A DNA stretch of 64,000 nt. Source: Candidatus Puniceispirillum marinum IMCC1322. Its GTDB lineage: Bacteria; Pseudomonadota; Alphaproteobacteria; Puniceispirillales; Puniceispirillaceae. Shown one piece after another: positions 1 to 64,000 of this stretch. How positions within the stretch are numbered: the stretch's first letter is position 1; each line of letters begins with the position of its first letter. The stretch lies in contig NC_014010.1 of NCBI RefSeq assembly GCF_000024465.1, positions 2,145,001 to 2,209,000 on the forward strand, given 5' to 3'. The notes below the pieces were generated by a model. That model ran no database searches and had not been told where the DNA came from. It worked only from the letters and a program-made list of their open reading frames with translations. A program made the translations under genes and the position numbers.

Positions 1-122
1 TGATAGATTACCGCGATCTCAGCAATATTGCCGATAAAAGCGAGTTGTTGACTTATATCAGAGATCAAGTTTACGCGTTAAAGGTAACAACTGAAAACTT
101 TTTTCCGCTAGCAATCAAGTAA
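1..122 (+). CDS. C-terminal fragment of an unidentified protein
   Basis: An open frame enters from the left edge (first full codon at position 3) and stops with TAA at 120-122, giving the last 39 residues of a protein that ends in FFPLAIK. The segment is mixed polar and hydrophobic, with no membrane span and no recognisable motif. It is on the plus strand and convergent with the comDE pair, which ends at 293. Family unknown; even its coding status rests only on the open frame and reasonable composition. Confidence 0.45.
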   Translation, partial: IDYRDLSNIADKSELLTYIRDQVYALKVTTENFFPLAIK

Positions 123-238
123 CGTTTTAAATTAAAGACATAAAATGGGGTTAGTCGAAAGGCTGGTGGGTTTTCGTTTGACCTTGCTGAAATGCCTCAC
201 AGGTGAAGCTTTAAGCTTGGTATTTAGACAAGGCATAA

Positions 239-268
239 AAAACCCCCAGCTGTCTCCAGCCAGGGGCA
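239..268 (-). terminator. Rho-independent terminator after comE
   Basis: Read on the minus strand this is a 10-bp stem (two G-U wobbles) closed by a GAGA loop, followed directly by a run of six T residues. It lies about 25 bp beyond the comE stop codon and so ends the comDE transcript. The plus-strand side has no T-run, so termination appears to act on the minus strand. Confidence 0.8.
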
Positions 269-292
269 AATATTTGGAATGTATATGGCCGC

Positions 293-856
293 TTAGGCGT
301 TCCGTCTGCTCACCTCGGTCATGAAACGATGGCGGATCACCGGGGCATCCATTTCAATAACAGGCACCTTGATATTGCCTGACGCACATTTAGACACGAT
401 GATGGTCATCTTGTCGCCTGCCAGGGCTTCTTTCATAACAGCTGGCGTGTCTTCGGCTGAACATTCGATCACATTGTCACAACCGGCGGCTTCGGCCATT
501 TTGGTCAGTGATGTTTTCTTGCCAGCATAAGTCGGCTGATCACCAGTTGATCCATAGCTGCCATTATCAATGATCAGCAGGATAAAATTATCTGCCGGAT
601 TATTGGCAATCGTTGGCAAGGTGCATAGGTTGGTCAGCACCGAACCATCACCGTCAATAGCGATAACTTTGGATTTCTGTGCCAGTGCCAGACCAAGGCC
701 GATAGACGAGGACAGACCCATGGTACCAAGCATATAGAAGTTGCTTGGCTGGTCGTCCATCATATGCAATTCCTGCGACGGCAGACCAATATTACAGATC
801 ACCAGTTCGTCGGAGATAAGCGGAATAAGTTCTTTTAAAACATCACTGCGGATCAT
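293..856 (-). CDS. comE: Sulfopyruvate decarboxylase, beta subunit (TPP-binding)
   Basis: 187 residues, the size of a stand-alone ComE subunit. The thiamine-diphosphate motif is visible as GDGS at residues 69-72 followed by N98 in DNGSYGSTGDQPT, and an MGLSSSIGLGLALA helix precedes it. With the alpha subunit it should decarboxylate 3-sulfopyruvate to sulfoacetaldehyde. In bacteria this step serves sulfolactate/cysteate catabolism rather than coenzyme M synthesis (known of the family). It starts two bases after the comD stop, so the two are co-translated. A phosphonopyruvate decarboxylase is the main alternative, but that enzyme is normally one fused chain of about 380 residues and its partner PEP mutase is not nearby. 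Confidence 0.85.
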   Translation of the reverse strand: MIRSDVLKELIPLISDELVICNIGLPSQELHMMDDQPSNFYMLGTMGLSSSIGLGLALAQKSKVIAIDGDGSVLTNLCTLPTIANNPADNFILLIIDNGSYGSTGDQPTYAGKKTSLTKMAEAAGCDNVIECSAEDTPAVMKEALAGDKMTIIVSKCASGNIKVPVIEMDAPVIRHRFMTEVSRRNA

Positions 857-858
857 GA

Positions 859-1356
859 TTAGTACCCCTGCCAGAAACTGGCATCAGTTAGGATCGCGAC
901 CGGCTTTTTGGCCATGAAGCAATATTTCAGAATATCATCGAGCTCATTTGCATCTTCCTGATCGTGGAAATGATATGTCGGAATGCTCATCTGTGCCAAC
1001 AGCGCCTTTGTGTGCACCGCCATTTCAACCTGGCAGGCTACTGGCTCGCCAATTTCGCCACGATAGCTAATCAGCATCGGCAATGGAATATTGTAATATT
1101 GAATAAGTGTCGCCAGCGTGTTGATGGTAACACCGATCGCCGTATTCTGCATGATGATGGCAGGGCGTTTACCGCCCATATAGGCACCGGCGCAAAGCCC
1201 CATGCCTTCATCTTCTTTGCTCGATGGAATGTGGAAAATATCTTCAGAATTTTCGATTTCGTCAATCACACCTGCCAGCTGTTTGCAGGGTACGGTGGTC
1301 ACAAACTCGACCTTGTTGCGAACAAGGTCTGCAACGATTTTCTTATTTATGGACAT
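859..1356 (-). CDS. comD: Sulfopyruvate decarboxylase, alpha subunit
   Basis: 165 residues corresponding to the pyrimidine-binding half of a TPP enzyme. The segment PSSKEDEGMGLCAGAYMGGK (residues 44-63) carries the conserved glutamate that activates TPP, and MQNTAIGVTINTL (69-81) matches the family's MQNSGLG-type loop. It forms the decarboxylase with the downstream beta subunit; neither half should work alone. It is the first gene of a two-gene operon ending at the 239-268 terminator. No sulfolactate dehydrogenase, sulfoacetaldehyde acetyltransferase (xsc) or sulfonate transporter lies in the window, so the pathway around it must be encoded elsewhere. Confidence 0.85.
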   Translation of the reverse strand: MSINKKIVADLVRNKVEFVTTVPCKQLAGVIDEIENSEDIFHIPSSKEDEGMGLCAGAYMGGKRPAIIMQNTAIGVTINTLATLIQYYNIPLPMLISYRGEIGEPVACQVEMAVHTKALLAQMSIPTYHFHDQEDANELDDILKYCFMAKKPVAILTDASFWQGY

Positions 1357-1464
1357 AATAGTAACTCTGTTTTGTACCGAACCATTATAAAGAGGACCGG
1401 CAGATTAATGAGGTTTCTTATAACGCAGAGTGAAGTTATTGTGCAACTGCATGAGCCAATTATT

Positions 1465-1818
1465 TTAAACTGTGCGAAAAGCGGTGTAAGCCGCGTCACA
1501 TTTAGCACACATGATGAAGTCATTAACATGTAACCCCATAATCTTGTGTGACCACCATGTTATGGTGACATTGCCCCATTCGGTTAGAATGGCTGGGTGA
1601 TGCCCTTCATCCTCGGCAATGGCACCAACGGCATTTGTAAATGCCAATGCCGCGGCAAAATCAGTAAAGTTGTAGATTTGATGCAGTTTCTGGGTGCCGT
1701 CATCGTCACGTAACGTCCAGCGCGGATAAGAGGCCAGAAAGTTTTTAATTTCAACGTCCGTGGCCTTTGGCGCATCAAGGCGACAGGCTTCACATGTTTT
1801 CTGACTTAACTCTGACAT
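1465..1818 (-). CDS. phhB: Pterin-4a-carbinolamine dehydratase
   Basis: 117 residues from the chosen ATG at 1818, which has a GAGAGGGA-type ribosome site just upstream; an in-frame ATG at 1872 would add 18 residues unlike the family. The signature DEGHHPAILTEWGNVTITWW with a following SHKIMGLHVNDF contains the active-site histidines of PCD/DCoH proteins. The enzyme dehydrates 4a-hydroxytetrahydrobiopterin formed by aromatic amino-acid hydroxylases. An N-terminal CEAC motif is typical of bacterial members. No phenylalanine hydroxylase is present nearby, so its hydroxylase partner, or a role in another pterin pathway, is not evident here. Confidence 0.9.
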   Translation of the reverse strand: MSELSQKTCEACRLDAPKATDVEIKNFLASYPRWTLRDDDGTQKLHQIYNFTDFAAALAFTNAVGAIAEDEGHHPAILTEWGNVTITWWSHKIMGLHVNDFIMCAKCDAAYTAFRTV

Positions 1819-1832
1819 GATGCTTTCCCTCT

Positions 1833-2852
1833 CTAGCTCGCAGCATTCCGACCATAATAGCCAAGATACCACTCGACAAAATATTGCACGCCATCACGCA
1901 CTGCCGTATCTGGCTGGAAGCCAACCCATTTGCCAAGTTCGGTTGTATCGGCTGATGTTGCTGGCACGTCGCCAGGTTGCATGGGCATGAAATTCTTTTT
2001 GGCCTCGATACCCAGAGCAGACTCAAGCGCGCCGATATAATCCATCAAAGGCGTCGGGTTCCCATTACCAATATTGAACACGCGATAGGGCGCGGCGGCG
2101 GTGGCCGGATCGGGATTGTGGGCATCATAATCGGGATTGGCGGTTGCGGTTTTATCCAATACGCGGATCACGCCTTCGACAATATCATCAATATAGGTGA
2201 AATCACGCACCATCTCGCCATTATTGAAAACGTCGATCTCGCGGCCTTCCATCATCGCTTTGGTAAATAGAAACAGCGCCATATCTGGTCGCCCCCATGG
2301 CCCGTAAACGGTAAAAAAGCGCAAACCCGTTGTTGGCAGATCGTAGAGATGGCTATAGGTATGCGCCATCAATTCATTGGCTTTTTTGGTCGCGGCATAG
2401 AGGCTGACCGGATGATCGATATTGTGATGCTCGCTAAACGGCATTGCGACATTACCGCCATAGACCGATGACGAACTCGCATAGGCAAGATGCACCACAT
2501 CATTATGCCGGCAGCCTTCAAGAATGTTGATAAAGCCTTGCAGATTAGCGTCAATATAGGCATGGGGATTGGTCAGTGAATAGCGGACACCGGCTTGCGC
2601 GGCCAGATGAATAACGCGGTCAGGTTTTTGGGTGGCGAATAAGCTTTCCATTGCGTCTTTGTCTTCGACGCTAATCTGATGAAAGCTGAAATTCTTATGC
2701 GATGTTAGGCGGGCAAGACGCGCCTGTTTCAAAGACACATCATAATAATCATTCAAATTGTCAACGCCGATAACCTGGTCACCGCGCGCCAAGAGCCGCA
2801 AACTTGAATGCATTCCGATAAAGCCAGCAGCGCCAGTTACAAGTATTTTCAC
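1833..2852 (-). CDS. UDP-glucuronate 4-epimerase (CapI/LpsL-type)
   Basis: Extended SDR of about 340 residues. The NAD site is [15 protein letters not shown] at the N-terminus, followed by [18 protein letters not shown], a hallmark of UDP-glucuronate 4-epimerases. The catalytic set is [11 protein letters not shown] and the YAATK active site (Tyr-x3-Lys); [16 protein letters not shown] and [10 protein letters not shown] are further family blocks. It interconverts UDP-glucuronate and UDP-galacturonate for surface polysaccharide. The start is one of two tandem GTG codons (2855, 2852) behind an AGG; the upstream in-frame ATG would add an unnatural extension. It stands apart from the polysaccharide locus beginning at 7 kb but may feed it. 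Confidence 0.85.
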
Positions 2853-2947
2853 CACTTTGCCTATGGTTATGATTAAAACAAGCGTCAAATTAGCTGGTCT
2901 GAAACAGAATAGCCAGCAAACTTGTTGCAATCTTAGGTTTGTCAGCT

Positions 2948-3655
2948 TTATGTTTTTGTTTGGTTAACACGCTTTGATAATGCGGCTGGGCTCTCGACGC
3001 GCTCCGAATAACGATCTACCAGATAATCTGCTTGTCCGCGTGTCATCAGAGTAAATTTCATCAATTCTTCGACCACATCGACAACACGGTTATAAAAAGG
3101 CGAGGCCAGCATGCGCCCCTCATCATCAAATTCGTTATATACTTTTGGGACAGATGATTGATTGGGAATCGTCAGCATACGCATCCAGCGCCCCAAAATA
3201 CGCATCTGATTAACCGTATTAAAACTTTGCGAACCACCATTGACCTGCATCAGTGCCAGCGTCTTGCCCTGGGTAGGTCGTACGCCGCCAAGTGCGAGGG
3301 GAATCCAGTCAATCTGTGTTTTTAGGATGGCTGTCATCGCGCCATGTCGTTCGGGCGATATCCACACCATACCATCAGCCCAGATCGCCAGATCGCGTAA
3401 TTCCTGTACCTTTGGATGCTCGGCATCTGCATCATCAGGCAATGGCAAGCCGCTGGGATTATAGGTTCTGGCTTCGGCGCCAAAGGCAGTCAATAGCCGC
3501 ATCACCTCTTCGGCCAGTAGCCGTGAATAGGAACGCGCGCGAAGCGATCCATAGAGTACCAGAATGCGGGGTGGATTATCAGCGCTCTGCGCTTTGAAAT
3601 CGTCTGCCATGGCGGCAATATCTTCAGGCGCAATTTGTGGCAGATCAATCGTCAC
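2948..3655 (-). CDS. arsH: ArsH-type NADPH-dependent FMN reductase
   Basis: 235 residues with a flavodoxin-like fold. The FMN-phosphate loop is [17 protein letters not shown] (residues 34-50) and the second flavin loop is [20 protein letters not shown], both diagnostic for Ars[21 protein letters not shown] is a further family block. ArsH oxidises trivalent methyl- and phenyl-arsenicals and has NADPH:FMN oxidoreductase activity (known). There is no arsR or arsenic transporter beside it. An arsenate reductase/aquaporin pair lies 52 kb away at 55.1-56.3 kb, so the arsenic genes are dispersed. Confidence 0.9.
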
Positions 3656-3695
3656 GGCAAATCCTTGTTATTATCAATAAATAATTCTGTTTAGC

Positions 3696-4616
3696 TTAAA
3701 GCGGGCGAACAGCATATAACAGGTTCAAGAAAATGATCATCACGACAATTGTGATGAAAACGGCAAAGATAAGATTTCTGACTTCGCCTCGCTGATATGA
3801 TCGTTTCGGCAGGGGGACCTGATCTTCATCCGTCTTATCACCGCTTCCTGTATCAAGATAGAATATGCCCTGTTTCGGGTTCCAGCCGATAATGGCATGG
3901 GGCTGGTCGTGCAATGTTTTGACATAGGCCGGGTTGTCCAGCGCATCGTAAATCGCCTGCAGTTCCTTAATGTTTTCCGAATCATCGATGGTAGTTTTAA
4001 GAATGTCAAAATGATGCGCGGCGCTCATGGTATCACTTTTTTCAAGCTGGGATAATTTGGTCTTGATCATGCGCAACAACTGATCGGCTGTGAGCGTATC
4101 ATCCGGCGTGCCACCTTCAGTTTGTCTTGTCTTTGTCTTGTCACCCTTTTTGGGTTTGGGGGTTGCTGGGCTATGATTTTTACCCTCTGGCATGTCCAAC
4201 CGGTCTATGCCATTTGGATTGTCCATATTATCAGCGTCAGTATCATCCTCATCAGGGGTGCCATCGTCATGATCCGTCCCACCAAGCGCAACATCAAGCT
4301 CGTTGGCAACATCATCAACATCTGTATTGCCCAGCTCTTTTGCCCGCCTTAACAGGGTTATTCCTTTATCAACATCTTTGTCTATTTTCGTACCAGCGAT
4401 CAGTAAACGCCCCATCGCCAGCAAGGCATCAGGATGTTCGTTTTCAGCGGCTAGCATTAGATAATGCAGGGCAACATCCCATGTTGTATCGGTGTTCGCC
4501 TTGGTGTCTTCATAAGCATCAAAGACGGCAAAGGCCGCGTTGCTATCATCGGCATCAGCTTTTACTTTGAGATTTGCAACGTCTGTTGGCATTGGTTCAC
4601 TATCTTGATCTGGCAC
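3696..4616 (-). CDS. Uncharacterised SEL1/TPR-like, C-terminally anchored membrane protein
   Basis: 306 residues, not recognised as a named family. Residues about 45-100 resemble SEL1-type alpha-helical repeats (ALHYLMLAAENEHPDALLAM, then GITLLRRAKELGN). They are followed by a very acidic Asp/Asn-rich linker (about 112-140), a lysine-rich patch, a helical segment and one hydrophobic span near the C-terminus (about 281-303). This suggests a cytoplasmic domain tethered by a tail anchor, perhaps a scaffold for protein contacts (inference). It is followed on the same strand by ArsH and preceded by two more small envelope-type proteins of unknown function. Confidence 0.6.
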   Translation of the reverse strand: MPDQDSEPMPTDVANLKVKADADDSNAAFAVFDAYEDTKANTDTTWDVALHYLMLAAENEHPDALLAMGRLLIAGTKIDKDVDKGITLLRRAKELGNTDVDDVANELDVALGGTDHDDGTPDEDDTDADNMDNPNGIDRLDMPEGKNHSPATPKPKKGDKTKTRQTEGGTPDDTLTADQLLRMIKTKLSQLEKSDTMSAAHHFDILKTTIDDSENIKELQAIYDALDNPAYVKTLHDQPHAIIGWNPKQGIFYLDTGSGDKTDEDQVPLPKRSYQRGEVRNLIFAVFITIVVMIIFLNLLYAVRPL

Positions 4617-4643
4617 ATGTTATTAAATTACCAAATTCTAATA

Positions 4644-5051
4644 TTATTTGGATTCTTTGCCAAATTGTTCTTTCATGGCGCCAAAAATTGAGTCCAGTCG
4701 TGGTGGTTGACTACATTCGGCAATGAGGGTGACTTTCTCCTTTACCGGCTTGGCAAGGTCATCATAGGCAAAGTCGGGATAAAGCGGACTTATCGCCAGT
4801 TTGACCGTGACATTATCTGGCAGGGTCATATGTGCCATGTTGCCATGAAAGTGGGCGCTTCGCCCTAGCTCAGGCACAATAACAATGAAAACATCGTCTT
4901 CCATCTCACAACGATTATCAAGTGTCACGGAGACCATGATATCCTGTGGTGGGGCTAGGGCGGCTTTGATGGGCGGCCATAATAACCAATAGGCAGCGAC
5001 TGCAAACCCAATAAACAAACAAGTTCCAGCAGAATAAGCCAATATGCGCAT
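4644..5051 (-). CDS. Uncharacterised membrane-anchored periplasmic protein
   Basis: 135 residues with one N-terminal hydrophobic segment (about residues 5-30, ending in YWLLWPPIKAAL) that acts as a signal anchor or uncleaved signal. A soluble, probably beta-rich domain follows (VSVTLDNRCEMEDDVFIVIV). Two cysteines in the soluble part (in NRCEMED and AECSQPP) could form a disulfide in the periplasm. No family recognised. It sits 27 bp upstream of the SEL1-like protein gene on the same strand and about 50 bp downstream of another small secreted protein gene, so the three may be co-transcribed. Confidence 0.55.
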   Translation of the reverse strand: MRILAYSAGTCLFIGFAVAAYWLLWPPIKAALAPPQDIMVSVTLDNRCEMEDDVFIVIVPELGRSAHFHGNMAHMTLPDNVTVKLAISPLYPDFAYDDLAKPVKEKVTLIAECSQPPRLDSIFGAMKEQFGKESK

Positions 5052-5104
5052 TACATACAGTCCTCAACAAGACACAACATATCTACGTCTTGCAAGATAC
5101 AGGC

Positions 5105-5473
5105 CTAATCGAGCGCCATGCAATTATAAGTGAAGGTTTTGTCTTCATTTATTATTTTAATATAAACCAGCTTATCAAAATCAACCAAAGTGGTGACCAT
5201 CGTTCCGTTTATATCTGCCCGACAGGAAAAGCTATCACTACCTATCTGCATGCTGTCGCAATAATCCCCCTCGGTCAGTTCGACCCAGAGATTTTTTTTG
5301 GGGCGCATTTCATAGGTTGAACGGCCAATGAGCGGGGTTTTCTGGCGAAATCCAATCCAAGCCTCAGAGTTATTGTCACAGAGTATAGTCGAAATACCAA
5401 TCGCCATAGCGGATGATGGCGCCAGACAGACTGTCAGCATTACGATCATTGATTTCACAATAGCATGTCGCAT
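5105..5473 (-). CDS. Small secreted protein of unknown function
   Basis: 122 residues with a clear Sec signal peptide: a charged start, the hydrophobic core MIVMLTVCLAPSSAMA, and a likely cut after AMA near residue 24. The mature part holds four cysteines (in ILCDNN, DYCDSM, FSCRAD and YNCMAL), suggesting two disulfides in the periplasm, and is predicted beta-rich. No homology recognised. It begins only 3 bp after the stop of the SDR gene and precedes two further envelope-type genes on the same strand, so it may belong to one transcription unit with them. Confidence 0.55.
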   Translation of the reverse strand: MRHAIVKSMIVMLTVCLAPSSAMAIGISTILCDNNSEAWIGFRQKTPLIGRSTYEMRPKKNLWVELTEGDYCDSMQIGSDSFSCRADINGTMVTTLVDFDKLVYIKIINEDKTFTYNCMALD

Positions 5474-5476
5474 GAT

Positions 5477-6313
5477 CTATATCCGACGCGCTAGCGCATC
5501 GAGCGCCCGGCTGGATAAAAGGCGTTTGGCGACCATCATTAGACTGGTTGCCAGGGTTATGCGATAGCGCAATTTTGGCTGTTTTGACTCGGCGGCGTGT
5601 ATCACCGCTTTTGTCACGGCATCGACTTGCAATTCGAATGTATCCTTGGGTGGATCAATAGCGCTAAGGCGTGGGATCAAGCCTTTACGATAAATGGGTT
5701 CCAGTGCGGCGCCCTCCCATTTTATCCAGCGTTGAAATTGAATATAGGCATTTTCGCGGATGCGTGTGCGAATAGGGCCTGGCTCGATAAGGATAATTTT
5801 TATACCACTGCCATACAATTCAAGCCGCATGGTGTCGGTCAGGCCTTCAAGAGCAAATTTGGTGGCGTTATAGGCACCGCGAAAGCGCATGGCGGCAAAC
5901 CCCAGTACCGAAGAATTCTGAATGATACGGCCTGAATTTTGCGCGCGCATAAGCGGTATGACAGCGCGCGTCAAGCTATGCCAGCCAAAGAAATTGGCTT
6001 CAAAAATGCTACGTAAAGCATCAGTTGGCAGATCTTCGACAGCAGCCGGAATGGCATAAGCGCCATTATTGAATAGCACGTCAAGCCGCCCGCCTGTTAT
6101 GTTCAGCGCATCGGCAAGGCCGGTTTCGATGGTTTCGGGTTTTTCATAATCAATTAAAACCGTATCAAGACCATATTTTGTGCGTAGCGCGTCACAATCT
6201 TGCTGTTTGCGGCATGACGCGATCACCAACCATCCCCGCTGTTGCATTGTTATCGCCGTGTCACGGCCGATACCACTCGAACATCCGGTAATGAGAATGC
6301 TTTGTTGTGTCAT
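5477..6313 (-). CDS. Short-chain dehydrogenase/reductase (SDR family)
   Basis: 278 residues, classical SDR. The cofactor loop is TGCSSGIG (9-16), NNGA stands at 82-85, the catalytic Ser at about 134-135 (QNSSVLG) and Tyr148-x3-Lys152 in YNATK. PGPIRT is the usual loop after the sixth strand. The C-terminal part (about 240-278) is basic with a hydrophobic helix, resembling membrane-associated SDRs acting on lipids or retinoid-like substrates. The substrate cannot be read from sequence. It is first in the minus-strand run that continues into the small secreted protein. Confidence 0.8.
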   Translation of the reverse strand: MTQQSILITGCSSGIGRDTAITMQQRGWLVIASCRKQQDCDALRTKYGLDTVLIDYEKPETIETGLADALNITGGRLDVLFNNGAYAIPAAVEDLPTDALRSIFEANFFGWHSLTRAVIPLMRAQNSGRIIQNSSVLGFAAMRFRGAYNATKFALEGLTDTMRLELYGSGIKIILIEPGPIRTRIRENAYIQFQRWIKWEGAALEPIYRKGLIPRLSAIDPPKDTFELQVDAVTKAVIHAAESKQPKLRYRITLATSLMMVAKRLLSSRALDALARRI

Positions 6314-6356
6314 GATATACCCAAGCCTTCGTCCCTTTTACAGGGATGTTGTGCCA

Positions 6357-6385
6357 TAAAAAACGGAGCAGCAAAAGCTGCTCCG
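6357..6385 (-). terminator. Perfect hairpin with T-tract on the minus strand
   Basis: A 9-bp perfect stem (CGGAGCAGC / GCTGCTCCG, 6364-6385) has a 4-nt loop. On the minus strand it is followed at once by a run of seven T, the form of an intrinsic terminator. It lies upstream of the SDR start and so would terminate something transcribed leftward from the 6390-6480 region, or act as an attenuator in an SDR leader. No gene is visible in that stretch. Confidence 0.6.
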
Positions 6386-6423
6386 AGTTTAGGGAGAAAA
6401 AACATGCGTAATATATATACGGC

Positions 6424-6458
6424 AGATTAACGAATTAAGTTAATCTCACGTTTATAAT
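6424..6458 (+). promoter_or_regulatory. Promoter of the cupin gene with dyad operator
   Basis: A perfect inverted repeat (AGATTAAC at 6424-6431 and GTTAATCT at 6439-6446, 7-nt spacer) lies just upstream of a consensus -10 box TATAAT at 6453-6458. The -35 position (about 6430-6435) falls inside the dyad, so a dimeric regulator bound there would block RNA polymerase. The coding start follows at 6491 after a GAAAGGAC ribosome site. The binding protein is not identified. Confidence 0.65.
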
Positions 6459-6490
6459 ACCACGATAGACAATAACAGAAAGGACTTCCC

Positions 6491-6964
6491 ATGCCTAAAA
6501 TAGATTGTGAAACGCTTGAAATGGTCAAAGGCCGCTATTTGTCATCTCTGGCCGCTTATACAAAAGGCATAACCGATAATTATGTCAAAGGCGCGGTGGG
6601 TGACAAGGCTGGACTAACCCAGTTTGGGGTGAATAGGGCGGTTCTGGAACCGGGTGCAGGCACGTCAATGCGGCATTGGCATGTCAATCAGGATGAATTC
6701 GTGATTGTTGTCGAAGGTACCGTGACCCTGATCGATGATGACGGCGAACATCAGTTACACGCAGGTGATTGCGCAGGCTTCAAGGCGGGTGATGCGAATG
6801 GTCATCATATCATCAACAAATCCGACAAAGTGGCGACCCTGTTTGAGATTGGGACGCGCACAGAGACCGAGACCACTTACTATGCCGATCATGATCTGAT
6901 GGTTACCAAACGGGATGGTGACTATCATTTCACGAGAAAGAATGGTGAGAGTTTACCAGATTAG
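6491..6964 (+). CDS. Single-domain cupin protein
   Basis: 157 residues. Cupin motif 1 is present as GTSMRHWHVNQDEFVIVVEG (His-x-His, Glu and Gly in the classic spacing) and motif 2 as GDCAGFKAGDANGHHIINKS, giving a three-His/one-Glu metal site. Such monocupins bind a metal and a small acid or sugar; the substrate is unknown. A clear ribosome site (AAAGGAC) precedes the ATG. It is a single-gene unit with its own promoter and dyad operator, divergent from the SDR gene, which suggests regulation in response to a specific ligand. Confidence 0.8.
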   Translation: MPKIDCETLEMVKGRYLSSLAAYTKGITDNYVKGAVGDKAGLTQFGVNRAVLEPGAGTSMRHWHVNQDEFVIVVEGTVTLIDDDGEHQLHAGDCAGFKAGDANGHHIINKSDKVATLFEIGTRTETETTYYADHDLMVTKRDGDYHFTRKNGESLPD

Positions 6965-7089
6965 TGTCTGTCGATACAGCAAGCCATATCAGACGCCAAA
7001 TAACTTGTATTCAGTGTTGTAATATGGTTGCTTGGCACCAAATGAGGCAAGGTCTGTCGATCAGGCCAATGGACTAGACGCGAGATCAA

Positions 7090-8187
7090 ATGACTGGATT
7101 ACCTGACATTTTTATAACGATGGGTTTCTTGCCACTGATGGGACTCATTTTTTCAGCGATTATCACATTGATAATTGTGCAGACTGCGCCGCTTCATGCG
7201 CGCTTCACGGCTGACACGAATGCTGGTCCCCAAAAGATTCATCAACATAGTACACCCCGTATCGGTGGTGTGGCTATATTCATCAGCATGGTGATGATAG
7301 GTTTTCTGGGCGTGTTTGATGCTAATCCCATTTTGCCTGTTGTGATTGGTGCGGCTATTCCGGTGTTTCTTGGCGGGTTGTTGGAAGATGTAAAAGGCCG
7401 TGTGTCACCCAGACTGCGGCTTTTACTTGCCATTATATCGGGCGCATGTTTTGTCTATTTGTCGGGTTTCACAATCACGCGTGTTAGCTTTGCGCCTATG
7501 GATGCCATGCTGGCGGTGCCAGTTATCGCGGCTGGGTTTACCATTTTCACCATCACGCTATTTGCTAATGCGGTCAATATAATTGATGGATTGAATGGCC
7601 TGTCGATTGGCACGTCTGTATTGATCGCAGGTGCTGTAGCTACTGTTGCGGGCGGTGTTGGTGACATAGAGCTGATGACCATCAGCATGGTCTTTGCGGC
7701 GAGTGTTCTGGGTGTAGTCCTGTTTAATTTTCCAAAAGGCAAAATTTTTGTGGGTGACGGCGGTGCTTATTTTATGGGTGCTTTCGTAGCTTTTCTGCTG
7801 ATTATGTTGCCTGAACGGAATGAAGCTGTGTCGCCATTCATGAGTTTGCTTCTGGTAATCTATCCGTCCTATGAATTGGTGCGCTCGACGATTAGACGGC
7901 TTATTGCCAGCGATAGTCAGGCGTTGCAACCGGATCAAAAGCATCTACATAGTCTGGTTTACCAATATTATGTGCAGCGTGATAAAGAAGGTTTTTTAAA
8001 TTCAAATGCACGCGCTGGACTCACAATGTTGATTTTCCCATTATTTACCAGCCTCTGGGCTTTTGTCAGCATATCAAGTGCTGAATATGCGTTAGTTGGC
8101 ATTTTAATCTTCGTGGCTGGGTATGAAATACTTTCGCGCCAGTTTTATGATGTATCGAAAAAGTCCAAAGATAATATTGTTGGCTGA
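7090..8187 (+). CDS. WecA/MraY-like polyprenyl-phosphate HexNAc-1-P transferase
   Basis: 365 residues with about ten membrane segments. Family blocks are PQKIHQHSTPRIGG (47-60), GGLLEDVKGRVSPRLR (95-110), NAVNIIDGLNGLSIG (160-174, with the Mg-binding Asp), FVGDGGAYFMG (220-230) and the His-rich loop DQKHLHS (282-288). These are hallmarks of the glycosyltransferase family 4 transferases that put a sugar-1-phosphate on undecaprenyl phosphate. Absence of the MraY-specific context and the polysaccharide neighbourhood favour a WecA/WbpL-like role in starting O-antigen or capsule repeats. The usual DD pair reads ED, a mild deviation. Confidence 0.85.
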   Translation: MTGLPDIFITMGFLPLMGLIFSAIITLIIVQTAPLHARFTADTNAGPQKIHQHSTPRIGGVAIFISMVMIGFLGVFDANPILPVVIGAAIPVFLGGLLEDVKGRVSPRLRLLLAIISGACFVYLSGFTITRVSFAPMDAMLAVPVIAAGFTIFTITLFANAVNIIDGLNGLSIGTSVLIAGAVATVAGGVGDIELMTISMVFAASVLGVVLFNFPKGKIFVGDGGAYFMGAFVAFLLIMLPERNEAVSPFMSLLLVIYPSYELVRSTIRRLIASDSQALQPDQKHLHSLVYQYYVQRDKEGFLNSNARAGLTMLIFPLFTSLWAFVSISSAEYALVGILIFVAGYEILSRQFYDVSKKSKDNIVG

Positions 8188-8203
8188 GGATAAGAGTTTC
8201 ATT

Positions 8204-9481
8204 ATGTCGCCATCTGCAATTCCACCCACCCAAAGTGAACTAAAGCTAACAGATCATATATTTCATTTTTGGAGACATATGATTGAGAGGTTGAATAATT
8301 TACCCACATGGGAACGTGGCTTTCATATATTCTGGTTGCTTGGGCCTTTTGTCCTGTTGATTGAGCGCTCGCCAGCTGACGCATGGCTGACAATTCTGGC
8401 GATCACATTTGCCGTGCGGGCGGTCATTAAACGTGATGGTGCGTGGCTAAAAATATTTTGGGTAAAAGCCGCTTTTCTATTCTGGGGCGTATGCCTGTTT
8501 TCGGCCGCGATTTCGGCGACGCCATCCTACGCTTTAAGCGAGGCCTTTATTTGGTTCCGTTTTCCCCTATTTGCCATGGCAACTGCTTTCTGGCTTGGCA
8601 CCGACAAACGGCTTCTTTATGCGATGCTGATTTCGACCGCCATTGCCATGTTCGTTATGACAGGCATTCTGACCGCCGAAATGTTGATTGAAGGGCAAAA
8701 AGGTGGGCGCTTGACCTGGCCATATGATGATCTGGTGCCGGGCAATTATCTATCCAAAGTCGGCTTGCCTGCTTTTACCGTTATGGTGGCATTGGCGATT
8801 GGCGCCAAGCCGAGACTAGCGTCTTTTATGGGCATATTATCGCTGATCACCATCATCATGTCGGTACTAACAGGTGAGCGGATCAATTTCCTTATCCGTG
8901 CATGCGGTGGCATGCTAGCCGGGCTGGTCTGGAAGCCTGTCTGGAGCCGTTATATGATACTCATAATTGTCGAAGTTCTAGCTATCGTGGTTGTATTTGT
9001 AACTATGCCTGGCATGGAAACACGCTTTGTCGATGCTGTCTTGAATGATATTCCTACCGGCCCTCATAGCGATTATTATCGTGTTATGGGTGGCGGGTTG
9101 ATGGCGTTTCAGGAAGCTCCTATTTTTGGCATCGGTACAGCCAATTATCGTGATCTATGCGCGGGTATTATGGTCGGGCTGGATGATTTTCGCTGTGATA
9201 ACCATCCGCATAATTTCTATATTCAGTTCCTTGCCGAAACGGGCCTTGTTGGATTTTTTGCGGGCATAGCCATGATTGGTGGCATTATATGGGCTACCTT
9301 TAAAGCGGGTCTAAAAAACCGGGATAATGTAGTTGCGGCTACTGCTTTTGTTATTCCGTTGGGGCTCTTTTTTCCGATCGCATCAACAGCAGATTTCTTT
9401 GGACAATGGAATAATATCTTCATGTGGAGTGCGTTGGCCCTGAGTCTTGCGGCCACTAACCTGCATCGCAATGACGCATAG
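8204..9481 (+). CDS. O-antigen ligase/polymerase-like membrane protein
   Basis: About 425 residues from the ATG at 8204 (GAGGATAAG lies upstream; an in-frame ATG at 8123 overlaps the previous gene by 65 bp). It has roughly ten hydrophobic segments and the WaaL/Wzy signature HPHNFYIQFLAETGLVGFFA in a large periplasmic loop region, preceded by FGIGTANYRD. The family joins undecaprenyl-linked glycan to lipid A core or polymerises repeats in the periplasm. A short TGERINFL block is typical of the ligase fold. Ligase and polymerase cannot be separated by sequence; with an ABC-type flippase in the locus, ligase or a protein-glycan transferase is equally possible. Confidence 0.75.
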   Translation: MSPSAIPPTQSELKLTDHIFHFWRHMIERLNNLPTWERGFHIFWLLGPFVLLIERSPADAWLTILAITFAVRAVIKRDGAWLKIFWVKAAFLFWGVCLFSAAISATPSYALSEAFIWFRFPLFAMATAFWLGTDKRLLYAMLISTAIAMFVMTGILTAEMLIEGQKGGRLTWPYDDLVPGNYLSKVGLPAFTVMVALAIGAKPRLASFMGILSLITIIMSVLTGERINFLIRACGGMLAGLVWKPVWSRYMILIIVEVLAIVVVFVTMPGMETRFVDAVLNDIPTGPHSDYYRVMGGGLMAFQEAPIFGIGTANYRDLCAGIMVGLDDFRCDNHPHNFYIQFLAETGLVGFFAGIAMIGGIIWATFKAGLKNRDNVVAATAFVIPLGLFFPIASTADFFGQWNNIFMWSALALSLAATNLHRNDA

Positions 9482-9536
9482 ATACCAAGTCATGAATGCG
9501 TATAAGCATCAATACTTTACTAAATTTATCAATCAT

Positions 9537-9551
9537 GTTCATATTATGAAC
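9537..9551. promoter_or_regulatory. Perfect palindrome upstream of marR-EPS (candidate operator)
   Basis: GTTCATATTATGAAC is a perfect 7-1-7 palindrome 70 bp before the start of the MarR-type regulator gene. MarR dimers bind palindromes of this size, and autoregulation is common in the family, so this is a candidate operator for the adjacent gene product (inference). Confidence 0.55.
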
Positions 9552-9605
9552 GCCTAAGGGCGAAGTACGGTTTGTGAGCTGATTCACCTGCCGTGCGGTA
9601 GCTAT
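9551..9605 (+). promoter_or_regulatory. Structured leader with ops-like element
   Basis: Two hairpins lie in the leader of the marR-EPS/nusG-like pair: CGCC-TAAG-GGCG (9551-9562), and a two-part stem (ACGG/CCGT outside, GTGA/TCAC inside) at 9567-9594. The second hairpin is followed at once by GCGGTAGC (9595-9602), which matches the core of the enterobacterial ops element GGCGGTAGC recognised by RfaH. Since the second gene of the unit is an RfaH-like NusG paralogue, a recruitment site is plausible but unproven. Confidence 0.45.
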
Positions 9606-9620
9606 AAATAATCAAGAATC

Positions 9621-9965
9621 ATGTCAAATTTAAAACGAAGTGACGAGACCATGCTGCAGATTCTGCAGGCACTGGATGGCAAGGCTGATGTCAGCCAACG
9701 CGATCTGGCGCGCGAATTGAAAATCAGCCTTGGCGCGGCGAATTATTGTATTAATGCACTTATTGAAAAAGGATTTATAAAGCTTGATCGCTTTTACAAA
9801 TCATCTAACAAAACGGGTTACTTATATGTGTTAACCCCCGAAGGCATTCAGGCGCGCCTTAACCTGACACGTGAGTTTATCCATCATAAGCGCGCCGAAT
9901 ATGTACGGTTGGAACAAGAAATTGCCGACTTGCAAAGCAAGCTTGAGGCTGAGGTAAAGAAGTGA
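9621..9965 (+). CDS. MarR family EPS-associated transcriptional regulator
   Basis: 114 residues. A winged helix-turn-helix occupies about residues 5-75 (DVSQRDLARELKISLGAANY is the HTH, with YLYVLTPEGIQARLNL in the wing). A C-terminal coiled coil follows (about 85-112, EYVRLEQEIADLQSKLEAEV). This compact architecture is that of the MarR-EPS regulators, which sit at the head of exopolysaccharide loci in Proteobacteria. It precedes the NusG-like gene by 14 bp. The upstream palindrome at 9537-9551 is a likely binding site. Effector unknown. Confidence 0.85.
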   Translation: MSNLKRSDETMLQILQALDGKADVSQRDLARELKISLGAANYCINALIEKGFIKLDRFYKSSNKTGYLYVLTPEGIQARLNLTREFIHHKRAEYVRLEQEIADLQSKLEAEVKK

Positions 9966-9979
9966 AATAATGATTGATT

Positions 9980-10498
9980 ATGATTACGGGTAAAAAAGAG
10001 TCTCATGTGTGGGTGGCGGCGCAATTGAAACCAAATGCGCTTGCCAAGGCGCAACGCAATTTAGACCGGCAGGGGTTTGTGTATTTTTGCCCAATGCAAC
10101 GTGAGACTGTTCGTAGTGCTGCGCAATTCAGACAGCAGACCAAGCAGCTTTTTCCAGGCTATTGTTTTGTTCACATGAATCCGGCAAGTGGTGATGTCCG
10201 CAAGCTGAATGCGACGCATGGCATTTCTCGATTGGTTTCCTTTGGCGCCGGTCAGATATCAAAGGTGCCAACACAACTTATCGCGGCATTACAAAATCGC
10301 TGTGATGAAACAAATTGTCTTATTGCGCCCGCATCACTTGCTGTTGGTGACGAGGTGCGTATATTATCCGGCGCTTTTGCTGAATTTGTGGGCACCGTTG
10401 AGACGATAAGCAAATCAGATCGTTTGCGGATATTATTCGATTTTATGGGGCAGAAGTCGCACGTTGACATGCCACAGCAAAATCTTGAAAAGTTATAG
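9980..10498 (+). CDS. RfaH-like NusG paralogue (specialised antiterminator)
   Basis: 172 residues from the ATG at 9980; a TTG at 9974 is also in frame. The NusG N-terminal domain is clear: HVWVAAQLKPNALAKAQRNL, then QGFVYFCPMQRE, FPGYCFVHMN and THGISRLVSFG. The C-terminal KOW part is recognisable as VGDEVRILSGAFAEFVGTVE. Housekeeping NusG lies elsewhere next to secE and rplK, so this copy beside polysaccharide genes is the specialised type that suppresses Rho or pausing over a long, poorly translated operon (known for RfaH, LoaP, UpxY, ActX). The 12-kb-plus run of plus-strand genes downstream is a fitting target. Confidence 0.85.
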   Translation: MITGKKESHVWVAAQLKPNALAKAQRNLDRQGFVYFCPMQRETVRSAAQFRQQTKQLFPGYCFVHMNPASGDVRKLNATHGISRLVSFGAGQISKVPTQLIAALQNRCDETNCLIAPASLAVGDEVRILSGAFAEFVGTVETISKSDRLRILFDFMGQKSHVDMPQQNLEKL

Positions 10499-10535
10499 AT
10501 CTGTCGATGACATGTAATATGGGTGTAAGTTATTA

Positions 10536-11843
10536 ATGACAATCAGAAACGTCAACGACATTAAACTGGCTGTCATTGGTCTTGGCTATGTTGGCTTGCC
10601 ACTTGCGGCTGAATTTGCCAAATACCGTGAAGTTGTTGGTTTTGATATTGATGAAAGCCGGATTGCCGAACTCAAAGATTGTAATGACCGTACCCGTGAA
10701 CTAAGTGCCGCCGAACTAAAAGCTACGACAGGCTTACGCATTACGAATGATGCCGATGATCTCAAAGATTGTAATTGCTATATCATAACTGTGCCAACGC
10801 CGGTTGATGCGGCAAAAAAGCCAGATATGTCAACGCTTTTATCCGCGTCAAAGCTTGTGGGTTCCTTGTTGAAGGCTGGTGACATTGTTATTTATGAATC
10901 AACCGTCTATCCGGGCGCTACAGAAGATGACTGCGCGCCTATTCTGGCACAGCAATCAGGGCTATTTTACGCCGCCAATGCAGAAGATAATAATGATGAT
11001 GTTTTTCATCTTGGCTATAGCCCCGAGCGCATTAATCCGGGCGATAAACAGCACCGCGTCACAGATATTGTCAAAGTCACATCTGGTTCCAGCCCTAGGA
11101 TTGCCGATCTAATTGACGATCTTTATGCGGGCATTATTACAGCTGGCACATATAAAGCCGAAAGCATCAGGGTGGCCGAGGCCGCAAAAGTCATTGAAAA
11201 TACCCAGCGTGATGTCAATATTGCGCTGATTAATGAGCTTGCTGTCATTTTTGACAAGCTGGATATTGATACCGAAGCTGTTTTGAAAGCGGCCGGCACA
11301 AAATGGAACTTTCTGCCGTTTCGGCCAGGCCTTGTTGGGGGACACTGTATAGGTGTTGATCCGTATTATCTGACGCATAAAGCCCTACAGGTGGGTTATA
11401 ATCCGGAAATTATTCTGGCGGGACGGCGGCTGAATGACGGGATGAGCCAGCATGTTGCAGACCGACTTGTTCAGGCGATGCAGAATAAAAATATCAACAT
11501 TTCTGATGCGCGCGTTCTGGTGCTAGGACTGACGTTCAAAGAAAATTGCCCCGATACACGCAACTCAAAGGTCTTTGACCTTGTTCAACATCTGGCCGAC
11601 TACAAATGCGTTGTCGATGTGTATGATCCTTGGGTTATCTTAGGTGACGTGCCGACAGGTCTGGCGGGTACATGTATCGAAAAACCTTTGCATGGTGCAT
11701 ATGATGCGATTGTCATTGCCGTTGGCCATAGTCAATTTGCCAAGTTAGGCGCACACGCAATCCGATCTTTCGGCAAAGAAAAACATGTTTTATTCGATAT
11801 GAAGTATCTACTTGATGTGAACGAGTCTGATGAGCGTTTATAA
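10536..11843 (+). CDS. tviB: UDP-N-acetylhexosamine 6-dehydrogenase (TviB/WbpA-type)
   Basis: 435 residues. The NAD site is LAVIGLGYVGLPLAAEF (11-27), the middle domain carries YSPERINPGD (161-170) and KVIENTQRDVNIALINE (218-234), and catalytic Cys271 is in GGHCIGVDPYYLT. These features match the VI-antigen TviB/WbpO-WbpA branch, which oxidises UDP-GalNAc or UDP-GlcNAc to the uronic acid, rather than UDP-glucose dehydrogenase (Ugd). It stands 38 bp after the nusG paralogue. Its product is a candidate substrate for the AsnB-like amidotransferase at 21.5 kb. Confidence 0.85.
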   Translation: MTIRNVNDIKLAVIGLGYVGLPLAAEFAKYREVVGFDIDESRIAELKDCNDRTRELSAAELKATTGLRITNDADDLKDCNCYIITVPTPVDAAKKPDMSTLLSASKLVGSLLKAGDIVIYESTVYPGATEDDCAPILAQQSGLFYAANAEDNNDDVFHLGYSPERINPGDKQHRVTDIVKVTSGSSPRIADLIDDLYAGIITAGTYKAESIRVAEAAKVIENTQRDVNIALINELAVIFDKLDIDTEAVLKAAGTKWNFLPFRPGLVGGHCIGVDPYYLTHKALQVGYNPEIILAGRRLNDGMSQHVADRLVQAMQNKNINISDARVLVLGLTFKENCPDTRNSKVFDLVQHLADYKCVVDVYDPWVILGDVPTGLAGTCIEKPLHGAYDAIVIAVGHSQFAKLGAHAIRSFGKEKHVLFDMKYLLDVNESDERL

Positions 11844-11844
11844 C

Positions 11845-12654
11845 CTATGTCGAAGATGAAGGGCGCGATTTGCGCAAACGCCGATTCATGAAAAAATAGC
11901 CAAACACAAAGAACACCAGATTAGATCGCACCCATTTTATAACATATTCGTAATGGCTCTCGGTTGCACGTTCATCACCAAGCATATTGGCGCGAGCAAA
12001 CAATTTTTTTGCAAAGGGTGCCATACGTCCTTTTTCGACAATATGTCTATAGTTACAGATCCTGTTTTTTGCATAATAAAGGATAGTGCCCTTGATGGGA
12101 TTAATAGTTTCAAAATCCCAGATTGATAGATTCATATCCATCAAACTATTGAAGTAACTGACACGCCAATATGATAATGAAAGTGAGTGTTTGTAAGGGT
12201 TATCTGCAGGAATTTGAAAAAGTGATCTGACAATCGGATGGCTATCTTTGGGACCAATAAACAAACGTGACAATCTTGGTTTTTCATTAACCAAGCGAAA
12301 GTAATCAATGTCATTTTTAACTGCAGCAGCAGTCAGTGATATAAGCTGAGCATCATCAATATGGGAAAAATAAAAATCATCGAGGACGCAGATAAAACCG
12401 TCATAACCTCTCTCACCTAAGACCTTTGTCATAATTTTGGCGACTTCGATCCAGCTGGCATTTTCGCCAGCCTGAATAACTTCAAACGCCCCACTATTCT
12501 GGCTGTTCAAAGTTCCTATTTGATCTTTTGTGAAGTTGTCAGTGGCTACAAAACAGTCATAGTTATCTATCAATGACTGCATAGTTGGCATACAAGTGTT
12601 CAAGACGTCATAATTCTTATTACAGGTAAAAATTACACATGCGACTGATGTCAT
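11845..12654 (-). CDS. Putative glycosyltransferase-like protein, inserted on the opposite strand
   Basis: 269 residues from the ATG at 12654; an ATG at 12675 is also possible. The N-terminus TSVACVIFTCNKNYDVLNTC resembles the first strand of a GT-A fold. GFICVLDDFYFS offers an acidic motif in the place of a DxD metal site, and the C-terminus is basic with a hydrophobic patch (SNLVFFVFGYFFMN). The family is not securely recognised. It is the only minus-strand gene inside the plus-strand polysaccharide locus, tail to tail with tviB (one base apart) and divergent from the ABC transporter, and it is AT-rich, which suggests acquisition. Confidence 0.55.
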   Translation of the reverse strand: MTSVACVIFTCNKNYDVLNTCMPTMQSLIDNYDCFVATDNFTKDQIGTLNSQNSGAFEVIQAGENASWIEVAKIMTKVLGERGYDGFICVLDDFYFSHIDDAQLISLTAAAVKNDIDYFRLVNEKPRLSRLFIGPKDSHPIVRSLFQIPADNPYKHSLSLSYWRVSYFNSLMDMNLSIWDFETINPIKGTILYYAKNRICNYRHIVEKGRMAPFAKKLFARANMLGDERATESHYEYVIKWVRSNLVFFVFGYFFMNRRLRKSRPSSST

Positions 12655-12779
12655 TTGACCCTCTGATGTTGTCAATCTGCAAGCAACTTAATGCATTGTG
12701 CCAATGTCATTCTGCCCACCCCCTTCATAGCAGTTAATACACTTACTACACTATGAAATTTTGACGGAAGATTTTACCT

Positions 12780-14513
12780 TTGTCTCACTCACGCCACTTT
12801 AAATTTGCTGTCATCTGGGGTTTGTTGCCACAGAAATATAGGTTGCAAAGTATTCTTATTGTCATTTTGACAATCATCGGTGCTGGCCTCGAAACACTTG
12901 GGCTTGGTTTGATACTGCCGGTGCTGTCAGTGATTATGAATCCTGAAACCTTTATCAGCACCAATGAGCTGTATTATTTCGGATCCATGCTTGATGAACT
13001 TAGCCAAATCGAATTAATGGTTGGTGGCATGCTCATACTGGGCACGGCCTATCTTATCAAAGGTATATATCTTGCTTTCATGATCTGGCGTCAGTCCGAA
13101 TATATCTATGATATAAAATCAGTTTTATCCGATGAGTTACTAAAGTCCTATATGCATGTGGGCTATGAATTTCATATTCAAAACAACACTGGAAACCTGA
13201 TACGCAACATCACCATCGAAACCCAGCAATTTGTTGGTAATGTTTTGATACCGTCGGTCAGACTATTTTCTGAATTATCTGTCGTCATCGCGATTATTGC
13301 TTTGTTGATCTACATTGAACCATTAGGCGCGATTTATCTCATGATTATCGTTGGGATATCAATGGCGGCTTTTCAATATATCACGCGCATGCGGCTAATG
13401 CGTTGGGGGCAGGCGCGTCAACAGTTTGAAGGCAAACGCATCCAAAAAGCACAGGAAGCGCTAGGCGGTATAAAGGATGCCAAATTACTTGGAAAAGAAC
13501 AGGAATTTCTTGACCAGTATTCCCATTATAACTGGCAAAGTTCATTTATCGAGCGTAAACAGCTGACATTATCCCAATTACCTTATATCTGGCTTGAAAT
13601 TGTTGCTGTTGCCGGATTGGCATTTCTGGTCATTTTCTCGGTTATGCGCGGTGCTGATGCGAGTCAGATTTTACCCATATTAGGTGTTTTTGGTGCCGGA
13701 GCCTTTCGCATCATCCCCTCGGCCAATCGTATTTTAATGGCCTTACAGGCGCTTCGTTACAGTGTCGCCGTGATTGATTTGATGGATGAGGAGCTTCATA
13801 GGCCAAAACCAGCAGATCATGTGAAGTCAAACCCGATTTCCTTTGAACATGCGATCCGGCTAGACCAGCTTTGTTACCAATATCCTACTGCAGGTTTGCC
13901 ATCGATCATGGATATCAACTTACAGATCAACAAAGGTGAAAGTGTTGGTATCATAGGCACAAGTGGAGCCGGAAAAAGCACTTTGGTTGATGTGATTCTG
14001 GGGTTATTGACCCCAACATCCGGACAGATTCTTATTGATGAGGTGAATGCCCATGATGGATTGCGTTCATGGCAGGATCATATTGGCTATGTGCCCCAGC
14101 ATATTTTTCTATCTGATGAAACCTTGCGGCGAAATATAGCTTTTGGTGTAGCAGAAGATGAAATCAACAACACCGAAATAGACCGCGCTATCAGACAGGC
14201 ACAATTAAACGAATTTGTTGATTCCATGCCAGATGGTGTCAACACAATTGTAGGTGAGCGCGGTGTCAGATTATCTGGTGGTCAACGTCAACGCATAGGG
14301 ATCGCAAGGGCTTTGTATCATAATCCGTCAGTGCTTGTTCTGGATGAGGCATCTAGTGCGTTGGATACCAAAACTGAAACCGCATTAATGGAAAAAATCT
14401 ACGACATGCAGGGTGAGCGCACATTGATAATTATTGCACATCGCCTGTCAACAATTGAAAAATGCGATAGAATATTCCGACTGGAAAAAGGTGTCTTGGT
14501 TGATCAGGGTTAA
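12780..14513 (+). CDS. ABC-type lipid-linked glycan flippase (PglK/MsbA-like, TMD-NBD fusion)
   Basis: 577 residues, a half-transporter. An N-terminal membrane domain of about six segments occupies 20-330. The nucleotide-binding domain shows Walker A GTSGAGKST (393-401), Q440, the signature LSGGQRQR (498-505), Walker B VLVLDEASSALD (518-529) and the H-loop His554. Exporters of this type (PglK, MsbA) flip lipid-linked oligosaccharide or lipid A across the inner membrane. No Wzx flippase is in the locus, so this is the likely translocase. The start appears to be TTG, with CGGAAG about 9 bp upstream and no better ATG. Confidence 0.85.
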   Translation: MSHSRHFKFAVIWGLLPQKYRLQSILIVILTIIGAGLETLGLGLILPVLSVIMNPETFISTNELYYFGSMLDELSQIELMVGGMLILGTAYLIKGIYLAFMIWRQSEYIYDIKSVLSDELLKSYMHVGYEFHIQNNTGNLIRNITIETQQFVGNVLIPSVRLFSELSVVIAIIALLIYIEPLGAIYLMIIVGISMAAFQYITRMRLMRWGQARQQFEGKRIQKAQEALGGIKDAKLLGKEQEFLDQYSHYNWQSSFIERKQLTLSQLPYIWLEIVAVAGLAFLVIFSVMRGADASQILPILGVFGAGAFRIIPSANRILMALQALRYSVAVIDLMDEELHRPKPADHVKSNPISFEHAIRLDQLCYQYPTAGLPSIMDINLQINKGESVGIIGTSGAGKSTLVDVILGLLTPTSGQILIDEVNAHDGLRSWQDHIGYVPQHIFLSDETLRRNIAFGVAEDEINNTEIDRAIRQAQLNEFVDSMPDGVNTIVGERGVRLSGGQRQRIGIARALYHNPSVLVLDEASSALDTKTETALMEKIYDMQGERTLIIIAHRLSTIEKCDRIFRLEKGVLVDQG

Positions 14514-14541
14514 CAATTTTTGGATCAGATGCGTTTAAAAA

Positions 14542-15384
14542 ATGATCGTTTATTCTTCTGAAACATCAACATCTAAACCACTGCGAAATCAGGCGAAGCT
14601 GTGGATAGTGAGCTTTGGTAGCGACAGTGATTATGTATCAATCGCTATAGACACAATATCGCGGTTACATAAATTATATCCATATTCAAATTGCCTGATC
14701 TATGAAGTAGACGATCTGCCTGACGATATAATTTCGTATGCAAAAACTTACAGCGTTGGCTATGGTTACTGGCAATGGAAACCCTGGCTGGTTAACGAAA
14801 CACTTGAAAAAATGAATGAGGGAGATGTTTTACTCTATGTTGATGGGCGATGCGGTGTACCTCGAAGATCAATAGATTGGCTGGACTCTTTGTTACATCA
14901 AGATACCAACCAAGCCGAAACTGTTGATTTGGTTGCCTGGATGACGAATGAAGTCGAACATAAATGGACAACAGGTGATCTGTTTCACAAACTCAACCTA
15001 GATATTAATTCGTCTTATGGGGACAGTTTTCAGTATGCTGCCACGTTTTTTGCACTGCGCCTGAACAAAGCATCATCAAATTTTGTCAATAATTGGCATT
15101 CTTTTATGAAAGACAATCCAGAATTTTGCCGCGATGAAATTTCACAGATAGCTAATCATCCTAATTTTGTGAATAACCGGCATGACCAAAGTGTGTTTTC
15201 TTTAATGCTTAAGAGATATTCTTCACAAGGTCTTCAACTTAGAACGCTCATACAAAAAGATATTCAAAACGGGCGGTCAATTATTCCACATGACAAACCT
15301 CACCCCGGCGCGCCTGAAAAGAATGCTTCTATACGTTTTATTAAAAGGGCTATTAAAAAAACTTACCGTCTATTTAAAGAATAA
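14542..15384 (+). CDS. Putative GT-A glycosyltransferase of a capsule-associated family
   Basis: 280 residues. The segment VGYGYWQWKPWLV (72-84), followed by GDVLLYVDGRCGVP (94-107), recalls glycosyltransferases with a G-Y-x-W-K-P motif and an Asp-containing metal site (DGR here in place of DxD). RHDQSVFSLMLKRY (about residue 213 onward) is the type of block that closes the acceptor site. The C-terminus is strongly basic (SIRFIKRAIKKTYRLFKE), suggesting membrane association. Sugar specificity cannot be told. AT-rich like its neighbours, and 28 bp after the ABC flippase. Confidence 0.55.
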   Translation: MIVYSSETSTSKPLRNQAKLWIVSFGSDSDYVSIAIDTISRLHKLYPYSNCLIYEVDDLPDDIISYAKTYSVGYGYWQWKPWLVNETLEKMNEGDVLLYVDGRCGVPRRSIDWLDSLLHQDTNQAETVDLVAWMTNEVEHKWTTGDLFHKLNLDINSSYGDSFQYAATFFALRLNKASSNFVNNWHSFMKDNPEFCRDEISQIANHPNFVNNRHDQSVFSLMLKRYSSQGLQLRTLIQKDIQNGRSIIPHDKPHPGAPEKNASIRFIKRAIKKTYRLFKE

Positions 15385-15428
15385 TAACATCGTATAATTT
15401 TAGCCATTAAAAATGGAACAAACAGAAA

Positions 15429-16058
15429 ATGAAAATGTTTCTTCGAAGGTCATGGGTCTATTCCCGCGTTTATGCGCCGATCAGAGATTTTTATAGCTGG
15501 TTTAAAAATGGGTTTACAAATAACAGCCCCGATCTGGTAAAGCGCCGTCTGTTGATGCGCCATGCAATTCATAATGCCACATTTGTTGAAACTGGAACGT
15601 TCTTAGGCAACACAACTGTGTTTCTGGCGAGCTTTTCAGCAAAAACCTATACAATTGAGCCTGAAGAAAAACTATATGAGATGGCACGTCAAAGGTTTGC
15701 TAATTCGCCAAAAATAGATGCTTTAAAGGGTACAAGTGAAGAAAGATTTCCTGAATTATTACCTTTACTATCTGGAGATATAAATTTCTGGCTAGATGGA
15801 CATTATTCGGGTGGCATCACGTTTAAAGGCGATAGTGAATGTCCTGTGGCGTCAGAACTCGAACAGATAGAAAAAAATCTCGTGCGTTTTGACAAGGTTT
15901 CAGTGCTGATCGATGATGTGCGTTGTTTTCCGCTTTCCCAATCATCTGCTTTGGATAAAAGTGACTACCCACCTCTAGATACATTGGTTGACTGGGCTAG
16001 ACGGAATAAGTTTTCCTGGCAAATTGAGCATGATATTTTTATTGCTAAAAATCATTGA
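15429..16058 (+). CDS. Putative class I SAM-dependent methyltransferase-like protein
   Basis: 209 residues. FVETGTFLGNTTVFLA (52-67) resembles the glycine-rich SAM loop and YTIEPEEKLYEMAR (74-87) the acidic end of strand 2, as in sugar or FkbM-like methyltransferases. INFWLDGHYSGG (118-129) and VLIDDVRCFP provide further acidic loops. It could O-methylate a sugar of the repeat unit (inference). A small AT-rich dyad (CCATT-AAA-AATGG, 15404-15416) lies just upstream. No closer family recognised. Confidence 0.55.
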   Translation: MKMFLRRSWVYSRVYAPIRDFYSWFKNGFTNNSPDLVKRRLLMRHAIHNATFVETGTFLGNTTVFLASFSAKTYTIEPEEKLYEMARQRFANSPKIDALKGTSEERFPELLPLLSGDINFWLDGHYSGGITFKGDSECPVASELEQIEKNLVRFDKVSVLIDDVRCFPLSQSSALDKSDYPPLDTLVDWARRNKFSWQIEHDIFIAKNH

Positions 16059-16110
16059 TGTTATCTGTATTCTGAACAACCTATCAAACACATATTCTTT
16101 TTAAACGACC

Positions 16111-17025
16111 ATGATTTTTACCGTTTTTACACCAACCTATAATCGTGCGCACAGCTTGCATCGTGTTTATAACAGCTTGTGCAACCAAACATTTACTGAT
16201 TTTGAATGGGTGATTGTTGACGACGGGTCCAGCGATAATACCAAGCAGCTCATTGATGGTTGGATTACCGAAGGACAATGTTCAATTCGGTATGAATTTC
16301 AGCCTAATAAAGGCAAGCATGTTGCGATAAACCACGGTGTAGGGTTGGCCAAAGGCGATTTATTCCTGATCGCTGACTCGGATGATGGGTTTCCGGCAAA
16401 TGCTTTGGAAATATTGTATGAACATTGGTGTGCCATCCCCGAAAAACAACGCGCAGAATTTACAGGTGTTACCGGTTTATGCGCGGATGAACAGGGACAA
16501 ATCATCGGTGATAAATTTCCAGACAGTGTTTTTGATTCGAATTCAGCTGATATTTATTACCGCTATGGTATCCGTGGTGAAAAATGGGGATTTCACCGTA
16601 CTGATGTGATGAAAGCTTTCCCGTTCCCAGAACCAGAAGATGTGCGCTTTGTTCCCGAAGGGTTGATTTGGAACGCAATTGGGCGGCAATATAAAACGCG
16701 TTTTGTGAACGATATTGTTCGTGACTATTATCAGGGGGCTGACGACCAGCTTACAAAAAGGTCAAGTGCAAATATCTCATCAGTACGCATTTTTAATGCA
16801 CAAATGCTGGACGCTGATATTGACTATTTTCTCCACGCCCCTTGGACTATATGCAAGATTGGCATTCAAGGGGCACGTTTTTCGTTTCACCAGAATGATA
16901 GTTTTATAATGCAAATCACGCGTCTCTCCCATTGGGGGGCGCGTCTAATCTGGATCACTGTTATGCCCATTGGTTTTGGGCTTTATTTTTTCGACCCTAA
17001 ACGTGTAGCCAACCCAAATGACTGA
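16111..17025 (+). CDS. Glycosyltransferase family 2
   Basis: 304 residues with a clear GT2 catalytic domain: FTVFTPTYNRAHSLHRVYNS (3-22), VIVDDGSSDNTKQLI (34-48), NKGKHVAINHGVGLAKGD (66-83) and the DxD metal site LIADSDDGF (86-94). The hydrophobic C-terminal stretch (about 275-297) may attach it to the inner membrane. It adds one sugar to the lipid-linked repeat on the cytoplasmic face. Its stop overlaps the next glycosyltransferase start by 8 bp, so the two are translationally coupled. Confidence 0.85.
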   Translation: MIFTVFTPTYNRAHSLHRVYNSLCNQTFTDFEWVIVDDGSSDNTKQLIDGWITEGQCSIRYEFQPNKGKHVAINHGVGLAKGDLFLIADSDDGFPANALEILYEHWCAIPEKQRAEFTGVTGLCADEQGQIIGDKFPDSVFDSNSADIYYRYGIRGEKWGFHRTDVMKAFPFPEPEDVRFVPEGLIWNAIGRQYKTRFVNDIVRDYYQGADDQLTKRSSANISSVRIFNAQMLDADIDYFLHAPWTICKIGIQGARFSFHQNDSFIMQITRLSHWGARLIWITVMPIGFGLYFFDPKRVANPND

Positions 17026-18121
17026 TCAGCGCCAAAAGATTTTCTTCGTGATTCCGAATATGAACGCTGGTGGTGCCGAACGTGTTGCCTTGACGTTATT
17101 ACAGCATCTGGATCGCCGTGATTTTAGCTATACGCTTGTCGTACTGGATGATGGTAACGGCGCATTTATTGATCGGGTTCCGGATGATGTTCGCTTAATA
17201 ACGCTTGGCAAGAAGCGTGTTCGCGCGGCTTTATTTGCACTTATACGGCTGGTCTGGAAAGAACGGCCAGCATTGATTTTTTCCAACCTTAGCCATCTTA
17301 ATCTAATGCTTGCCATGCTCCGGTTTATGTTTCCACGCGATTGCGCATTGGTAGTTCGTGAAAGTAGCACAATTTCTAAAAATATATTGTTGTTTCGGGC
17401 ATCTAGAGTTTGGCTATATTTGTACAAACTATTTTACGGCAATGTAGATGTTATGATCTGTGAAAGTGTCGATATGAAAGATGACTTGACAAGAACCTGC
17501 TCTTTTCCTGTTAGCAAATGCACAATCATTCCAAATCCTGTCGATATTTTATGGATAAATGAACAGGCGTCTTTAAATATTTCAGAAAGACAACAAAAGC
17601 TAACATTGGTTGCTTGCGGTCAACTTTATTATACAAAAGGATTTGATCTTTTGCTTGATGCATTGGCACTGGCAAAACTTGTTGATTTTGAATTATGGAT
17701 TATTGGCGAAGGAGCGTTGCGTACCGCTTTAGTCCAAAAGGCTATAGCACTTGGCCTGAAAGAAAACGTGAAGTTTCTTGGATTTCAAAAAAATCCTTAT
17801 CCCTTCTTTAACCAAGCTGATGCCCTTGTTTTATCATCACGTCATGAAGGAATGCCAAATGTAGTTTTTGAAGCTGTATCCCTTGGTACACCTATCATTG
17901 CCACACCGGCATCTGGTGGTCTGGTTAGTTTTTTAAATACGATTGATGGCTGCATTGTATGTTCAGATATAACTGCTCAAAGTCTTGCAAATGCTCTGAG
18001 AGAATTCGCCGCAACTGACACAAAGATACGAATTTCAGATGGAGCCATCAACTATTTAGCTGCTCCAATAATTAGTCGGCAACACGAAGCTGAATTCCGC
18101 AAGGTCTTGGCATGCGACTGA
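17018..18121 (+). CDS. Glycosyltransferase family 4 (GT-B)
   Basis: 367 residues. The N-terminal block is PNMNAGGAERVALTLLQH (13-30), typical of GT4 enzymes. The donor domain begins near LTLVACGQLYYTKGFDLLLD and contains SSRHEGMPNVVFEAVSLGTP with the E-x7-E nucleotide-sugar motif. It is a retaining transferase acting on lipid-linked repeat units in the cytoplasm; the sugar is unknown. It overlaps both the preceding GT2 gene (8 bp) and the following GT4 gene (10 bp). Confidence 0.85.
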   Translation: MTDQRQKIFFVIPNMNAGGAERVALTLLQHLDRRDFSYTLVVLDDGNGAFIDRVPDDVRLITLGKKRVRAALFALIRLVWKERPALIFSNLSHLNLMLAMLRFMFPRDCALVVRESSTISKNILLFRASRVWLYLYKLFYGNVDVMICESVDMKDDLTRTCSFPVSKCTIIPNPVDILWINEQASLNISERQQKLTLVACGQLYYTKGFDLLLDALALAKLVDFELWIIGEGALRTALVQKAIALGLKENVKFLGFQKNPYPFFNQADALVLSSRHEGMPNVVFEAVSLGTPIIATPASGGLVSFLNTIDGCIVCSDITAQSLANALREFAATDTKIRISDGAINYLAAPIISRQHEAEFRKVLACD

Positions 18122-19254
18122 TGTTCGTTATTACCGGACTTGGTGTTGGCGGCGCCGAATCCATGCTGGTTAAATTACTTGGCCAGAAATCATTTGCCGA
18201 TGATGAAATTATGGTGGTCAGTTTGCTTGGGTCTGGCGCCCGGTCAGCCGAAGTGATTGAACTTGGCCATCGGCTTGAGCATCTGGGGATTAGACGATCA
18301 GTTTCTTCATGGTGGCGTATTTTCGGTCTTTATCGTTTTATCCGATCCTTTAAACCCGATTTGATACATAGCTGGATGTATCATGCCGATCTAGTTGCAG
18401 GCATTATGGGCAAGTTGGCGGGTGTTCACCACATAATCTGGAGCATTCGCCAAAGCAATCTGGCGCGTGATTACAATAAGAGATCAACTTTGCTGATTGT
18501 TAAAGCCTGTGCGTTTTTATCCCCATTTATCCCCCGTAAAATTCTCTCTAATTCAGCTGTAGCGCGCCAGTCTCATATTGAGACGGGTTACAAAGCCGAC
18601 AAAATTCATGTCATACCCAATGGCTTTGATCTTGAACGCTTTGCACCAGACAAAGCATTACGCTCAGCCTTTCGGACTAGGCATAACATTAATGAAACAA
18701 CACCCCTAGTTGGACTGGTGGCACGATTTGATCCGGTTAAAAATCATGCTGGTTTTTTTGAAGCTGCTCGGACTATTCATACGGCTATGCCAGATGTGCG
18801 CTTTGTGTTGGCTGGCACTGATATTAACGCCGAAAATCAGACATTAATGGCAATGATTGAAAAAGCCGGATTACGGCAACAGACATATCTTCTTGGCGCG
18901 CAAAATGATATTGCATCGATTATGAACGGTATTGATGTGTTATTATCAAGTTCGGACGGTGAAGCATTTCCAAACGTGCTTGGCGAAGCGATGGCATGTG
19001 GCACCCCTTGCATTGCTACTGACGTAGGCGATTGTAAAACCATTATCGCTGACACAGGCAAGGTTGTCGCGGCAGGTGATATGGATGCGCTGGCCAAAGC
19101 CACCATCGAACTGTTATCGCTCACGGATAAAAACAGATCAATATTAGATAGAAATGCACGTATGCGGATTGAGTCACATTACGAAATTGGCAAAATAGCT
19201 TCTGATTTTCGGGCGTGTTATTTACAAATTCACGAAAGTGCGAAACTGGATTGA
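18112..19254 (+). CDS. Glycosyltransferase family 4 (GT-B)
   Basis: 380 residues. [20 protein letters not shown] at the N-terminus is the glycine-rich acceptor-domain loop. [16 protein letters not shown] marks the domain junction, [18 protein letters not shown] starts the donor domain, and [20 protein letters not shown] carries the E-x7-E donor motif. The gene is moderately diverged from the preceding GT4. It is followed by fcl with only 2 bp between, so it belongs to the fucose-containing polysaccharide unit and could be a fucosyl or hexosyl transferase (inference). Confidence 0.85.
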
Positions 19255-19256
19255 TT

Positions 19257-20234
19257 ATGACTGAAAATGCCAAAATATTTGTTGCTGGTCATAATGGTAT
19301 GGTTGGTAGTTCGATAATCCGCCAGCTTACTGCTACTGGACATGGCAAGGACAGGATCATAACCCGTAATCGTGCAGACCTTGATTTAACCAATCAGGCT
19401 GATGTGCGTGCATTCTTTGAGGCTGAATTGCCGGATCAAGTCTATCTGGCGGCAGCAAAAGTGGGCGGTATATATGCCAATAATACATGGCCGGCAGATT
19501 TTATTTATCAAAACCTGATGATAGAAGCGAATGTGATAGACGCCGCATTTCGCGTGGGCGTTAAACGGTTATTGTTTTTAGGTTCAAGTTGTATTTATCC
19601 TAAACTGGCACCACAGCCGATGCAGGAAAATGTCCTGTTATCTGGTTCATTAGAGCCAACGAACGAGCCTTACGCCATTGCCAAAATTGCGGGCATCAAA
19701 CTTTGCGAAAGTTATAATCGGCAATATGGAGCTTCACACGGCATTGACTATCGCAGTGTCATGCCGACTAATCTTTATGGGCCAGGTGATAATTATGACC
19801 CGATGGGTAGCCATGTTGTTCCCGCTTTGATTGGTAGGTTTCACGAGGCCAAAATCAATCGCGATAGTGAAATTTTTATTTGGGGTAGCGGTAAACAGAA
19901 GCGCGAATTTCTGTTCGTAGATGATATGGCATCAGCCTGCATTCATGTCATGAATGCAGATAAAAATGCCTATGATGACTGCACCGAGCCAATGCTGTCA
20001 CACATCAATGTTGGTGTTGGTCATGACATTTCAATCGCCGAGCTTGCCCAAACAATTGCTAAGATTGTTGGTTACGAAGGTCGTATCAGTTACGATATAG
20101 ACAAGCCCGATGGGCCACCACGTAAACTGATCGATAGTTCGCTAATCCAGAGGTTAGGTTGGACGCCCAAAATAAATTTGGTTGATGGCCTACAACGCGC
20201 GTATAAAGATTTCTTAACACGACAACCTGCCTAG
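19257..20234 (+). CDS. fcl: GDP-L-fucose synthase
   Basis: 325 residues from the ATG at 19257. The NADP loop is [14 protein letters not shown]. The catalytic residues lie in [19 protein letters not shown] and [15 protein letters not shown] (Tyr-x3-Lys), and [20 protein letters not shown] is diagnostic for GDP-fucose synthases. It epimerises and reduces GDP-4-keto-6-deoxymannose to GDP-L-fucose. It works directly with Gmd, encoded 31 bp downstream, and with ManC at 27.2 kb. The order fcl-gmd is the reverse of the usual gmd-fcl order. Confidence 0.93.
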
Positions 20235-20265
20235 TTCTGACAGCAAATGATGCCAAAGGTTTAAA

Positions 20266-21384
20266 ATGACCAGAGTGATAAAAAAAACAGCATTGATTAC
20301 GGGCGTTACTGGTCAGGATGGTGCTTATCTTGCTGAGTTTCTATTATCAAAAAACTATATCGTTCATGGTATGAAACGCAGATCAAGCTTGTTTAATACG
20401 GATAGGATTGATCACCTCTATAAAGATCAGCATGAAAATGATGTGAATTTTTTTCTGCATCATGGCGATATGACTGATAGCTCAAGCCTGACGAGTATTA
20501 TCCAGAAAACACAACCTGACGAAATTTATAATCTGGCAGCGCAAAGTCACGTTGCGGTCAGTTTTGAAATGCCTGAATATACCGCTAATTCAGATGCGCT
20601 TGGCACATTACGTATACTCGAAGCTATACGAATGCTGGGCATGGAAAAGAAAACCAGGTTTTACCAAGCATCAACGTCTGAGCTGTATGGGTTAGTGCAG
20701 GAAACCCCGCAAAGTGAAACCACACCATTTTATCCAAGAAGCCCTTATGCAGTGGCAAAACTCTATGCCTATTGGATCACTGTTAATTATCGTGAGGCCT
20801 ATGGAATGTATGCTTGTAACGGCATTTTGTTCAATCACGAAAGTCCTATTCGCGGTGAAACATTCGTAACACGTAAAATCACCCGTGCGCTAGCGCGTAT
20901 AAAGCTTGGTTTGCAGGATTGTCTCTATCTCGGGAATCTGAATGCCATGCGCGATTGGGGACATGCGCGCGATTATGTTGAAATGCAGTGGTTAATGCTC
21001 CAACAAGATACAGCAGAAGATTTCGTGATTGCTACGGGGGTCCAACATAGTGTTCGCGATTTTGTAAATATAGCAGCTACAGAACTTGATATGGATATTG
21101 AATGGCAAGGCAATGGTGTTGATGAAGTTGCATATTTGAAAAATAGTGATCATGCCAGTTCAGAGAACAAACCTATCGTCGCTATTGACCCTCAATATTA
21201 CCGTCCTACTGAAGTCGAAACCCTAAAGGGTGATGCAACCAAGGCACGTGAAAAATTAGGCTGGATTCCAAAAACAAGCTTTAATGAATTAGTGCAGGAA
21301 ATGGCGACAGAAGATCTGGTTGCAGCAAAAGGAAATGCCTTGCTAGAAAACAGAGGCTTTAAAACCGTTAATAATGCCGAGTAG
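20266..21384 (+). CDS. gmd: GDP-mannose 4,6-dehydratase
   Basis: 372 residues. [20 protein letters not shown] is the NADP-binding start, followed by [19 protein letters not shown]. The catalytic blocks are [37 protein letters not shown] and [17 protein letters not shown], all characteristic of Gmd. It converts GDP-mannose to GDP-4-keto-6-deoxy-D-mannose, the substrate of Fcl (or of Rmd for rhamnose, not seen here). There is a run of eight A near the fourth to seventh codons, but the frame is intact. Confidence 0.95.
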
Positions 21385-21452
21385 GCTAGCATTTTGGTTT
21401 TAAATCCCATCCTCAACTTAAACATGAATCTAACTAAAGTTATATCAGCCTG

Positions 21453-23414
21453 ATGTGTGGTATTGCCGGATTTTTTGACCAGAAGGGTTTTGATGCCACT
21501 GCTGGGACGCAGCTTGCCAAAGATATGGCAAAAGCAATTATCCATCGTGGGCCCGATGATGCCGGCGTTTGGGTTGATGATGCCGCTGGAATAGCGCTCG
21601 CGCATAGACGCCTTTCGATTGTTGATCTGTCTGCCGCTGGGCATCAACCAATGTTGTCAGCATCCGGTCGCTACGTGCTTGCGTATAATGGGGAAATTTA
21701 CAATCATACAGAATTACGAAACGCATTAGAGGCGTCAGGTAAAGGATACGACTGGCGTGGGCACTCAGACACCGAAACGGCGCTTGCCTGTATCGAGGCC
21801 TATGGGCTGGAAGCAGCCTTGCAGCAATTCGTTGGTATGTTTGCGCTTGCCCTCTGGGATAAGCAGGAAAAAGCATTATACCTAGCGCGTGATCGCATTG
21901 GCGAAAAGCCACTTTATTTTGGTCGTCATAACAACATCTGGCTATTTGGATCAGAGCTAAAGGCGCTTCGCGTCCATCACGAATTTACCTCTGCTATTAA
22001 CCGTGATGCTTTATGCCTTTATCTACGGCATAATTATATTCCAGCTCCATATTCGATTTACGATGGCATAGGTAAATTGCCGCCTGGATCATATGTCCGG
22101 CTGGACGCGCATACAATTGATGCTGCTCCCGTTCCTTTTTGGACACTTGATGATAAGGTCTCTAATGGCAAGGCTAATGCTTTTGATGGTTCTGAAGCTG
22201 AGGCGCTTGATCATCTGGATAAAGTACTTTCCCGTGCGGTCAGGTTGCAAATGCAAGCAGATGTCCCTTTGGGGGCGTTTCTGTCAGGTGGTGTTGACTC
22301 ATCACTAATCGTCGCGTTGATGGCCGAACAAAGCGAACGAAAAGTAAAATCTTTTTCAATAGGGTTTGAGGATGCGCAGTTTGATGAAGCGCCATTTGCT
22401 AGGGATGTGGCCAATCATATAGGCACAGACCATCATGAGCTTTACGTTACGGCACAGGAAACTTTGGACGTAATACCCAAGCTACCAATGCTTTATGATG
22501 AGCCATTCTCTGACTCATCACAGATACCAACTTTCCTAGTGTCACAAATTGCCCGCCAGCATGTTACCGTGTCACTTTCAGGCGATGCTGGCGACGAATT
22601 ATTTGGGGGTTACAATCGCTATACATGGGGGCGTTCTATCTGGAATAAGATGAACAAAGTACCTCATCCTTTGCGTTCGGCAATGGGAACCGGTATCGGT
22701 ATGCTGTCTCCCAAAGCATGGAATGCTATCATGGTGCCGCTAATGAATATGGTGCCACAAAAATATCAACAGAAAAATCCGGGGGATAAACTGCATAAGG
22801 CCGCAGGCATGTTTTCGGCCAAAGCACCCGAAGATATTTATAAATATCTGGTTTCGCACTGGCCTGATCCGGCTGCGATTGTGCTTGGCGGGACTGAACC
22901 TCAAACTACCCTGACCTCATCACATGATGTGATGGATGATATGCCGTTCGAGGCGCGGATGATGTATCTTGATATGCTGAGTTATTTGCCAGACGATATT
23001 CTTGTAAAAGTTGATCGAGCCGCTATGGGTGTGTCGCTGGAAACGCGCGTTCCATTTCTGGATCACAATGTGGTTGAGGCCGCATGGCAGTTACCTATGA
23101 ATATGAAAATCCGTAATGGCACCGGTAAATGGTGCTTGCGAGAGCTTTTATATCGCCGGGTACCAAAACATCTTATTGAGCGGCCAAAGATGGGGTTTGG
23201 CGTGCCTCTCGATGCGTGGTTGCGAGGACCTTTGCGTGACTGGGCCGAACATCTGCTTGATGAAAAACGTTTGGCACAGGCCGGATTTTTTGACCCTGCC
23301 CCCATTCGCAAAAAATGGGACGAACATCTGTCAGGTGCCAGAAGCTGGCATTATTATATCTGGGATATTCTGATGTTCGAAGCATGGCGTGACGAACAAG
23401 GTGGATGTGGATAA
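21453..23414 (+). CDS. asnB: Asparagine synthase-type glutamine amidotransferase
   Basis: 653 residues. The N-terminal Ntn glutaminase starts at Cys2 (MCGIAGFF) with RRLSIVDLSAAGHQPM, LAYNGEIYNHTELR and RDRIGEKPLYFG. The synthetase domain has the PP-loop FLSGGVDSSLIVALMAEQ, SLSGDAGDELFGGYNRY and a C-terminal KMGFGVPLDAWLRGPL block. The basic reaction is glutamine-dependent amidation of a carboxylate through an adenylate. In polysaccharide loci such enzymes can amidate a uronic acid rather than aspartate. With TviB in the same locus this copy may make a hexosaminuronamide (inference); free asparagine synthesis remains possible. Confidence 0.85.
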   Translation: MCGIAGFFDQKGFDATAGTQLAKDMAKAIIHRGPDDAGVWVDDAAGIALAHRRLSIVDLSAAGHQPMLSASGRYVLAYNGEIYNHTELRNALEASGKGYDWRGHSDTETALACIEAYGLEAALQQFVGMFALALWDKQEKALYLARDRIGEKPLYFGRHNNIWLFGSELKALRVHHEFTSAINRDALCLYLRHNYIPAPYSIYDGIGKLPPGSYVRLDAHTIDAAPVPFWTLDDKVSNGKANAFDGSEAEALDHLDKVLSRAVRLQMQADVPLGAFLSGGVDSSLIVALMAEQSERKVKSFSIGFEDAQFDEAPFARDVANHIGTDHHELYVTAQETLDVIPKLPMLYDEPFSDSSQIPTFLVSQIARQHVTVSLSGDAGDELFGGYNRYTWGRSIWNKMNKVPHPLRSAMGTGIGMLSPKAWNAIMVPLMNMVPQKYQQKNPGDKLHKAAGMFSAKAPEDIYKYLVSHWPDPAAIVLGGTEPQTTLTSSHDVMDDMPFEARMMYLDMLSYLPDDILVKVDRAAMGVSLETRVPFLDHNVVEAAWQLPMNMKIRNGTGKWCLRELLYRRVPKHLIERPKMGFGVPLDAWLRGPLRDWAEHLLDEKRLAQAGFFDPAPIRKKWDEHLSGARSWHYYIWDILMFEAWRDEQGGCG

Positions 23415-24538
23415 TGTCCAAAAAGCGTGTGTTGTTCGTTATATCCGAAGACTGGGCATTTATCTCACACCGCCTGCATCTGGCTGATGCGGCAATTAAA
23501 GCGGGCTATGAAGTGGGATTGTTAACCCGCGTTACCATTTATGGTGACATGCTTGAAGCCAGAGGCATCAAATTATTTCACTGGGATCTTAACCGCGGTT
23601 CACTGAATCCTTTTGTCGCATTAGGCACTGTCTGGCAGGCGGCTAAACTGTTTCGGAGCTGGCAACCTAATCTTATTCATGCGGTGGCACAGAAACCAAT
23701 CCTATATGCCGGCATAGCGGGTAAGCTTGCCTATCACTGCCCACGGGTTAGTGCGATGGGGGGCATCGGTTTTATTTTCAGTTCACAATCCACAAAAGCA
23801 GGATTACTTCGCCCACTTATATCCCGTTTGCTTCGTTGGGCAATTAACGGCACCAGAACGCGGTTTATTCTGCAAAATGACGATGATATTGCTCTACTCA
23901 GGAAGCTAGGTGTTGCCAGGATTGAGACAGTAAGGCGTATTAAGGGATCAGGCGTTGAGATTGACGATTTCAAACCTAGTCCTCTGCCCAAAGGCACACC
24001 AATGGTAATCCTGCCGGCACGTCTATTATGGGATAAGGGCATCGCTGAATTTGTAAGAGTGGCAATGCGGATAAAGGCCAAAGGGATTGATGTCCGTTTT
24101 GTTCTAGTTGGCGACCCTGACCCTAACAACGCCGCTTCGATTCCAGAATATCAGGTGCAAGAATGGGTTGACAGTGAGGCTGTCGAACGCTGGGGACGAC
24201 GTGATGATATGCCCGATATCTATCCGCAATCATCAATCGTGTGTTTGCCATCCTATCGCGAAGGTCTACCCAAGGTATTGCTGGAAGGTGCCAGTTGTGC
24301 CAGGCCAGTTGTGGCTTTTGATGTGCCAGGATGCCGCGAAATTGTCCGTGATGGCATAAATGGATTTTTGGTACCATTTGGCGATGAAACGGCATTAGAA
24401 TTGGCGTTAATCAAGTTGATTCAAGACTCAAAATTATGTGCTGAGATGGGCAAAGCAGGACGTAAAATTGTCGAAGCTGAATTTTCACAAAACATCATCG
24501 CGGCTGAAACCTTTTCGGTATGGGACGAAGTTTTATAA
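23414..24538 (+). CDS. Glycosyltransferase family 4 (WbpL/PglA-like neighbourhood)
   Basis: 374 residues from the ATG at 23414, sharing one base with the asnB stop (TAATG). RVLFVISEDWAFISHRLHLA at the N-terminus and LIHAVAQKPILYAGIAG are typical of the GT4 subfamily found directly before small PglC-like transferases (PglA type). The donor region holds VILPARLLWDKGIAEFVRVA and LPSYREGLPKVLLEGASCAR with the E-x7-E motif, then RPVVAFDVPGCREIV. It likely adds the second sugar to the product of the next gene. It is translationally coupled to it (TAATG). Confidence 0.85.
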   Translation: MSKKRVLFVISEDWAFISHRLHLADAAIKAGYEVGLLTRVTIYGDMLEARGIKLFHWDLNRGSLNPFVALGTVWQAAKLFRSWQPNLIHAVAQKPILYAGIAGKLAYHCPRVSAMGGIGFIFSSQSTKAGLLRPLISRLLRWAINGTRTRFILQNDDDIALLRKLGVARIETVRRIKGSGVEIDDFKPSPLPKGTPMVILPARLLWDKGIAEFVRVAMRIKAKGIDVRFVLVGDPDPNNAASIPEYQVQEWVDSEAVERWGRRDDMPDIYPQSSIVCLPSYREGLPKVLLEGASCARPVVAFDVPGCREIVRDGINGFLVPFGDETALELALIKLIQDSKLCAEMGKAGRKIVEAEFSQNIIAAETFSVWDEVL

Positions 24539-25101
24539 TGGTGAAGCGTAGCCTTGATATTCTTTTGTCATTAATCGCTGCGGCAATATTCATTATCCCC
24601 TGCCTGATCATTGCGATATTGATAAAAGCAACCTCACCGGGCCCAATATTTTACGTATCCAAGCGTGTTGGTCAGAATGGCAAGCTATTTACCATGCCAA
24701 AATTTCGTACCATGCGCACTGACACACCTGAACTCGCAACTGATAAATTAGGTGATCCAACGACCTATTTAACGCCGATTGGCGGTTTTCTGCGCAAAAC
24801 AAGTCTTGATGAGCTGCCGCAGATTATCTCCGTCTTGCTTGGGCATATGAGCCTTGTTGGGCCGCGACCTGCATTATTTAATCAGACTGATCTAATTACT
24901 CAACGACAGAAGCGCGGCATTGATAATTTACGACCTGGCATTACGGGCTGGGCACAAGTGAATGGCCGCGATGACATCGCGTCAGATATCAAGATTCAGT
25001 TAGATGCCGAATATATGGCACGGCAATCACTTTGGTTTGATATAAAAATTATGCTAATCACCATCTACGCAGTGGTTAGCCGAAAAGATATTTCGCATTG
25101 A
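24538..25101 (+). CDS. Small PglC-like phosphoglycosyltransferase (bacterial sugar transferase)
   Basis: 187 residues, the minimal catalytic size of monotopic PGTs. One N-terminal re-entrant hydrophobic helix is present ([20 protein letters not shown]). Motifs are [38 protein letters not shown] with the catalytic Asp-Glu pair, LVGPRPAL and [14 protein letters not shown]. It moves a sugar-1-phosphate from a UDP-sugar to undecaprenyl phosphate and so begins a repeat unit. Together with the WecA-like gene at 7.1 kb this makes two initiating enzymes of unrelated folds in one locus. Confidence 0.9.
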
Positions 25102-25149
25102 TCTTTTGTCACGATAAATTTCACAAACAGTATTATAACTTTAATATCC

Positions 25150-27072
25150 ATGGAAAATAACCTTCGACTTCATATTCTGGCTTTGCCACGCTTTACCAAG
25201 CGGCTTGTCGTCATGCTTGTTGATGCGCTTTTGGCTGTCATGTCAGTATGGATAGCTTTCTATTTGCGCGTGGGAGAATTTCTGTCGTTATTCACCCAAA
25301 GTGCCGAACATTTTCCTCCTAGCGCTGTTATCGGTGCCGTATGTTTGTCTATTCCAATTTTCATGGCTATGGGGCTATATCGAACAGTTTTCCGTTATTC
25401 AGGTGGATCTGCGTTGATTGCTGTTGGGCAAGCCTGCGCTTTTTATAGCTTGGTATATATAACAATCTTCACTGCAATAGGTATCAGCGGTGTCCCTAGA
25501 ACTGTTGGGATAATTCAGCCATTAATATTGTTTATTCTGATAGCCGGTTCGCGCGTGAGCGCGCGTTTATGGCTTGGTGGATTGTATGATGAACAATTAA
25601 AGCAAAATAAAGTTAAGCGTTCTCTGATTTATGGTGCGGGGGTAGCCGGACGCGAGTTGGCAGCGGCTCTTGCGCATAATGTTGAGATTAAGATCGTAGG
25701 CTTTCTGGATGATGACAAAAGTTTACATGGACGTAAAATACGCGGCCTGAATGTATATGACCCCAACACTATCAGTAACATCAGCAAAAAAAAGAATATA
25801 AGCGAGGTTATGCTTGCAATGCCGAGTGTTGGCCGGCAAAGGCGTAATAAGATTTTATCTAAACTTCGTGGAGCTAATCTTGCGGTGCGGACGCTTCCAA
25901 GTTACTCGGATCTGGCTCAAGGGCGCGTAACAGTAAATGACATCCGGGAACTGTCTATTGATGACATTCTAGGCCGTGATATTGTCACGCCAGACCCCGA
26001 ATTAATGAGTGCTGATATTACAGATAAAGTGGTCTTGATAACAGGCGCTGGTGGTTCGATTGGTGGAGAATTGTGTAAACAAATAATCAAGCAAAAACCA
26101 TCAAAGCTTTTGCTTTTTGAACAAAGTGAATTTGCGCTTTATTCTATTTTGGGAAGTCTTGAAACAGCACTTCAAGAGAATATTTCCGATGCTAGCTGTG
26201 CGCTAGTGCCAATTCTTGGATCTGTCACTGACAAAGGACTATTGGAAACAACATTCAAAGAATATCAACCGCAGACAATATATCATGCCGCGGCTTATAA
26301 GCATGTGCCGCTTGTAGAGAGTAACCCACTTGTGGGCATTCAGAATAACGTATTTGGTACTTTACTTTGTGCCGAAGCTGCTATTGACGCTGGTGTCAAA
26401 AAATTTGTCCTGATTAGCACTGACAAGGCAGTCCGCCCAACTAATGTAATGGGCGCGAGCAAACGTATCGCCGAAATGATTTTACAGGCGCTTGCAGAAG
26501 AACAAGTCACGACAACATTTGCCATGGTTCGTTTTGGAAATGTTCTCGATTCTTCTGGGTCTGTTGTACCGCTATTCCGCGAACAGATAAAAGCAGGTGG
26601 TCCAGTAACAGTGACGCATAAGGATGTAACCCGCTACTTCATGACGATATCCGAAGCGGCACAACTGGTTATTCAGGCTGGTGCGATGACTCAAACCATA
26701 TCATCAAAAAAAAGTGCACCTCTATATTTATTGGATATGGGCTCACCGATAAAAATTTATGATCTGGCGAAGCGAATGATAGAATTGTCAGGGTTGAGTC
26801 TGATTTCTGACTCAATCGCAGATGGTGATATAGAAATAAATTTTATAGGTTTGAGATCAGGTGAAAAACTTTATGAGGAATTACTTATTGGTGACTCAGT
26901 AATGAGTACATCACATCCAAAAGTTAAGGTTGCCAATGAAGTGTTTTTGAGTTGGGGTACATTACGGGGTCATCTTGAACAACTTGAAACGTCGGTTGTT
27001 AACAGTGATCTCGATTTGCTTCATGCTATATTGGTTGCATTAGTGTCAGGGTATCAACCCAAATCAAATTAA
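25150..27072 (+). CDS. Membrane-bound UDP-GlcNAc 4,6-dehydratase (CapD/WbpM/PglF family)
   Basis: 640 residues, the full-length membrane form. Four hydrophobic segments lie in the first about 135 residues, followed by a nucleotide-binding domain (SLIYGAGVAGRELAAALAHN, then GFLDDDKSLHGRKI). A C-terminal SDR domain starts at VVLITGAGGSIGGELCKQII and contains YHAAAYKHVPLVE, FVLISTDKAVRPTNVMGASK and MVRFGNVLDSSGSVVPLF. It makes UDP-4-keto-6-deoxy-GlcNAc for sugars such as QuiNAc, FucNAc or bacillosamine. A partner aminotransferase or reductase is not in the window. Placed after the PglC-like gene, as in many glycosylation loci. Confidence 0.9.
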   Translation: MENNLRLHILALPRFTKRLVVMLVDALLAVMSVWIAFYLRVGEFLSLFTQSAEHFPPSAVIGAVCLSIPIFMAMGLYRTVFRYSGGSALIAVGQACAFYSLVYITIFTAIGISGVPRTVGIIQPLILFILIAGSRVSARLWLGGLYDEQLKQNKVKRSLIYGAGVAGRELAAALAHNVEIKIVGFLDDDKSLHGRKIRGLNVYDPNTISNISKKKNISEVMLAMPSVGRQRRNKILSKLRGANLAVRTLPSYSDLAQGRVTVNDIRELSIDDILGRDIVTPDPELMSADITDKVVLITGAGGSIGGELCKQIIKQKPSKLLLFEQSEFALYSILGSLETALQENISDASCALVPILGSVTDKGLLETTFKEYQPQTIYHAAAYKHVPLVESNPLVGIQNNVFGTLLCAEAAIDAGVKKFVLISTDKAVRPTNVMGASKRIAEMILQALAEEQVTTTFAMVRFGNVLDSSGSVVPLFREQIKAGGPVTVTHKDVTRYFMTISEAAQLVIQAGAMTQTISSKKSAPLYLLDMGSPIKIYDLAKRMIELSGLSLISDSIADGDIEINFIGLRSGEKLYEELLIGDSVMSTSHPKVKVANEVFLSWGTLRGHLEQLETSVVNSDLDLLHAILVALVSGYQPKSN

Positions 27073-27124
27073 CTATTTTCTGTAATAGTATAAAAGTTCT
27101 AATAATCAGCCTAGAATGTATCTG

Positions 27125-27164
27125 AATCAATAAGCGTAAAAGTAAAAATTCAGTTTTATTGATT
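27125..27164. repeat. Inverted repeat upstream of manC
   Basis: AATCAATAA (27125-27133) and TTATTGATT (27156-27164) form a perfect 9-bp inverted repeat with a 22-nt spacer in the AT-rich 153-bp gap between capD and manC. It could be an operator or a weak AT-rich hairpin. No T-tract follows, so termination is unlikely. The rest of the gap holds only AT-rich promoter-like sequence. Confidence 0.4.
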
Positions 27165-27246
27165 GTCGAGTAGGATGCTGAGTTGTATTTAATGTTTAAA
27201 TTTTACCTTTATATTTTAACTATTAATGAGAGAATTGAATAAAATT

Positions 27247-28659
27247 ATGTCAATGATTTTCCCCGTAATCCTCTGTGGTGGTGTTGGCTCGCGGTTATGG
27301 CCGCTATCACGCAAGAGTCTGCCAAAGCAATTTGCCTCGATCATTGGGGATCAAAGCCTGTTCCATCAGGCGGTCAGTCGCACAGATCGTGATGTTTTTG
27401 CCAAGCCGATTATCATCACCTCAGAAGATCACAGATTTCTTGCGCAGAAACAGCTTCGTGAACTGGGCATTGACGGGTCAATTATACTTGAGCCAAACGG
27501 CAAGAATACGGCCCCCGCGGTTTTTGCCGCAGCGCTTCATGCTAGCAGGGATCAGGCTGATGCTTTGGTGCTGGTGATGCCATCAGATCATCATATTCCA
27601 GATAATGACGCGTTTTCACAGATGGTGGCAACGGGTACTATCGCTGCGCAAGACGGGGCGATTGTCACCTTTGGTGTGACCCCTGATCGGCCTGAAACCG
27701 GATATGGCTATATTGAAACCGATATGGTCGGGGAAAACCCCTGTCGTCCTGTTGCAGCCTTTCATGAAAAGCCTGATCTGGCTAAGGCCGAGGCGATGCT
27801 GGCGGCGGGTAATTACCTCTGGAACGCCGGTATTTTTCTGTTCCGTGCTGATGTGATGCTGGCACTTGCTGCAAAATTCCAGCCCAAAATGCTGGCATCC
27901 GTTCATACGTCGCTTGATGCCGCCATCGAGGATCATAATTTCTGGCATCTGGATGCCGAGGCGTGGGACGCCATCACCCCGGATTCGATTGATTATGCGA
28001 TTATGGAAAAGGCCGAGCATATCGCCTGTGTTGCTTTTCAGGGGCGCTGGTCGGATCTGGGTGACTGGCGTGCAGTTGTGGGTGAGTTTGATGCCGATGC
28101 CGATGGTAATCTGGTGGTTGGTGAAAGCTCGGCTCTTGACTGCAATAACAGCGTTTTATGGTCAGATGCTGAGGGCGTGCATCTGGTCGGTTTGGGTCTG
28201 GATAATATCATCGCGGTGGCTACCGATGATGCGGTGATGATCGCGCATGCCGATAAAAGCCAGGATGTTCGCAAGATCGTGACGCATCTGGAAGATAAAG
28301 GCGTGTCGCAAGCGACTCAGCATATTAAGGATTATCGCCCGTGGGGCTGGTTTGAAAGTCTTGCCAACATGCCGGGCTATCAGGTCAAGCGCCTGCATGT
28401 CTATCCTGGTGCAACCTTGTCCCTGCAAAGCCATGAACATCGTTCAGAACATTGGGTGGTGGTTGATGGTACCGCGACCATACAGATCGAAGATGATATT
28501 AAAAGTGTCGCCAGCAATGAGTCGGTCTATATCCATGTTGGTCAGAAACATCGCCTAGCTAATGATACCGAAGCCCCGCTCACGGTGATCGAGGTGCAGA
28601 CCGGCAGTTATCTTGGCGAAGATGATATCATCCGTTATGAGGATATGTATAACCGCTGA
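27247..28659 (+). CDS. manC: Mannose-1-phosphate guanylyltransferase / mannose-6-phosphate isomerase
   Basis: About 470 residues, type II bifunctional length. The pyrophosphorylase half has VILCGGVGSRLWPLSRKSLP, LVMPSDHHIPDN, FHEKPDLAKA and NYLWNAGIFLFRADVML. The C-terminal cupin half (RPWGWFESLANMPGYQVKRL, then LSLQSHEHRSEHWVVVDGTA) is the isomerase. It turns fructose-6-P into mannose-6-P and mannose-1-P into GDP-mannose, feeding Gmd and Fcl; a phosphomannomutase is not seen here. Start at 27247 behind GAGAGAATTG; an ATG at 27226 is also in frame. It is convergent with thiX. Confidence 0.92.
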   Translation: MSMIFPVILCGGVGSRLWPLSRKSLPKQFASIIGDQSLFHQAVSRTDRDVFAKPIIITSEDHRFLAQKQLRELGIDGSIILEPNGKNTAPAVFAAALHASRDQADALVLVMPSDHHIPDNDAFSQMVATGTIAAQDGAIVTFGVTPDRPETGYGYIETDMVGENPCRPVAAFHEKPDLAKAEAMLAAGNYLWNAGIFLFRADVMLALAAKFQPKMLASVHTSLDAAIEDHNFWHLDAEAWDAITPDSIDYAIMEKAEHIACVAFQGRWSDLGDWRAVVGEFDADADGNLVVGESSALDCNNSVLWSDAEGVHLVGLGLDNIIAVATDDAVMIAHADKSQDVRKIVTHLEDKGVSQATQHIKDYRPWGWFESLANMPGYQVKRLHVYPGATLSLQSHEHRSEHWVVVDGTATIQIEDDIKSVASNESVYIHVGQKHRLANDTEAPLTVIEVQTGSYLGEDDIIRYEDMYNR

Positions 28660-28664
28660 TCGGT

Positions 28665-29408
28665 CTAGCTTGGGTGCTCGTAGTTAATCAGACGGTCAAG
28701 CACCACGCTGATGAGCGCATAGAGCGTCACCGACATAACCCCTAATGTCAGCATCGCGGCAAACATCAGATCGGTTTTCACCCGCCCATTGGCCAGTAGC
28801 ATCAGATAGCCCAGCCCCTGTGACGACCCGACCCACTCGCCTATGGTTGCGCCAATCGGGGCATAGACCGCGGCCAGCTTCAATCCCGATGCCAATGATG
28901 GTAGCGCAGCCGGAATCCGGATTTTCAGCATGATATGCCGGGTATTGGCGCCCATTGTCTGTGCCAGATCCAGATAGCCGCGCGGCGTCTTCATCAGCCC
29001 GTCGAAAAAGGCCGAAGTGACAGGAAAAAAAATAATCAGCACGGCCATTGCGATCTTCGACCCCAGCCCATAGCCAAGCCATAGCGTCAGGATCGGCGCC
29101 AGCGCAAAGACTGGTAATGCCTGGCTGAAAACGAGTATTGGCCGCAGGAACAACCGCGCCGATGCCGACATGGCCAGTTGGATCGCCGTGATCACGCCAA
29201 GGCCAGCGCCAATGACCAGACCGACAAGCACCTCAATCAAAGTGACCACGGCATGTTCGGCAATCAGCGCACGGCTACCCCATAATGTATCCAGAACACG
29301 CATCGGGGCTGGCAGAATATAGCCGGGCAAACCGGTCAGGCTGACAATCATTTGCCAGACGATAATCACCGCCGCCAGCGCGGCCGCTGTATAGATCACA
29401 CTGCGCAT
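28665..29408 (-). CDS. thiX: ABC transporter permease, thiamine-pyrimidine precursor uptake
   Basis: 247 residues with about six membrane segments and the BPD-permease EAA loop GANTRHIMLKIRIPAALPSL followed by GLGYLM. It resembles permeases of the nitrate/taurine/HMP (SsuC/ThiX) class. It is last in the thiamine operon, sharing TGATG with the ATPase gene and downstream of the ThiY-type binding protein. The likely substrate is an aminopyrimidine such as formylaminopyrimidine or hydroxymethylpyrimidine, by operon context. Confidence 0.85.
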   Translation of the reverse strand: MRSVIYTAAALAAVIIVWQMIVSLTGLPGYILPAPMRVLDTLWGSRALIAEHAVVTLIEVLVGLVIGAGLGVITAIQLAMSASARLFLRPILVFSQALPVFALAPILTLWLGYGLGSKIAMAVLIIFFPVTSAFFDGLMKTPRGYLDLAQTMGANTRHIMLKIRIPAALPSLASGLKLAAVYAPIGATIGEWVGSSQGLGYLMLLANGRVKTDLMFAAMLTLGVMSVTLYALISVVLDRLINYEHPS

Positions 29409-30136
29409 CAGCCGGCACTCCGTAATTGCGTCAACAAGGTGCTTTGCAAAGCCAGCACGTCTTTATCGGCAAAGGATCGCGGCAATGGCGGCGACAGGCT
29501 GTCAGCGGTTTCAAGCCCCTGTGACGACATGATATAGATGACATGCCCCAGCCGTGCGGCTTCGCCGGGATCATGTGTGACAAGTAAAATTGTCCTGCCA
29601 TCAAGCATTTCGGCGGCCAGTTCCTGCATTTCTGATCGTGTACGCGAATCAAGCGCTGAAAACGGCTCATCCAGCAGGACGATAGGCCGGTCTTCCATCA
29701 ATGTTCGCGCCAAAGCCGCGCGTTGCCGTTGCCCGCCAGACAATGTGGCGGGTTTTTTTTGTTTGTGCGCTGTCAATCCGACGCGGGCAATGATCGCTTC
29801 GGCTTTGTCCTTGTCGGCGGTCTGTCCGCGTAAATGCGCGCCAAGGCAGACATTGTCCAAAACGCTGGCCCATGGCAACAACAAATCAGTTTGCGCCATA
29901 TAGGCGATCCGCCCACGTAGCGGCGTGTTATCGCTGGCGGTGATCTGCCCGTCAAAAATGGCCGCCGTATCAAGTCCGGCGATCAACCGCAGGATGGTGG
30001 TTTTGCCAACACCCGAAGAACCCAGCAGACAGGTCCAGCTTTGCGCGGCCATAGTCAGGTCAAGCTGGCCAAACAGGGGGCGTCCCTCCAGCATGGCAGC
30101 ACCAGACAGATGTACTGATGGCGCGGCTAAGGTCAT
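29408..30136 (-). CDS. thiZ: ABC transporter ATPase, thiamine-pyrimidine precursor uptake
   Basis: 242 residues. Walker A is GSSGVGKTT, with Q-loop YMAQTDLLLPW, signature LSGGQRQRAALARTL, Walker B PIVLLDEPFSALD and H-loop LLVTHDPGEAARLG. This is the NrtD/SsuB/ThiZ class of import ATPases. It overlaps tenA by 4 bp (ATGA) and thiX by 1 bp, so it is co-translated with both. It energises import of the pyrimidine precursor through ThiX. Confidence 0.87.
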   Translation of the reverse strand: MTLAAPSVHLSGAAMLEGRPLFGQLDLTMAAQSWTCLLGSSGVGKTTILRLIAGLDTAAIFDGQITASDNTPLRGRIAYMAQTDLLLPWASVLDNVCLGAHLRGQTADKDKAEAIIARVGLTAHKQKKPATLSGGQRQRAALARTLMEDRPIVLLDEPFSALDSRTRSEMQELAAEMLDGRTILLVTHDPGEAARLGHVIYIMSSQGLETADSLSPPLPRSFADKDVLALQSTLLTQLRSAG

Positions 30137-30846
30137 CCCTTCAGGCCCATCTGCCAGAAAGCAACTTCCAGTTCGGTAGCGGTACGAAACCGGTCACAAA
30201 GCGCGTGCCAGCGTGGCGTGGCCTCGGCAGTGGTGCCTAGCTGTGTGGTGATGGCATTATCGATCAACAAACCAACATCACGGCATAATGCTTGATATTC
30301 GTCACTGGCGTAGGTGTTGATCCAGTCACCATAGTCAGCTGCAGGCTTCGACGCGGCAAGCCGTGCGCCAATTTCACCATAGCCCATAACACAAGGTGCC
30401 AAAGCCGCCAGCAAATCCAGAAAATCACCGGAATAGCCTGCTTCCAGAACATAACGCGTATAGGCGATGTTCTGGGGGGCTTCGCGTGTGGTGGATAATT
30501 CCTGTTCGCTGATCCCTTCGGCGGCACAGATGCGCACATGAAGCTGCATTTCATCATGTATAAGGGCATGAACGGTGGCTGACGCCGCTTTCATCTCCTC
30601 CAGGTTGTCTGACTTGACAATGGCCAATGCCCAGGCGCGTGAGAAATGCGTCAGAAAGATATAATCCTGCCGCAGATAATGTAAAAATGCCGCACGAGGC
30701 AATCGGCCATCAGCAAGTCCAGTCACAAAATCATGCTGTGTATAGGCCTGCCATGGCACCGTACATGCGGCGCGCCACTGGTCGAAATAATGCCCGTAAC
30801 ACGGAGTGCTGATTACAGTGCCATGCGAAGTTTCGTTCATAATCAT
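30133..30846 (-). CDS. tenA: TenA aminopyrimidine aminohydrolase (thiaminase II), intact active site
   Basis: 237 residues, all-helical TenA fold. The catalytic set can be seen by comparison with Bacillus TenA: Asp in YLRQDYIFL, Tyr in NIAYTRYVL, the nucleophilic Cys followed four residues later by Tyr in LAPCVMGYGEIG, and the late Glu in ATELEVAFWQMG. It hydrolyses aminomethyl- or formylamino-pyrimidine from degraded thiamine to HMP for ThiD. It lies between the Ser-variant paralogue and thiZ. This is the catalytically competent copy of the pair. Confidence 0.9.
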   Translation of the reverse strand: MIMNETSHGTVISTPCYGHYFDQWRAACTVPWQAYTQHDFVTGLADGRLPRAAFLHYLRQDYIFLTHFSRAWALAIVKSDNLEEMKAASATVHALIHDEMQLHVRICAAEGISEQELSTTREAPQNIAYTRYVLEAGYSGDFLDLLAALAPCVMGYGEIGARLAASKPAADYGDWINTYASDEYQALCRDVGLLIDNAITTQLGTTAEATPRWHALCDRFRTATELEVAFWQMGLKG

Positions 30847-30902
30847 CCTGTCAAATAGTGATGTGATATTATGACAAGATAAAGCTAACTTGAAAGAGGC
30901 AT

Positions 30903-31613
30903 TTACCCCGAAAGGCTCATATCTAGGAAATTAACTTCCAATTTTGTGGTGATACGGAAACGGTCACAAAGCGTTTGCCATCGTTCTGTTGTCATGGCGT
31001 CGGCACCTAACCTTTGAACAATCGCGTCATCAATCACCCTTCCGATATGATGACATGACACCTGATGATTTTTATCGGTGTAAGTCGTGATCCATCGTTG
31101 GTACTTAGGTGCCGTTTTTAATGATGCTAGAAAGCTACCAATCTCTGCATAGCCCAGAAAAGATGGTGATAATACAGCCATCAAATCTATGAAGTCACCT
31201 GACGCCCCGACATTCTCAAAATGCTTCAAATAGGCCGTGGTTGCTGGGTTTTCGGTTGTTTCAAATAATTTCTGGGTATCAATGCCCTCGTCATTACATA
31301 GTTCGATATGCATTTGCAGTTTTGAATTGATCAGCTGATGCATCATGGCAGTTGCCATGCGTATTTCTGAAATATCACTGCCCTTACTCGTTATCTGCCC
31401 CCATGCACGGGCGAACTGAAGCAGAAATATATAATCTTGTCGTAGAAAATACACAAAATTCTTAGGTGGCAGACTACCGTCGGCCAGAGATAAGAAGAAT
31501 TTATGCTGTATAAAGGCGTGCCATTGTGTGGCACAGGTGATGCGCCATTGGTCGAAATGACGCCCATAATATGGGGCGTCATTTCCATTTTTTGATCCAC
31601 GCCCTAGTATCAT
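30903..31613 (-). CDS. TenA paralogue with the nucleophilic cysteine replaced by serine
   Basis: 236 residues, clearly related to the neighbouring TenA over its whole length (HFDQWRITCATQWHAFIQHK, YFLRQDYIFLLQFARAW). The active-site block reads LSPSFLGYAEIG, so the nucleophile is Ser where TenA has Cys. INSKLQMH replaces IHDEMQLH (Glu to Lys), and FLDM replaces FWQM. The early Asp, the two Tyr and the late Glu remain. It is AT-richer than its neighbour and separated from it by 56 bp. It may be a non-hydrolytic binding or regulatory protein, or an enzyme with shifted chemistry. Its start shares TAATG with the thiY stop. Confidence 0.85.
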   Translation of the reverse strand: MILGRGSKNGNDAPYYGRHFDQWRITCATQWHAFIQHKFFLSLADGSLPPKNFVYFLRQDYIFLLQFARAWGQITSKGSDISEIRMATAMMHQLINSKLQMHIELCNDEGIDTQKLFETTENPATTAYLKHFENVGASGDFIDLMAVLSPSFLGYAEIGSFLASLKTAPKYQRWITTYTDKNHQVSCHHIGRVIDDAIVQRLGADAMTTERWQTLCDRFRITTKLEVNFLDMSLSG

Positions 31614-32560
31614 TAATTCCCTTCAGTAACATCAATCGCAATATCAGACACATTATTAGTTGATTTAATCAGCCCCGCGTCAAAAAGAAAAGACTCAAAT
31701 TGAGAGTAACGTCCTGCATCAAGTGCGGCAGGGCGCAGGGCAAAGCGCGGCAATGTATCAAACCAGGCACGATTATTCAGCTCATCCTGTAATTCGGGTG
31801 ATGTGGCTGAAAAAATTTCCCAGCTTTTCTGTGGGTTGTTGATAATGAATTGCGTTGCTAGTTCGGTGGCTTTCAAAAAGCGAACCATTTTGTCCTTGTC
31901 CATTTTTGCGGGATTGGCGACATAGATCAACTCGTCATAGGGAGGCACACCTTCTTCCTCAATATAGAAACAGCGTCCCTTTACATTCTCGATATCCATC
32001 TGGTTGAGTTCGAAATTACGAAACGCGCCGATAACCGCATCAACCTGACCTGACATCAAAGCAGGTGATAGTGAAAAATTCACATTGATAAGTTCAATAT
32101 CATCAAGCGTCACATCATAACGTCCCAGCACCGCCGCCAGTAAAGCCTCTTCAACACCAGCGACCGAAAAGCCGATCTTGCGATCTTTCAAATCAGCAGG
32201 TGTCTTGATCGGGCCATCCTCTAGAACCAGAAGACAGTTCAGCGGTGTGGCAACCAATGTGCCTACGCGTTTTAATGGCAGGCCTTCATGCACTTGCAGA
32301 TGCAGTTGCGGTTGATAACTAACAGCAAGATCAGCATGACCAGCGGCGACAAGTTTTGGCGGGGCAGACGGATCAGCCGGGGCAACGATTTCGACCTCAA
32401 GACCGGCATCGGCAAAATAGCCATTTTCCTGTGCGATGATAAGCGGGCCATGATCCGGATTGACAAACCAGTCCAGCAATACGGTCATCTTGTCGGCGGC
32501 ACCAGCGGGGCTGGCTACCAGAAAGGCCAGAATGATAAAGGGTTTTAATAAAAGTCGCAT
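31613..32560 (-). CDS. thiY: Periplasmic pyrimidine-precursor binding protein (NMT1/THI5-like)
   Basis: 315 residues. A signal peptide (about 1-21) ends at GAA. The mature start MTVLLDWFVNPDHGPLIIAQ with NGYFADAGLEVEIV is diagnostic of the NMT1/THI5-like family, including ThiY, the formylaminopyrimidine-binding protein. AAGHADLAVSYQPQLHLQV and DRKIGFSVAG are further family segments. It delivers the ligand to ThiXZ. It lies 15 bp after thiF. The yeast-THI5-style histidine/cysteine active-site signature is absent, so it is a transporter subunit and not an HMP synthase. Confidence 0.88.
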   Translation of the reverse strand: MRLLLKPFIILAFLVASPAGAADKMTVLLDWFVNPDHGPLIIAQENGYFADAGLEVEIVAPADPSAPPKLVAAGHADLAVSYQPQLHLQVHEGLPLKRVGTLVATPLNCLLVLEDGPIKTPADLKDRKIGFSVAGVEEALLAAVLGRYDVTLDDIELINVNFSLSPALMSGQVDAVIGAFRNFELNQMDIENVKGRCFYIEEEGVPPYDELIYVANPAKMDKDKMVRFLKATELATQFIINNPQKSWEIFSATSPELQDELNNRAWFDTLPRFALRPAALDAGRYSQFESFLFDAGLIKSTNNVSDIAIDVTEGN

Positions 32561-32575
32561 GCTTAGGCTCCGTAG

Positions 32576-33553
32576 TTAAGTGGCAGCGACGAGAGCGATC
32601 TCGCCGTTCCATTTTGGGTGAATTATATGCGCCGCCCGCCATGCCCGCAGGCCTGACCGACAGCATAGAACAACACGGCTATATGCCGTATCAGTGGGAA
32701 ATTGCGTTGCGATGGTGGCAACGTCAAAACGGCGTGCGTTTGGGGTAACGGGTATGGGTGCCTCATCCATGCCGCGTAGCTCGACAACAAAATCATCGTC
32801 TCTGATCGCGCTTGCATCAATAAAGCTATGTATCGTGGTGGGTTCTGGCGCTTCATCAAACCGGAAATGCGCTGTGCGCATAGTGCTGGCATCATACCGT
32901 ATCAAATGGCCAAGCGGTGATGGTATAAGACCCAAAGCGATTGTTAGGGCCATCTGCGCCTGCAAACTGCCCAGCACGCCAACAACCGGGCCCAGCACAC
33001 CGGCACTTGCACAGCTGGCCAGATCTGCTGGTAAATCTGGAAACACCGCGCGCAATGACGGCGCCATGCCACAAAACCCGCCAACATAACCACCCATGCC
33101 AAGTGCCGAAGCGCTGATAAAAGGGGTCGCGCTATCACGGCAGATATCCGACAGGATATAGCTTGCGGCAAAACTGTCAGCACAATCTAGAACGATATCC
33201 GCCATTGCCACCAGACCATCCGCATTCAGCGGGGTCAGCTTCTGGTTAATCGCGGTGACATCTATCTCATGATTCAGATGGCTACAAAATTTTGCTGCAA
33301 GCTCCGCTTTTGACTGGCCAATCTGGCTTTGCGTGAACAGGGTCTGGCGATGCAGATTGCTGGCCGATACAAGATCATGGTCAATGATCGTGATATGGCC
33401 GATACCGGCGCCTGCTAGATATGACAATACAGGGGCGCCAAGCCCGCCAGCACCAACCACCAGCATCTTGACGGTGGCCAGCTTTGCCTGCCCGTCGGCA
33501 CCAATTTCGGGCAGGATCATCTGGCGGTCATAGCGGTCAGATAGCGGCATCAT
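32576..33553 (-). CDS. thiF: ThiF/MoeB-type adenylyltransferase with a rhodanese-like tail
   Basis: 325 residues. The E1-like domain shows RYDRQMILPEIG, the nucleotide loop VVGAGGLGAPVLSYLAGAGI, DHDLVSASNLHRQTLF and CASAGVLGPVVGVLGSLQAQ. A C-terminal domain of about 85 residues ends in the rhodanese active-site loop VVLCCRSGLRAWRAA. It should adenylate the ThiS C-terminus and help load sulfur for thiazole formation. The two zinc-binding C-x2-C pairs of MoeB/ThiF are missing (the first is replaced by MAPSLRAVF). It overlaps thiE by 4 bp. Confidence 0.87.
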   Translation of the reverse strand: MMPLSDRYDRQMILPEIGADGQAKLATVKMLVVGAGGLGAPVLSYLAGAGIGHITIIDHDLVSASNLHRQTLFTQSQIGQSKAELAAKFCSHLNHEIDVTAINQKLTPLNADGLVAMADIVLDCADSFAASYILSDICRDSATPFISASALGMGGYVGGFCGMAPSLRAVFPDLPADLASCASAGVLGPVVGVLGSLQAQMALTIALGLIPSPLGHLIRYDASTMRTAHFRFDEAPEPTTIHSFIDASAIRDDDFVVELRGMDEAPIPVTPNARRFDVATIATQFPTDTAYSRVVLCCRSGLRAWRAAHIIHPKWNGEIALVAAT

Positions 33554-34146
33554 CGCGTCACCTCAAGCCAGCTTTTCACACGCGCTTCGGGGTCGTCATG
33601 CAATGTTATGTCGGTAACAACCGAAATAATATCGGCTCCCGATTCAAACACCCCGGCCGCGCGATCAACGCGCATCCCGCCAATCCCGACCAGTGGAATA
33701 GCGCCAATACGCGCTTTCCATTCGGTTACCCTTGGTAGCCCTTGCTGATGCCATTTCATTTTTTTCAGAATGGTTGGATAGACTGGCCCAAGTGCCAGAT
33801 AATCAGGCGCAAAACCAAGTGCCCGTTCCAGCTCGTCATCATCATGCGTACTAAAACCAAGCCTGATGCCCGCGCGGCGAATGGCATTCAGGTCTGCATT
33901 ATCCATATCTTCTTGGCCTAGATGTACCCAGTCGCATCCAGCATCGATGGCGATATGCCAGTAATCATTGACTACCAGCACGGCACCATGCGCATCACAT
34001 AACGCCTTTGCTTCGACAATCTCACGGCGCACTATATCCAGTGGTGCATCCTTGATCCGTAACTGGACTAATTTAACACCAAGCGGCAACATCCGCCGGA
34101 GCCAGTCGCAACTGTCAAAAATTGGATAAAAGCGGTCAAGGGTCAT
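33550..34146 (-). CDS. thiE: Thiamine-phosphate synthase
   Basis: 198 residues, TIM barrel. Recognisable blocks are [68 protein letters not shown] and IPLVGIGGM. It couples HMP-pyrophosphate from ThiD with thiazole-phosphate from ThiG to give thiamine phosphate. The loop after the fifth strand, [13 protein letters not shown], replaces the usual T-x-TK form and matches the proteobacterial subgroup in which the thi operon carries thiOSGE together. It overlaps both neighbours by 4 bp. Confidence 0.92.
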
Positions 34147-34913
34147 GATAAAAAGGCCTGTCCGATAACGGGGGTTGATGGACTTGCCATATCGCGCGGT
34201 TCCATCGGTTCGGCACTGGCGGCACGCTGGCCAGCTTGAATGGCTTCGGCCATCGCTATGGCCATTTGTTCAGGGTCGCCAGCCTTGGCAACAGCGGTAT
34301 TGAGCAGTACCGCATCAAACCCCAGTTCCATCGCGCGGGCGGCATGGCTTGGCAGGCCAATACCGGCATCAATTACCATCGGCACATCCGGAAAGCGTGC
34401 CCGTAACGCCCGCAATCCATATTCGTTGTTCAACCCCATGCCCGATCCGATGGGCGCCCCCCATGGCATCAGAACCTCACATCCCGCACCAAGCAGCTTT
34501 TCGGCTACAACCAGATCTTCAGTGCAATAGGGAAAGACCTTAAAACCGTCATCACATAGAATGCGGGCGGCTTCAACCAGACCAAACACATCAGGTTGCA
34601 AACTGTCAGTATCGCCAATCACTTCCAGCTTGATCCAGTCAGTCGCGAAAACCTCGCGTGCCATATGCGCGGTTGTTACCGCTTCCTTGACATTATGGCA
34701 TCCGGCGGTATTGGGCAGTATCGGTATATCTAGCCCGCGGATTATGTCCCAGAATGGCTGTCCGGCACCACCACTACCCTCACGGCGCAGTGATACGGTG
34801 GCTACCGCCGCCTGTGATGATCGGAATGCCGCCTCAAGAATCGCAGGTGAAGGATATTGTGCCGTCCCAAGCATCAGGCCGTTAGCAAGCTCGGTATCAT
34901 AGAAACGCCGCAT
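34143..34913 (-). CDS. thiG: Thiazole synthase
   Basis: 256 residues, TIM barrel of the ThiG family. The Schiff-base lysine is in [57 protein letters not shown] and [20 protein letters not shown] are signature segments. It forms thiazole phosphate from deoxyxylulose phosphate, the dehydroglycine from ThiO, and sulfur from the ThiS thiocarboxylate. One base separates it from thiS and it overlaps thiE by ATGA. Confidence 0.95.
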
Positions 34914-34914
34914 C

Positions 34915-35109
34915 TTAACCTCCCTGCATGGGGGCTAGGATTTCGACACGGTCACCAGCCTGTAATATGGCTGTATCGCGGTGGCTGGCAGGCACAAATT
35001 CTTCATTCAGCGCTGTTGCCACCTTGCCATCATAGGCAAGCTCTGCGAGCAGGGCGGCGATAGTGGTGGCCGCGACCTCCACGCTCTCTCCGTTAACCGA
35101 AAGTTTCAT
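34915..35109 (-). CDS. thiS: Sulfur carrier protein ThiS
   Basis: 64 residues from the ATG at 35109, ubiquitin-like fold. It ends in the required Gly-Gly (APMQGG), which is adenylated by ThiF and converted to a thiocarboxylate. [20 protein letters not shown] and DRVEILAP are typical ThiS segments. A longer in-frame start at 35208 lies deep within thiO and gives an unlike extension. The start overlaps the end of thiO by 17 bp, implying translational coupling. Confidence 0.93.
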
Positions 35110-36073
35110 CGACAAAGGCCCCCCGGATATTATCAAGATATAGATCGGCAACCTGCCGTGCCAAGCTTGGTGCCAGCAGATAGCCATGCCGAAACAGGCC
35201 ATTGGCATATATCACCTGACCCGCCCGCCGAATTTTTGGCAGATTGTCATTAAAGGCAGGGCGTAAATCAACGCCGGTTTCCAGAATTTCGGCTTCGCCA
35301 AAGGCTGGATTGAGTGCATAGGCGGCGCTGAGCAATTCCAGCATTGAGCGCGCTGTAATACGCTGGCTGTCTTGGCTTTCAATCATGGTCGCGCCCAGCA
35401 TATAAATGCCATCGCCGCGCGGAACGATATAAAGCGGCATACGCGGATGTAGCAAACGTACCGGCCGTGTCATTGCAATGTCATCACTACGGATAATCAA
35501 CATCTCGCCTTTGACGCCGCGCAAATCCGCCATGCTGTCGCGCGCACTCAAACCACGGCAGTCAATATAGCGGTTAAGCGAAGCTGGCGTGGTGCTGGCA
35601 ATCATTTCGGCACCTGCCTGTACCAGCGACTCATAAAGGTCGGATAAGGCCTGTCTGGGGTTGATATGTGCTTCATCGGCAAAAAACAGCCCACGGGGAA
35701 AACGCGTGCCAAGATCAGGTTCCAATCTTGCGATGGCATCCGCATCAAGCGTTTCATGCGCTTCGGTCAGCCGGGCAAAACGGTTAAGGTCAGCTGTATC
35801 GCGAGCTGATGCCAGCACCAGCGATCCACGTGTCACCACCTTGGTGCGCTGTTGCCACCATCCGGTGGCCTGGCTTCCGAAAATACGCACAGGTTCTTCG
35901 GCGCTTTCGGACTCGCAAAACGGGGCTAGCATGCCACCTGCCCACCATGAACAGCCATGCGGGCCGGGCTTGCCAGCCTTGTCATAGATGCGCACCTGCA
36001 CACCGCGGGCAACAAGCTCGCTGGCGACACAAAGACCAGCAACACCGCCACCAATGATTGAGATATCATCCAT
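35093..36073 (-). CDS. thiO: Glycine oxidase (FAD-dependent)
   Basis: 326 residues from the ATG at 36073. The FAD loop is ISIIGGGVAGLCVASELVAR, followed by GSWWAGG-type residues (CSWWAGGMLAPFCESE). FFADEAHINPRQALSDLYES, IDCRGLSARD and NGLFRHGYLLAPSLARQVAD are typical of ThiO. It oxidises glycine to the imine used by ThiG, which marks an oxygen-dependent thiazole route (ThiO rather than ThiH). Its ATG lies inside the end of thiD (8-bp overlap). Confidence 0.92.
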   Translation of the reverse strand: MDDISIIGGGVAGLCVASELVARGVQVRIYDKAGKPGPHGCSWWAGGMLAPFCESESAEEPVRIFGSQATGWWQQRTKVVTRGSLVLASARDTADLNRFARLTEAHETLDADAIARLEPDLGTRFPRGLFFADEAHINPRQALSDLYESLVQAGAEMIASTTPASLNRYIDCRGLSARDSMADLRGVKGEMLIIRSDDIAMTRPVRLLHPRMPLYIVPRGDGIYMLGATMIESQDSQRITARSMLELLSAAYALNPAFGEAEILETGVDLRPAFNDNLPKIRRAGQVIYANGLFRHGYLLAPSLARQVADLYLDNIRGAFVDETFG

Positions 36074-36872
36074 TAGCCCACAACTCATGAAAGTGATGAA
36101 CGGGACCATGCCCGCTACCTATGTTGAGATTGTCTGCCGCCTTGATCGCCCCTTGCAGATAGGTATGAGCCTGCGTCACGGCGTCAGCCATATCCAGACC
36201 ACGTCCCAAGCCTGCCGCTACGGCAGATGACAGGGTACAGCCGGTGCCATGCGTGTTGACAGTATCGCGGCGCGGCGCGGTCAGGCGAAGTGGCGAATGT
36301 TTCACGTGAAACAAAATATCGGTGCATATATCCGCATTGCCATGCCCGCCTTTCATCAGCACGGCATTGGCGCCGCTGGCAAGTAGCGCATTGCCCTGTG
36401 TCTGCATCTGCCCTTCATCATCGGCTTGCGGCACCCGCAGAAGATGCGCCGCTTCAGGCAAATTCGGCGTCAGCAGGCTGGCGCGCGGCACCAGCCTTTC
36501 CAGAAGATGTGCCACGGCATCATCAGCCAGCAGGGCGTCACCTGATTTAGCGATCATCACCGGATCAAGCACGATATGTCCGTTAAAATCGGCAAGGCTG
36601 TCGGCGACCACATCGATCACGGCGCGGTTTGCCAGCATACCGATTTTGATGGCTTTGACATCAAGATCGGACAGCACAGCGTCGATCTGCCGGGCAATCA
36701 CATCAACAGGAATGGCATGAACAGCCGTTACGCTTTTGGTGTTCTGGGCGGTGACTGCGGTGATGACACTGGCACCATAGACGCCCAAGGCGCTGAAAGT
36801 TTTCAGATCAGCCTGAATACCGGCACCGCCGCCACTATCAGAGCCTGCAATTGTCAGAACAATATCACTCAT
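36066..36872 (-). CDS. thiD: Hydroxymethylpyrimidine / HMP-phosphate kinase
   Basis: 268 residues, ribokinase fold. Blocks are VLTIAGSDSGGGAGIQADLK, GVYGASVITAVTAQNT, KIGMLAN, LDPVMIAKSGDALL, LLTPNLPEA, LMKGGH and the anion-hole NTHGTGCTLSSAVAAGLGRG. It phosphorylates HMP twice to HMP-pyrophosphate, the partner of thiazole-P for ThiE, and so accepts HMP released by TenA. It is the first gene of the operon, about 58 bp after the TPP riboswitch, which therefore controls the whole unit. Confidence 0.95.
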   Translation of the reverse strand: MSDIVLTIAGSDSGGGAGIQADLKTFSALGVYGASVITAVTAQNTKSVTAVHAIPVDVIARQIDAVLSDLDVKAIKIGMLANRAVIDVVADSLADFNGHIVLDPVMIAKSGDALLADDAVAHLLERLVPRASLLTPNLPEAAHLLRVPQADDEGQMQTQGNALLASGANAVLMKGGHGNADICTDILFHVKHSPLRLTAPRRDTVNTHGTGCTLSSAVAAGLGRGLDMADAVTQAHTYLQGAIKAADNLNIGSGHGPVHHFHELWANG

Positions 36873-36929
36873 AAGGTTACACTTCGTCAGCTATTTCGAC
36901 GCGCGATTACCGGATAAGAGCGGAGTTAT

Positions 36930-37016
36930 ATCCGTTTCCTACGCCGGCATTGCCCGGATCAGGTTCTATGGGTTAGCCAGACGGCCTCTCAGTTCACATG
37001 AACACCCCAACGGTTA
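36930..37016 (-). ncRNA. TPP riboswitch (THI element)
   Basis: On the minus strand the conserved pieces appear in order: GGGGTGTTC, CTGAGAGG (pyrimidine sensor), ACCC, GAACCTGATCCGGGCAATGC (pyrophosphate sensor) and GGCGTAGGAA. This is the canonical THI-box consensus. It begins just downstream of a promoter and precedes thiD. The 58-nt expression platform has no clear intrinsic terminator, so control probably acts by hiding the ribosome site or by Rho (inference). Confidence 0.97.
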
Positions 37017-37020
37017 TTCG

Positions 37021-37049
37021 TTTATGACCTATCTGGCAGATTTTATCAA
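37021..37049 (-). promoter_or_regulatory. Sigma-70-type promoter of the thiamine operon
   Basis: On the minus strand TTGATA (37044-37049) and CATAAA (37021-37026) are separated by 17 bp. Transcription would start only a few bases before the riboswitch, which is the expected arrangement. Confidence 0.6.
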
Positions 37050-37165
37050 GTCCGGCAGTCCTGACATATTGAAAAGACCGCAAAGCTATGCAACATTTTA
37101 TAAGGTAATTCTAATTTAAAAATAGTGATGGGTATCGCCGGAACCCTGACACATGGGAGCGTTTA

Positions 37166-37987
37166 ATGACTGTTGAATTGGCACCAAGACCCGCGAATGA
37201 AGAACGCCGTGCGCAAGCTGTCGTGAAAACCGGCATGCTTGAACATGACCAAGGCGATCTGTTCCAGATATATTGTGATCTGGCTCAGGATATCACCGGC
37301 TTTGATACAGCGACCTTCAGTCTTTTTGACGCTGACCATCAATGCCATATCGCTGCCGCCGGACGCGAAACCGAAGGTAAAAGCCTGCGTAATGTCCATA
37401 ATGTCTGTTCTTATGTATTGCTCAATACAGAACCATTGCTGGCGGCGGATCTGAGTGAAAGTGAACAATTCAAGGATTTCCCGAATATCAGGAATGGCGG
37501 TGCCAAAAAGGGCTATGCCGGATTTCCGGTGATTAACAAGGATAATTATGCGCTGGGCTCGTTATGTATGGTGCATGATACGCCAAAGGCCATGGGCGCC
37601 GACAAGGTTGAGCTTGTCAAAAAGATCACCGCCAATATGGCGCATCAGCTTGATATGCAAACCGAACAGCGCGAACTGACCTCGCAGAAAATGCTCAAAG
37701 CACTTGATATTTTTGCCGAAAACAACCCTGATTGCGCGTTTGCTGATTTTAAACATTTCATCCGTCTGTGCTGTGATTTTGACATAGATATGGAAGATAG
37801 CGTGCGGCTAAAGGCATCGGGCCTTGCTGAGGCCACGCCGTCCGGCAAAGCGGGTCTTTCGTCACAGGGACGCCAATTACAATTCGAGATGGGCTTGCAG
37901 ACCAAGGTGATGAACAAGATCAAGATCACCGGCGATCAGGCCAATATCATGCTTGATGATATGCTGTCGCAGATTGGCGGACTTTAG
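37166..37987 (+). CDS. GAF-domain protein
   Basis: 273 residues. A GAF domain occupies about 28-170 (CDLAQDITGFDTATFSLFDA, VCSYVLLNTEPLLAADL, KGYAGFPVINKDNYALGSLC). A helical C-terminal half follows, with no kinase, cyclase or HTH domain. It may sense a small ligand or redox state and act through protein contacts (inference). It has its own GGAGCG ribosome site and is divergent from the thiamine operon. Its stop overlaps the TSUP permease gene end by 4 bp, tail to tail. Target unknown. Confidence 0.7.
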   Translation: MTVELAPRPANEERRAQAVVKTGMLEHDQGDLFQIYCDLAQDITGFDTATFSLFDADHQCHIAAAGRETEGKSLRNVHNVCSYVLLNTEPLLAADLSESEQFKDFPNIRNGGAKKGYAGFPVINKDNYALGSLCMVHDTPKAMGADKVELVKKITANMAHQLDMQTEQRELTSQKMLKALDIFAENNPDCAFADFKHFIRLCCDFDIDMEDSVRLKASGLAEATPSGKAGLSSQGRQLQFEMGLQTKVMNKIKITGDQANIMLDDMLSQIGGL

Positions 37988-38727
37988 GCAAGGTTGCGGA
38001 TCACAAGAACGCAACCCGAAATCAGCATCATGACAATAAGCAGACGCCGAAAAGCGTCACTTTGCATGCGTCTGAATAAGGCAATGCCCAGCTGTGCGGA
38101 TATTAGCGCCACTGGTATCGCCAGTGCCAGATAGGAAAGTGTCTGTATATCGTAAGCACCGTTCACGGCCAGCATCGCGGTGCCGCATGACAGAACCACA
38201 AAATTGAATGGTTGCAGAACCGCGCGAATTTCCGCCTTTTGCCAGTCGCGTACCGCGTTCCACATCATCATCAGCGCGCCCGACAAGGAAGCGGCACCAC
38301 CAAAAATCCCCGATATGAACCCAACCAGCGCGTCGGCCACCGGCATTGAACGGGTCACCCGCGGCAGTGATCTCTGGGCGAGAAAAAATAAACCATAGAC
38401 GATAGAGATCACGCCAATGACAAGCTTCAGGATGCTGGCATCAAGATAGGACAGGCTGGCAACACCAATAGGTACACCGCAGATACCTGGTAGAAGAAAC
38501 CATAACAGGCGTCGGGGGTTGGCGCGGATCGCCTTGCGTACCACCCAGACACCCTGCGCGCCAGTGGTAATGGATACCGCCAGAGTAATTGCAACGGCTT
38601 GCACTGGCGGCATGATATGAAGCCAGAAACCAAGTGCAAACAGGGCGGTGCCAAATCCGGCCAGCCCATTTACAAAACCGCCACAAGCCGCCCCAAGTGC
38701 GAGAAACAGATAAAAGCTGGAGATCAT
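37984..38727 (-). CDS. TSUP-family permease (TauE/SafE-like)
   Basis: 247 residues with about eight membrane segments. The glycine-rich repeats GFVNGLAGFGTALFALGFWL and VGFISGIFGGAASLSGALMM are the internal duplication typical of the TSUP family, whose members export sulfite, sulfoacetate or other organic anions. The substrate is not evident. It overlaps dinB by 4 bp on the same strand, an arrangement that probably reflects compact packing and not shared function. Confidence 0.82.
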   Translation of the reverse strand: MISSFYLFLALGAACGGFVNGLAGFGTALFALGFWLHIMPPVQAVAITLAVSITTGAQGVWVVRKAIRANPRRLLWFLLPGICGVPIGVASLSYLDASILKLVIGVISIVYGLFFLAQRSLPRVTRSMPVADALVGFISGIFGGAASLSGALMMMWNAVRDWQKAEIRAVLQPFNFVVLSCGTAMLAVNGAYDIQTLSYLALAIPVALISAQLGIALFRRMQSDAFRRLLIVMMLISGCVLVIRNLA

Positions 38728-40052
38728 GTTGGCTTGACCGGCTTTTTGCTACGCTGGAAACGTCGTCCGCTTATCACCGCATCCTGACCAAGTTTGCGCG
38801 TCACCTTATCAAGCGCATCTTCAAGCCGGTCAGCCCGTTTATCATCCATTTCAAACTTATCAAACAGATCAGCATCAGGCGCATTATCGCCAAATTGATC
38901 AACCCCAACGCCAAGCAGACGATAGGCACGGTTGGGTGCGACTTCGGCTTTGACAAGATCACGCGATATGGCGAACAGTATATGCGCCTTATTGGTGCTG
39001 GTTTGCATGGTTTTGCTTCGCGTCAATATCTGGTGATTGGCACGTTTTAATTTTATTGTCAGGCGTGAGCCACGAATATTATTGGCTTTCAGGCGGGTCG
39101 ATACTTTCAGGCATAGGGCTTCTAGTTCGGCTTCCAGGTCGTCAAAGCTAGACAGGTTTTTATTGAAGGTGGTTTCGCTTGAAATACTTTTGGCGGCGGC
39201 ATTGGGCGCAACCGGACGCGGGTCAATGCCGCGGGCAAGTTCCTGAATCTGGCCAGCTTGCTTGCCAAGAACGATACGAAGTGCCTGCATATCTGCAGTG
39301 GCGAGATCGCCGCATGTATAAAAGCCGGCGGCATTCAACCGTGCGATGGCGGCTTTCCCCAAGCCATAGAGAACGCCAAGATCCTGTCCAGCCAGCCAGT
39401 CATCAACATGATCCATGCCGATGATGAATAGTCCGTCAGGTTTGTCGCGATCGGAAGCCATTTTTGCCAGCGACTTTGTACCACTCAATCCAATCGATAC
39501 GGTGATGCCGATTTGATCGCGGATTTCACTTTGCAGGCGTACCAGCGCTTCGACCGGACTGCACCGATGCACGGCACGGGTGCCGCTAAGGTCAAGAAAG
39601 GCTTCGTCAATCGAGACAGGTTGTACCAATGGTGTCAGGGTAAACATCTTGTCACGTATCTGGCGGCTGACGGCAACGTAATGATTCATCCGGGGACGGA
39701 TAATCACCGCATCAGGACATTTTTTGATAGCGCGCCATGTTGGCATCGCAGAATGGACACCAGCCTTGCGGGCCATATAGCAGGCCGCCGCAACAACGCC
39801 GCGTTCGCGGCCACCGACAATGACGGGCCGGTCTCGGAGTTCAGGATTGTCGCGCTTTTCCACAGACGCATAAAAGGCGTCACAATCAATATGGGCGATG
39901 TTCAGGTCGAACATTTCGGGATGGCTTCTTATGTCGTGCCCATGGCATGACGGGCAGGTTTGCGGTGCAACATCGTCACCAATGAAGCCGGTCTGCCCGC
40001 ATGTACGGCATAGCATAGCGAATGATGAAGATGTCGAAATTGAAGGCGCCAT
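38724..40052 (-). CDS. dinB: DNA polymerase IV with N-terminal zinc ribbon
   Basis: 442 residues; an ATG at 40016 would give 430. The N-terminal extension has CRTCG and CPSCHGHD cysteine pairs, a zinc-ribbon common in alphaproteobacterial DinB. The Y-family core starts at IAHIDCDAFYASVEKRDNPE (metal-binding Asp), with VIVGGRERGVVAAACYMARK, VSIDEAFLDLSGT (catalytic Asp-Glu) and SIGLSGTKSLAKMASDRDKP. It performs error-prone translesion synthesis. I saw no LexA-type GTTC-N7-GTTC box upstream. Confidence 0.93.
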   Translation of the reverse strand: MAPSISTSSSFAMLCRTCGQTGFIGDDVAPQTCPSCHGHDIRSHPEMFDLNIAHIDCDAFYASVEKRDNPELRDRPVIVGGRERGVVAAACYMARKAGVHSAMPTWRAIKKCPDAVIIRPRMNHYVAVSRQIRDKMFTLTPLVQPVSIDEAFLDLSGTRAVHRCSPVEALVRLQSEIRDQIGITVSIGLSGTKSLAKMASDRDKPDGLFIIGMDHVDDWLAGQDLGVLYGLGKAAIARLNAAGFYTCGDLATADMQALRIVLGKQAGQIQELARGIDPRPVAPNAAAKSISSETTFNKNLSSFDDLEAELEALCLKVSTRLKANNIRGSRLTIKLKRANHQILTRSKTMQTSTNKAHILFAISRDLVKAEVAPNRAYRLLGVGVDQFGDNAPDADLFDKFEMDDKRADRLEDALDKVTRKLGQDAVISGRRFQRSKKPVKPT

Positions 40053-40213
40053 GATAGAAGTGTAGCTGTCACGCCATTTGCGCGCTATGGTAAAATGGCA
40101 CTTGAAGCCGAGATACCAATCAATGGTTTTCTTATGAATGCTTGCTAGGGTGCTTGAAAGATGGTGCTTAAAATACCACTTACGATCAGGTGATTTTGGT
40201 TCTGGAGACCGTT

Positions 40214-41401
40214 ATGTCGAAGATGCAGCCTTTTGTATGGGATGATCCGTTTTTGCTGGAAAGCCAGCTTGAAGAAGACGAGAGATTAATCCGCGATTCC
40301 GCCGCCGCTTTTGCGGCTGAGCATCTTTTGCCGCGTGTTGAAAACGCATATATGAACGAGACTGTCGCGCCCGAGTTATTTGGCCTGATGGGGCAAACGG
40401 GCCTTTTGGGTGTTACGGTACCTGAACAATATGGTGGCATTGGTGCTAGTTATGTTGCCTATGGGCTTGTCGCCCGTGAAGTGGAGCGCATCGATTCAGG
40501 CTATCGTTCGATGATGTCGGTACAATCATCGCTGGTGATGTTTCCGATCTATGAATATGGATCAGAAGAACAACGGCTGAAATATCTGCCAAAACTGGCC
40601 AGTGGTGACTTTATTGGGTGCTTTGGCTTGACCGAACCAGATGCCGGATCGGATCCGGCGGCGATGAAAACACGGGCTGAAAAAACCAGTGATGGTTATC
40701 GGATTACAGGTTCGAAAATGTGGATTTCGAACGCGCCTATCGCCGATGTGTTTGTTGTCTGGGCGAAGTCGGACGCGCATGATGGCAAGATTAAAGGGTT
40801 CATTCTGGAAAAAGGCATGGCTGGTCTGACAGCACCCAAAATTGGCGGCAAGCTGTCTTTGCGCGCATCGGTGACTGGTGAAATTGTTATGGATGCGGTT
40901 GAGGTAGGCGAAGATGCGATTTTGCCCAACGTCGAGGGGTTAAAGGGGCCATTTGGTTGTCTTAATCGCGCCAGGTATGGCATTAGCTGGGGCGTTATGG
41001 GTGCCGCCGAAGATTGCTGGCATCGCGCGCGCCAATATGGTCTTGATCGTAAACAGTTTGATCGTCCACTGGCACAGACTCAATTGTTCCAGAAAAAGCT
41101 GGCCGATATGCAAACCGAAATTGCCTTGGGATTACAAGGGTCACTGCGCCTTGGACGGTTGATGGATGAAGGCCGCTTTGCGCCAGAAATTATTTCGATC
41201 ATGAAGCGTAACAATTGTGGCAAGGCTCTGGATATTGCACGCGCGTCACGTGATATGCATGGGGGTAACGGTATTCAGATCGGGTATCATATCATGCGCC
41301 ATGCGCAGAATCTAGAAACGGTGAATACCTATGAAGGCACGCATGATGTGCATGCGCTTATCCTTGGGCGGGCGCAGACTGGACTGCAAGCGTTTTTCTA
41401 G
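40214..41401 (+). CDS. gcdH: Glutaryl-CoA dehydrogenase
   Basis: 395 residues from the ATG at 40214. Acyl-CoA dehydrogenase fold: [60 protein letters not shown] and the FAD/helical domain with [20 protein letters not shown]. The catalytic Glu lies in [18 protein letters not shown], and [20 protein letters not shown] is particular to the glutaryl-CoA group. It converts glutaryl-CoA to crotonyl-CoA in lysine or tryptophan breakdown. It stands as a single gene, divergent from dinB and convergent with mocA. Confidence 0.9.
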
Positions 41402-41438
41402 GTTGGGTTTTGGGGCTGTGCGTTTGGGCCTGATAGAA

Positions 41439-42062
41439 TTATTGTAAATGCCTATCAAAATGCGTCCTGATAGTGTCCAGCATCTGGGGTGTGTCGGCAT
41501 CCATAAATGCCGCTATATCAGGCCAATCAATCCGGCTGATTGAGCTGGCATGATCCTTTATGATTGGGCGAGCTCCTTCGTCGCCTTGCAATGCGGCCAA
41601 TAATTCGAAAAATGCGTTGCCAAAGATCACCGGGTTACGGCGCTGACCTTTGCAGAATGGTAAGGTGATGGTGTTATCGGCTGCGGGGTTGGTTTTATGT
41701 GCCGCGCATAATTCGTTGATCAATATCGGTGGTATCAATGGCATATCACCAAGTGCGATCAATACATCATCAGTGTCTTTGGCCATGGCCTTTAGCCCTG
41801 CCTTTATCGAACTAGCCTGACCATATGTATAATCGGGGTTTCGGACAATTGTTACTGGCAGGCCGTCTAGCGCATCAATCACCGAATTGGCCTTATGGCC
41901 TGTTACCACAATGACTTCATCAAATTGGGTCTGGCAAATATTTTTCACGCTATGCCGGATTAGTGGTGTGCCGCCAAGCGGTGCCAGCAATTTGGTCCCT
42001 GCCTGCATACGTCTGGACAAGCCAGCAGCCAGAATGATGGCGGTGATCTTGCGTCCGATCAT
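41439..42062 (-). CDS. MobA-like nucleotidyltransferase (MocA type)
   Basis: 207 residues from the ATG at 42062. TAIILAAGLSRRMQAGTKLL is the NTP-binding loop with the R-M and K residues, followed by VVTGHKANSVIDALDGLP, YGQASSIKAGLKAM and LIALGDMPLIPP with the metal-binding Asp. It is similar to MocA, which adds CMP (or GMP) to molybdopterin for enzymes of the xanthine dehydrogenase/CO dehydrogenase family. It overlaps xdhC by ATGA, a usual pairing. Confidence 0.82.
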   Translation of the reverse strand: MIGRKITAIILAAGLSRRMQAGTKLLAPLGGTPLIRHSVKNICQTQFDEVIVVTGHKANSVIDALDGLPVTIVRNPDYTYGQASSIKAGLKAMAKDTDDVLIALGDMPLIPPILINELCAAHKTNPAADNTITLPFCKGQRRNPVIFGNAFFELLAALQGDEGARPIIKDHASSISRIDWPDIAAFMDADTPQMLDTIRTHFDRHLQ

Positions 42063-43018
42063 CTGCCATTCCGTGTGGCGATCAATTCGGCCAGAATTGA
42101 TATGGCAATATCTGCCGGATGTCTGGAGCCGATATCCAGCCCCGCGGGGGCGTGAATGCGGGTAATGCTGTTGGCATCGCATCCTGCCGCCAGTAATCGC
42201 GTGACGCGTTTTTCATGTGTGCGCCGACTGCCAAGGGCGGCGATATAAAACATATCACTGGCCAGCGCCGGGATCAGCGCATCATCGTCAATTTTCGGAT
42301 CATGCGTCAGCGTTATCATCGCTGTCTGGGCATCCAGCGTCATCGTCTGCAATGCGGTTTCCGGCCATTCGGTGATGATGTTACAATCGATAAAACGGGC
42401 TTCATTGGCAAAGCGGCTGCGCGGATCTATCAGCGTTACATCAAGGCCGATACGGCGCGCCATAGGAACCAGATGCTGGGCAATATGAACGCCGCCAACA
42501 ACGATCAGGCGCGGGGCGGGCGGCTGGATAAAAATGAAATGCGTGTCGTTATATATCTGCGATTGCGTTATATCGGCAGGTATCGACATAGCGGCTTCAC
42601 TTTTGCCGGTGCTGGCGTTGAGGGCAAAGCGAACCGTCTTGCGGGCGCGGCTTTGCGCGGCGGCGCGGGAGAGGGTGTTGGCATCAATCCCCTGATCACC
42701 AACCGGGCATAGCAGAACAGCAATCGACCCACCACAAGATAGGCCAATATCCCAAGCGGTTTCATCAGTCACGCCAAAATCAAGACGTGTGCCAGTGCCG
42801 CCAAGCTGTGCGGCCGATGCGGCGTCGATAACGGCCGCTTCGACACAACCGCCCGATACCGAACCTTCGATATGTTTATCATCACGTATCAGCATGATAG
42901 ACCCCGCCTGACGTGGTGATGACCCCCATGTCTGCATCACAAAAGCTATGGCAAGTTTATGCCCTGCCTGTCGCCAGTCATCGGCCAGTTCAAGCAAGTA
43001 ATTGACGTCATGTGCCAT
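42059..43018 (-). CDS. xdhC: XdhC/CoxI-family molybdenum-cofactor chaperone
   Basis: 319 residues. The N-terminal XdhC domain shows AIAFVMQTWGSSPRQAGSIM and EGSVSGGCVEAAVIDAASAA, and the C-terminal Rossmann domain starts at RLIVVGGVHIAQHLVPMARR. DDALIPALASDMFYIAALGS and RRTHEKRVTRLLAAG complete the family. It binds and sulfurates or inserts Moco into XDH-type hydroxylases. The structural molybdoenzyme is not in the window. It is divergent from a CoxG-type gene, so a CO-dehydrogenase-like or related hydroxylase is likely encoded nearby. Confidence 0.88.
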   Translation of the reverse strand: MAHDVNYLLELADDWRQAGHKLAIAFVMQTWGSSPRQAGSIMLIRDDKHIEGSVSGGCVEAAVIDAASAAQLGGTGTRLDFGVTDETAWDIGLSCGGSIAVLLCPVGDQGIDANTLSRAAAQSRARKTVRFALNASTGKSEAAMSIPADITQSQIYNDTHFIFIQPPAPRLIVVGGVHIAQHLVPMARRIGLDVTLIDPRSRFANEARFIDCNIITEWPETALQTMTLDAQTAMITLTHDPKIDDDALIPALASDMFYIAALGSRRTHEKRVTRLLAAGCDANSITRIHAPAGLDIGSRHPADIAISILAELIATRNGR

Positions 43019-43167
43019 TTGGATGTTCCATAGGGGTTTCTGTTCAGTGTAAATGTATTAAGGTGCTAGGATAACGCACTTTACCAAGTCAGTTCAGTAT
43101 TATTTGGCAGATAATGACTATATCACTCAGTTCGATATGGCTGGGGTCTATTTAGCAGGAAGCAGGC

Positions 43168-43641
43168 ATGGAACTTAAAGATACATATGACATTCCGGTA
43201 CCGGTTGAGACTGTATGGGCAGCCTTGAATGATACCGAAATTCTGGCAGCGACAATTCCGGGATGCCAAGAGCTGACCCGTGATAGCGACACCGCCCTGT
43301 CAGCCAAGGTAAAATTGAAAATTGGTCCGGTTTCGGCACTTTTCAGCGGTAATGTGACCTTGTCTGATCTGCAACCGCCGCATGCCTATACGATTTCGGG
43401 AAAAGGTAGTGGCGGGGTTGCTGGCGGTGCCACCGGATCGGCCAAGGTGACGCTGAGCCCGATTGATGATGGTGCGGGGACGCGGCTGTCCTATGACGTG
43501 ACGGCGGCTGTCACCGGCAAGATCGCCCAGCTTGGCGCACGGCTGATTGATTCAACATCGAAAAAGCTGGCTGGGCAGTTTTTTGCCGCCTTTGCCAAGC
43601 ATTTTGAAGCCGAAAGCCAGGATGAATCCAGCATTACATAG
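43168..43641 (+). CDS. CoxG-like SRPBCC protein (CO dehydrogenase subunit G family)
   Basis: 157 residues. The N-terminus DTYDIPVPVETVWAALNDTE and LAATIPGCQELTRD, followed by KLKIGPVSALFSGNVTLSD, identify the CoxG family with an START-like cavity. TGKIAQLGARLIDSTSKKLA is the usual C-terminal helix. In carboxydotrophs CoxG helps anchor or mature CO dehydrogenase at the membrane; homologues accompany other molybdenum hydroxylases. Divergent from xdhC with a 149-bp gap. Confidence 0.85.
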   Translation: MELKDTYDIPVPVETVWAALNDTEILAATIPGCQELTRDSDTALSAKVKLKIGPVSALFSGNVTLSDLQPPHAYTISGKGSGGVAGGATGSAKVTLSPIDDGAGTRLSYDVTAAVTGKIAQLGARLIDSTSKKLAGQFFAAFAKHFEAESQDESSIT

Positions 43642-43917
43642 TCTGCTAGAATTACATGTTCTTTAAGATATCCCAGCAGATCGGCGAATCTGTTTATGGC
43701 CGATTTCATGGGGTCGCCCGCGATTGGAATTGGTACGATAGTTATTATAAATGCCCAATTTGATATGTCTGACTATGGACGTAGATAGGGTGAACACAGT
43801 ATCATGCGTTTGAAACATTATTGCGATCAAACATAGGCCGTTGCCTGTGGGTGTCTGGGCTCTAGCTATATGACTTGGCCTTGGAGCTGGGTTGTGCATA
43901 GGGTGAGATAAAGCAGA
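43642..43917. other. 276-bp gap between coxG and glk with overlapping hairpins
   Basis: No gene is visible. Two mutually exclusive stems occur near its start: CAGAT/ATCTG (43677-43692) and ATCGGC/GCCGAT (43680-43704). Neither is followed by a real T-run, so a termination role is uncertain. The remainder presumably carries the promoter of the Entner-Doudoroff operon, but no convincing -35/-10 pair or HexR-like site was seen. Confidence 0.4.
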
Positions 43918-44892
43918 ATGAGTTTACTGGTTGCAGATATCGGCGGCACGAATGTGCGCTTTGGCGTGGCTGCCGATGCCACCGCGCCGCTGGCGCATGT
44001 GCGGATCATGACATGTGCATCATACCCGACCTTTGCCGATGCGATTGCCGCGTTTCTGGGGCCGCTTGATATTACGATAAGCTATCTTTCGGTTGCTGTT
44101 GCCGGGCCGGTGAATGACGATCTTGTTGATGTGACGAATAATCACTGGGCGTTTGACAAGGGGGCATTGATGCAGGCGCTTGGCGTTGACGGCATTCTGG
44201 TGATCAATGACTTTACCGCACAGGCGCTTGCGCAAAGTGATCCAACGGCAAATGGCAATGTACAGATTTGTGCAGGTGCGTCTGACCATAAGGCGCCTTT
44301 ATTGGTGATCGGGCCAGGTACCGGCCTTGGGGTTTCGGCCTTAATCCCCGCAGATGGTGATTTTGTGCCGATCGAAGGCGAAGGTGGGCATGTATCTTTT
44401 GCCCCGCGAACAGCAGATGAAATAGCCCTGTTGGCATTTTTGAACCAGACCATGCCGCATGTATCGGCTGAGCGGGTCGTTAGTGGATCGGGGCTGGAAA
44501 ATGTTTATGCGTTCATGGCTGCGCGTGCACAAGATAGCGATATGCCCGTACGGCTTGGCGCGCCTGAGATTGGTGCGGCGGCATTGGCCGATAAGGGCAT
44601 TGCCCGTGATGCGGTAAATCTGATGCTGGGCTGTCTGGCAACGGTGATCGCTAATGCCGTGTTGACGATGGGGACATGGCGAGGGGTGGTGATTGCCGGC
44701 GGGATTGTGCCGCATGTGCAAAGCCTGCTTGCCGATAGCCCCTTTACAGCGCGTTTCCGGCATCAAGGGCGCATGGGCGTGTTGCTGGAAACGGTGCCAG
44801 TCTGGTTGTCGGTTGATCCATTAGCTGGCATAAAGGGTGCGCAAGCGGCAATGGCTAACCGCTATACTACCGCCCGCATGCGCCGGAAATGA
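43918..44892 (+). CDS. glk: Glucokinase (Glk family)
   Basis: 324 residues. The phosphate-1 loop is LLVADIGGTNVRFGVA, with VAGPVNDDLVDVTNNHWAFD, VINDFTAQALAQ (catalytic Asp), LLVIGPGTGLGVSALIP and IEGEGGHVSFAPRT. The ROK zinc signature is absent, placing it in the hexokinase-like Glk family. It phosphorylates glucose to glucose-6-phosphate, the entry step of the operon that continues with zwf 40 bp downstream. Confidence 0.93.
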   Translation: MSLLVADIGGTNVRFGVAADATAPLAHVRIMTCASYPTFADAIAAFLGPLDITISYLSVAVAGPVNDDLVDVTNNHWAFDKGALMQALGVDGILVINDFTAQALAQSDPTANGNVQICAGASDHKAPLLVIGPGTGLGVSALIPADGDFVPIEGEGGHVSFAPRTADEIALLAFLNQTMPHVSAERVVSGSGLENVYAFMAARAQDSDMPVRLGAPEIGAAALADKGIARDAVNLMLGCLATVIANAVLTMGTWRGVVIAGGIVPHVQSLLADSPFTARFRHQGRMGVLLETVPVWLSVDPLAGIKGAQAAMANRYTTARMRRK

Positions 44893-44932
44893 TATAGTAG
44901 TGCTTATACAAACTTGAAAATGGCTAACGATA

Positions 44933-46423
44933 ATGTCTGAACTTATTCCAAAATCCGCAGAAATACCCGATAGCGATTATGTTATTGTCGGTGGCACAGG
45001 CGATCTGGCGTTGCGAAAGATTTTTCCAGCCTTGTTCTGGCGCTATCTGGCAGGTCAGATCACCACCGAATTCCGGTTGATCGCCGCCGCCCGTACATCA
45101 ATGACCGTCGAAGAGTTTGCCGCCACACTACGCCCGTTTTGCGCTGATGCGATTGTCGATGAAGATGATGGCGAGGCGCAATGGGCAGGATTCATCGCGT
45201 TGATCCGGATCGTTGCGCTTGATGTTGTCAGCGGTGAGGGGGGAGTCACGCTGGCCGAGCTGGTCAATCGCCGCCTGTCGCCTGAACGCCCGTTGATTTT
45301 CTATCTGGCGATCGCCCCGACTTTGTTTGGCGCGGCCTGTGATACGATTGCCACACATGGATTGGCAGTCCCGCAAAGTCGGCTTGTTGTCGAAAAGCCG
45401 CTTGGCCATGATGGGAGCTCTGCGCGCGCGATCAATAAATTATTGCTGAATGTTTTTGACGAAGCGCAAATTTACCGGATTGACCATTATCTGGGCAAGG
45501 AGACGGTGCAGAATCTGATGGCGTTGCGGTTTGCCAATACGATTTTTGAGTCGCAATGGGGCAATCATGCGATTGACCATGTGCAGATCACTGTGGCCGA
45601 AACGGTCGGGGTTGATGGCCGTGCGTCCTATTATGACAAATATGGTGCCCTGCGCGACATGATCCAAAATCACCTACTTCAGCTTGTCTGTCTGGTCGGG
45701 ATGGAACCACCTGCTTATTTCAATGCCGATCAGGTGCGCGACGAAAAGCTGCGCGTATTACGGGCAATCCAGCCGATCGCGCCAGAGGACGTGGTGCGGG
45801 GTCAATATGAAGCTGGCGAGGTGAATGGTGCGCCAGTGACAGGATATCTCGATGAGCTTGGCAAAACTTCAAACACCGAGACTTACGTGGCGTTGAAACT
45901 GACGATCGAAAATTGGCGCTGGGCTGGTGCGCCTTTCTATGTACGTACAGGCAAACGCCTTGCCCAACGTGCCAGCGAAATCGTGATTACCTTTAAAAAC
46001 CGCCCGCATGATATTTTCACCAAGCCGGGTGCGCCAGCCAAACCGGATGTGCCAAACCGGCTGACGATCCGGCTACAACCGCAAGAAGGCTTGCGTTTGC
46101 AATTAACCAGCAAGGAGCCTGGCCCTGGTGGTATGCGGCTGTTTCCGTCTGAATTGAATCTGTCTTTTGATGACACGTTCGATCAACGCCTGCCTGATGC
46201 CTATGAACGGCTGTTGATGGATGTGGCGCGTGGGAATCAGACATTGTTCATGCGCCTCGATGAAGTGCTGGCCGCATGGGATATTATCGACCCGCTGATC
46301 GCGGATATCAAACAGCATGATCTATATAAATACAAAGCTGGTTCGATGGGGCCAGCACAAGGTGATGATCTGGCTCTGAGTGATGCACATGCGTGGATTG
46401 ATCCACATGTAGGAGATGCGTGA
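44933..46423 (+). CDS. zwf: Glucose-6-phosphate 1-dehydrogenase
   Basis: 496 residues. The nucleotide loop reads VIVGGTGDLALRKIFPALF (usually GASGDLAKRK). The substrate site is IYRIDHYLGKETVQNLMALR with the catalytic His region. RLVVEKPLGHDGSSARAINK, FYVRTGKRLAQRASEIVITF and LRDMIQNHLLQLVCLVGMEP are typical. It oxidises glucose-6-phosphate to 6-phosphogluconolactone with NAD(P). The stop shares a base with the pgl start (TGATG). Confidence 0.95.
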   Translation: MSELIPKSAEIPDSDYVIVGGTGDLALRKIFPALFWRYLAGQITTEFRLIAAARTSMTVEEFAATLRPFCADAIVDEDDGEAQWAGFIALIRIVALDVVSGEGGVTLAELVNRRLSPERPLIFYLAIAPTLFGAACDTIATHGLAVPQSRLVVEKPLGHDGSSARAINKLLLNVFDEAQIYRIDHYLGKETVQNLMALRFANTIFESQWGNHAIDHVQITVAETVGVDGRASYYDKYGALRDMIQNHLLQLVCLVGMEPPAYFNADQVRDEKLRVLRAIQPIAPEDVVRGQYEAGEVNGAPVTGYLDELGKTSNTETYVALKLTIENWRWAGAPFYVRTGKRLAQRASEIVITFKNRPHDIFTKPGAPAKPDVPNRLTIRLQPQEGLRLQLTSKEPGPGGMRLFPSELNLSFDDTFDQRLPDAYERLLMDVARGNQTLFMRLDEVLAAWDIIDPLIADIKQHDLYKYKAGSMGPAQGDDLALSDAHAWIDPHVGDA

Positions 46424-47046
46424 TGACAGATGTGGGCGTTGCGATAGCCGAATATTTATCACAAGCGATTGCCGAAAAAGGATTGGCCAGTCTGGTGGTG
46501 TCTGGTGGGTCAAGTCCGGTGCCGACATTTAAGACATTAACCACAATGCCGATTGACTGGGCACAGGTCACTATCACTTTGGTTGATGATCGTGATGTAC
46601 CTGCTGACCATGCGGACTCGAATGATTTGCTGGTGCATACGCATTTACTGCAAGGCCAAGCGGCACAGGCGCATTATGTGTCACTGGCGCGCGATCCAGA
46701 TGCGGTGGCAAATATAGCGCGGCCGTTTGACGTGATGTTGCTGGGCATGGGAACAGATGGGCATTTTGCCTCGTTATTTCCCGATATGATATCTGATGTA
46801 ACAGCCTTTGACACAGATGCCGCGCCAGCCATCTTGCGCACCGGTATCAAGGGATCGCCAGCGCATCCGCGTATCAGCATGAATCTGGCGATGATATTAC
46901 AAGCACGGCATATCATGTTATTGATACAGGGTGATGCCAAACGCGCGGTGCTGGCCGAAGCCCAACATGATCGCAGTCTGCCAGTATCGGCATTGTTGCA
47001 TCAGACCATTAGCAACATTGATATTATTACGGATCAAGTATCATGA
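46423..47046 (+). CDS. pgl: 6-phosphogluconolactonase (DevB type)
   Basis: 207 residues from the ATG at 46423, which has GGAG 8 bp upstream; a GTG at 46420 is also in frame. LASLVVSGGSSPVPTFKTLT, ITLVDDRDVPADHADSNDLL, FDVMLLGMGTDGHFASLFPD and KGSPAHPRISMNLAMI are family motifs (SGGSTP, ERWVP-, GMGxDGHTASLFP-like). It hydrolyses the lactone to 6-phosphogluconate. The D-R-D-V-P variant replaces the usual E-R-W-V-P. It overlaps edd by ATGA. Confidence 0.92.
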   Translation: MTDVGVAIAEYLSQAIAEKGLASLVVSGGSSPVPTFKTLTTMPIDWAQVTITLVDDRDVPADHADSNDLLVHTHLLQGQAAQAHYVSLARDPDAVANIARPFDVMLLGMGTDGHFASLFPDMISDVTAFDTDAAPAILRTGIKGSPAHPRISMNLAMILQARHIMLLIQGDAKRAVLAEAQHDRSLPVSALLHQTISNIDIITDQVS

Positions 47047-48872
47047 CATTACATAGCGTTATTGATGCGGTCACCGACCGCATACGTACCCGAAGCCACG
47101 ACAGCCGTGCGGCCTATCTGGCATCGATTGCCGATATGCAGAATGATCCGGATAGTGACCGTCGTTCGGTATCCTGTTCGAATATGGCGCATGCGGCGGC
47201 GGCGGCTGGCGGCGATCAGGATGATGTGCTGGCAATGGCCGATAAAGTAAAGCCGAATATAGGCATCATAACCGCCTATAATGACATGCTATCAGCGCAT
47301 CAGCCATTTGAAAAATTCCCGCAGATTATCAAGGCCGCGGCGCGCTCGGTTGGCGCTACAGCGCAGGTTGCCGGCGGCGTGCCCGCAATGTGCGATGGTG
47401 TCACGCAAGGGCGCCCCGGAATGGAATTATCATTGCTCAGCCGTGATGTGATTGCCATGTCAACCGGGATTGGCCTGTCGCATGGTGTCTATGACGCGGC
47501 GCTCTGCCTTGGTGTTTGTGACAAGATTGTCCCGGGGCTGGTGATGGGGGCTTTGTCCTTTGGTCATCTGCCAACCATTTTTGTGCCAGCGGGTCCGATG
47601 TCAACTGGCCTAGCCAATGATGAAAAAGCCGCTGTCCGCAAAGCCTATGCCCAAGGCAAGGCAAGCCGTGCCGATCTGCTGAAATCCGAAGTGTCTGCCT
47701 ATCATGGGGCTGGCACATGCACTTTCTACGGCACAGCCAATAGCAACCAGATGCTGATGGAAATCATGGGTCTGCATTTGCCCGGTGCGGCCTTTATCCA
47801 TCCGCATGATGATCTTCGCCATGCGCTGACAGTGGCAGCAACGCATCAGGCCGCCGCCATTTCGCGGCAGTCGGATGATTATCGTCCGATTGGCGAGGTT
47901 CTGGATGAGCGTGCATTTGTAAATGCCATAGTCGGCTTGCACGCTACAGGCGGATCAACCAATCATACTTTGCATCTGCCAGCTATGGCGGCGGCGGCGG
48001 GTATTGAACTGACATGGGAAGATTTTGCCGATCTGTCAGAAATTGTGCCACTATTGGCGCGTGTCTATCCCAATGGCAGTGCTGATGTTAATCATTTTCA
48101 TGCGGCTGGTGGTATAGGTTATGTGATCCGCGAGCTTCTGGAAGCCGGACTACTTCATGCTGACGCGCGCACAGTCTGGGGTGACAGTCTGGCTGATTAC
48201 GCATCCGAACCTGTTTTTGGTACGAATAATGACGTGGTATGGAAACCGGCGGCTGGTGAAAGCCAAGATCCGGACATTCTGCGTCCAGTATCAGATCCGC
48301 ATAGTGTGACCGGTGGGTTGAAAATGTTGACCGGCTCGTTGGGTAAATCAGTTATCAAAGTATCGGCAGTAGATGCCAGCCGTCATATTGTGACCGCACC
48401 AGCGAAAGTGTTTACCAGTGAAGCCGAGGTCAAGGCGGCCTTTGCCGATGGTGCGCTCAATCAGGATGTGATTGTTGTTATCCATACGCAGGGTCCACAG
48501 GCGAATGGCATGCCTGAATTGCATAGTCTGACCCCGCTATTATCGATTTTACAAGAACAGGGGCATAAGGTAGCGCTGGTAACAGACGGCCGCATGTCTG
48601 GCGCGTCGGGCAAAGTGCCTGCGGCGATTCATGTCTGCCCCGAAGCGGTGGCAGGGGGCGCTATTGCCAAGATCAAAGATGGTGACATAATCACCCTTGA
48701 TGCGGTTAGCGGCGAACTTAATGTTGCGGCTGATCTTGAAGCTCGGCCATTGCCAGCAATTGCAAATCAGGCGCCACAGGAAGGCTTTGGCCGGTCATTA
48801 TTTGCAAGCTTGCGTGGTAAATCCGCACCAGCAGAACAGGGAGGCGGGGTGAACCCGCTGATAAATCTATAA
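47043..48872 (+). CDS. edd: 6-phosphogluconate dehydratase
   Basis: 609 residues, IlvD/Edd family. [40 protein letters not shown] and [20 protein letters not shown] contain the Fe-S cysteines, and [20 protein letters not shown] and [20 protein letters not shown] are Edd-specific. [20 protein letters not shown] carries the catalytic serine loop. It dehydrates 6-phosphogluconate to KDPG. The stop and the eda start overlap (TAATG). Confidence 0.96.
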
Positions 48873-49504
48873 TGAGTGATGCTAAGATGACGATTGACGA
48901 TGTATTGGGGCTTGGGCATGTGATGCCCGTGATTGTGATTGATGATGCCAGCAAAGCGGTGCCGTTGGCGAAAACCCTGCTGGCCAATGATATTCGCACA
49001 ATCGAGATTACCCTTCGTACCTCAGCCGCACTTGATTCGATTGCCGCCATTGCCGATCAATGCCCCGATATGGTTGTCGGCGCGGGCACAATTCTGTCGC
49101 CCGAACTGGCACTGGCATCGGCATCGGCAGGCGCGCGCTTTGTGGTCAGTCCGGGGTCAACCGAAGCTGTTATTAAAGGATGTCAGGATGCGGATATTCC
49201 GCTTTTGCCAGGTGCATCAACGGTTTCGGAAATGATGGCCCTTGCCGAACGGGGGTTTGATGTTATCAAGTTCTTTCCGGCGATGGCGGCAGGTGGCCCA
49301 AAATTCATAAAATCACTTGCTAGCCCGTTACCGCATCTGACGTTTTGCCCGACCGGCGGCATCACCGAAGCGACGGCACCAGACTGGTTGTCATTACCGA
49401 ATGTGCCATGTCTTGGCGGATCATGGATTGCCCCAGCCACGCTGATCAATGATGGTGATTGGGATAGGATCGGTGCACATGCAAAGGCGGCTAGCCTGCT
49501 TTAG
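48872..49504 (+). CDS. eda: KDPG aldolase
   Basis: 210 residues. Strand VMPVIVIDDASKAVPLAKTL, then RTIEITLRTSAALDSI with the catalytic Glu, VVGAGTILSPELALASASAG, FVVSPGSTEAVIKGC, LLPGASTVSEMMALAERGF and VIKFFPAMAAGGPKFIKSLA with the Schiff-base Lys. It splits KDPG into pyruvate and glyceraldehyde-3-phosphate, completing the pathway from glucose encoded by the five genes. It is convergent with the MFS gene, 10 bp away, without a visible terminator. Confidence 0.95.
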   Translation: MSDAKMTIDDVLGLGHVMPVIVIDDASKAVPLAKTLLANDIRTIEITLRTSAALDSIAAIADQCPDMVVGAGTILSPELALASASAGARFVVSPGSTEAVIKGCQDADIPLLPGASTVSEMMALAERGFDVIKFFPAMAAGGPKFIKSLASPLPHLTFCPTGGITEATAPDWLSLPNVPCLGGSWIAPATLINDGDWDRIGAHAKAASLL

Positions 49505-49514
49505 ACAATGGGCA

Positions 49515-50681
49515 TTAATGTGGTTTCAAGATGCGTGGCAAGGACAGGCAGGCGATACCCGAAACCAAGGCTAGCCCTGCCAATGCCAGTATGGTCATGT
49601 TCAGATCTATCATATATGCGATAAGACCAAGCAAGGCTGGCCCGGTAAGCAGACCGAAATAGGCACAGGCGATAATCATAGAAATCTGTCGCAAGGGTTT
49701 GTTGCCGCTTAGGCGACCTGCAGTGGAAATGATTAAGGGAAAGGCATTGCCAAGCGCCAGCCCCAGTAATCCATAGGCAATGATAATGATCGTTGGCTGG
49801 CCGCTATAAAGCGCGAGCGTCATAACAACCGCCGCCGCCAGCATGGGAATAGCTAGCAACAGATGTGTCTGGAAATAGGATGCCAGTCGGTCGCCGACAA
49901 GCCGGATTGATGTCATCGCCACGCTGAACATGAGGACGGGCCGACCTGCCTCTTCAAGTGACAGATTATGATATTGATGCAGATGCAGTGCTGACCAGTC
50001 CACCACCCCACCTTCAATTAAGGTACTGATGAAAATCAGCAGGCCAAGAAATGCGATGATGGCTTTGTTCAAGGATATGGTGGCGTCGCTGGTGTTGGCA
50101 GATGGTGCGGGATCGCGCACCCATTGGCTACGAAGCATCATGCCAAGGCCATAGATAACGGCACCGGCGATGATGCCAATTGAAACCATTATATTCATCT
50201 TAAATAGGCTGGTGATGACAAGCGCGCCAATCAGCATACCTGCCGAAAACATGGCATGAAAGAATGACATGCCCCGGCGGTCTGATTGCTGTTCCCATTG
50301 CGATGCCTGGGTGTTTAATCCGGCTTCGAGAAGCCCGGCGGCAATGCCTGTAAAAATGCCGGCAATATAAAAAACGGGTAGAGACAATGTTAAGAAGCAG
50401 GCAGCAATGGAAAGCGCCATTAATGGCCCACCAAGGCGCAATGTGCTGGAGGTGGGCATATATTGTTCAAACCGTGTGACCAAGGCAATGCCAGCACATA
50501 GGCTGATGCCAATAACCAGCAGAAACAAGGCCAGCATCAGAGGGTCAAGCCCAAGGCTTGCGCTACGTTCAGGTACCAGAACGCCCCACATGCCAAAAAA
50601 GGCACCTTGTCCAAAGAATCCGAATGAAATCGAAAATCTTGTCTGGCTTATATCTTGTGGGGTGATCGATGATGACAACAT
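49515..50681 (-). CDS. MFS transporter
   Basis: 388 residues with about twelve membrane segments. The N-terminal half begins FSISFGFFGQGAFFGMWGVL, and LLEAGLNTQASQWEQQSDRR with FFHAMFSAGMLIGALVITSL recalls the sugar/drug MFS members of the fucose-permease-like or YbjJ subgroup. LALGNAFPLIISTAGRLSGN lies in the C-terminal half. Substrate unknown. It shares TGATG-type overlap with the Gfo/Idh oxidoreductase gene, so the pair may import and oxidise a carbohydrate (inference). Confidence 0.8.
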   Translation of the reverse strand: MLSSSITPQDISQTRFSISFGFFGQGAFFGMWGVLVPERSASLGLDPLMLALFLLVIGISLCAGIALVTRFEQYMPTSSTLRLGGPLMALSIAACFLTLSLPVFYIAGIFTGIAAGLLEAGLNTQASQWEQQSDRRGMSFFHAMFSAGMLIGALVITSLFKMNIMVSIGIIAGAVIYGLGMMLRSQWVRDPAPSANTSDATISLNKAIIAFLGLLIFISTLIEGGVVDWSALHLHQYHNLSLEEAGRPVLMFSVAMTSIRLVGDRLASYFQTHLLLAIPMLAAAVVMTLALYSGQPTIIIIAYGLLGLALGNAFPLIISTAGRLSGNKPLRQISMIIACAYFGLLTGPALLGLIAYMIDLNMTILALAGLALVSGIACLSLPRILKPH

Positions 50682-51622
50682 TAGCGATGCCGCGCAGAGA
50701 GCAAGGCATCGATAGTTTTCGTGGTTGCGCGGCTATGGGTGAAATCAGGCTTTGCCCCCGCTTTGGCACAGGCAACAAAATCTGCAACCATCAGTGCATA
50801 TTGATCGCAGGCCGGAAATGACATGCGCTCAGCATCATCACCAAGGACGTTCTGACCCCATTGCGCTGTTGTTGCCCCCTGCGGATTGAACGGAATATTC
50901 AGCCGTGCCCAGCCATCACTGCCGATCACATGCACCATCTGCGATAGTGCCGAACTGCTGGAAACGGTAAAGGTCAGATGCCGCCCTTCCGGCCAGATCA
51001 GCATGCCGCTTGCCAGCTTTTCGATGCCGCGGTCACCGTCCATTTCAACATGACAAGATATATGTTCGGGCGCGCCGCCGAATAACAGCACCCCCGCCAT
51101 GATCGCATAACAGCCGATATCATAAATGGGCCCGCCGCCAAAGTCGGCGACATTTCGGACATCCTGTGCGGGGCGTGGCGGATAACAGAAATGCGTCTGG
51201 ATGGCATGGGGAGTGCCAATATCAACGTCGGTGATCCATGCCCATTGTGGATGATGCCGGATCATGAAGCCTTCATAAACATAAACGTCTGAAGCGCGGG
51301 ATGCAGCCTCAAGCTGGTCAAGCTCGGTTTCGTTTAGGGCAATCGGTTTTTCGCATAATACATGTTTGCCAGCCTCTATCGCACGAATTGTCCATGGCAC
51401 ATGCAGATGATTGGGCAGGGGAATATAGACCGCCTCAATATCCGGATTAGCCAGCACATCTTCATAGCTGGACTGGATCATGCCATTATAAAGCGGATTG
51501 TCGGATGGCATATCCGGGTTGCGGCGGCCAATCTGGACAATCTCATGACCGGCTGTCTGTATCGCGGGTATTAATTTTTCACGGCTGATCTTGGCATCAC
51601 CCAGAATTCCAAATTTCATCAT
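50681..51622 (-). CDS. Gfo/Idh/MocA-family oxidoreductase
   Basis: 313 residues. The N-terminal Rossmann domain starts MKFGILGDAKISREKLIPAI, then IEAVYIPLPNHLHVPWTIRA and HVLCEKPIALNETELDQLEA with the conserved EKP. The C-terminal domain has VYEGFMIRHHPQWAWITDVD and FGGGPIYDIGCYAIMAGVLL (typical D-x-G-C-Y/H). It is an NAD(P)-dependent dehydrogenase of a sugar, inositol or pseudo-sugar; the substrate is unknown. It is translated ahead of the MFS gene in one unit. Confidence 0.85.
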   Translation of the reverse strand: MMKFGILGDAKISREKLIPAIQTAGHEIVQIGRRNPDMPSDNPLYNGMIQSSYEDVLANPDIEAVYIPLPNHLHVPWTIRAIEAGKHVLCEKPIALNETELDQLEAASRASDVYVYEGFMIRHHPQWAWITDVDIGTPHAIQTHFCYPPRPAQDVRNVADFGGGPIYDIGCYAIMAGVLLFGGAPEHISCHVEMDGDRGIEKLASGMLIWPEGRHLTFTVSSSSALSQMVHVIGSDGWARLNIPFNPQGATTAQWGQNVLGDDAERMSFPACDQYALMVADFVACAKAGAKPDFTHSRATTKTIDALLSARHR

Positions 51623-51690
51623 ATCACCTTGGTTGCATCAATCGTCATATCAAAGCGGTGAAGCCGCACAACGTCAAGATGAAGATGAAA

Positions 51691-52152
51691 TTAATGGCAG
51701 GCCTTGCCAAGCGCCTTTAGCCGCCAGTAATTATAGGGAAGCGGCGCCAGAAATCCAGCCGCCAGCATCACCGGTACGACGGTGAAGGTGAGCCGCGCGC
51801 CCCCTGTTATCGCAACATCAACCAGATTCATCGCTATTTCCATGGCAAGCATCGAGACCAATGACATGCCACATGCGGTTTTAATGGCGATATCAAGCGC
51901 CATCTGACGACTAAGAATAATCGTTTCCAGAATGATCGAGGTGATAAGCCCGTTGACAATCGCCAGCGACATGATCGCCAAAGTTGACCAGGGAATGCCC
52001 GTATATTGAAAAAACGCGATGGTGCCAAGATCGCCAATGGCACAACCGATCAGACACCACATCGTATTATAGGACGCCCGCCGCCAAGTGTGACGGCATG
52101 TCCATTCGATATCTAGCTGGCCTGTAAGTAATGACATTTTCTGCCTATTCAT
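51691..52152 (-). CDS. DUF4396 membrane protein
   Basis: 153 residues with four hydrophobic segments. The block YNTMWCLIGCAIGDLGTIAF with FFQYTGIPW is the signature of DUF4396, often found near heavy-metal or copper-handling genes, though none is adjacent here. A Cys pair (residues in MWCLIGC) lies in the first membrane segment. Function unknown. Single gene, divergent from ppx. Confidence 0.72.
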   Translation of the reverse strand: MNRQKMSLLTGQLDIEWTCRHTWRRASYNTMWCLIGCAIGDLGTIAFFQYTGIPWSTLAIMSLAIVNGLITSIILETIILSRQMALDIAIKTACGMSLVSMLAMEIAMNLVDVAITGGARLTFTVVPVMLAAGFLAPLPYNYWRLKALGKACH

Positions 52153-52340
52153 AAAGGGTTATTTCATATTATTGAAATGGGGTCGCGCCGGTCAGGATCA
52201 ATAGCCAGATCACGATAACTATTACTTATAGTATGCTGATTTTCTATCGGGTGAAATATAATCAACATTTAAATCGATTTTTCATCGTTATTTGTGCAAT
52301 CCCTGCTTGTCAGCGCGCGTCATTTATCCAAGAATGGCGC

Positions 52341-53825
52341 ATGACTCTAGCTTCTGTTTATGCCATGGCGCCAGCCAAAGCTGAAACCCGCACTGAACGT
52401 GTGGCCGTTATCGATATCGGTTCAAATTCGTTACGGCTGGTTGTTTATGCCAATAACGGGCGGTATCCGTTTCCCCTATTCAATGAACGTTCAAATTGTC
52501 GGCTTGGTGCCAATCTGGATACAACCGGAATTTTGAAGCAAGACCGTATCGATGTCGCGGTGACAACGATTACGCGCTTTGCCCATGTGCTGTCAAATAT
52601 GGGTGTCAGCCGGGTATATGCGGTGGCCACAGCAGCTGTGCGCCGCGCCACTAATGCTGCCGATTTCATCACCCCTGCCGAAGCCGCGCTAGGGCATCCC
52701 ATCCGCGTGCTATCGCAAAGCGAAGAAGCACATTATGTCAGCAAAGGATTGGTTCTGAATGTCCCAAGTGCCAGTGGTATTGTGGCCGATCTTGGCGGTG
52801 GTAGTCTGGAAATTGTACGCCTTGAAAAAGGCAAGGTGAAATATTCGATCAGTCTGAATATCGGGCATCTATCAACGCTCAAAGACAAGGATATCGACAA
52901 GGCGCTGGCTGGCGTAAAATGGCTTGGTGCCAAAAAGAATCTGAAATTATATGGCGTCGGTGGAAGTTTCCGCGCCCTTGGGCTGGCATTTATCGAGGAG
53001 ACCCGTTATCCACTTTCGGTATTGCACGGGCTGAAAATCGATGCCGATGACGCGATTGACATTCTGAATCATATTGTCAGTGACATATCCGATGTAGGCG
53101 GCATTCCCGAAGGTCGTAAAAAGACCATGCCAACCGCCGCGCGAATCATGCGGGCTTTGATGCGCACGGCCAAAGTGGCCAAGCTGGAAATTAGCGGTAG
53201 CTCTATCCGCGATGGGGTGATCGCCGCGTATGAACTGAATGATGCCGAGCGCGCCGACTTTCTGCTGGCGGTCTGTTCGGAAATCTATCAGAACAACAGC
53301 CGCTTTCCCGATGTGCCGGAAAAGCTGTTTGCCTTTCTAAAGCCGTTGCAGATGACCTCGGATAGCAAGCAATTCAACCGGCTACTCGAAGCGGCTTGTT
53401 ATTTAGCAGATTTTTGCTGGAACGAGCATGAAGATATACGTGGTGATTTGGCCGCCCGCCGTGTGCTGGGGTTGCCTGCCAACTGTGTCACACATAAAGA
53501 CCGGATCTGGCTGGCGCTGGCTGTCTATCATCGGCATGTTGGACTGAAGCAGAATAAGGCACGGCCAAGAGAATTACGACATATTCTGGGTGAAGCACAT
53601 CGCAAACAGGCGGTTGCTATTGGTCTGGGGCTGCGCTTTGCCATGTTCTTTAGTGGGGGCACAGCAACCGATCTTGGCAAAATACGGCTCAGCGTTGCCA
53701 AAAAGGTGCTGACCCTGCATGTGGGGGCTGGTGCCGCGGCGCTGATTGATGAACATGCAGAGCGTCGCTTTACATTGCTAGCGCAAAGCATTAAGTGCTC
53801 AGCATCGATCATCATAGAAGATTAA
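52341..53825 (+). CDS. ppx: Exopolyphosphatase / pppGpp phosphatase (Ppx/GppA)
   Basis: About 494 residues from the ATG at 52341; the in-frame ATG at 52233 gives an unlike cysteine-rich extension. The actin-fold ATPase motifs are VAVIDIGSNSLRLVVYANNG, SNMGVSRVYAVATAAVRRAT, SQSEEAHYVSKGLVL and SGIVADLGGGSLEIVRLEKG. The C-terminal HD-like helical region (about 310-490) is of the long Ppx type. It removes terminal phosphate from polyphosphate and/or pppGpp. It is usually beside ppk or rlmE (ftsJ) in alphaproteobacteria; here neither is adjacent. Confidence 0.9.
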   Translation: MTLASVYAMAPAKAETRTERVAVIDIGSNSLRLVVYANNGRYPFPLFNERSNCRLGANLDTTGILKQDRIDVAVTTITRFAHVLSNMGVSRVYAVATAAVRRATNAADFITPAEAALGHPIRVLSQSEEAHYVSKGLVLNVPSASGIVADLGGGSLEIVRLEKGKVKYSISLNIGHLSTLKDKDIDKALAGVKWLGAKKNLKLYGVGGSFRALGLAFIEETRYPLSVLHGLKIDADDAIDILNHIVSDISDVGGIPEGRKKTMPTAARIMRALMRTAKVAKLEISGSSIRDGVIAAYELNDAERADFLLAVCSEIYQNNSRFPDVPEKLFAFLKPLQMTSDSKQFNRLLEAACYLADFCWNEHEDIRGDLAARRVLGLPANCVTHKDRIWLALAVYHRHVGLKQNKARPRELRHILGEAHRKQAVAIGLGLRFAMFFSGGTATDLGKIRLSVAKKVLTLHVGAGAAALIDEHAERRFTLLAQSIKCSASIIIED

Positions 53826-53878
53826 GACGGTTTGATCGAGCTGACTTCACGCCCACCATTTAGTAACGGATTATTGAT

Positions 53879-54337
53879 ATGTCTCAGGAAACGACGTCGC
53901 ACACTTATTTCGTGTCGCTTGCCAGCATCATGGAACATCATGATGGCAATCTGGCCGCGGCGATGAAAACCGACAACCTGCGCAACTGCATTGTGACCAT
54001 GCCAGTTATTATGAATGTGGGCAAAGCTGGGGATGTGGGTAAAGCTGGGGATGTAGTCAAAGCGGGCGCGCAGAATTTTTTTGTTGGCGTTGCCGTGACC
54101 TGTGATTTTGACAGTCCTGAGGCTTTGTCGGATGAATTTGCCCGCCATGCACCAGAGGGGCATATTCCGATCTTTGCATGGATTCCCGCAAACAGATTTG
54201 GCAATGATGATTTTGGTATTTTCATCGATCCGAATGATTGTGGCGAAACGCTGGTCAATGGAATGGTCGGGGAAATTATCGATCAGGCACAGATTGAAAT
54301 GACCGTTACGCAGCTGGCCGAAACAATGGCGCATTAG
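53879..54337 (+). CDS. Uncharacterised protein with tandem GKAGDV repeat
   Basis: 152 residues, soluble, no family recognised. The middle (about residues 47-64) contains near-identical 18-bp DNA repeats encoding VGKAGD, VGKAGD and VVKAGA. After it comes an alpha/beta-like part (NFFVGVAVTCDFDSPEALSD, then HIPIFAWIPANRFGNDD). It lies 53 bp after ppx and 43 bp before yaiI on the same strand, so it may share their transcript. Perhaps a degradation-related or binding protein, but no function can be assigned. Confidence 0.55.
   Translation: MSQETTSHTYFVSLASIMEHHDGNLAAAMKTDNLRNCIVTMPVIMNVGKAGDVGKAGDVVKAGAQNFFVGVAVTCDFDSPEALSDEFARHAPEGHIPIFAWIPANRFGNDDFGIFIDPNDCGETLVNGMVGEIIDQAQIEMTVTQLAETMAH
54017..54070 (+). 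repeat. Tandem 18-bp repeat, three units
   Basis: Units 54017-54034 and 54035-54052 differ at one base; the third (54053-54070) is diverged. All are in frame within the uncharacterised gene, adding six residues per unit, so copy number may vary by replication slippage without breaking the frame. Confidence 0.8.
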
Positions 54338-54380
54338 ATACAATCCAGCCGGGTCAACCATGTAAACCTTATAGGGCACT

Positions 54381-54845
54381 ATGATGGCGATTTATGTTGA
54401 TGCAGATGCCTGTCCGGTAAAAGACGAAACGGTCACGGTAGCTAACCGGCATAAGCTAGATGTCTATATCGTATCGAACGGCGGCATTCGCCCGCATCCG
54501 CACCCGCAGGTGCATATGATTATCGTAGCTACAGGTGCTGATGAAGCTGATAAATGGATCGCTGATCAGGCCAAAACTGGCGATATCGTGATCACTGCCG
54601 ATATTCCGCTGGCGGCCAAAGCTGTGGCAGCAGGGGCGGCAGTTTTGCGACATGATGGTGATGTGATTACCGAGGCCAATATAGGCAACCAGCTGGCGAC
54701 CCGTGATCTGATGACTGATATTCGCGCGGCTGACCCGTTATTCACCGGACCGGGTCATAAAGGTCAGCGAAGCTTTAGCAAGCAGGATCGGTCACGGTTT
54801 TTGAACAATCTGGAAATGGCAATCCGCAAGGTTAAAGGCGGGTAA
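54381..54845 (+). CDS. YaiI/YqxD (DUF188) family protein
   Basis: 154 residues. AIYVDADACPVKDETVTVAN at the N-terminus and DIVITADIPLAAKAVAAGAA with VLRHDGDVITEANIGNQLAT are the family motifs. The PIN/NYN-like acidic residues suggest a nuclease-type fold, but no activity is established for the family. Start at either of two tandem ATGs (54381, 54384). The stop is 17 bp from the end of the opposing DUF2256 gene. Confidence 0.88.
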   Translation: MMAIYVDADACPVKDETVTVANRHKLDVYIVSNGGIRPHPHPQVHMIIVATGADEADKWIADQAKTGDIVITADIPLAAKAVAAGAAVLRHDGDVITEANIGNQLATRDLMTDIRAADPLFTGPGHKGQRSFSKQDRSRFLNNLEMAIRKVKGG

Positions 54846-54862
54846 AGCGCGTACATGTTGCG

Positions 54863-55027
54863 TCACGCGCTGGTTTTTTTACTGTCTTTCTGGTTTCCAG
54901 CGCAACGTTTCGAACAATAGCGCACCTGTTCCCAATCCCGCGCCCATTTTTTACGCCAGGCAAAGGGTAACCCGCAGGCCGCACATATTTTTTTTGGAAA
55001 ATTGGCTTTCTTTAACATTTTTGACAT
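54863..55027 (-). CDS. DUF2256 small zinc-ribbon-like protein
   Basis: 54 residues, easily missed because of its size. The sequence [20 protein letters not shown] followed by [20 protein letters not shown] has two C-x2-C / C-x3-C pairs and the PFxWRKKW signature of DUF2256. It is probably a metal-binding ribbon; DUF2256 members are often near photolyase/cryptochrome genes, which are not seen here. It is on the minus strand, convergent with yaiI and divergent from arsC. The start ATG at 55027 is the natural first codon. Confidence 0.85.
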
Positions 55028-55092
55028 ATATCTGTGACCATTTAGAGTGTTGTGCAGATTGTTAGAATTTTTACTGACCTGTTAATCATTAC

Positions 55093-55114
55093 CTAGCCCG
55101 CTATCCATGGCTAG
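55093..55114. promoter_or_regulatory. Inverted repeat upstream of arsC
   Basis: CTAGCC (55093-55098) and GGCTAG (55109-55114) are inverted around a 10-nt spacer, flanked on both sides by TCATTA. The dyad lies about 20-40 bp before the arsC start, within the 5' leader or promoter, and could bind a repressor such as ArsR. No arsR gene is present in the window. Confidence 0.35.
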
Positions 55115-55134
55115 TCATTAAAGGGATTTTGATA

Positions 55135-55647
55135 ATGTCAGATACTAGGCCAGATAGTGGGCAAGATACCAGAAATGTGCTGTTCCTATGTACGGGAAAT
55201 TCGGCACGATCATTGATAGCCGAAGGTATTCTGCGGCATCGGGGTGGTGCGCGTTATCAGGCCTTTTCCGCCGGATCAAAACCAACAGGCATGCCCAATC
55301 CCCATGCTATTGCCGTTTTGCAAAGCTATGCTATCGATACCAATTTTGCAGCGTCGAAAAGCTGGGATATGTTTGCAGGCGATGCGTTTGGCAAAATGGA
55401 TATTATCATAACAGTCTGTGCAAATGCTGCTGGTGAAACATGCCCGATATGGCCAGGTCATCCGATCACGGCACATTGGGGGGTCGAGGATCCGGCAGCT
55501 GTTACAGGTAGCATCGCTGATATCGATGCTGCCTTTGCCCTGACCTATGCGCAAATGGATGCCCGGATAAGCGCTTTACTGGCGTTAGGTGATCTGGATT
55601 TGCCAGCACAATTGGATGCTGTTCGTGCGATAGGTGCATTATCATGA
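55135..55647 (+). CDS. arsC: Arsenate reductase, LMW-PTPase type
   Basis: 170 residues from the ATG at 55135. The phosphatase-like P-loop NVLFLCTGNSARSLIAEGIL carries the C-x5-R active site, and FGKMDIIITVCANAAGETCP has the two further cysteines expected of the thioredoxin-coupled redox relay. AHWGVEDPAAVTGS contains the general-acid Asp-Pro. It reduces arsenate to arsenite. ATGA overlap with the aquaporin gene indicates coupled expression, so arsenite would leave through the channel. Confidence 0.9.
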   Translation: MSDTRPDSGQDTRNVLFLCTGNSARSLIAEGILRHRGGARYQAFSAGSKPTGMPNPHAIAVLQSYAIDTNFAASKSWDMFAGDAFGKMDIIITVCANAAGETCPIWPGHPITAHWGVEDPAAVTGSIADIDAAFALTYAQMDARISALLALGDLDLPAQLDAVRAIGALS

Positions 55648-56324
55648 ACGCGCAGTCGATAGGGCGTCAGTTTGTTGCCGAATGGCTTGGCACGCTGATG
55701 TTGCTGGTTACAGTTATCGGGTCAGGGATTATGGCCGAGCGCTTGGCAGGCGGAAATATAGCGATTGCCCTGCTTGGTAATACGATTGCAACAGGCGCCA
55801 TATTGGTGGTGCTTATTACCGTGTTTGGCCCGGTTTCAGGCGCGCATTTCAATCCGGCGGTAACGTTAGCTTTTGCCATCCGCAAAGAGATTAGCCCCTC
55901 GATGGCGCTTTTATATATCCTGTTCCAGATTATGGGTGCCGTCTGTGGTGCGATGCTGGCGCATTTCATGTTTGAAGTCTCATTACTACAGATTTCGCAG
56001 AATGTGCGCAGTGGCCCTGCGCAGATGGGCTCAGAAGCGGTTGCAACATTTGGTCTGGTCATGGTTATCTTTGGCGGTATCCGGTTTCGCCCTGATGCCG
56101 TGCCATGGCTTGTTGGCCTGTATATAACGGCAGCTTACTGGTTTACATCATCGACCAGTTTTGCCAATCCGGCGGTAACACTTGCCCGCTCTTTGACCGA
56201 TAGTTTTTCGGGTATTCGCCCTGTTGATGCGCCTGGTTTTATTATTTCTCAGCTTGTCGCGGCGATGATTGCAACATATGTTCTTGGCTGGTTGTTCGGC
56301 AATAAGGCTGAACCACGCAGCTAG
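55644..56324 (+). CDS. aqpS: MIP-family aquaporin (AqpS-like arsenite channel)
   Basis: 226 residues, six membrane segments. The two NPA boxes are AHFNPAVTLAFAIRKEIS and SFANPAVTLARSLTDSFSG. The ar/R-type arginine follows the second box (LARSL). In Sinorhizobium meliloti AqpS replaces ArsB/ACR3 and lets arsenite formed by ArsC flow out (established). The same arsC-aquaporin coupling here supports that role. No ACR3 or ArsB is seen. Confidence 0.85.
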   Translation: MNAQSIGRQFVAEWLGTLMLLVTVIGSGIMAERLAGGNIAIALLGNTIATGAILVVLITVFGPVSGAHFNPAVTLAFAIRKEISPSMALLYILFQIMGAVCGAMLAHFMFEVSLLQISQNVRSGPAQMGSEAVATFGLVMVIFGGIRFRPDAVPWLVGLYITAAYWFTSSTSFANPAVTLARSLTDSFSGIRPVDAPGFIISQLVAAMIATYVLGWLFGNKAEPRS

Positions 56325-56334
56325 AGTATTCCGA

Positions 56335-57567
56335 ATGCCAGATAAGAATGATGTGTCTGCCACATATAATGTGTCAGGCAACAGTCCAGCTGATTTCAAA
56401 AATCCGTCAATGTTGCTGTTGATTCTACTTTCAGGCATTGGCGGCTTTGCCATGGTTGTGGTGGTGCCACTTATTCCGATTCTGGCTGATAGTCTTGGTG
56501 TGTCTTATGCCACCGCACAGCTAAGTTTAAGTGTATTTTTTGCTGCCTTTGCCATTGCCCAACTGATACTGGGCCCGTTCTCGGATAGCTTTGGGCGGCG
56601 TACAACACTTGTCATCGGGATGAGTCTGTTTGCGCTGGGTAGTCTGGCTTGTGCAATTTCGGAAACAGCTCTTATCGTTATTTTGGGGCGCGGGCTTCAA
56701 GGTATTGGTGCGGCGTCTGGTATGGCCATTGCGCGCGTGATCATCAATGATGTCCATGGCCGTGAAAAATCGGCAAGCTTGATAGGCTATCTAACGATGG
56801 CAATGGTTGTGGGGCCGATGGTGGCGCCGACAATTTCTGGATTTGTTGCCGAGTCCATAGGTTGGCGCTGGCTGTTCTGGATGTTGTTTGCGGTTAGTTC
56901 GTGTTTGTTGGTGGCGATTATCATGAAGCTGCCGGAAACAGTACAGTTTTCGCGCGATGCCGATGGCCGCCGGCAAGGGATTTTCGATGGCCTGCCTTTA
57001 TTAAAAAATATCGAGTTCATCGGGCTGGCTGGCAATTGGGCCTTTAGTGCCTGTGTGTATTATGCCTTTCTGGCGGGGGCGGCCTATGTCGTTATCGAAC
57101 AGATGGGGCGCCCAGAAACCGAATATGGCGCTTATTTCATCATGGTATCGCTGGGATATATATCAGGGAACTGGGTCGCGGCGCGCTATGGACATGTTTA
57201 TGGGTCAGCACGTTTCATTATGGCAGGTACGCTGCTGGCCTTGACGGTGACAATGACGCAATGGCCTTTCTATGGGATGATGCATCCGGTCTATGTGTTT
57301 GTTCCAATGTCGATCATCGCCTTTGCCAATGGTCTTGTCAGTCCGCACTCTGCATCATCGGTGATGAATGTGGTACCGCGTCTGTCTGGTGCTGCCTCGG
57401 GTCTTTCGGGATTTCTGCAGATTGGTGGCGGGGCATTAATTAGCTTGCTGGTTGGTTATTTCCAGTTCCAGTTTGGTTATACGATGATTATTGTCATGTT
57501 TCTGTCGGCATGCTGTGCGTTCATATCGCTGATGCTGTGCTGGCATATCATCCGCCCATCGCGCTAG
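56335..57567 (+). CDS. Bcr/CflA-type MFS drug exporter
   Basis: 410 residues from the ATG at 56335, 10 bp after the aquaporin gene, with twelve membrane segments. SPADFKNPSMLLLILLSGIG precedes TM1, VSYATAQLSLSVFFAAFAIA covers TM2, and the loop GPFSDSFGRRTTLVIGMSLF is the MFS motif A. GRGLQGIGAASGMAIARVII is typical of the Bcr/CflA 12-TM drug/H+ family. It may belong to the arsenic unit by position or be an independent multidrug exporter; arsenic specificity is not shown by sequence. Confidence 0.85.
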   Translation: MPDKNDVSATYNVSGNSPADFKNPSMLLLILLSGIGGFAMVVVVPLIPILADSLGVSYATAQLSLSVFFAAFAIAQLILGPFSDSFGRRTTLVIGMSLFALGSLACAISETALIVILGRGLQGIGAASGMAIARVIINDVHGREKSASLIGYLTMAMVVGPMVAPTISGFVAESIGWRWLFWMLFAVSSCLLVAIIMKLPETVQFSRDADGRRQGIFDGLPLLKNIEFIGLAGNWAFSACVYYAFLAGAAYVVIEQMGRPETEYGAYFIMVSLGYISGNWVAARYGHVYGSARFIMAGTLLALTVTMTQWPFYGMMHPVYVFVPMSIIAFANGLVSPHSASSVMNVVPRLSGAASGLSGFLQIGGGALISLLVGYFQFQFGYTMIIVMFLSACCAFISLMLCWHIIRPSR

Positions 57568-57714
57568 GGAAATGCGATATTGGCGATAAAACAGCAGAAA
57601 TATATGGGTTTAAGGCGCTTCATCATGTCGCTGATGAAATTAGGGCTTTCCATATGGTGCATTAAGCAGTAGGAATGCGACCAGACCTGAGGAAACAGGC
57701 AAAACCCAAGAGAC

Positions 57715-59535
57715 ATGATGATGACACAAGAACTGCGCAATATCGCGATTATTGCCCATGTTGACCATGGCAAAACAACCCTTATCGACTCGATTATGAA
57801 GCAAAGCGGCATGTTCCGCGATAATCAGGCGGTTGATGAACGCGTCATGGATTCAGGCGATCTTGAAAAAGAGCGCGGTATTACCATTCTGGCCAAGCCA
57901 ACTTCGGTGGTCTGGAAAGATACGCGGATCAATATCATTGATACGCCAGGTCACGCTGATTTCGGTGGTGAGGTTGAACGTGTTCTGGGCATGGCCGATG
58001 GGGTCATTCTGCTGACTGACGCTGCCGAAGGGCCGATGCCGCAAACCAAATTTGTTCTGGGCAAGGCATTGGCGCAAGGATTGCGCCCGATTGTGATTAT
58101 CAACAAAATCGACCGCAGTGATGGCCGGCCTGAAGAAGTTGTTGACGAAGTTTTTGATTTGTTCGTAGCGCTTGATGCCAATGAAGAGCAGCTTGATTTC
58201 CCCATTCTTTACGCATCAGGCCGTGATGGCTGGTGCGTTGAAGAACTTGATGATACGCGTGAAAATCTGCATCCGCTTCTGGATCGTATTTTGGCGCATG
58301 TCGCGCCGCCGCAAGTTGATGCCAAAGCGCCGTTTGCCATGCTGGCAACCTTGCTTGATTCTGACCCTTATCTTGGTCGTTGTCTGGTTGGTCGCGTTAT
58401 GCAGGGAACAGCATCGGTTAATGAATCGGTACGTGCGCTTAATCTCGATGGCAGTGTTGTTGAATCTGGCCGCTTGACCAAGCTTTTGCGTTTTGAAGGC
58501 ACCAACCGTGTGCCAGTTGATCAGGTCGCGGCAGGTGACATTGTCTGTATCGCGGGTCTTTCGATTGCGTCTGTGTCGGATACAATCTGTGCACCAGCTG
58601 TTACAATACCGTTGAAATCAACGCCAATCGATCCGCCAACAATGTCGGTTACAATCACCGTTAATGATTCACCTCTGGCTGGTCGTGAAGGCAAAAAGGT
58701 GACGTCAACAGTTATCCGTGAACGCCTGCTTGCCGAGGCCGAGACTAATGTAGCGATCACATTTTCCGAAAGTGGTGGCAAGGACGCGTTTGAAATTGGT
58801 GGACGTGGCGAGCTTCAGCTTGGTGTGCTGATTGAAACCATGCGACGCGAAGGCTTTGAAATGACAGTTTCACGTCCACGTGTGCTGTTCCAGGCTGATG
58901 AGGCTAGCAATCGGCTTGAGCCAATGGAAGAAGTCACCATCGATGTCGATGAAGAATATTCAAGCGGTGTGGTTGATGGTTTGAATCGCCGTAAAGGTGA
59001 AATGCTGGATATGCGCGCGGCAGGTGCTGGTAAAACGCGGCTTGTTTTTCTGGCACCATCACGCGGCCTGATCGGGTATCAAAGCCGGTTTCTGACCGAA
59101 ACACGCGGCACAGGTGTGCTGAACCGTATTTTCCATTCCTATGCCCCGTATAAAGGTGAAATTATTGGCCGCCGTAATGGTGCGCTTATTTCCACCGATA
59201 ATGGCATAGCGGTGGCTTATGCGCTGTTCAATCTGCAGGATCGCGGGTTGATGTTTGTGAGCCCGCAGACACCTGTCTATCAAGGCATGATTGTTGGCGA
59301 GCATAACCGGAATAATGATCTTGAGATCAATGTGCTGAAAGGCAAGCAGCTGACCAATGTGCGCGCGTCGGGCACGGATGAAGCGGTCAAATTGGTGCCT
59401 GCCAAGCGTATGTCGCTGGAAGAAATGATGGCCTATATCAATGAAGATGAGTTGCTTGAAGTGACACCGGAAAACCTGCGGTTGCGCAAAATGTATCTTG
59501 ATCCACATGCACGCAAGCGCGCCGCCCGCGCCTAG
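57715..59535 (+). CDS. typA: Translational GTPase TypA/BipA
   Basis: About 605 residues; three tandem ATGs (57715, 57718, 57721) precede [21 protein letters not shown]1 is HVDHGKTT, with [13 protein letters not shown] as G2, [16 protein letters not shown] as G3 and NKIDR as G4. The EF-G-like domains III and V and the TypA-specific C-terminal domain ([20 protein letters not shown], then [20 protein letters not shown]) are complete. It binds ribosomes and aids assembly and stress adaptation. Single-gene unit. Confidence 0.96.
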
Positions 59536-59553
59536 GCTTCATATTTTTGGTAA

Positions 59554-59874
59554 TCAATAATCATTTACATCTGGCGTGCTGTCAGCTTTTTTATGGCGCA
59601 CTACAAAACGTAATGTGACTGATGCCAGCACCGTAAAAATAGCAAAACTTATCAATGTTTGTTCCCACGTTTCGGGCAGAAATGCGAAAGAGTCCATAGG
59701 GGTGCTGTGCTGTATCTTTAAGATAGCCCCATTCATGAAACTACCAATGCCAAGCGGTAGAAAAATGACCATGCTTCCATCTAGTGTGACTTCAAGTATG
59801 ACAAAAAACAAACCCAAGATGAGCCATACTTCGATAAGCAACAGCCAGTAAGATAATGTAGCTAATAGGCTCAT
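59554..59874 (-). CDS. NfeD-like membrane protein, short form
   Basis: 106 residues with two or three hydrophobic segments (LLLIEVWLILGLFFVILEVT; FLPLGIGSFMNGAIL; LISFAIFTVLASVTLRFVVR). This is the membrane part of NfeD without the C-terminal OB-fold domain. NfeD proteins work with SPFH/stomatin partners, and this gene starts one base after the SPFH stop on the same strand. The weak tail (HKKADSTPDVNDY) confirms a complete short protein and not a truncation by frameshift. Confidence 0.72.
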   Translation of the reverse strand: MSLLATLSYWLLLIEVWLILGLFFVILEVTLDGSMVIFLPLGIGSFMNGAILKIQHSTPMDSFAFLPETWEQTLISFAIFTVLASVTLRFVVRHKKADSTPDVNDY

Positions 59875-60801
59875 TTATGTTTTTCCTTTTTTAGGAATGC
59901 TGGACATCAAGGTTTCAAGTCCACCAAGAATACCAGTCACTTCAGTGGGCATGATGATAGTTTTGGTTGATTCGCCAGCGGCTAGCATTCCGATTGCTTC
60001 GACTTGGCGTTTCATAATTTCAAAATTCACGGCCGCCTGACCATTTTTTTCGATTGCTTCGCCAATGACACGGGTTTGCTCGGCGTCGGCTTCGGCATTT
60101 ATCTTGATCGCATATGCACTAGCATCAGCTTCAATGCGAACCGCGTCAGCTATTTTTTCGGCTTCGTAAAGTTTGGCATCGGCCGCTAGTTCAATTGACC
60201 TTTTTTCTCCTTCGGCGCGGGCAATCGCCGCCCTACGTTCACGTTCAGCATTTAATTGCTGGCGCTGCGCTTCTTTGGTTTGATCGTCAATGATAACATC
60301 GGTGATTTCGGTGCGCGTAATTTCAATGCCCCAGATTTCGGCGGCTTCTTGCAGGAATGTGGCAATCTCCGCATTCATAGATTCTCGACTGGACTGTAAA
60401 TCATCGAGTTCCAACTTGCCAGCGGCCGAACGTACGATTGACGAGGCCGCCGTGTGGATGGCACCGCCAACATCTTGGATGCGATACACTGACCGACTAG
60501 CATCAACGACACGATAAAATACTGTTGTTTCTAGCCTCACCTCAACATTATCTCTTGTGATAACTGATATTGTAAATTCTGGAAGCTGACGTTCTAGGAT
60601 AGAGACTTTGTATCCGACCCGATCAAGATAAGGGACGATGATAGATAAGCCAGCCGTTAAGGTTTTTGTATATTTGCCAAAGCGTTCAATAACAAATACC
60701 TGTGATTGCGGCACTATTTTTATACCAAGATATAGTGTCAAGACCACAACAGCGGTAAAAAGGATCGCAACACTGCTAGATAAAACGTCAACAATTTCCA
60801 T
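59875..60801 (-). CDS. SPFH/stomatin-like membrane protein (QmcA type)
   Basis: 308 residues. An N-terminal membrane segment (about 10-28) is followed by the SPFH domain: KIVPQSQVFVIERFGKYTKT, LSIIVPYLDRVGYKVSILER, VITRDNVEVRLETTVFYRVV, and AASSIVRSAAGKLELDDLQS. A long coiled coil (EAQRQQLNAERERRAAIARA) drives oligomer formation. It organises membrane microdomains and often modulates FtsH-type proteases (known). Coupled to the NfeD gene immediately downstream. Confidence 0.9.
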   Translation of the reverse strand: MEIVDVLSSSVAILFTAVVVLTLYLGIKIVPQSQVFVIERFGKYTKTLTAGLSIIVPYLDRVGYKVSILERQLPEFTISVITRDNVEVRLETTVFYRVVDASRSVYRIQDVGGAIHTAASSIVRSAAGKLELDDLQSSRESMNAEIATFLQEAAEIWGIEITRTEITDVIIDDQTKEAQRQQLNAERERRAAIARAEGEKRSIELAADAKLYEAEKIADAVRIEADASAYAIKINAEADAEQTRVIGEAIEKNGQAAVNFEIMKRQVEAIGMLAAGESTKTIIMPTEVTGILGGLETLMSSIPKKGKT

Positions 60802-61071
60802 TATATTTCTCTCTGGTAATTTATTGTTTAGACCCTGAAGTTTAGATTTTAAATTATTTCTCTTAACACGATATTACAAGTTCAATCATATCGATTATAC
60901 AGTGACCACACGCTTTGCGAGCTAGGACAGAAGAAATGACATATTTTATTTCCTGTTTTGGTTTCAACCTAGTATATAATAGGCCTATCAAGATGTGTTT
61001 TTTTAAGGGCAGGTTTGTTTTGTAAAACTGCCGTAATGGCCCTGTTTGGTTGCTAGTTCTGGAGTTGCTTC
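60802..61071. other. 270-bp divergent gap with pyrE promoter and leader hairpin
   Basis: No gene is visible. A consensus -10 box TATAAT stands at 60975-60980 on the plus strand, without a clear -35. A stem with arms GGCAG/CTGCC (61008-61032) follows in the pyrE leader, preceded by a seven-T run. It may be a structured leader for attenuation, but no following T-run completes a terminator. Confidence 0.45.
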
Positions 61072-61752
61072 ATGTCATCGCCCTATGTTTATGATAAGGC
61101 AAATATGGCGCGGGCTGTTGCCCGCATGTTGCTTGAAATTGATGCGGTTCTGTTTCGTGCCGACGAACCTTTCAAGCTGACATCGGGGATGATGAGTCCG
61201 GTCTATATTGATTGCCGCAAAATCATTTCATTTCCACGTATGCGCGCGGCGATGATGGATTTTGGCGCGACCGTCATTATGAATGATATCGGTCATGAAA
61301 GCCTTGATGCGCTTGCTGGTGGTGAAACTGCTGGTATCCCGTTTGCCGCCTGGCTTGCAGAACGGACACATCTGCCGATGCAATATGTCCGCAAAAAACC
61401 CAAGGGGTTTGGCCGCGATGCGCGGATCGAAGGCGATATTCATGACGGGCAGCGTATTCTGCTGGTCGAGGATCTGACCACGGATGGCGGCAGCAAGCTG
61501 AATTTCGTCGAAGCCCTGCGCACAGCTGGCGCCGAGGTGGCGCATACATTCGTGATTTTCTATTATGATATTTTCAAGGATACGCCGGAAAAGCTGGCGG
61601 CTGAGGGTATCTCGCTTCATTATCTTGCTACATGGTGGGATGTGTTGGCGGCGTGCAAGGAAACAGACCGGTTTGATGCCAAGACATTGGCGGCGGTTGA
61701 AGCCTTTCTGAATGATCCACGCGCCTGGTCAAAGGCACATGGTGGCGTTTGA
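61072..61752 (+). CDS. pyrE: Orotate phosphoribosyltransferase
   Basis: 226 residues. [20 protein letters not shown] is the OPRTase signature, [20 protein letters not shown] the hood, [16 protein letters not shown] the flexible catalytic loop and [20 protein letters not shown] the PRPP site. It converts orotate and PRPP to OMP in pyrimidine synthesis. The ATG follows GGAG at a normal distance. The next gene is a YeeE-type protein 30 bp downstream. Confidence 0.93.
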
Positions 61753-61782
61753 TAATCCACCCTCGCGAAAGGACGTTTTTTG

Positions 61783-62220
61783 ATGACAATTGATATGATG
61801 AATTTTACCCCGTTGAGCGCACTTATTGGCGGTGGGATGATTGGTCTTGCCGCCCTCGCTTTGATGGCGGTCAAGGGGCGGGTGATGGGCATCAGCGGCA
61901 TACTTGCCAGTCTGGTCCGGCCTGATGCAGATGATAGTAATAGTTGGCGCCTCGCATTTGTGGCAGGTGCCATAATTGGCCCGCTTGTGCTGGGTCTGTT
62001 TCATTTTGATATCGAGATTACACCTGTGGCTTCGGGCTGGGTTCTGCCGCTGGCAGGCTTGCTGGTTGGCTTTGGTGCGGCGCTGGGATCTGGATGCACA
62101 TCCGGGCATGGCATTTGCGGGCTGGCACGGTTATCACCTCGGTCATTGGTGGCGGTCATGACCTTTATGCTGACGGCGGTGATTACGGTGTATCTTGTGC
62201 GCCATGCGGGGGTGATGTGA
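61783..62220 (+). CDS. YeeE/YedE-family membrane protein, first half (PmpA-like)
   Basis: 145 residues, about four membrane segments. LLVGFGAALGSGCTSGHGIC with GLARLSPRSLVAVMTFML is the sulfur-transport signature, with the conserved Cys in G-S-G-C-T-S-G-H. YeeE/YedE proteins carry reduced sulfur species such as thiosulfate. The chosen ATG (61783) follows a GAAAGGAC site; a TTG one codon earlier is also open. The stop shares TGATG with the next gene, and the two halves should form one transporter. Confidence 0.85.
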   Translation: MTIDMMNFTPLSALIGGGMIGLAALALMAVKGRVMGISGILASLVRPDADDSNSWRLAFVAGAIIGPLVLGLFHFDIEITPVASGWVLPLAGLLVGFGAALGSGCTSGHGICGLARLSPRSLVAVMTFMLTAVITVYLVRHAGVM

Positions 62221-62624
62221 TGCCGTTGCTGTTGAGCTTTGTCATTGGGGGATTGTTTGGCATCGGGCTGGCGATTGCGGGCATGTTGAACCCATCCAAG
62301 ATCGCTGGATTTTTGGATATTTTCGGTTTGTGGGATCCGTCGCTGGCTTTTGTCATGGGCGGCGGGGTGATCGTCAATCTAATCGGACATCAGTTGTTGA
62401 TGAAGCGGGCAACACCATTATTTGGCGGTAGCTTCAGATTGCCGACAGCGCAGGATATTGATCGCCGGTTGCTGGCGGGTAGTGCATTATTCGGCATTGG
62501 CTGGGGATTGGGCGGATTATGTCCCGGACCGGTTATTTCATCATTGCTATTGCGCCCAGCAGATGTCGTGCTTTTTGCGGTTATGATGATGGCTGGTTTG
62601 TGGCTTGGCAAAGTGATCAGATAA
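62220..62624 (+). CDS. YeeE/YedE-family membrane protein, second half (DUF6691/PmpB-like)
   Basis: 134 residues from the ATG at 62220. PLLLSFVIGGLFGIGLAIAG and MLNPSKIAGFLDIFGLWDPS start it, and FGIGWGLGGLCPGPVISSLL has the second conserved Cys. The pair with the preceding gene is the normal split PmpA/PmpB arrangement and not a broken single gene, because each half has its own start and the frames overlap as TGATG. A near-perfect inverted repeat follows its end. Confidence 0.85.
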   Translation: MPLLLSFVIGGLFGIGLAIAGMLNPSKIAGFLDIFGLWDPSLAFVMGGGVIVNLIGHQLLMKRATPLFGGSFRLPTAQDIDRRLLAGSALFGIGWGLGGLCPGPVISSLLLRPADVVLFAVMMMAGLWLGKVIR

Positions 62625-62629
62625 CCCAT

Positions 62630-62666
62630 CAAAATCCAAAAATATAATTGCCTATTTTGGATTTTG
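62630..62666. terminator. AT-rich inverted repeat after the YeeE pair
   Basis: CAAAATCCAAAAATA (62630-62644) and TATTTTGGATTTTG (62653-62666) form a 14-bp near-perfect stem with one bulged A and an 8-nt loop, 6 bp after the stop codon. It is probably a transcript end or stabilising hairpin; no separate T-run follows, but the right arm itself is T-rich. Confidence 0.5.
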
Positions 62667-62718
62667 CATGAAAAGTAGCTAGCCTAAGATTGAGTATGAG
62701 CAGTGGTTCGCCTAGCAT

Positions 62719-64000
62719 ATGAAAACATCATTTGATTACATTATTATTGGCGCTGGCTCGGCAGGATGTGTGCTGGCTGACAAGCTCAGCGCCGATGGCC
62801 GTCATTCTGTATTATTGCTGGAGTCGGGTCCGTCCGATGATCGCTTTTGGATACGTGCGCCAATCGGCTATGGCATGTCTTTTTATGATCGTAATGTGAA
62901 TTGGCGATTTTCAACAATGCCCGAACCCGGCCTTGATGGTCGCAAGATATATTGGCCGCGTGGCCGTGTGCTTGGCGGGTCAAGTTCGATCAACGCGCTG
63001 GTCTATCATCGCGGCGTTGCGGCAGATTATGATGACTGGGCGGCGGCAGGCAATCCGGGGTGGGACTATCAATCAGTCAAACCGGTTTTTGACGCTTTTG
63101 AACAAATGGTCGATGCCAAAGACAAAGTCAAAAATGCCGACGGCAAACTAACAGTCTCTGACCCATCTTCGAGTTTGCATCCGATGAAAGACGATTTCTT
63201 TGCCATGTGCGAGCAAAGTCAGACCCCGTTTGATCGCACCCCGTCACAGTCAGGCGAGGGCATATCGTCTTATTTGATCACAACCCGTAATGGCAAAAGA
63301 TGCTCAAGCGCGGTGGCTTTTCTGCATCCCGCGCTAAAGCGCAAAAACCTGACGGTGATGACGAATATTGATGCTGAACGCATTCTGTTTCAGGGCAAGC
63401 GTGCCAGCGCGGTGCTGTGCAGATATAAGGGCGCGCAGATAACCTTTAGTGCTAATCGCGAGATCATTCTGTCGGCAGGTGCGGTTAAATCCCCACAATT
63501 GCTTCAGGTGTCGGGGATTGGTCCAGGCAAGGTTCTGCGTGCGGCTGGCGTTACGGTCAAAATAGATCATCCGCATGTTGGCATGAATATGCAGGATCAT
63601 CTTGGCATCAATTATTATTTCAAGGCGAACAAGCCGACCTTAAATAATGTGCTGGGACGTTGGTCAGGGCGTATTATGGCGGGTATCAAATATGTTCTGC
63701 GTAGATCTGGCCCGCTTTCATTGAGCGTAAATCAGATTGGTGGGCTGGTCAAAACAGATCCCAGTTTGGCGGTGGCAGATGCGCAGATATATGCCAATCC
63801 GGTGAGCTATCAGATTAAATTTCATAATGAGCGTCCACTGTTAAAGCCGGATGCGTTTCCTGGTTTCATCCTTGGTTTCAATAGCTGTCGGCCAGCCAGC
63901 ACAGGCACGATTACAATCACGTCTGAAAAGGCCTCTACGCCACCGCATATTCTGGGCAATTATATGACCCACCAAAAGGATATTGATGATGTTGTGAAGA
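62719..64000 (+). CDS. GMC oxidoreductase (choline dehydrogenase-like), 3' end outside window
   Basis: 427 residues are visible and the frame runs off the right edge. The FAD site is FDYIIIGAGSAGCVLADKLS, followed by WPRGRVLGGSSSINALVYHR (GMC signature 1) and SAGAVKSPQLLQVSGIGPGK (signature 2). NMQDHLGINYYFKA and CRPASTGTITITSE are further family blocks. Substrate could be choline or another alcohol such as polyethylene glycol; the C-terminal catalytic His-Asn is not in the window. Upstream of it is the inverted repeat at 62630-62666. Confidence 0.88.
   Translation, partial: MKTSFDYIIIGAGSAGCVLADKLSADGRHSVLLLESGPSDDRFWIRAPIGYGMSFYDRNVNWRFSTMPEPGLDGRKIYWPRGRVLGGSSSINALVYHRGVAADYDDWAAAGNPGWDYQSVKPVFDAFEQMVDAKDKVKNADGKLTVSDPSSSLHPMKDDFFAMCEQSQTPFDRTPSQSGEGISSYLITTRNGKRCSSAVAFLHPALKRKNLTVMTNIDAERILFQGKRASAVLCRYKGAQITFSANREIILSAGAVKSPQLLQVSGIGPGKVLRAAGVTVKIDHPHVGMNMQDHLGINYYFKANKPTLNNVLGRWSGRIMAGIKYVLRRSGPLSLSVNQIGGLVKTDPSLAVADAQIYANPVSYQIKFHNERPLLKPDAFPGFILGFNSCRPASTGTITITSEKASTPPHILGNYMTHQKDIDDVVK

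Follow-up and report, generated by a model that had tools for sequence, protein, structure and literature searches.

A TenA paralogue with serine in place of the catalytic cysteine in a thiamin operon of Candidatus Puniceispirillum marinum

In Candidatus Puniceispirillum marinum IMCC1322, an operon headed by a TPP riboswitch holds two tandem genes of the TenA family, the first-transcribed of which encodes a protein with serine in place of the catalytic cysteine. This protein (the Ser copy) is a real and unusual TenA_C paralogue, found in one genome so far and most likely still under selection, with either an altered specificity or a binding or partner role as its possible function. With moderate confidence, we read it as a paralogue of TenA that is under selection and altered in its chemistry, and not as a relic. 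The benefit of multiple tenA copies is described as unknown in a passage of PMC10470507, and a Ser-form copy beside an intact enzyme offers a direct test of substrate division among such copies, as well as of whether serine can replace the nucleophile in nature; it would be of little importance if the Ser copy is only a relic.

The operon and its salvage setting

The window analysed here (the whole stretch of 64,000 nucleotides from contig NC_014010.1) carries the operon on its minus strand (Table 1), with the Ser-form gene placed between a thiY-like gene and the ordinary tenA, upstream of the latter. Its start has one base in common with the thiY stop (TAATG), and 56 bases separate it from the Cys-form gene. 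This overlap, within an operon under a TPP riboswitch, argues for the Ser copy being a selected paralogue. The frame called thiG-like had no ThiG match in NCBIfam, with weak matches to other families, and its name is our assumption from position; likewise, the thiY-like protein is presumed, from synteny, to be of the HMP-precursor type.

Table 1. Features of the operon in the window, from its head onwards
Feature	Position	Strand	Basis
TPP riboswitch RF00059, operon head	36919..37019	-	Rfam 74.8 bits, gathering 54.3
thiD, HMP/HMP-P kinase	36066..36872	-	TIGR00097 317.9 bits, above cut-off
thiO-like glycine oxidase	35093..36109	-	TIGR02352 239.5 bits, just below cut-off 250.8
thiS sulfur carrier	34915..35208	-	TIGR01683 66.1 bits, above cut-off; listed ORF, real start probably more internal
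thiG-like thiazole synthase (putative)	34143..34913	-	ORF; name from position
thiE, thiamin phosphate synthase	33550..34146	-	NF000734 354.3 bits, above cut-off
thiF-like adenylyltransferase	32576..33553	-	TIGR02356 242.6 bits, below cut-off 275.25
thiY-like substrate-binding protein, ABC importer	31613..32560	-	SsuA_fam 68.5 bits, below cut-off
Ser-form TenA (P0002)	30903..31613	-	PF03070; Ser151 for catalytic Cys, Lys98, Leu129, Leu230
Canonical Cys-type TenA (P0001)	30133..30846	-	TIGR04306 thiaminase II 144.7 bits, above cut-off 130
ABC ATPase, thiZ-like	29408..30136	-	ABC ATPase matches, none above equivalog cut-off; synteny
ABC permease, thiX-like	28665..29408	-	ABC permease matches, none above cut-off; synteny

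Beside the operon, window positions 11845-27072 hold a run of open reading frames at 38-48% G+C, most operon genes lying at 51-57%. Judged by their translations, the last frames of this run resemble sugar-transferase and sugar-nucleotide enzymes.

ThiC (PF01964) was found in 0/136 genomes of the order, and in 0/43 of the subset with completeness of 90% or more and contamination of 5% or less; the control was positive in 13/14 known genomes. Judged by these gene contents, the organism seems to lack synthesis of the B1 pyrimidine moiety. Given the lack of ThiC in the order, together with TenA and a thiXYZ-type importer, the pyrimidine is probably imported, as HMP or as its amino or formylamino forms. 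The lack of ThiC also makes pyrimidine salvage probably important, which favours a selected Ser copy. Across the order, pyrimidine auxotrophy seems to be general and TenA salvage patchy, PF03070 being present in 40/136 genomes; many of the 136 are incomplete. Pyrimidine fragments of B1 taken up from outside seem to sustain marine bacteria that have no ThiC. According to a passage of PMC12262181, many subclades of SAR116 carry transport genes for thiamin or HMP, not both.

The two TenA copies compared

Both copies are full-length and match PF03070, the Ser copy at 106.9 bits and the Cys copy at 152.3 (Pfam gathering 22). The Ser copy falls below the thiaminase II cut-off that its neighbour passes, with 93.6 bits, a point against its being a selected paralogue. 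The two proteins align over 223 residues with no gaps, at 47% identity, and their catalytic motifs read LSPSFLGYAEIG in the upstream Ser copy and LAPCVMGYGEIG in the downstream Cys copy. Relative to its neighbour, the Ser copy also has Lys98 for Glu99, Leu129 for Thr130 and Leu230 for Trp231. These four positions were compared across 196 other rows of TenA_C. The set includes the Cys-form neighbour, counts some genomes twice because two collections contain them (L007 and L151 are identical), and is not wholly alphaproteobacterial (L197 is of the Burkholderiaceae by its title); 15 Cys-less second TenA proteins (the second gene of L032 and 14 others) and the fragment L100 were dropped from it. 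In this set the position of Ser151 is Cys in 196/196, that of Lys98 Glu in 196/196, that of Leu230 Trp in 196/196, and that of Leu129 Thr in 195/196. By its defining residue, the Ser copy is not a TenA_C member.

The substrate pocket has otherwise been kept. In the multiple alignment the Ser copy retains Asp60, Tyr128, Tyr155, Tyr178 and Glu226, equivalent to B. subtilis Asp44, Tyr112, Tyr139, Tyr163 and Glu205, the last of these correspondences being drawn from the multiple alignment. Tyr139 and Tyr163 are presumably pyrimidine or catalysis residues, and the Cys135Ser mutant of B. subtilis TenA has reportedly lost its activity. Phenylalanine at the position of B. subtilis Tyr47 is no peculiarity of the Ser copy, being present in both copies and in 118/118 other rows. 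The retained set argues for selection, as B. subtilis Asp44, Tyr112 and Glu205 are described in a part of PMC5623701 as holding the pyrimidine or mattering in catalysis.

These comparisons bear out the preliminary description, made from the sequence alone, which had reported a tandem TenA pair at 30133-31613, alignment of the copies along their length, serine for cysteine in the first-transcribed copy, the Glu-to-Lys and Trp-to-Leu changes, and an otherwise intact pocket. To these, the change of Thr130 adds a fourth lost near-invariant residue, absent from that description.

Departures extend well beyond the active site. Two counts were made of departures at columns with 90% conservation or more: in one, the Ser copy departs at 15 of 56 columns and the neighbour at 1; in the other, the Ser copy departs at 16 of 57, the most among 117 rows (the next row has 12). 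A lone chance change or a sequencing error as the source of the serine is ruled out, because the departures already number 15 of 56 columns in the smaller count. The number of departures is also consistent with a relic.

AlphaFold2 gave a mean pLDDT of 95.0 for the Ser copy and 96.2 for the Cys copy, both folds having used an alignment of relatives, which raises confidence. The best solved match to the predicted Ser-copy structure is the TenA 3mvu (Z 35.3, rmsd 1.2, 225 aligned), and B. subtilis TenA 1yaf is matched with Z 27.7. The Ser copy is, in this high-confidence model, a TenA fold, which favours a selected paralogue and weighs against a relic.

Distribution, origin and constraint of the Ser copy

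No Ser-form TenA was found in the other genomes searched (order, n = 136; class sample, n = 385; best 80 of 553 profile-scan relatives), the residues having been read except at 25 weaker places (2 in the order search, 23 in the class sample), and nothing on a Ser-form TenA of SAR116 was found in the literature searched. A conserved Ser-form clade, for which the preliminary description had suggested a phylogenetic check, did not emerge from these searches. One genome of the 136, this one, has two matches to the query at E 1e-5 or better, and its genus consists of one genome. Closest outside matches reached 43% identity in the order (n = 136), 42% in the class sample (n = 385 genomes), and 46% in a profile scan of genome_contigs, among the matches listed (the best 80 of 553 relatives), where the matched TenA has Cys in 80/80 loci. 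Scans of genome_contigs and viral_contigs with P0002 alone gave no confirmed relative, these being exact-short-peptide scans that also missed ordinary TenA and are therefore of little weight. Confinement to a single genome among those searched speaks for a relic and against a selected paralogue.

With the Pfam model, weak second PF03070 matches (40-42 bits) were seen in two other genomes of the order, at G009:C8:12270-12851 and G034:C11:16495-17055, each on a contig other than that of the tenA locus, and G010 has a weak PF03070 match only.

In the 14 loci of L003-L058 showing thiY-tenA-thiZ, a thiY-like gene of 67-82% identity precedes tenA and, in all of them, a single tenA lies between thiY and thiZ; the same is true of 70/80 loci of L121-L200 (the best 80 of 553 relatives). 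The relatives' operon thus has one tenA at this place, and the Ser gene is therefore an extra gene in this lineage. That relatives manage without a second copy tells against a role as non-catalytic partner, in which the Ser protein would be a pyrimidine-binding or structural pseudoenzyme, joining the Cys TenA in mixed oligomers or handing pyrimidine over from importer to enzyme. Such a role would suit a protein that has lost the catalytic Cys but retained the contact residues and a predicted TenA fold, and whose gene adjoins that of the intact enzyme in one operon with the importer; we nevertheless regard it as unlikely when taken alone.

The extra gene presumably arose by duplication. Consistent with this, the top identity of the Ser copy is to its neighbour (45-47%) and the two genes are in tandem. 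Transfer from a TenA lineage outside the sample, rather than local duplication, is improbable, yet phylogeny gives it some room. Trees of 80, 27, 26 and 48 rows, together with six one-clade tests, left the Ser copy without a fixed sister: the neighbour, the wider clade to which the neighbour belongs, and three other groups were all tolerated as its partner (none rejected, p-AU 0.17 to 0.45 in the six tests). When the neighbour was removed from the tree, the nearest rows were different and the Ser branch lengthened from 3.11 to 3.82. Shared rare residues were rejected as a pointer to the neighbour, which has 9 in common with the Ser copy against 11 for L200; L197 and L006 have 10 each, and L044 and L036 have 9 each. 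That these residues are no commoner with the neighbour is compatible with transfer, but L200, L197 and L006 sit in the neighbour's wider clade.

Base composition fits more than one history. The Ser gene, at 43.6% G+C, is the lowest of ten operon genes measured (others 47.7-57.1%), and by codon position it has 0.489, 0.392 and 0.426, compared with 0.588, 0.466 and 0.534 in the neighbour. A value below the rest of the operon is in keeping with transfer and with a relic alike. As a sign of foreign origin, however, it is not telling, as 9/51 window open reading frames of at least 190 codons (stop counted) are equal or lower, the Ser gene itself included.

The main rival of a selected paralogue is a weakly constrained relic on its way out, its frame kept by chance, by recent relaxation or by translational coupling to the neighbouring genes. 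The Ser frame is stop-free, as well as gap-free, at 53% divergence from its neighbour. Neutral simulation from the neighbour gene, in 300 runs for each level of amino-acid change, left 32 runs without a stop at 15% and 18 at 25%; at 35% the mean was 4.3 stops and 9 runs had none, and at 45% and 53% the means were 5.7 and 6.5, every run having at least one. The copies differ at 11/47 columns at least 95% conserved, compared with 60/96 columns less than 50% conserved, so that a gradient from conserved to variable positions is retained. Because there is no stop, and conserved columns are more constrained than variable ones, neutral drift along the whole Ser branch is unlikely; a recent relaxation may still have occurred. 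The earlier view that the copy is 'not simply decaying' is supported by these two results and by the high-confidence TenA fold, and the relic reading as a whole is judged unlikely.

Some of the same data nonetheless fit relaxed constraint. All 11 of the changes at the 47 columns at least 95% conserved are losses in the Ser copy, with 0/47 in the neighbour, and the end branch of the Ser copy measures 2.55, 3.11 and 3.65 changes per site in three trees, compared with 0.38, 0.34 and 0.45 for the neighbour, a branch ~7-9 times as long. Codon models were fitted to 10 sequences over 221 gap-free columns and were saturated, four-fold sites being identical between the copies at 13/43. The one-ratio fit (lnL -6317.61) placed the Ser branch at its bound, and in the two-ratio fits L004 was at its bound. 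With these saturated branches, the best fit had omega 0.21 on the Ser branch and 0.0135 elsewhere (lnL -6314.99), but omega = 1 on the Ser branch did nearly as well (lnL -6316.25), which a relic would allow, and no value from 0.02 to 1.0 fell more than 1.3 log-likelihood units below the best. A rate claim from dN/dS was dropped because synonymous sites are saturated. The preliminary description had named, as marks of a decaying duplicate, a Ser copy unique to this genome and dN/dS near 1: the former holds among the genomes searched, while for the latter neutral and strongly constrained values of omega fit alike.

Possible roles and relation to known TenA systems

A selected, altered paralogue would most likely work as follows. 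A second TenA_C-type gene, with thiY on one side and the ordinary tenA on the other in a pyrimidine-salvage operon, encodes a protein that keeps the predicted TenA fold and the pyrimidine-holding residues, and has lost the catalytic Cys and three invariant or near-invariant residues during much faster evolution than that of its neighbour. This protein would still bind an imported B1 pyrimidine (AmMP, FAMP or some related product of breakdown). It might then either hydrolyse this pyrimidine at an altered rate or specificity or serve as a non-catalytic partner, with the neighbouring Cys copy presumably carrying out the standard AmMP-to-HMP step. Of the roles suggested in the preliminary description, binding of a pyrimidine without cleavage, action on a different amine, or a mixed oligomer with the intact TenA may each apply.

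Pairs of a Cys TenA and a Cys-less TenA-family protein also occur elsewhere. In 14/80 loci (of the best 80 of 553 relatives), a Cys TenA lies between thiY and thiZ and a second, Cys-less TenA-family gene follows thiZ (14 loci of L121-L200, among them L136, L138, L143, L156 and L160). L032 is likewise arranged, its second gene lying at L032:162-785. The second proteins of the 14 loci share 25-30% identity with the Cys TenA of the window, and carry Ala-Glu-Trp (in one case Ala-Glu-Gly) where the Cys would stand, with Ala then Glu in 14/14. Tyr112 is replaced by Phe and Tyr163 by His in 14/14; the Asp is kept in 14/14 and the late Glu in 13/14, the remaining one being uncovered there. Among solved structures, S. 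pneumoniae 1z72 is the nearest to the Cys-less protein of L160. The role of this Cys-less second gene beside a Cys TenA seems to deserve separate study. As a repeated arrangement, apparently reached here by another route, such pairs support the reading of the Ser copy as a selected paralogue.

The pairs further suggest an altered hydrolase, in which Ser- or water-based chemistry would act on another pyrimidine, for example FAMP, in parallel to the rhodobacteral Cys-less TenA. Of 79 columns at least 95% conserved among 80 rows of TenA_C, 21 are altered in the Ser copy and 47 in the Cys-less group, with 17 altered in both compared with 12.5 expected (P 0.017), a weak overlap in which the columns are non-independent and the substituted residues mostly differ. 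Where the Ser copy has Lys98, Glu is present in 94/94 other rows, Cys-less paralogues included (loci of the best 80 of 553 relatives), so this substitution counts against both an altered hydrolase and, more broadly, a selected paralogue. With plant TenA_E reported, in passages of PMC10470507 and PMC5635689, to act on FAMP, an altered hydrolase is possible, if doubtful. A broader proposal is offered only tentatively and is rather unlikely: that in a marine pyrimidine auxotroph a TenA_C duplicate has become a Cys-less partner of its neighbour, which would either act on a different B1 breakdown product by way of serine or water or hold the pyrimidine as a subunit, paralleling the rhodobacteral Cys-less TenA.

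Four known systems invite comparison. With TenA_C (thiaminase II TIGR04306; 3mvu of Silicibacter sp. TM1040, and B. subtilis 1yaf/1yak), the Ser copy has in common the predicted fold, the pyrimidine-contact residues and an operon with a thiXYZ-like importer; it differs in having Ser for the defining Cys, Lys98, Leu129 and Leu230, and in lying under the equivalog cut-off. The rhodobacteral thiY-tenA-thiZ-tenA operon resembles that of the window in holding a Cys-less TenA partner, but there the Cys-less gene is downstream of thiZ, whereas the Ser copy is near TenA_C and its gene is upstream of tenA. The Ser copy, moreover, retains Tyr128 and Tyr178 where the rhodobacteral group has Phe and His, has Phe152 after Ser151 where that group has Glu, and is without the Glu98 that the group retains.

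TenA_E of plants, algae and archaea lacks the active-site Cys, as does the Ser copy, and has as its hallmark two conserved Glu residues, according to a passage of PMC5635689. Set beside this published description, the Ser copy keeps Glu226 and has Phe152 where the Cys-less rows have Glu. Finally, a TenA of the brown anemone has Ser at the Cys135 position, the sole exception among 48 aligned proteins in the part of PMC10277260 that describes it, and therefore the substitution itself was already known. By that description, the anemone protein is like the Ser copy in its Ser at the Cys place, but it is an animal protein of a Bacteroides-like TenA group.
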